Below are positions 1 through 20,040 of a stretch of 20,040 bases of DNA, piece by piece. The DNA lies in IMG/VR virus record IMGVR_UViG_3300007539_000318, positions 1-20,040 of that record; one strand, written 5' to 3'. Numbering within the stretch: position 1 is the first letter of the stretch; the number at the start of each line of letters is the position of its first letter. A program made the position numbers and the translations under genes. Below the pieces are notes generated by a model. The model ran no database searches. It saw only the letters and a program-made list of their open reading frames with translations, and was not told the origin of the DNA. Origin of the DNA: a virus.

Positions 1-187
1 CAGAGGCCAAGTTAATGATTACGCAGCTAATCTAACAACTGGGGACTTTTACCTTAACGCTAACAAAGCCGACCAAACACAAGGACTTGTTCAAAATTGG
101 CTTGAAATGATTATATTACACGAGGCAACAAGTGCAACTACGGATACTAATATATATAATTACCTAAAAGGAAAGTGGGCTTTATAA
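1..187 (+). CDS. 3' end of an unknown protein upstream of the terminase (partial)
   Basis: An open frame enters the window at base 2 and runs for 61 codons to a TAA at 185-187. The visible C-terminus ends in NYLKGKWAL and carries no motif I recognise. The stop abuts the TTG start of the large terminase with no gap, so the two genes are probably translationally coupled. By position this could be the small terminase subunit, which often sits just before terL, but nothing in the visible residues shows that. The 5' part lies outside the window. Confidence 0.6.
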   Translation, partial: RGQVNDYAANLTTGDFYLNANKADQTQGLVQNWLEMIILHEATSATTDTNIYNYLKGKWAL

Positions 188-1501
188 TTGGCATTAACCC
201 TTAATTTTCCAGAAAAAATAGGGGGGCATCCAAAACAAGAAGCAGTATGGCAAAGTAATGCTAGGTTTATAGATATTATGGCTGGGCGCCGTGGGGGCAA
301 GGACTGGATAGGCACAAGGAAAGCTATACAGTATATATATCGAGATTTAGCCGACGGAAAAGGCATCCCAGACGATAAAGTAAATTTTAAACGGAATGTG
401 CCCAAGCTTGAGTACTGGTTTTTAGCACCTACATACACCATTATTAAAGAGGTAATGCAGCATATTTTCTTGTTCTTGCCAGAAGAGTTGATTCAAGATG
501 ACAAATCACGTTCAAACCCGCCTAAGCTATGGTTAAAGCCAAATATTTTAATCCATTTTAAATCAGGGGATAACCCGCAATCGTTAGTTGGTTCAGGCTT
601 AAACGGATGTTACATCACAGAAACCGCACGATTAAAAAAAGCGGTATGGAATGACAACCTAAGACCCACGTTATCAGATAAGCAGGGCTGGGGAATAATG
701 ACGACCACTCCGTTGCCTAACTGGTATATGGAAGACATACGACCGTTGTCTCAGCAATCCGAAAAAAAGGATAGTGAATGGGAAGGCCACTTCTGGACAA
801 CAGCCGAAAACACAACCAACCCAGAGCTAATAAAAGAGGTTGAAACAGCCAGAAGAACGATGCCCGAAAGGTACTTTAAGCGCAACTATTTAGCGTGCGC
901 CGATGCATTCCAAGGCCAGATCATAGATAACTACGATAGCAGTATTCATATAGATAAAATTCAATATAAAAAAGATGTATATAAATATATATTTTGTGGT
1001 GTGGATTGGGGGTATACCCATAACGGCTGTATATGTGTGATTGGGATAACAAAAGATGACGATATCCATGTACTTGAAGAAATAGCTAAACCAAGAGTAC
1101 CAGTTGTTAGTCAAGACCCTACGGCAGAAACATGGGTTAAATTAGCCAAGGGAATTTTAAACAAATACCCCGTTGAAATGTTTTATTTAGCGCCAGATGA
1201 GCCAGAACACATAGACCAGTTCAAAAGATCGGGCGTGTATCCATGTAGGGCCGCAGATAATGCCGTTTCCGCAGGCATTCAGTATTTATGCACGTTCTTT
1301 AATGTGGACGAAAACAAGCATACAAGAATCAAGATCAATAATACTTGTGTAAATCTTATACGTGAATTACCTAAATATCGGTGGAAGGAAACAAAAGACG
1401 AAATACAGCAAGAAGAACCCATAAAAGAAGAGGATGACAGCATAGACGCTTTACGATACGCAGCTTTTTCGTCCCGTAAGTATTTGAGGGGTACTTTTTA
1501 A
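188..1501 (+). CDS. terL: Phage terminase large subunit (ATPase-nuclease)
   Basis: The 437-residue product should be the DNA-packaging motor that cuts concatemers and pumps DNA through the portal. The N-terminal ATPase shows a Walker A-like AGRRGGKD at 32-39, a Walker B-like strand ending in the candidate catalytic E145 (CYITETA) and a coupling motif MTTTP at 171-175. The C-terminal RuvC-like nuclease shows D273 in VDWGYTHNG, D337 in APDEPEH, and the acidic EEDDSIDALRYAA at 414-426. Length and motif order fit the family. The start must be TTG at 188: an in-frame TAA sits directly before it, and the first internal ATG (residue 31) would leave the protein starting at the Walker A loop. A purine-rich AAAAGGAAAG lies about 12 bases upstream, so coupling to the previous gene may help initiation. 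Odd: position 39 after the Walker lysine is Asp instead of Ser/Thr. Confidence 0.93.
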   Translation: MALTLNFPEKIGGHPKQEAVWQSNARFIDIMAGRRGGKDWIGTRKAIQYIYRDLADGKGIPDDKVNFKRNVPKLEYWFLAPTYTIIKEVMQHIFLFLPEELIQDDKSRSNPPKLWLKPNILIHFKSGDNPQSLVGSGLNGCYITETARLKKAVWNDNLRPTLSDKQGWGIMTTTPLPNWYMEDIRPLSQQSEKKDSEWEGHFWTTAENTTNPELIKEVETARRTMPERYFKRNYLACADAFQGQIIDNYDSSIHIDKIQYKKDVYKYIFCGVDWGYTHNGCICVIGITKDDDIHVLEEIAKPRVPVVSQDPTAETWVKLAKGILNKYPVEMFYLAPDEPEHIDQFKRSGVYPCRAADNAVSAGIQYLCTFFNVDENKHTRIKINNTCVNLIRELPKYRWKETKDEIQQEEPIKEEDDSIDALRYAAFSSRKYLRGTF

Positions 1502-1504
1502 AAA

Positions 1505-1524
1505 AATATAGTGTAAAATATAAG
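1505..1524 (+). promoter_or_regulatory. Weak candidate promoter or operator before the portal gene
   Basis: The 9-mer ATATAGTGT here also occurs in the promoters at 17809 and 19799. It is followed by TAAAAT (1514-1519), a five-of-six match to the -10 consensus. No convincing -35 lies 16-18 bp upstream. Initiation about 7 bases after this box would start the RNA at the stem-loop at 1527. This is inference only; it could also be a protein-binding site shared with the early promoters. Confidence 0.3.
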
Positions 1525-1526
1525 TA

Positions 1527-1550
1527 GTAGATAATTGGGAAGTTATCTAC
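1527..1550 (+). other. RNA stem-loop with GGGA (GNRA-type) tetraloop in the portal leader
   Basis: GTAGATAATT (1527-1536) pairs with AGTTATCTAC (1541-1550), giving ten consecutive base pairs including one G-U, closed by GGGA, which fits the GNRA rule. It sits between the terminase stop and the portal GTG, 26 bases before the start. There is no U-tract after it, so it is not a simple terminator. It could stabilise the 5' end of the head mRNA or be a processing site. Confidence 0.6.
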
Positions 1551-1576
1551 ACACAAGGGCAAGGGAAAAAAATAGG

Positions 1577-3556
1577 GTGAATATATTCAACTTTTTTAGA
1601 AAAAAGACACAAAAGGGCATGTCTCAGTTTGATGCGTTCGACAAGCCTACAATAATTAATGGTACGCCAGTATTGGCCAGTCCAGAACAATATCTAAACG
1701 CTTATAACACAATTAACTACATATCGACGATGGCAGGTATTTTATCATCAGATATTGCATCACTAGAATATTTTTTGCTTAATAAAAAAGGGGAAATAGT
1801 TAATAATCTAGAATTTGAGCAGCTTATTGAGCAGCCAAACGATAATTTGACGGGCTTTGAGTTACGACAAATATCAATGCTGCATTTTTTGCTTGAAGGC
1901 AACTTTTTTTGGTTGCCAGAACAAGGCGATGCACTCGCTTTAATGAACAACAAGCCTAGCAGAATAAGCGTACTTAACCCGTCAGAAATTGATATTGTCT
2001 CTAATGGAACCATAATTAAGGCTAAAGATATATCCAGCTACAACACAATAAGCCACTATCAAGCAACAGGAACTCTCTTACAGACCCTAAACAATAGAAT
2101 GTTAAATAAAGATTCTATTATACATATAAAAGGCAGCAGCCCTTACAATGCTATACGAGGAATGGGCAAAATTCAGGCCAACGCACCTATGCTAGAGATC
2201 GATATGTACCAAAACATTTTTAATAAAGCATTTTTTAGGCAAGGAGCAATGTCAAACCTTGCAGCAATGCAAAAAGAAGACCTTGGACCACAGCAATACG
2301 AAATGTGGAAGAAAGCTATAGATATTCAATATCAAGGGCTATCTAATATGCATAAAATTATTAAATTACCGCCTAACACAGACGTAAAACCGCTTAATTT
2401 ATCGCATAAAGATATGGATTTTTTAAGCCAAAAAGAAATGACCCGTCAGGATGTGGCTAATATTTTTGAGTTGCCACCCGTTATTTCAGGCGATTTAAAC
2501 AAAGTACAAGGATACAGCAGCACGCAACAAATGAAGCGCTACTTCAAAAACACATTACCTAAGTATTCTAAACAGCTTGCTTATGCTTATCAGAACATTT
2601 TGAATAGGTTTGATAAAAGCCTAACCTTTAAATTTAAGTATCCAGTGGCTATCGATAGAAACGAAGAGTCAGAGGTTGGTCAAAGATTGTTTGATCGTGG
2701 GGCAATATCTCAAAACGAATACAGAGAAATGCTTGGGCTGCCAACTGTTGAAGATCAAGAGGCTAACAATAGATACATAAAAACTGATTATATTAATGTA
2801 GAAACACTAGACGAGCTTAACGCAAGTAATTTAATACAGACAACAGAAAAAGAGTTTAAAAAAACGTATATATCTAAAGCGTTAGAGAATTTCAACCAAG
2901 ATAATTTTATACGCTTTTCTAAAAGAACCAGAGAAAAAATCGCAAATAAAATAGCTAAAGACATAGCCTCATTTTATAAAAAACAAGAAAGTAGAGTCCA
3001 AACAGGATTAAAAAAAGCAGCGAACATAAAAGACCTTTATAATGTCAGCGTTGAAACAAAAGAGCTAGAAAAAACAGCTAAAAAGATGTTCACATCTGCA
3101 TTAAGCATATCTTATAACGAGTTAAACGAATACTTTGATATAGAATTTGATGCTACTACAAAAAACCCCGTATTCAATAAACAAGTGGCTACCCTAACAG
3201 ATAAGATAGTTGAACAGATAACGCCTAGCCGTAAGGAAGAATTAGAGCGATTACTTAATGTAATGGTAGACGAGGGGTTAAGTCTTAGCGAATTATCCAG
3301 CCAGATAGAAGATTTATACGGCACATTAGACAGTACCAGCGGAAGCAGAGCAATGAGAATAGCCAGAACAGAGGCAAGCAAGACATGGGATACAGCAACC
3401 ATTCAATCGTACAAAGAGTTAGACGTAAAAGTAGTTGATGTTGTTGGGTGTGACGATGAAGTACCGGACTGCAACAAGAAGAACGTACCTATTGAGGAAG
3501 CGTCTCAATTAACATTTCACCCTAATCACACAGGGACAATTGTACCAAGGAGTTAA
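1577..3556 (+). CDS. Portal protein fused to a C-terminal MuF-type head morphogenesis domain
   Basis: The 659-residue product begins NIFNFFRKK, typical of HK97-type portals, which form the dodecameric ring at the capsid vertex. Roughly residues 25-400 are the portal body: ASPEQYLNAYNTINYISTMA near the start, then a segment containing MTRQDVANIFELPPVISG, usual for the portal stem and wing. After a lysine-rich helical linker, about residues 560-659 resemble the SPP1 gp7/MuF family, with RIARTEASKTWDTA at 594-607, GCDDEVPDC and a terminal HPNHTGTIVP. In most phages these are two genes, so this is a natural fusion. I chose GTG at 1577 because AAGGG lies just upstream and the family N-terminus begins there. 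An in-frame TTG at 1535 falls in a stem-loop. The gene ends two bases before the protease ATG, and the protease ribosome site lies inside its last codons. Confidence 0.9.
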   Translation: MNIFNFFRKKTQKGMSQFDAFDKPTIINGTPVLASPEQYLNAYNTINYISTMAGILSSDIASLEYFLLNKKGEIVNNLEFEQLIEQPNDNLTGFELRQISMLHFLLEGNFFWLPEQGDALALMNNKPSRISVLNPSEIDIVSNGTIIKAKDISSYNTISHYQATGTLLQTLNNRMLNKDSIIHIKGSSPYNAIRGMGKIQANAPMLEIDMYQNIFNKAFFRQGAMSNLAAMQKEDLGPQQYEMWKKAIDIQYQGLSNMHKIIKLPPNTDVKPLNLSHKDMDFLSQKEMTRQDVANIFELPPVISGDLNKVQGYSSTQQMKRYFKNTLPKYSKQLAYAYQNILNRFDKSLTFKFKYPVAIDRNEESEVGQRLFDRGAISQNEYREMLGLPTVEDQEANNRYIKTDYINVETLDELNASNLIQTTEKEFKKTYISKALENFNQDNFIRFSKRTREKIANKIAKDIASFYKKQESRVQTGLKKAANIKDLYNVSVETKELEKTAKKMFTSALSISYNELNEYFDIEFDATTKNPVFNKQVATLTDKIVEQITPSRKEELERLLNVMVDEGLSLSELSSQIEDLYGTLDSTSGSRAMRIARTEASKTWDTATIQSYKELDVKVVDVVGCDDEVPDCNKKNVPIEEASQLTFHPNHTGTIVPRS

Positions 3557-3557
3557 A

Positions 3558-4154
3558 ATGGAATTAAAACAAAAAGCGATATCGTACCTTAAAAGCAAGA
3601 ATATAGAACTTGATTCAACGCACGCAACCATCCAAACTATCAATAAAATATGCCCATCTTGTATTGATGGGGACGATAAATTATACGTAAAAGGCTATAT
3701 AACCACATTCGAAAATATGGACTTAGAGGGTGACGTGGTAGACAAAGAAGCTTTTAACGAAACATTAGAAGCAAATAAAGTTGTACCGCTATTAAGAAAT
3801 CACATGAATTCAACAGTAGACCAGATGGGAGCTTTTACTAAGTTTACTATAGACGATAAAGGGGTGTTAGCAGAGGGATATATAAGCAACACACCCGAAA
3901 CCCAGCACGAACGCCAATTGATTAAGGATGGCGCACTAAATAGCTTTTCAATGGGTGGTTTATGCAAATATGAGAAAAACATAATTAAAGATGTCATATT
4001 GTTAGAGGCGTCGATCGTGCCTATCCCTGCAAACGATCAAGCTAAATTTAAGGTCAAAACAATACAAGAGAAATCTAAGGAAGTACCGCTAGAGGAAACC
4101 AAAGAGAGTATTACAACACGTATAAAAAGGCTTAAAAAATTAATTAAGGAGTAA
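3558..4154 (+). CDS. HK97-type prohead protease
   Basis: This 198-residue protein should be the maturation protease (S78/U35 family) that trims the capsid protein and scaffold after prohead assembly. The core from about 43 to 165 shows the family pattern: YVKGYITTFENMDLEGDVVD, a candidate catalytic His82 in LLRNHM, a candidate Ser131 in NSFSMGG, then EASIVPIPANDQA. Length is normal. The C-terminal tail (about 170-198) is highly charged and helical. ATG at 3558 follows AAGGAG (3547-3552) by five bases; an in-frame TTG at 3540 has no such site. It lies between portal and capsid, the usual HK97 order, and is five bases from the capsid gene. Confidence 0.92.
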   Translation: MELKQKAISYLKSKNIELDSTHATIQTINKICPSCIDGDDKLYVKGYITTFENMDLEGDVVDKEAFNETLEANKVVPLLRNHMNSTVDQMGAFTKFTIDDKGVLAEGYISNTPETQHERQLIKDGALNSFSMGGLCKYEKNIIKDVILLEASIVPIPANDQAKFKVKTIQEKSKEVPLEETKESITTRIKRLKKLIKE

Positions 4155-4159
4155 ATAAA

Positions 4160-5509
4160 ATGAACGAATTTGTAACAGAATTATTATCTAAAAATGTTTG
4201 TGTAGATGAAATTATTTCAAAATGTGCTGAAAAGTTTTCAGACTTGAGCGACAATGAGATAGTGAAGGGAATTGAAACCGCAAAAAGAGCATTTGAAATA
4301 AAAAAGTCTTTAGAAAAAAGTGCCCAAGAAAAAAGAGCTTCCGACGCTTTAAATGAAAGAGTTGAAAAAGCTATCGAGGCAAAACTAAAAGAAATCAAGG
4401 TTCCCTCACTGCTTGAAAAATCAGCTTCACAAGTTGAAGTATCAGAGCCAGCAGGGGCATGGCGTGCAGATGTTGCTAAAGCTTTCAGACTAAAGAAAAA
4501 ACAAAGCGAAGGCACATTCACACAAAAAGATGCAAGCGAAATGGCTGAACTTTGCCAAAAAGCTGAAAACGTAAGAAAATCTGCAAACGGATTAACCCCA
4601 GATATTGCTTTAGAAGGTGGCAACCCTATCCGAATAGAATTTGATCAAGAGGTTGATAAATTAGTTTATACTAACAGCCAGCTACTTGATGCTGTTCAAA
4701 TAAGACAGGGAACACAAAAAACCCAGATCAATGGACTAACTAACACCGATTTTACTTTTAGAGCGGATACCCGTTCAGACTATGCAGAACAACGACCAGA
4801 CACACTAGCAGAAGTTGTTGAATATAAAACAGCAGGCCAGTTGATTTTCATTGCTAACACAATGTTTGAAGATGTAGACTATAACCTAGTTTCAGAATTA
4901 ACCGAATTAGCAGCAGACGCAAAAATCAGACTTCTTGAGCCATTAATTGCTTCAGGCGATAGTTCAAGTGCATTCTTGGGTATCAATTTTAGTGCAGGCG
5001 TTACAGCATTAGACTGCATTAATATTTCAGGTGGTTCAGGAACAGGAAACGGCGATATTGTAGACAATGATTTAAGCAACATGTATGCCGCAGCTGCTAG
5101 CCAAGGGCGTAACCAAGGCGTGTTTATTCTTGATACAAGAGAATGGCTAAGAATCAAAAACGAGAAAGACAGCCAAGGTATGCCAATTAATGCTGTATCT
5201 ATGGTTAATGGTCAGATGATTCATAACGCTACAGGCCGTCCAATTATTTCTTCTGATTTAATGTCTAGAACAAATAACGCTTTAGTTGCTAACACTGGTG
5301 GCACCGACGTTACTGTTCTGTTTGGCTCTCTACCTAATTTTAGAATTTACCAAAAAGGGCAACTAGAAATTGCTACTAGCGCTGATTATGCTTTCGCAAG
5401 TGCTGAAACTGCTATGCGTGTTCAAATACATTACAAGCAGGCAATGCCTAGCCAATCAAGCAGTAAGTTCGTAACACTACAAGGGGTAAAAAATAACCCA
5501 TTAAGCTAG
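4160..5509 (+). CDS. HK97-fold major capsid protein with N-terminal scaffold (delta) domain
   Basis: The 449-residue product builds the icosahedral shell. Residues 1 to about 140 are charged and helical (many Lys, Glu and Ala), like the delta domain that acts as internal scaffold and is removed by the protease encoded just upstream. From about 150, GGNPIRIEFDQEVDKLVY and the following strands look like the HK97 fold: an E-loop-like stretch around INGLTNTDFTFRADTRSDYA, EVVEYKTAGQLIFIANTMFED, the spine helix TELAADAKIRLLEPLIASGD, and a final beta-rich segment with AMRVQIHYKQAMP. ATG is set by AAGGAG at 4146-4151. A strong stem-loop follows the TAG stop. It is probably the most abundant protein of the window. 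Confidence 0.9.
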   Translation: MNEFVTELLSKNVCVDEIISKCAEKFSDLSDNEIVKGIETAKRAFEIKKSLEKSAQEKRASDALNERVEKAIEAKLKEIKVPSLLEKSASQVEVSEPAGAWRADVAKAFRLKKKQSEGTFTQKDASEMAELCQKAENVRKSANGLTPDIALEGGNPIRIEFDQEVDKLVYTNSQLLDAVQIRQGTQKTQINGLTNTDFTFRADTRSDYAEQRPDTLAEVVEYKTAGQLIFIANTMFEDVDYNLVSELTELAADAKIRLLEPLIASGDSSSAFLGINFSAGVTALDCINISGGSGTGNGDIVDNDLSNMYAAAASQGRNQGVFILDTREWLRIKNEKDSQGMPINAVSMVNGQMIHNATGRPIISSDLMSRTNNALVANTGGTDVTVLFGSLPNFRIYQKGQLEIATSADYAFASAETAMRVQIHYKQAMPSQSSSKFVTLQGVKNNPLS

Positions 5510-5538
5510 TTTTAGAGATTTATTAGTTTAGAATGAAA

Positions 5539-5581
5539 GTAGCCCCTTCATCTTTCCCCTTTTTTGTGATGGGGGGGCTAC
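5539..5581 (+). terminator. Strong stem-loop after the capsid gene (attenuator or RNA-stability element)
   Basis: GTAGCCCCTTCATC (5539-5552) pairs with GATGGGGGGGCTAC (5568-5581) over 14 positions, two of them G-U, leaving a 15-base pyrimidine-rich loop. It is the most G+C-rich structure in the intergenic DNA here. The downstream arm is followed by CGTAAC with no T-run, so classic intrinsic termination on the plus strand is doubtful. It may protect the 3' end of capsid mRNA or reduce transcription into the connector genes. Confidence 0.55.
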
Positions 5582-5603
5582 CGTAACAAGGGAGGTATAA
5601 AAA

Positions 5604-5774
5604 ATGAGTGAAAAAAATGGAATATTAAGAGTAGGGTTTTATAAAGATGGATACCAGCTTAAAGCAGGCGATTCAATTAAAGTAACAAAAGAATTACTAG
5701 ACAAAGGCTATTTTGTTAAGGGCACTAAATTGCCAGAAAAACCAAAAAGAAAAACAAAAAAAACAGAAGAATAA
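5604..5774 (+). CDS. Small basic protein between capsid and connector genes (unknown)
   Basis: This 56-residue ORF has an excellent ribosome site, AAGGGAGG at 5589-5596, eight bases before ATG. The first 40 residues look like a compact beta-alpha unit (GFYKDGYQLKAGDSIKV, then a helix LLDKGYF); the tail KLPEKPKRKTKKTEE is very basic. Its layout resembles the small gene at 7386: an aromatic hairpin ending in GD-I, a helix ending in F, then a charged tail. Small genes in this position encode head decoration or joining factors in some phages, but I do not recognise the family. Confidence 0.8.
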   Translation: MSEKNGILRVGFYKDGYQLKAGDSIKVTKELLDKGYFVKGTKLPEKPKRKTKKTEE

Positions 5775-5786
5775 AAGGGCATTAAA

Positions 5787-6347
5787 ATGGATTACTGTAC
5801 TATCGATGAATTAAAAAGAAAATTAAAACGACCAACAGGAGCGGACGTATATAACGATACCTATCTAGGCGAAGCGATCACACGTTCAAGCAGAATAATT
5901 GACACATTAACAAGCACTTTTTTTTATGAAAAAACAATATCCAATTTGATAATTGATAGATACAGTATTATAGATAATATAGCCATTTTAAATAACACAA
6001 TTATACTAAACGCACCTTTGACAGATACAGTGCCAATAGTAATTGTTGAAGACGAAAAAGCACTAACAGAGAACACAGACTTTTATGCATATAAAACAGC
6101 AGGCACAATTGAAAAAAGTCATAGTTGGTCAACAAACAGAAAATCAATAGACCTTACATGTTCTATAGGCTACACAACACCGCCAACAGATATAGTGACG
6201 GCAACTTTAGAAATCGCACAAATACTTACAGGGCTAGGCGTTCAAGTGGTACAGGGCGACGATGGGGACATAGAGGGCTTTATATCAACTAAGATACCTT
6301 CAATTGTCAAAAAAACCTTAAATAGATATAGGTGGGTTACAATTTGA
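5787..6347 (+). CDS. Phage gp6-like head-tail connector (adaptor) protein
   Basis: The 186-residue protein has the usual layout of HK97 gp6-type adaptors, which bind as a ring under the portal. An N-terminal helix (YCTIDELKRKLKRPTG) is followed by a helix with SSRIIDTLTSTFFYE, a central beta region (IAILNNTIILNAPLTDTVPIVIV, about 65-90), a short insertion ending in GYTTPPTDIVTATLEIAQ, and a C-terminal segment KKTLNRYRWV. The repeated shape of polar N-terminal helices, a beta centre and a C-terminal helix, together with its place after the capsid gene, supports the call. AAAGGG lies upstream of the ATG. Its TGA overlaps the TTG start of the next gene. Confidence 0.75.
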   Translation: MDYCTIDELKRKLKRPTGADVYNDTYLGEAITRSSRIIDTLTSTFFYEKTISNLIIDRYSIIDNIAILNNTIILNAPLTDTVPIVIVEDEKALTENTDFYAYKTAGTIEKSHSWSTNRKSIDLTCSIGYTTPPTDIVTATLEIAQILTGLGVQVVQGDDGDIEGFISTKIPSIVKKTLNRYRWVTI

Positions 6348-6889
6348 ATCTAGAATTACAAAACATGGAAAAGACAGTCAATGAACTTCTTGATATAAAT
6401 TCAGGTATCAAACGAGAATACCCTAAAGTTATTAAGCAAACCGCAATCTTTGCATTCAAAGAAATCAAAACAGACTACCCCAAAAAAAGTGGGTTTGCCA
6501 GACAATCGTTTCAGCTCGCAGGGCTAACACCTACCAGTTATGAAGTCGCATCAAAAGCACCTCAAGTAAATGTATTAGAAAACGGAGCAAGAGCGCACAC
6601 TGTAAGGCCAAAAAAAAGGAAATACTTAACAATCCCTATTAAAGATAGCGTAAAAACTAAATCAGGAATCAAGCAATCAGCCTTAAATAAACTTTTTAAA
6701 GAATTAAAAAAACCTAAGGGAAGAAAAAAGTATGAAATATTTAAGGATGTAGGGATTGTATTATCTAAAAAAGCCAATATCCCAGCCAGAAGAGCAAAAA
6801 AGCCTTTAGCTAAAATTTTTGTACCCAAGATAGATAAAGAAATGATAAAAAATACTAACGAAATGCTTACAAAATTGGGGTTTAGATAA
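6344..6889 (+). CDS. HK97 gp10-like head closure / neck protein
   Basis: This 181-residue basic protein carries the signature region of the HK97-gp10 family, VLENGARAHTVRPKKRKYLTIPI (about 80-102), preceded by helices with YPKKSGFARQSF. Members act at the head-tail junction. I prefer the TTG at 6344, which overlaps the preceding TGA (TTGA) and has AGGTGGG seven bases upstream. A GTG at 6332 is in frame but would lie within or upstream of that ribosome site. Pro-Ala-Arg-Arg-rich residues from about 140 (IPARRAKKPLAKIF) are probably a strand-loop near the C-terminus. The gene ends in TAATG, shared with the next gene, so expression is coupled. Confidence 0.75.
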   Translation: MNLELQNMEKTVNELLDINSGIKREYPKVIKQTAIFAFKEIKTDYPKKSGFARQSFQLAGLTPTSYEVASKAPQVNVLENGARAHTVRPKKRKYLTIPIKDSVKTKSGIKQSALNKLFKELKKPKGRKKYEIFKDVGIVLSKKANIPARRAKKPLAKIFVPKIDKEMIKNTNEMLTKLGFR

Positions 6890-7389
6890 TGGGAGTTTAC
6901 ACAAGCATTATTACAGAATTTAAAAATAGAATTGATACAGCTATGCAATCAGGTAACTTACTTGATGACGTGGTCAATTTTCAGATAGGCAACAAATTAC
7001 AAAACGACGGCACAAATTCTTTCCCTAAATTAGTATTAAATGCTAGCAGCTCATTTATTAGCGAAACATTTGAAGCGTGTTCAGCCAACAAAAAGGAAGC
7101 TGATGTTGGATTGGTTCTTACGGTTCTATGTAGAACTACAGGGACAGGATCAGACAACTTTTATTTTGATGGTACTAATGGAATTTTACCTTTAATTGAA
7201 AGAGTTTTAGACGTGATCAGCAGTAAAACGGATGGCAGCCTAGATCCCAGATTATTACAATACGGAAGAAAATCTAGCGTTATATCAGTGGGCAGCATCA
7301 GCACCTATCAAGACGATATAGTCTATTGCGATATCAATTTAACCTTAAATATAAAAGATTTTGTAATAAACAACAGGAGGGAAGAATGA
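6889..7389 (+). CDS. Probable tail-completion / tail terminator protein
   Basis: The 166-residue product has an N-terminal helix (MGVYTSIITEFKNRIDTAM) followed by alternating strands and helices: FPKLVLNASSSFIS, VGLVLTVLCRTTGTGSDN, ILPLIERVLDVIS and a final beta hairpin ending DINLTLNIKDFV. This alpha-beta layout and length resemble the gpU/gp17-type tail terminators that cap the tail tube. The position between the gp10-like gene and the tail tube matches their usual place. I see no diagnostic motif, so the call rests mainly on position and size. Start and stop overlap the neighbouring genes by one and four bases. Confidence 0.55.
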   Translation: MGVYTSIITEFKNRIDTAMQSGNLLDDVVNFQIGNKLQNDGTNSFPKLVLNASSSFISETFEACSANKKEADVGLVLTVLCRTTGTGSDNFYFDGTNGILPLIERVLDVISSKTDGSLDPRLLQYGRKSSVISVGSISTYQDDIVYCDINLTLNIKDFVINNRREE

Positions 7390-7571
7390 AAATAAAATGT
7401 ATTACAAATAAAAGAACTGTAACCGTTGAGGGCAAACGCTACAGTTTTAGCTATGGTGACATAAAAGAATTGCCCGATTCTGCAATGAAGTTAGCAGAAA
7501 CCCCATTTTTTGAGGCCGTGAAAGAAGAAATAAAAGAAGAAACAAAAATTATAAAGGAGAATGAATTATGA
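7386..7571 (+). CDS. Small acidic-tailed protein before the tail tube gene (unknown)
   Basis: This 61-residue ORF starts at an ATG that overlaps the previous TGA (ATGA) and is preceded by AGGAGGG at 7375-7381, the best ribosome site in the region. The first 30 residues are beta-like (MKIKCITNKRTVTVEGKRYS, then YGDIKEL), followed by a helix DSAMKLAETPFF and an acidic tail rich in Glu and Lys. The overall plan is like the 56-residue protein at 5604, though that tail is basic. It also ends in ATGA overlapping the tail tube gene. Tight packing and strong initiation make it a real gene; its role is unknown, perhaps at the head-tail joint. Confidence 0.8.
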   Translation: MKIKCITNKRTVTVEGKRYSFSYGDIKELPDSAMKLAETPFFEAVKEEIKEETKIIKENEL

Positions 7572-8617
7572 CATGTAATGTAGCGCAAGGGTGGAGTTCT
7601 TATATTGGATTTGGAACGCAGACAGTAGACCAATTTACAGCAGCAGACCCAACAATATTTCAGGAGTTTAATGCCGACGAATCATTGCAGGAGGTGGAGC
7701 CAGACAAGGGAGCCGTAGCAGGTGGCATTAGATATTCACAAAGCAAAACTAGCGTCAAGCGTGGCAAGAAATCGGTAGAAGGTTCAAGCGGAACAGGCTT
7801 TTTATATCCTAACGACTATTATTTTGCGAAGATATACGCTGCAATCCTTGGGAACAATCAAACAGTATCAGGCGATGCCACAACAGGCTATACCCATACA
7901 TTCAACGAGCCAACAACTAAAGCTCAGTTTCCACAATACGGCCAAACTATTGAGGTATTACGTGGCGCAGAGGCTACAGTAGGCGTAGCTAACGAAAACC
8001 TTTTTAAATATATTGGATGCTTTGCCAACACTGTAACCCTAACATTGCCCGAAAATGATAACGTATCACTTGCTGCGGAGTGGATAGGGATTAAAGAAGA
8101 ATACAACGCAACGCCCAATGTTACGCCAACATTCTCAGAAGTGCCTCAAATTGAATCATGGCAAGCAGTTATTAAAATTGGAAACACACTAGGAACAGCT
8201 ACACAAATTAAATATTCAGATGCCACTTTTTCTATTACAAAAAACGTTGTGTTAACTCCCGACGGTTCTAGCCAGTACCCAGACTGTGCAGTTTTCGACA
8301 AACCAGACTACACCATACAGCTAAACCAAATAACAACAGATTTAATAGCTAGCGGACTTTATGGGGCGTGGAAGAACAATACAGACCAAGCCATGATTAT
8401 TGAATTGACCAGCGATTCATTGGCTGGAACATCCTCAGGAAACTATAAAGTAACTATAAACATTCCTAGAGTTACATTGTTAGGAGATACGCCAAATGTT
8501 AGCGGCACACAGCAATTCATGACTCCAGTACGTTTCCAAGCATTAGAAGATGCAACAGAAGGTTATACAGTACAAATTCAAGTAGTGGATGCAGTAGCAG
8601 GAACCTACGACGTTTAA
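7568..8617 (+). CDS. Major tail tube protein
   Basis: The 349-residue protein is almost entirely beta-structured and Gly/Thr-rich, as expected for the stacked hexamers that form a siphovirus tail tube. Features include an N-terminal segment with SLQEVEPDKGAVAGG, a KRGKKSVEG strand, and a long beta domain with TVTLTLPENDNVSLAAEWIGIKEEY around 155-180. A C-terminal half resembles a second tube-like repeat (ATFSITKNVVL, IELTSD, YKVTINIPRVTL). It ends in VQIQVVDAVAGTYDV. The position before the tape measure supports the role. The ATG overlaps the stop of the small gene before it. At about 350 residues it is longer than single-domain tube proteins. Confidence 0.75.
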   Translation: MTCNVAQGWSSYIGFGTQTVDQFTAADPTIFQEFNADESLQEVEPDKGAVAGGIRYSQSKTSVKRGKKSVEGSSGTGFLYPNDYYFAKIYAAILGNNQTVSGDATTGYTHTFNEPTTKAQFPQYGQTIEVLRGAEATVGVANENLFKYIGCFANTVTLTLPENDNVSLAAEWIGIKEEYNATPNVTPTFSEVPQIESWQAVIKIGNTLGTATQIKYSDATFSITKNVVLTPDGSSQYPDCAVFDKPDYTIQLNQITTDLIASGLYGAWKNNTDQAMIIELTSDSLAGTSSGNYKVTINIPRVTLLGDTPNVSGTQQFMTPVRFQALEDATEGYTVQIQVVDAVAGTYDV

Positions 8618-8620
8618 AAA

Positions 8621-8642
8621 AAGTAGCGACAAAGTAGCGACA
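8621..8642 (+). repeat. Perfect 11-bp tandem duplication
   Basis: AAGTAGCGACA occurs twice back to back (8621-8631 and 8632-8642), filling most of the 26-base gap between the tail tube stop and the next ATG. It occupies the place where a ribosome site would be expected, and neither copy has a Shine-Dalgarno sequence. It looks like a recent slippage duplication. Confidence 0.8.
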
Positions 8643-8643
8643 A

Positions 8644-8892
8644 ATGAATTTTTTATTTAGGTTAATGGCTATAAGTGTATTGTTTTGGGTTAGCGTGTAC
8701 TTGCTTAATATTGTATTGCACGACCCGAAGCAATCCCTATATATAAACATTTTATTTTATGGGCTTATATTTATGCTTAGGTTCTTGTATTTTCTTTGGA
8801 AATTATCAGGCGCCAATACCGAGCTTTTTTGGGAATACAACGAAGCTAAAAAATCAAAACTAAAAAATGTATCGTTACAGAAAAAAAAATAA
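8644..8892 (+). CDS. Small two-segment membrane protein between tail tube and tape measure
   Basis: The 82-residue product has two hydrophobic stretches, about 5-26 (FRLMAISVLFWVSVYLLNIV) and 33-54 (YINILFYGLIFMLRFLYFLW), followed by a polar tail ending in lysines. That is a small inner-membrane protein by appearance. The position is odd: siphovirus genomes usually carry tail-assembly chaperones here. No Shine-Dalgarno is visible before ATG 8644, only the tandem 11-mers, so initiation may be weak or start at the in-frame ATG at 8668. The gene ends in a run of nine A residues and a TAA four bases before the tape-measure ATG. Function unknown; holin-like or superinfection-related roles are possible but unsupported. 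Confidence 0.6.
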   Translation: MNFLFRLMAISVLFWVSVYLLNIVLHDPKQSLYINILFYGLIFMLRFLYFLWKLSGANTELFWEYNEAKKSKLKNVSLQKKK

Positions 8893-8896
8893 TTAA

Positions 8897-10042
8897 ATGG
8901 CAGATAAAATAACACGGGTTTTAATACAGGGAAAAGAGACGGTATCCAAAGCTTCTAAAAAGGCAGGCGTTAGTTTAAAAAGCTTAGCTAAAACGGCCTT
9001 AAGCTCTAAATTAAGTATTGCAGCACTTGGAGCAGCAGCGCTATTTGCTGTTAAGGATTTTGCAGAGTTCGAGAAATTGATGGTTAATGTTGGCAACCTT
9101 ACCAACGCCAGCCGCGAAGAAGTAAAACGCATGTCCAAAGAGGTTATAGCACTATCTAAAACAACCCCAATTGCTGCGAATGATCTAGCGCTTGCTTTAT
9201 TCGATGTTCAAAGTGCTGGTGTAGATGCTGCTGATAGTATTAAATTTTTAGGTGTAGCGTCCAAGCTTGCCGTTGGTGGTGTAACGGATGTAAAAACGGC
9301 CGTTGATGGGCTTACGTCAATAATGAACGCCTATTCAATGACTGCTGCCGACGCTGAAAAGATATCAGATAAGCTGTTTATGGCTCAAGTTCAGGGCAAG
9401 ACAACAGTAGAGGAATTATCAACCGCCATAGGGCGAGTAGCGCCCGTTGCTAATGCCGCTGGAATATCATTAGATGAGTTGTTATCAAGTATTGCTAGTT
9501 TAACGGCACAAGGAATAAATACCAATGAGGCAGTAACAGGGTTAAAAGCTGCTATATCTGCTATCACAGCGCCGTCGGAGCAAGCGCAGAAGGCTGCCGA
9601 GGATTACGGCATAGAATTAAGCCAAACAGCCCTAGAGGCAAAAGGGCTAGAAGGGGTTTTAAGAAGTGTAACAGAAGCTACAAAAGGCGATGTGGGTGCA
9701 CTTAAAGAACTTTTAGGTTCTCAGGAAGCCGTTAACGCTGTCATTGCCTTAGCTAAAGACGATTTTAACAAGCTTAACGACAGTATTAATAAAGTAGCAA
9801 ATTCAACAAAGGCAGCAGCCAAAGCAAACGAAGAGCAACTTAATACTTTAAGTAGTCAATGGGCAATTTTTAAAAACAACGTAATGGCGGGCTCAAAAGC
9901 ATTAGGAGGCGCTCTTTCTGTAATTATTAAACCACTTCTTGAAATAGCAAATGGATTTTCAGCAATTATAAGCAAAACAAAAGAGTGGATAAAAAGTTTT
10001 AATGATTTAGGAACTCAAAGCGTTGAAGAGTTAAACCAATAA
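8897..10042 (+). CDS. Tape measure protein, N-terminal part (TP901 core), ended by in-frame TAA
   Basis: The 381-residue ORF contains the TP901-type tape measure core at about 50-260: FAEFEKLMVNVGNLT, EVIALSKTTPIAANDLA, ALFDVQSAGVDAADSIKFLG, and the long series of Ala-rich helices with VEELSTAIGRVAPVANAAGI. Tape measure proteins set tail length and are injected with DNA. The ORF stops at TAA 10040-10042, but the same frame continues without another stop into the ORF at 10055, whose product is a typical tape-measure C-terminus. This is therefore either one gene broken by a nonsense change (CAA to TAA would fit), a leaky stop, or two genes. No Shine-Dalgarno is visible before ATG 8897; coupling to the gene four bases upstream may be used. 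Confidence 0.85.
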   Translation: MADKITRVLIQGKETVSKASKKAGVSLKSLAKTALSSKLSIAALGAAALFAVKDFAEFEKLMVNVGNLTNASREEVKRMSKEVIALSKTTPIAANDLALALFDVQSAGVDAADSIKFLGVASKLAVGGVTDVKTAVDGLTSIMNAYSMTAADAEKISDKLFMAQVQGKTTVEELSTAIGRVAPVANAAGISLDELLSSIASLTAQGINTNEAVTGLKAAISAITAPSEQAQKAAEDYGIELSQTALEAKGLEGVLRSVTEATKGDVGALKELLGSQEAVNAVIALAKDDFNKLNDSINKVANSTKAAAKANEEQLNTLSSQWAIFKNNVMAGSKALGGALSVIIKPLLEIANGFSAIISKTKEWIKSFNDLGTQSVEELNQ

Positions 10043-10054
10043 TTAGAAAGGCTG

Positions 10055-10975
10055 ATGTCTAATCAAAATTTATTGAGGGTTACTCAACAAGCATCCAATC
10101 AAGAACGTATAGAACAAATACAAGCAGAGCTTGACGCAAGAAGAGAAGCAGCAGAAGAAGAAGCGGCATTATTACAAGAGCAAGCAGCCAAAGAAGCAGA
10201 AGCAAGAGCAGCTAAAGCAGAAGCCGAAGCAGAAGAAATTGAACGAAAAAAAGAACAGGCGTTAGAACTTAAAGAGTTTATGGACGAACTTAAAATGATG
10301 GACGATGAGCAGGAAGCCGAGCGTCTTTTAATTTTAGCCGAAAACGAAAGCATTTCATTAGAAGAAAGGCTTAAGGCCATTGAAAACTTTTATAAAAACA
10401 AGGCAAAAAGTAGAAATAAAGATTTAACTTTAGAGCAGATAGCAACTAAAGAAATAATTAAAAGTAGCTCCGAAATGACGGACATATTATCAGGAAATCA
10501 AGGCAACATAGCGAAGGCAACGCTAGACTTTGCAAAAAATACGGCGAATAAAACTATAGATATAAAAGTGGCTGAGGAAGTAGCAAAAGCGACAGCAGCA
10601 GGGGGGATGAGCTTTGGAGCAACCCTTGCACTTATTGCTCCCATAATAGCAGCAGGAGCAGCAGGTAAAGCAGCCGTAAACGCCATATTTCACCAAGGGG
10701 GCGTTGTTGGTCAGGATAACGGAACGGCCACAGGTTCTAGCGCAAGTATGGGTGGAATAAAAGCAGATGAGGTTGTAGCTAAGCTTCAAACTGGCGAAGA
10801 AGTTTTGAGTAGGGCGGAACGGTCAGAATTAATTGAATTGATGCGAGATATCAAAGAAGGCGGTATTGGTGGTGGAAATCTGCCCATGATTAACGTTATG
10901 ATTGAGTTAGATGGGGATGTTTTGGGGGAAAAGATTATAGATATCCAAGATCAGGTAAAAAAGGGGATAGTATAG
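10055..10975 (+). CDS. Tape measure protein, C-terminal part (same frame as upstream part)
   Basis: The 306-residue product begins with a long Ala/Glu-rich coiled coil (about 15-120, for example AEARAAKAEAEAEEIERKK). A hydrophobic segment follows (GATLALIAPIIAAGAAGKAA, about 190-215), then the end typical of tape measures, FHQGGVVGQ and AKLQTGEEVLSRAE. It is in the same frame as the ORF ending at 10042, separated by TAA plus four codons (LERL), and the junction reads as a continuous helix. AAAGG lies only three bases before ATG 10055, too close for a good ribosome site, so separate translation would be weak unless coupled. Joined, the two parts would give about 692 residues. The coiled-coil DNA (10135-10265) is rich in GAAGCA-type repeats. 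Confidence 0.8.
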   Translation: MSNQNLLRVTQQASNQERIEQIQAELDARREAAEEEAALLQEQAAKEAEARAAKAEAEAEEIERKKEQALELKEFMDELKMMDDEQEAERLLILAENESISLEERLKAIENFYKNKAKSRNKDLTLEQIATKEIIKSSSEMTDILSGNQGNIAKATLDFAKNTANKTIDIKVAEEVAKATAAGGMSFGATLALIAPIIAAGAAGKAAVNAIFHQGGVVGQDNGTATGSSASMGGIKADEVVAKLQTGEEVLSRAERSELIELMRDIKEGGIGGGNLPMINVMIELDGDVLGEKIIDIQDQVKKGIV

Positions 10976-11902
10976 ATGCCAAATAGTCCAGGCGATAACA
11001 TATTTAGACCTAAATTTTTATATAAAAATAAAATTAAGGCAACAGAATTATATTCTAGTTCAGCCACAGACTCGGGCGACCCAGCAGGCGTAAACATTCC
11101 AATGAATGCAATTGAAGCCAATAAACTAGTAGACAGAAACCCAGACGTATATTCAAGGTATACACAAAAAAGTGGCGCAGAAGTAAACTGGATACCATCG
11201 ACACCACAAAAAATTAGTAGAATTATTTTACAAAACAAAAACCAAAATACAGGCGTTGCGCTTGGAGCTGAAAGAATATTATTTAGCTATAGAGATACGT
11301 TGGGCGTTGAAAGTATTTTTATAGATATAGCTTTAAACGCAGTAAGCACAGGCGTTGAGCCATTTAGGAGCTATATTTTTGAGTTTCCAGAAATCGAAAT
11401 ATCAGAATTAAGATTAATTCAAGGGTTCGACCCTACCTATAACCCAATAGGAACGCCATATCAACTAGGACAATTTATTGCCACAAACGAAATTATGGAG
11501 TTTTCAAGCAACATGGGGCATGTTATTAAAGATAAGCCACGGTTAATACAAAGATTATTAAAGCTAAGCGATGGCTCGACTAGTAAGACTTTTATTAGAA
11601 AAATATTTAACTATGATATGAAAGTTCTTAATGTTAGAGATGACGACCTCAATAATATAAATGAGGTTGAGCGTATCAATAGAACTGATAGCTTTATATT
11701 TATACCTAACGGCATTGAATTTCAGAGAAATCCATATTCAGCAGGGAATCCAACAATAATCACAAACCTTAACGAATGGTGGGACGGTAGGGCAGGACAT
11801 TATAATTTTAAACGATTTGAACTTGAAGCGTTTACAGCCGATTATCGCTTAAATGGGAAATCAGGCCGGCTAGACATAGAGCAAGCAGCAGGCGTTAGAT
11901 AA
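10976..11902 (+). CDS. Tail-tip associated protein (unknown family)
   Basis: The 308-residue product follows the tape measure directly, where distal tail and hub proteins are encoded. It is beta-rich with few Cys and no signal peptide: FIDIALNAVSTGVEP, YIFEFPEIEISELRLIQGF, then a C-terminal region ending LNEWWDGRAGHYNFKRFELEAF and RLNGKSGRLDIEQAAG. The first half, with FRPKFLYKNKIKATELYSSS, resembles carbohydrate-binding or jelly-roll architecture, but I recognise no family. AAGGGG precedes ATG by about nine bases, and the ATG directly follows the previous TAG. Role in the tail tip is inferred from position only. Confidence 0.7.
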   Translation: MPNSPGDNIFRPKFLYKNKIKATELYSSSATDSGDPAGVNIPMNAIEANKLVDRNPDVYSRYTQKSGAEVNWIPSTPQKISRIILQNKNQNTGVALGAERILFSYRDTLGVESIFIDIALNAVSTGVEPFRSYIFEFPEIEISELRLIQGFDPTYNPIGTPYQLGQFIATNEIMEFSSNMGHVIKDKPRLIQRLLKLSDGSTSKTFIRKIFNYDMKVLNVRDDDLNNINEVERINRTDSFIFIPNGIEFQRNPYSAGNPTIITNLNEWWDGRAGHYNFKRFELEAFTADYRLNGKSGRLDIEQAAGVR

Positions 11903-13170
11903 TGAGTAATATTAAAGAATTGATCACACGGGGTTCTAATTCAATATTTAGGCGTGTATCAATCAAACGCCTTCAACTTAACAATCAATATGAACCAGAT
12001 TGGGGCGATATCACAAGCTATGTTATCAAGTTCGGTACAATCAGAAGCTCATATAATGATATTACCTTTTTAGGCAACACAAACGTGACAGGAGCAACCT
12101 TAAAACTTGATAATTCTAGAGGTCAATTCAATGACGAAAACACAATCACAAGTTTATTTAATGGGTTCAAAACAAGATACCGCACCAAGTTTAAAATTGA
12201 GGTAGGCTATATTGATGACGATCAAAACGAAGTGGAAGGGCTTGTTTTTTATGGGATACTTTACGGCGACCCAACGACAAACGACAACGGCACAATTAAT
12301 ATTAAACTAAGCAGTTTACTTAAAGTTTTTTCTAATTATGCAGCCGAGGGGATAGCTACAGGCGCAGGAACAACAGAGGAATTAGTGGATAGATTAGTTA
12401 AAAAGACACAGGGTGGAGTAAGAATATTTGATAATTTCTTTGAGGGGGCGACAGATGCCGACAAGTACAAAATTAATCCTAGAGGCATAACAGGTTTACT
12501 TAATATAAATAACCCAGAAATTGAAGATGATGCCAGCGTGTTTGATAAATTAAAAGATTATTCTTTGATTGATAATTTTTATTTTGGCGTTGATAATTTA
12601 GGGGCGTTTGTTTGGGATGAAAAAGTAGAAAAGAATGTTATAAGCTGGTATTTCAACGGCTCAGGTTTAAATGATAATGACTATGGAGTAAATATAGTAT
12701 CCGTTCCTAAGCTCATTCAAGGCTTAAACAATACGTGGGGAAGGGTTGCTATTGAATATGGCAATGGTACGGCTGTAAGTGCTGCTTCTTGGACACCCAA
12801 TGACGGCAGCCCTCAAGATTTGTACGGTGAAAGAACTTTTAACTATACGCTCAAAGAATTATCTGTAAGCGAAGCCAGCGACATGGCCTTAAAAATAAGA
12901 CAGATATACCAAAACCCTAAACGAGAATACACGATTAACACGACGTTTATTCCACATTTAGATTTGAACGACTGGGTTAAAATTAATTATCTAGGCGAAC
13001 CAACAGCAGGGGAGCAGATCATTATAGGTGAGTTTGTAATTGGTGATACGTCTATTCCTATAGGTGGTACACAGGGCAGTATTAATATTAGGAATCAAGA
13101 CGCAAAAATTATTGGTATAACGCTTAATTTAGATAATTTGACAAGCCAGTTTGTGTTGAGAGAATTTTAG
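11902..13170 (+). CDS. Probable tail hub / baseplate-type tail protein
   Basis: The 422-residue protein begins with helix-poor beta structure: WGDITSYVIKFGTIRSS (about 33-50), TGATLKLDNSRGQFND, then IEVGYIDDD and VFYGILYGDPTTNDNGT. Its layout of a DIT motif, an L-N-S-x-G-x-F turn and a G-x-L strand is one I associate with phage tail hub or attachment proteins. The middle has an alpha-beta section (VDRLVKKTQGGVRIFDN), and the C-terminus carries further strands (GEQIIIGEFVIGD, AKIIGITLNLDNL). It starts on the TAATG shared with the previous gene and is followed by the fibre-like gene, so a place at the tail tip is likely. The family assignment is tentative. Confidence 0.6.
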   Translation: MSNIKELITRGSNSIFRRVSIKRLQLNNQYEPDWGDITSYVIKFGTIRSSYNDITFLGNTNVTGATLKLDNSRGQFNDENTITSLFNGFKTRYRTKFKIEVGYIDDDQNEVEGLVFYGILYGDPTTNDNGTINIKLSSLLKVFSNYAAEGIATGAGTTEELVDRLVKKTQGGVRIFDNFFEGATDADKYKINPRGITGLLNINNPEIEDDASVFDKLKDYSLIDNFYFGVDNLGAFVWDEKVEKNVISWYFNGSGLNDNDYGVNIVSVPKLIQGLNNTWGRVAIEYGNGTAVSAASWTPNDGSPQDLYGERTFNYTLKELSVSEASDMALKIRQIYQNPKREYTINTTFIPHLDLNDWVKINYLGEPTAGEQIIIGEFVIGDTSIPIGGTQGSINIRNQDAKIIGITLNLDNLTSQFVLREF

Positions 13171-13185
13171 AATAAGGAGGAAAAA

Positions 13186-13965
13186 ATGACTACAATATTA
13201 AACCAAAGCGAATATGACAACGGTCAGGTACTTACAGATGTAAAACTGCAAACCATTAATGAGCAGCTTTTTGGTGACTTTTTGCCCAACGATGCAGCAG
13301 AACCGCATGTAAATACCGACGGGCAGCAAGATATAGGAACTCAGACTAACCGTTGGCGTCATGGTAATTTTAGCGATGAAGTGCGAACAGGCGATAATCC
13401 GACTATTGGAGGTGGGGCGTTTTTAGCTGGCTCCGACGGGGTGAATAAAGGGTTTACTTGTTCGAATTTTACTGGTACAAGTCATAGGTTTTTTCGTGAT
13501 TCAGATGTAGGCTACGTATCACGAGGGGTGTCAACTCGACAAAGCCCAGCATTTACTGGTCAGGGTATGGATACCGCAGGAAGAATATCACATGGGGTTA
13601 ATAACGCTGCACCTTCATTTATCGAAGGCTACAATCTTAATGGAAGAATTAGAGCATACAATACCCCTAAAGCTGGGGCGTTACTAGATCATGCATTAGG
13701 AGCCGTTCTTAACTCATTTGGATTTTCTTCTATAAACTTTATTAATTTGGGGGGGGGGTTCAGAGGCGTAAGGTGTACGTTTGATGCTAATGCAGCACCG
13801 CCAGATGTTAATTATTATGTAACATCAGCGTCAGATGATATAGACGGTTCAGGCCTATCTGGAGCTTTAATAGTTAATAAAACTACAGCAAGAATTGACT
13901 TTGGCACAGAAGCTGGGCGTGATTCAAGATTTGCTAGTTTCTTAATTTATTGGGAGGGCGTGTAA
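13186..13965 (+). CDS. Tail fibre / receptor-binding-like protein containing a G10 tract
   Basis: The 259-residue product has an N-terminal stretch with DIGTQTNRWRHGNFSDEV (about 49-66), the kind of short motif seen where trimeric fibre shafts begin. A Gly/Ser/Asn-rich, helix-poor region follows (GGGAFLAGSDGVNKGFTCSNF, RISHGVNNAAPSFIEG), and a beta-type C-terminus ends ASFLIYWEGV. That composition suits a receptor-binding protein. The ribosome site AAGGAGG is strong. Bases 13749-13758 are ten G in a row, encoding residues 188-191 (LGGG). Losing or gaining one G would end the protein within four to nine codons, deleting about the last 68 residues. Confidence 0.6.
   Translation: MTTILNQSEYDNGQVLTDVKLQTINEQLFGDFLPNDAAEPHVNTDGQQDIGTQTNRWRHGNFSDEVRTGDNPTIGGGAFLAGSDGVNKGFTCSNFTGTSHRFFRDSDVGYVSRGVSTRQSPAFTGQGMDTAGRISHGVNNAAPSFIEGYNLNGRIRAYNTPKAGALLDHALGAVLNSFGFSSINFINLGGGFRGVRCTFDANAAPPDVNYYVTSASDDIDGSGLSGALIVNKTTARIDFGTEAGRDSRFASFLIYWEGV
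13749..13758 (+). repeat. G10 homopolymer inside the fibre-like gene
   Basis: Ten consecutive G residues lie in an otherwise AT-rich gene. With nine G the frame meets TAA at the codon after GCG; with eleven it meets TGA after GTACGTT. It is one of two G10 runs in the window and could switch the receptor-binding protein by slippage. Confidence 0.9.
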
Positions 13966-13967
13966 TA

Positions 13968-14456
13968 ATGGCAACTATTATTATATTTATGGATAGTGAT
14001 AATCGATTAAATAGATTAGTAAATTCAACTAAAGAACATAGAGAACCATCGCCAGAAGAAGGGGGCGAAGACATTATTATACCGCCACTCACTACAGACG
14101 AATTGATGGCAAAAGATTACCCAGATATTACAGACTATTGCGAAATAGACACGTCAGAATTACCCACCCTATTTAAAGGCGCTTGGGTTAAAGAAGGGCA
14201 GTCCGTTGTGGTTGATATGCCACAAGCTAGAGAAATACACATGGACGATATTAGAATAGTCCGTAATCAAGAGTTAGAAAAAAAAGATAAAGAAATATAT
14301 ATAGCAGAAGATACGGGCGATCAAGCACATATAGACAGCCTTAGAGCAGAAAGGCAGGTTTTAAGAGATATCCCACAGACGTTTGACCTTAGTGGCGCAA
14401 CGACACCAGAAGAACTGTATGCATTATGGCCTTCTGAATTACCGCCAAGAGAATAA
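13968..14456 (+). CDS. Tail fibre assembly-like protein (fibre-associated chaperone)
   Basis: The 162-residue product ends in a pattern common to caudal fibre-assembly proteins: IRIVRNQELEKKDKEIYIAE, a spacer, then AERQVLRDIPQTFDLSG and LYALWPSELPPRE. In that group an R-N-x-x-L helix is followed by R-Q-x-L-R-D-I-P and W-P at the end. The N-terminal half is shorter and acidic (PSPEEGGEDIIIPPLTTDEL). I chose ATG 13968 because the previous gene's TAA lies just before it and a GGGAGGG site sits 10 bases upstream. A GTG-type start at 13950 would overlap the previous gene. It directly follows the fibre-like gene, as these chaperones usually do. Confidence 0.6.
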   Translation: MATIIIFMDSDNRLNRLVNSTKEHREPSPEEGGEDIIIPPLTTDELMAKDYPDITDYCEIDTSELPTLFKGAWVKEGQSVVVDMPQAREIHMDDIRIVRNQELEKKDKEIYIAEDTGDQAHIDSLRAERQVLRDIPQTFDLSGATTPEELYALWPSELPPRE

Positions 14457-14487
14457 AAAAGGTATACTTAAAAAAAGGGCAGAAAAA

Positions 14488-14928
14488 ATGAAAGTATCTA
14501 AAAATTTTGTAATTCAAGAATTTATACCTCAAGAAGTCTTTATTGTGCATGGGGCAAACAGTGTGCGATTTATAAGAAAGGGAATCATAGAGACAGCGCA
14601 GCAGCTACGTGATGTATTTGGGGTTATGAAAATTAATGATTGGTATTTTGGGGGTAGGCGCAATTGGTCAGGGTATAGAAATTCTTTAGCAGAAAACATA
14701 TATAGTCAAACGTCAGCGCATTCATTTGGCGACGCTATAGATTGTAGATTTAATAAGGTTACAGCAGAAGAAGCTAGACAATATATATTAAGCAATCAGG
14801 ATAAATTCCCGTATATAACCAGAATTGAAAAAAAAGTAGGATGGCTACACGTTGATGGTCTCTATACAGGTGTAAAAGAAATTGTGCTGTTTGAACCGCC
14901 AATTAGAGCAAAAGTAATAAAGGGGTAA
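14488..14928 (+). CDS. Endolysin: M15-family zinc peptidase (D-Ala-type carboxypeptidase)
   Basis: This 146-residue protein has the motif set of M15 peptidases that cut peptidoglycan stem peptides: SAHSFGDAID (zinc ligands H78 and D85), a candidate catalytic E in RIEKKVGWLHVD (E114 region), and zinc ligand H121. Length is normal for a single-domain phage endolysin, with no signal peptide or wall-binding domain. So it needs a holin or other membrane helper to reach the wall; several membrane proteins are encoded just downstream. ATG 14488 is preceded by AAAGGGC and the family N-terminus (FVIQEFIPQEV) starts there. An upstream in-frame start at 14383 would overlap the previous gene and is unneeded. 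Confidence 0.9.
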   Translation: MKVSKNFVIQEFIPQEVFIVHGANSVRFIRKGIIETAQQLRDVFGVMKINDWYFGGRRNWSGYRNSLAENIYSQTSAHSFGDAIDCRFNKVTAEEARQYILSNQDKFPYITRIEKKVGWLHVDGLYTGVKEIVLFEPPIRAKVIKG

Positions 14929-14931
14929 TAA

Positions 14932-15342
14932 ATGAAAAGTGTATTCTTGTTTTTTAAAAAGGTGGGGAAAATGTTGTTTAGATTATTTATGGTGACGTTA
15001 TGGCCAATAATATATGCAAAAAGAAAAATTATATATAAGAAAAGTTTAAAATACATATACGTTACAGGTTTAAAAAAACTTGAACTTATAACAGATAAAA
15101 CTAGCAATGCTATTGATGACAAGATTTTAGAAGCCTACCAAAAAAAGCACAGCAAAAGGGTGTTAAAACTGATTGATTCAATGCCAGAAGAAAATAAAAA
15201 AATTATAAAAGATTTAAACAAAAAAACTGGCTTAAACCTAACTTATTCAGATAAAAATATTGGAATTGATGCAGGCGTTTTTAAATCTTCATTTGATATT
15301 AAAAATAAAAAAATGAAGTTCGGCGTGAACTTAAAAGTATGA
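14932..15342 (+). CDS. Membrane-anchored protein of the lysis cassette (unknown)
   Basis: The 136-residue product has a basic, hydrophobic N-terminus with one probable transmembrane segment (about 14-31, around LFRLFMVTLWPIIYA) followed by positive residues. The rest is soluble and lysine-rich: a helical segment ITDKTSNAIDDKILEAYQKKHS and a C-terminal beta-like stretch NIGIDAGVFKSSFDIK. AAAGGGG precedes ATG 14932. An internal ATG at 14968 after a GGTGGGG run could also be used, leaving the membrane segment at the very N-terminus. Its place right after the endolysin suggests a lysis or membrane function, such as a holin, but I recognise no family. Confidence 0.65.
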   Translation: MKSVFLFFKKVGKMLFRLFMVTLWPIIYAKRKIIYKKSLKYIYVTGLKKLELITDKTSNAIDDKILEAYQKKHSKRVLKLIDSMPEENKKIIKDLNKKTGLNLTYSDKNIGIDAGVFKSSFDIKNKKMKFGVNLKV

Positions 15343-15363
15343 AATGCAAAGCTTGGATAAAAC

Positions 15364-15942
15364 ATGGATAATATCTTAGAGCATAATAAAATTATTTTAT
15401 TCATACTATTTATTATTTCAGGAGTTATTGCCTTAAGAACGTATGAGTTAATAATTGGTGTAAAAAAAGAATCGTATCAGCAGGTTATAGATGTTTTTAC
15501 ATATAGCTGTATTAACTATGCATTGTTATTACCAGTTATTTTCTATTTTTCGGAATCATATCCATTAATTGTTTATTCCATATCAATTTTTGTGACACCT
15601 ATTATATTAGGAATGATATGTGGGTGGTTGCGCACCAAAGCATTTTTTACAAAAAAGCTGCCACATCCGATAGGCAAGCCTTGGGACTTTGTCTTTTCAA
15701 ATAAGAAACCATATTGGGTAATAGTTACATTGGAAAATGGAAAGAAAATAGCTGGTAAATACTCATTTAAATCTTTTTCTTCAAGTGCACCTCACGATGA
15801 GCAGTTATACTTAGAAGAGGCGTGGATTTTAAATGATGATGGGGGGTTTGATCGCCCAATAAATCAAACGGCAGGTATTTTAATCACATCAAATAGAATC
15901 GAGTCTGTAGAGCTATTTAAATATTTGGAAAAAGAAGGATAA
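15364..15942 (+). CDS. DUF6338-like membrane protein
   Basis: The 192-residue protein has about three hydrophobic segments (8-30, 46-62, 66-90) and then a soluble domain with a distinctive pattern: LPHPIGKPWDFVF, PYWVIVTLENGKKIAGKY, FKSFSSSAPHDEQLYLEEAW, then GGFDRP and TAGILI. I recognise this as the DUF6338 type from memory; its biochemical role is unknown to me. A typical member pairs a short membrane region with this G-K-P-W and E-Q-x-Y-L-E-E domain. No good Shine-Dalgarno precedes ATG 15364, so expression may be low. It sits among phage lysis genes, which could mean a membrane modifying or superinfection role, though that is inference. Confidence 0.75.
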   Translation: MDNILEHNKIILFILFIISGVIALRTYELIIGVKKESYQQVIDVFTYSCINYALLLPVIFYFSESYPLIVYSISIFVTPIILGMICGWLRTKAFFTKKLPHPIGKPWDFVFSNKKPYWVIVTLENGKKIAGKYSFKSFSSSAPHDEQLYLEEAWILNDDGGFDRPINQTAGILITSNRIESVELFKYLEKEG

Positions 15943-15946
15943 AACT

Positions 15947-16288
15947 ATGACAGACCTACTAACATTTTTATTTAATAGTAAATCAGGCAGCATACTAGTA
16001 ACGTTGTGTGTGTTTGGTGGCGTTTTAGCTGGATTGTTTTATAAATACAAAGCGTTTGTCAGCAAAGAATATCTTAATTTATATTCCTACAGCAAAGATG
16101 AAATTGATGATGAATTAGATAAATTAAAAAACGATCTTGTTTCTGAACGTATATTTGATATCAAACTCGATTCAATACACAGCAAACTGAAGTCTATGGA
16201 CGAAAAACAAGAAGAGCGACACGAGCGACTATCACAATCAATTAACAAACTTGAGGGCTACATACAGACCATCACCAAGAACATATAA
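15947..16288 (+). CDS. Single-TM, coiled-coil protein (holin- or spanin-like candidate)
   Basis: The 113-residue product has one transmembrane segment at about 14-33 (GSILVTLCVFGGVLAGLFYK) and then a long charged helix to the end (YSKDEIDDELDKLKNDLV, and LKSMDEKQEERHERLSQSINKLEGYI). An N-terminal anchor with a coiled-coil periplasmic stalk is the shape of inner-membrane spanins and of some small membrane proteins near lysis genes. No lipoprotein partner gene is visible. A GAAGGA site lies a few bases before the ATG, and the start follows the DUF6338-like stop by four bases. I cannot choose among holin, spanin and other roles. Confidence 0.6.
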   Translation: MTDLLTFLFNSKSGSILVTLCVFGGVLAGLFYKYKAFVSKEYLNLYSYSKDEIDDELDKLKNDLVSERIFDIKLDSIHSKLKSMDEKQEERHERLSQSINKLEGYIQTITKNI

Positions 16289-16318
16289 ACAAAAAACAAA
16301 AAAAAAGGGGAATTAAAA

Positions 16319-16633
16319 ATGAATAAGCAGAGTGAGAACTCAGCTAAAAGGGTAGATGTTAATAGCATCGAGTTTGCCGAGGAAATGATCAGCGAAGTCG
16401 TACCGGTAATGGAGCGGTTTTTAGTTTTGTCTTCTAATTTCGAAAAAGCGCACAAAGAATTTATAAAAGCGTATGAAGAATTAAGCGCACTAAGACCATT
16501 TGTCAGCGTTTTAATTAAACGTGTTGATTGTATGGTAGGGTTGCATATAGACAAGTTAAGAATAGTAAGAGACACGAGCAAACTCATTAAAGAAGAATTG
16601 AAAAATATAAATTGTATAAACAATTATAAATAG
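16319..16633 (+). CDS. Small helical protein (unknown)
   Basis: The 104-residue product is mostly helix: VDVNSIEFAEEMISEVVPVMERFL, then ELSALRPFVSVLIKRVDCM and a final KLIKEELKNINCINNYK. It has no strong transmembrane segment or recognised motif. AAGGGG is eight bases before ATG. It ends with TAG just two bases before the -35 of the first early promoter, so it is the last gene of the transcript from the left. Function unknown. Confidence 0.7.
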   Translation: MNKQSENSAKRVDVNSIEFAEEMISEVVPVMERFLVLSSNFEKAHKEFIKAYEELSALRPFVSVLIKRVDCMVGLHIDKLRIVRDTSKLIKEELKNINCINNYK

Positions 16634-16634
16634 C

Positions 16635-16663
16635 TTTACATATACTATAAAAAGTGTTATTAT
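16635..16663 (+). promoter_or_regulatory. Early promoter 1 (TTTACA-N17-TATTAT, extended -10)
   Basis: TTTACA (16635-16640), exactly 17 bp, then TATTAT (16658-16663) with TGT directly before it as an extended -10. The string AGTGTTATTAT is shared with the promoters at 17809 and 19799. It should drive the small gene at 16696, the Rad52-like gene and the HTH gene. Confidence 0.8.
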
Positions 16664-16695
16664 TAAATCAAACAAAAAAGGGAGATGGTAGCACC

Positions 16696-16884
16696 ATGAC
16701 ATTAATAGATCGTATAGGAAAGTATATTGTATATACATATAAAAAAATAATATCTTTATTTAAAGAATCCTATGTATACAAGGGAGTTAAACTTAAAAAA
16801 AGTGTTATTGAGGAAGAAGAAGCTAGGCCACTTATATATGAAGGTGTCACAAGAAATTTTATCGAGAAAGGAATAAGCCGATGA
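16696..16884 (+). CDS. Small basic protein upstream of the annealing protein (unknown)
   Basis: The 62-residue product is basic at the N-terminus (KYIVYTYKKIISLFKESYVYKGVKLKK) and acidic after residue 38 (EEEEARPLIYEG). AAGGGAG precedes ATG 16696; the sequence ATGGT-AGC-ACCAT around the start is a small inverted repeat that includes the ATG. The last four bases overlap the Rad52-like ATG (ATGA), so the two are co-translated. It is the first gene of the transcript from the promoter at 16635. Unknown function. Confidence 0.7.
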   Translation: MTLIDRIGKYIVYTYKKIISLFKESYVYKGVKLKKSVIEEEEARPLIYEGVTRNFIEKGISR

Positions 16885-17507
16885 GTACAGCAAACATTAA
16901 TACAAACTTATTATTGAAGCCATTCCCAGCAGAGGCAATGCGTACTATTGCTGGAGGCGCTAAACTTACAACAATTAAGGCCGGTTATATTACAGAGCGT
17001 ATCAATGAGGTATGGGGGCATGGCAACTGGACATTCGAGATTCTAGAAACCGAAAAAATCGACGATGAGGTCATATGTAAAGTGCAATTCTGCCCGTCTA
17101 TTGGGCTACCTATTACCCACTATGGGGGCTCAAAAAAAATTAGCGGAAAGACATGGGGTGATACCTATAAATCAGCTGTAACGGATGCATTAACTAAATG
17201 TGCGTCTTATTATGGTATAGGGAATGAAGTTTTTAAGGGTAATATTGATGCATATACCTTAGCTAAAATGAAGAATGAAAACAAGGTTACTACAAGCCAA
17301 GTAAAAAGCAACTCTACTAATACGACAACCACCACCGCAAAGGCTAGCGCATCACAGGTACGCTATATAGAAACGTTAATGGCAAATAAAAAAATGAAAA
17401 TGCCAGACTTTGACATTAAGCAGACGTTTAGCAAATACAATGTAAAATCTGCTGCTGATTTGGATAAGATGCAAGCGTCACAATTAATAGAATCATTACA
17501 AAAATAA
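16881..17507 (+). CDS. Rad52/Rad22-type single-strand annealing recombinase
   Basis: The 208-residue product matches the Rad52/Rad22 family in its first 120 residues: GGAKLTTIKAGYITERINEVWGHGNWTFEI (about 25-54), then KISGKTWGDTYKSAVTDALTKCASYYGIGNEVFKG (86-120). The GG-N-E-x-x-G and T-D-A-x-x-x-C-x-S-x-G-I-G elements are visible. It would anneal single strands during phage DNA recombination. A Ser/Thr-rich linker follows (around 140-160), then a short helical C-terminal module ending ASQLIESLQK. No exonuclease partner is in view. Its ATG overlaps the previous stop; it is followed at once by the HTH gene. Confidence 0.9.
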   Translation: MSTANINTNLLLKPFPAEAMRTIAGGAKLTTIKAGYITERINEVWGHGNWTFEILETEKIDDEVICKVQFCPSIGLPITHYGGSKKISGKTWGDTYKSAVTDALTKCASYYGIGNEVFKGNIDAYTLAKMKNENKVTTSQVKSNSTNTTTTTAKASASQVRYIETLMANKKMKMPDFDIKQTFSKYNVKSAADLDKMQASQLIESLQK

Positions 17508-17519
17508 GGAGTTTATAAA

Positions 17520-17768
17520 ATGAAAAAGAAAAAGAAAAAAAAGACTAACGCAAAATATGATTATGATATAAATATAATTAAGCGCCTAGAAAATGCTGGG
17601 TTGTCTATACGTAAAATTTCACTTATGCATGGCTGGAACTACCAGAACACCCACCAGTGGATTTCAAGGAATTATAAAAGACAATATGACGAGAAAATGA
17701 ACGTAAATTACATTGAGCTTGCAGAACGAAGCACCGACTTAAAAAAACAGACTGAGTTCAGTTTTTAG
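17520..17768 (+). CDS. Small HTH-like DNA-binding protein
   Basis: The 82-residue product begins MKKKKKKK (an A-rich coding run) and then shows a probable helix-turn-helix at about 20-50: IKRLENAGLSIRKISLMHGWNYQNTHQWISRNYK. The G-L-S-x-R-x-I-S then W-x-x-W-I spacing is like an HTH of transposase or regulator type. AAGGAG is just after the previous TAA and eight bases before the ATG. It may regulate the nearby promoter with the G10 run; that is inference. The A-run is prone to transcriptional slippage. Confidence 0.65.
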   Translation: MKKKKKKKTNAKYDYDINIIKRLENAGLSIRKISLMHGWNYQNTHQWISRNYKRQYDEKMNVNYIELAERSTDLKKQTEFSF

Positions 17769-17790
17769 TTGGTGAACGGCTTTTATTATT

Positions 17791-17800
17791 GGGGGGGGGG
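17791..17800 (+). repeat. G10 homopolymer upstream of early promoter 2
   Basis: Ten G residues end eight bases before the -35 of the promoter for the Cro-like gene. The context is very AT-rich. It lies where an UP element or activator contact would be, so tract length could change promoter strength without altering the -35/-10 spacing. Confidence 0.9.
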
Positions 17801-17808
17801 TTGAGACA

Positions 17809-17837
17809 TTAACATTAAAATGATATAGTGTTATTAT
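17809..17837 (+). promoter_or_regulatory. Early promoter 2 (TTAACA-N17-TATTAT, extended -10)
   Basis: TTAACA (17809-17814), 17 bp, then TATTAT (17832-17837), preceded by ATATAGTGT. The last 11 bases are identical to those of promoters 1 and 3. It lies just after the HTH gene and before the Cro-like gene at 17864, which it should drive together with genes to about 19802. Confidence 0.8.
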
Positions 17838-17863
17838 CTTATTGTTAAGAAAGGAGTGAGAAA

Positions 17864-18109
17864 ATGAGAGAGCAACGAAGAATAAGAGCAAAACTAAAAG
17901 AAGAAGCGTTTTTTAGAGCATTAAAGGCAGAATTATTGAACCAGAAAGAATTTAGTATTAAGATAGGTTCACAGAATCCACAGTATATATCTAAATTGAG
18001 CAATCCAAAACATAGTGATATAACGGCAAGCCCTACCTATGTTAAGCGCATATTAGACGGATTTTCAGGGAAATATACTTTTGATGAACTGATGTATTGG
18101 GTTGACTAA
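17864..18109 (+). CDS. Cro/XRE-like HTH regulator
   Basis: The 81-residue product is the right size for a small phage regulator. Residues about 23-50 (AELLNQKEFSIKIGSQNPQYISKLSN) read as an XRE-type helix-turn-helix, with E-F-S-x-K-I-G as the first half and Y-I-S-K-L as the recognition helix. The C-terminus (TYVKRILDGFSGKYTFDELMYWVD) is helical. AAAGGAGTGAG before ATG 17864 is a good ribosome site. It is the first gene after the promoter at 17809 and may control that promoter or its relatives. A minus-strand hairpin follows its stop. Confidence 0.7.
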   Translation: MREQRRIRAKLKEEAFFRALKAELLNQKEFSIKIGSQNPQYISKLSNPKHSDITASPTYVKRILDGFSGKYTFDELMYWVD

Positions 18110-18141
18110 AAAAAAAGAGAGCCGCTGTTAACGACTCTCTT
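18108..18141 (-). terminator. Intrinsic-terminator-like hairpin facing the minus strand
   Basis: AAGAGAG (18115-18121) pairs with CTCTCTT (18135-18141), with a mismatch and two more pairs inside. On the plus strand no U-run follows, but nine A residues precede it (18108-18116), so read on the minus strand it is hairpin plus U-tract. All genes here are plus-strand, so an antisense transcript may be stopped here. Confidence 0.55.
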
Positions 18142-18197
18142 AAAACAAAAAATTCGTTGATACAGGGCAGCGCACCAATCGAAAAAGGAGTTATATA

Positions 18198-18338
18198 ATG
18201 GCACATAAATATCAAATACGCAACAGCTCACAGGATGCATACGCGTACATTCAAGAAAATAAAATCTATTCAGGTAAGCAAATAGCTAAACTGTTTATTG
18301 ATGAATTATACCTAAATACAGGAGTCATCATTAAATGA
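18198..18338 (+). CDS. Small protein of 46 residues (unknown)
   Basis: The product begins MAHKYQIRNSSQDAYAYIQ and is helical toward its end (KQIAKLFIDELYLNTG). AAAAAGGAG lies eight bases before the ATG, a strong site for so short a gene. It is between the Cro-like and Gp157-like genes under the promoter at 17809. No motif is recognised. Confidence 0.65.
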   Translation: MAHKYQIRNSSQDAYAYIQENKIYSGKQIAKLFIDELYLNTGVIIK

Positions 18339-18399
18339 TGCGTTATGGGATAGAAGTATACGATTTACAAAAAAAAACAAATTATAAAAGGAGTTTATC

Positions 18400-18924
18400 A
18401 TGCAAGTTGTTGAAGAAGGGATTAGTAAAACGGATTATGGGTACGGGGATGATGTACAGGTAGATCACAAGAGCGCTATTTATTGGCGATCTATGCTAAA
18501 AAAGTATAGAGATGCTAGGGAAGCTATAGAAGAGCAGAAAAAAATTAAACAAGAAGTTATAGAGCATTATGCAGCAGACATTGAGAAACGCATCCAGCAT
18601 CTAGAATCAATTGAAAACTATATAAAAGCAAACATACACGCATTTGCAAGAAGAACTAAAAGTGGGGCGTTATCAATAGATCATTTCCCTGATATAGGCA
18701 CATTATCGTTAGCAAAGCCAAAAATAAGCTTAAAGCCCGACCCTGAATATTGGGCAGATAAATTTAAGAAGACTACGATAACCTTCGATTTACAGAGGTT
18801 TAAAGCTAAATACAATCTGATTGACGGTAAAATTGTCGATAAAGATACTGGGGAGCTTGTCAATTTGCCAAATGTAGCAATAGAAACAAAGCAAGTTCTT
18901 TCATTCAGGAAAGGGGGGGAATAA
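18400..18924 (+). CDS. Siphovirus Gp157-like / Gam-like coiled-coil protein
   Basis: The 174-residue product has a long helix at about 33-80 (MLKKYRDAREAIEEQKKIKQ, EHYAADIEKRIQHLES) followed by a compact part with GTLSLAKPKISLKPD (100-114). A coiled coil followed by a G-x-x-S-L-x-K strand is the shape of Gp157- and Gam-like phage proteins tied to recombination and resistance to host nucleases. The family call is by pattern only. AAAGGAG precedes the ATG. It ends with seven G residues (18913-18919) four bases before the start of the replication gene; one extra G there would fuse the two genes in frame. Confidence 0.65.
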   Translation: MQVVEEGISKTDYGYGDDVQVDHKSAIYWRSMLKKYRDAREAIEEQKKIKQEVIEHYAADIEKRIQHLESIENYIKANIHAFARRTKSGALSIDHFPDIGTLSLAKPKISLKPDPEYWADKFKKTTITFDLQRFKAKYNLIDGKIVDKDTGELVNLPNVAIETKQVLSFRKGGE

Positions 18925-19802
18925 TGGAGCATTCTTTTTGCGTTGAAACAGCCAAAAAGCATGGCATTGAGAAAGCTATTCTACTCAAAAATTTAGAGTT
19001 TTGGATAAGAAAGAATATGGCAAACAATAAGCATTGCTACGATGGGATGTACTGGACGTACAACAGCTATGCAGCATTCGCCGAGCTATTTCCCTATATC
19101 AAAGAAAAGCGCATGGGTAATCTATTGCGAGAGATGGAAGCAGAGGGCTTAATTAAATCAGGTAATTACAATAAATCAACGTATGACAGGACTAAGTGGT
19201 ATACCATACCGTCACTAGATTTTAATAAAGATTTAGCCTCATCCAGTACAAAGATTATCCATAATCCAAAATTGGAGAATGGATTAACCGATTCTAGACA
19301 ACCTATACCAGATAGTAAACCAGATGATAAACATATAAAGCAGCAGCATGTACATGAAGCAGCTAAAAGTCCAAGTGCTGCTGCCTCTGATGATTATGTT
19401 TTTTCTGTCATTGAAAAAATTATAAGCCTAAGAAGTCAAAAAACGCCCATAACGAACAAAGAAGGGTTTAAGCGCACACTTATTCAGAATTATAAAAAAG
19501 ACCCGTTAGAATTAAATAAATGGACTGATGAGCTGTTTTTAAGCAACAAGATTCAATCTAAAAAACAAGAAATTGATACACAAACAAAATTACAATTAGA
19601 AGCACACAATAAAATAAAAGAAGAACGTATGGCAAGCATTGAATATGCTAGGGAGATCGTACAGACGCTTGATGAGTCAATTATTCAAAAAGCAAAAGAT
19701 CAAGCATATACACAGGCTCTACAAGTTTTCAAAAAACCACCACAACGTCTTATCGACGAAATGTTTGCAAAAATAATCATAAAAGATAGTTCTATGTGTT
19801 GA
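18924..19802 (+). CDS. Replication initiator with N-terminal winged helix
   Basis: The 292-residue product opens with a winged-helix domain common in phage replication initiators (about 1-95: KHGIEKAILLKNLEFWIRKN, WTYNSYAAFAELFPYIKEKR, LLREMEAEGLIKSGNYNK). A linker follows (about 100-155) rich in Pro, Asp, Lys and Gln, then a helical C-terminal region with KEERMASIEYAREIVQTLDE and KPPQRLIDEMFAKIII. It should bind the phage origin and load the host or phage helicase. It starts on TAATG shared with the Gp157-like gene. Its TGA overlaps the -35 of the next promoter. The linker DNA carries repeats at 19307-19384 that may be the origin. Confidence 0.75.
   Translation: MEHSFCVETAKKHGIEKAILLKNLEFWIRKNMANNKHCYDGMYWTYNSYAAFAELFPYIKEKRMGNLLREMEAEGLIKSGNYNKSTYDRTKWYTIPSLDFNKDLASSSTKIIHNPKLENGLTDSRQPIPDSKPDDKHIKQQHVHEAAKSPSAAASDDYVFSVIEKIISLRSQKTPITNKEGFKRTLIQNYKKDPLELNKWTDELFLSNKIQSKKQEIDTQTKLQLEAHNKIKEERMASIEYAREIVQTLDESIIQKAKDQAYTQALQVFKKPPQRLIDEMFAKIIIKDSSMC
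19307..19384 (+). other. Repeat cluster inside the replication gene (candidate origin)
   Basis: Two tandem 12-mers, ACCAGATAGTAA and ACCAGATGATAA (19307-19330), differ at two bases. A perfect 8-bp inverted repeat GCAGCAGC/GCTGCTGC (19340-19347 and 19377-19384) encloses the palindrome CATGTACATG (19347-19356). The cluster is in the linker-coding part, where lambda-type initiator genes hold their origin iterons. Only two iterons are seen, so this is tentative. Confidence 0.35.
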
Positions 19803-19827
19803 CTTATTTATTATATAGTGTTATTAT
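19799..19827 (+). promoter_or_regulatory. Early promoter 3 (TTGACT-N17-TATTAT, extended -10)
   Basis: TTGACT (19799-19804) overlaps the replication gene stop; 17 bp later comes TATTAT (19822-19827), with ATATAGTGT before it. Of the three related promoters it has the best -35. It should drive the small gene at 19862 and those beyond the window. Confidence 0.85.
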
Positions 19828-19861
19828 TATATGTACAAAAACAAAAAAAAAGGAGTTAATT

Positions 19862-19984
19862 ATGAATAATCAATTACAGGATATCAATAACAGGGCATTT
19901 GATTTAATTTTTGCTGGGCTTGTGCATGGCAACAAAGCCTATCACAATTTAAAAAACGAGATGCTATCAGAAGCAGGTAGATAG
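19862..19984 (+). CDS. Small protein of 40 residues (unknown)
   Basis: AAAAGGAG lies six bases before ATG 19862, 35 bases after the -10 of promoter 3. The product is helical and polar: MNNQLQDINNRAFDLIFAGL, then VHGNKAYHNLKNEMLSEAGR. No motif is recognised. Position first in a new early transcription unit suggests an early phage factor, but its role is unknown. Confidence 0.65.
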   Translation: MNNQLQDINNRAFDLIFAGLVHGNKAYHNLKNEMLSEAGR

Positions 19985-19986
19985 TC

Positions 19987-20040
19987 ATGTATGTGGTTTG
20001 TGGAGAGTGTGAGGAGGATTTGCCCGTTGATATAGTAGAC
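19987..20040 (+). CDS. 5' end of a further ORF (partial)
   Basis: ATG at 19987 follows the previous stop by two bases. The visible 18 codons read MYVVCGECEEDLPVDIVD and run out of the window. The C-x-x-C pair suggests a small zinc-binding protein, though too little is seen. The ribosome site is weak (AGCAGGTAG). Confidence 0.4.
   Translation, partial: MYVVCGECEEDLPVDIVD

Follow-up and report, generated by a model that had tools for sequence, protein, structure and literature searches.

The window, a 20,040-base IMG/VR virus fragment considered along its full length, was a siphophage-like genome fragment with its genes read on the + strand. We located the following features, with the label of the tape measure taken from its position and sequence character:

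188, + strand, terminase
1598, + strand, portal
4160, + strand, capsid
7568, + strand, minor tail protein
8897-10975, + strand, tape measure
11902, + strand, tail protein
13186..13965, + strand, probable tail fibre or receptor-binding protein, 259 aa
13648..13962, + strand, C-terminal beta domain of the fibre, residues 155-259, severed by any frameshift in the G10 tract
13749..13758, + strand, G10 tract in the fibre gene, codons TTG GGG GGG GGG TTC (Leu188-Gly189-Gly190-Gly191-Phe192)
13968..14456, + strand, tail-fibre-assembly-like protein
14488, + strand, endolysin
16881, + strand, Rad52-like protein
18924, + strand, replication initiation protein

Gene order and a weak similarity of its C-terminal part to predicted phage tail fibres mark the 259-aa product of 13186-13965 as a probable tail fibre or receptor-binding protein. 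Its gene is flanked by the tail protein (11902) and by the fibre-assembly-like gene (13968), whose product matched, with E-values of 3e-6 and 7e-6, families annotated as tail fiber assembly in PHROGs and gave a Pfam Phage_tail_APC match that falls just below the cut-off. A homologue in the sister phage G002 was 59% identical overall and 43% identical over the last 105 residues, compared with 93% for the preceding tail protein, and the N-terminal part of the fibre was more conserved than the C-terminal part. The last 105 residues were modelled as a beta domain (mean pLDDT 65), with the three glycines of the tract at a predicted turn between two beta strands; because of this placement, a frameshift in the tract would remove the remainder of the domain. 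Comparison of the model (pLDDT 65) with a viral structure library returned weak best matches (E about 1e-3 to 1e-1, probability 0.9-1.0), several of which were named tail fibre or tail spike. The original prediction had called the gene fibre-like, and this identity is probable given the gene order, the divergent tip and the weak fold matches, although Pfam, PHROGs and NCBIfam gave no match above cut-off for the 259-aa protein and a PDB search by sequence and fold returned nothing significant. The product would presumably bind a host receptor.

Ten consecutive G were found at 13749-13758 on the + strand, exactly where the original prediction had placed them, and form a real simple-sequence repeat. 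Reading-frame computation gave a product of 194 aa after the loss of one G (G9) and of 199 aa after the gain of one (G11), compared with 259 aa at full length. In either alternative frame a stop was reached within 4-9 codons and the 68 residues 3' of the tract were lost, in agreement with the prediction. By this computation, a one-unit gain or loss at the tract would switch the product off or on, as it does at a phase-variable locus. The length of ten is within the class of fast-slipping homopolymers (about 8 or more), and the tract would make the fibre gene mutate easily.

Long homopolymers may slip during transcription, and phage tail genes with frameshifted products are known. The tract could accordingly be read as a site of transcriptional or ribosomal slippage from which a single genome makes both a long and a short fibre. 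However, neither alternative frame offers a useful extension before its early stop, and the site is not conserved in G002, so that we regard slippage at the level of expression as very unlikely.

Exactly two G10 runs were present in the window, both on the + strand (13749-13758 and 17791-17800), which confirms the count given originally; no C run of five or more was observed in the window. G runs thinned out about threefold per added base, with 38, 9, 3 and 2 runs of lengths 4, 5, 6 and 7, none at lengths 8-9, and the two at length 10. Two G7 runs were weighed as additional tracts but dropped, since the one at 5571 resembles a terminator-like hairpin stem (AGTAGCCCC...GGGGGGGCTAC) and the one at 18913 occupies a Shine-Dalgarno position (AGGAAAGGGGGGGAATAATG). 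With a G frequency of 0.204, independent bases give an expectation of about 0.002 G10 per strand. This figure, put forward in the original prediction, is right for independent bases but too strict as a null, since the expectation rises to 0.005 with an order 1 model of local dependence and to about 0.05-0.07 with order 3. After the tracts in the window had been shortened, Markov models of order 2-4 were also trained on it, and each was used for 300 simulations. One run of at least 10 appeared in 7-13 of the 300 simulated windows per model (about 2-4%), and two such runs appeared in none of 900. When synonymous codons were shuffled with the proteins held fixed, a coding G10 was recovered in 63 of 3000 sets (2%) and a run of at least 9 in 6% of sets. 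From these simulations and shuffles, the pair of G10 runs exceeds chance under every null tried, whereas a single coding G10 at Gly-Gly-Gly is no more than mildly unusual and is unremarkable when many windows are scanned.

Among the contigs found, only the window spans the fibre tract. Two contigs were near-identical to it: G001, with two differences over window positions 1-13639, ends 110 bp before the tract, and G003 showed one difference over positions 1-8250. The starts of the window and of G001 are at most 4 bases apart, though G003 continues leftward, which marks a shared assembly break. Heterogeneity in tract length was set aside as the cause of the G001 ending, because an assembly that branches on tract length would be expected to break within the tract and not 110 bp earlier.

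An assembly or sequencing error in the tract length, either a true 9 or 11 misread or a consensus drawn over mixed reads, was considered because one contig covers the tract and G001 ends short of it. The window also has a TAA, in frame, at 10040 where G001 reads GAA, so that one base or more in the contig is suspicious. However, only tract lengths that preserve the frame leave the fibre gene open, and the frame then continues into a domain with a full-length homologue, and the other homopolymers in the shared part (A8-A9, T8, G6-G7) are identical between the window and G001. An error in the length is, in our judgement, quite improbable. The TAA itself (10040-10042) splits the tape-measure gene, which is a single 741-aa frame in G002, and is either a nonsense variant or an assembly error.

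Identity of G002 to the window was 89% for the terminase, 93% for the tail protein and 59% for the fibre, and G002 was the only relative with a fibre alignable through the C-terminal domain. No G run was observed at the tract site in this fibre. The N-terminal part is still recognisable in the short fibre encoded by the distant relative G004 (terminase 50% identical), and no G run was observed in this homologue either. The tract is thus not conserved at the same place in these relatives, with only two fibre homologues compared. The original prediction of a switch had proposed as its own test whether related phages lack the run, and the G002 and G004 fibres provide evidence against it.

Long G runs were instead observed at non-homologous places, namely the fibre and an intergenic site in the window, the tape measure in G002 and another structural gene (a G8) in G004. 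The G002 run is a G9 in the last part of the tape measure, where GGG GGG GGG encodes three glycines. The homologous site in the window encodes the same three glycines with other codons:

10868..10876, + strand, GGT GGT GGA in the tape measure

Synonymous differences have therefore produced a long G run in a gene that is an implausible target for switching, as turning a tape measure on and off makes no sense. Long G runs thus shift from gene to gene in this phage group, as expected from drift with slippage and not from a maintained switch, though two fibre homologues are few.

Searches of viral contigs with the flank of the fibre tract gave three unrelated chance matches only, and searches with the downstream gene and the flank of the second tract gave no contig that started after the first tract or spanned the second. 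No host or prophage was found in GTDB genomes with the tail protein and terminase, and no match in INPHARED with the fibre, its C-terminal domain or the tail protein. The portal had relatives at only 22-25% identity, from Bacillus and Geobacillus phages.

The second G10 run lies between genes, upstream of a small reading frame:

17791..17800, + strand, intergenic second G10 tract, immediately followed by a -35-like hexamer
17801..17829, + strand, promoter-like site TTGAGA-17-TATAGT, from a consensus scan
17864..18109, + strand, 81-aa protein encoded 3' of the second tract, with 64% identity to its G002 counterpart

This run was absent at the homologous intergenic place in G002. As the region shows no excess of promoter-like sites over shuffled sequence (25 found vs 22 expected), the promoter at the second tract is a candidate only and serves as a lead. 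The 81-aa protein had no family match in profile searches. Words of the TGGTGAAC type were observed upstream of its gene (window 17768-17867) in both phages, TGGTGAACGG in the window and GTGAACGCATGGTGAACACATG in G002, and are possibly repressor sites.

Together, the two runs could be taken for a selected contingency locus, in which slipped-strand mispairing at the fibre G10 toggles between a full-length (ON) and a truncated (OFF) fibre, the second G10 modulates the promoter driving the 81-aa gene, and the population is mixed. One run lies in a probable receptor-binding domain and the other abuts a promoter-like site, both frameshifts in the fibre truncate early, and a length of 10 is typical of phase-variable poly-G tracts (PMC6321876). 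Variation of a promoter poly-G is known for porA (PMC3639595), though there the run is between -35 and -10. Several observations stand against such a locus: the fibre tract is absent in G002 and G004, the sister phage has its G9 in a tape-measure gene, and the promoter match does not rise above shuffled sequence. The OFF state would, moreover, probably be a dead end without an alternative tail-tip fibre in the contigs. We consider a selected locus of this kind rather unlikely.

Neither a second tail-tip fibre nor an integrase was recognised in the contigs, all of which are fragments, in family scans covering part of their genes. A truncated fibre would lack much of the tip, and because no other tail-tip fibre was recognised, an OFF genome would depend on fibres supplied by other genomes in the same cell. 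The mixed particle types originally envisaged thus find little room here, as the OFF form is probably non-infectious and not a useful alternative particle. A phage with poly-G contingency loci of its own, at the receptor-binding tip and at a promoter, with each burst a heritable mix of fibre states, is in our view unlikely. As a caveat to the argument from a sole fibre, a 498-aa protein encoded just upstream of the terminase (L097, 8064-9557), of which window positions 2-187 hold the C-terminal end, is a possible second adhesin or head-decoration protein. It gave a weak concanavalin/laminin-G-like lectin match and is conserved in G002.

The explanation we favor is that the fibre tract is probably an incidental, slippage-prone run of glycine codons and not an evolved on/off switch. 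The tract would have arisen by drift, as three adjacent glycine codons following a TTG leucine codon all became GGG, at a turn in the fast-changing C-terminal domain of the fibre, and slippage may have helped fix the length at ten. A run of 9 G can originate when three successive glycine codons drift neutrally, a route recognised for poly-G tracts (PMC6321876). With slippage presumably raised in the host, the tract would act as a mutational hotspot, and G9 and G11 genomes would be expected more often than changes at ordinary sites. Such genomes would encode a fibre cut inside the C-terminal domain, which would probably not work, and would thus probably give rise to occasional defective fibres; most genomes of this kind would be defective, to be eliminated or rescued by reversion. 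Against drift, no null tried accounts for two G10 in 20 kb (0/900), and one of the pair sits in the gene most expected to profit from variation. The comparison also covered only two fibre homologues, and the tip is the most divergent part of the gene.

Across a viral collection of 2.9 million contigs, the exact string TT-G10-TT was found in 72 stretches, and those on the sense strand in credible genes included a further fibre-like protein (L017), so that phage fibres with a G10 are rare but not limited to the window. DNA methyltransferases with a sense-strand G10 were observed in five contigs (L029, L075, L083, L088, L050). Four G10 methyltransferases are ParB-methyltransferase fusions with the tract just before the DPPY motif (VEKLMGVGGGVDMLLTDPPYN). 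The G10 methyltransferases in viral contigs are candidates for phase-variable phage methyltransferases. No phage fibre switched by a poly-G tract was found described in the literature searched. If the tract switches, bacteria that evade phages would share their cheap hypermutation device with the phages themselves, and ordinary metagenomic reads would suffice to measure receptor phase variation from the phage side. If incidental, the tract serves as a useful warning: since the sister phage carries a long G run in a tape-measure gene, finding one in a fibre gene is no evidence of a switch on its own.

Phage fibres are known to vary through the invertible segments of Mu and P1 and through the diversity-generating retroelement of Bordetella phage BPP-1. 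As in these systems, variation in the window phage would fall on the C-terminal receptor-binding part of the fibre. In those phages, however, an enzyme swaps one working tip for another, whereas a change of one G here only truncates, and neither an invertase nor a reverse transcriptase was seen in family scans covering part of the genes. Poly-G variation at a promoter, with which the second tract (17791-17800) may be compared, is known from porA of Neisseria, where the run lies between -35 and -10 (PMC3639595) and not, as in the phage, upstream of a putative -35-like hexamer. A further likeness is to the poly-G genes of Campylobacter, where lengths of 9-10 are typical of phase-variable tracts (PMC6321876): in both, 9-10 G lie in a reading frame of an AT-rich genome and a probable surface protein is cut short when one G is gained or lost. 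Tract lengths vary within most homology groups in Campylobacter (PMC6321876), whereas the phage tract is known at one length and is not conserved, and the OFF state of a sole fibre would probably be lethal for the virus.
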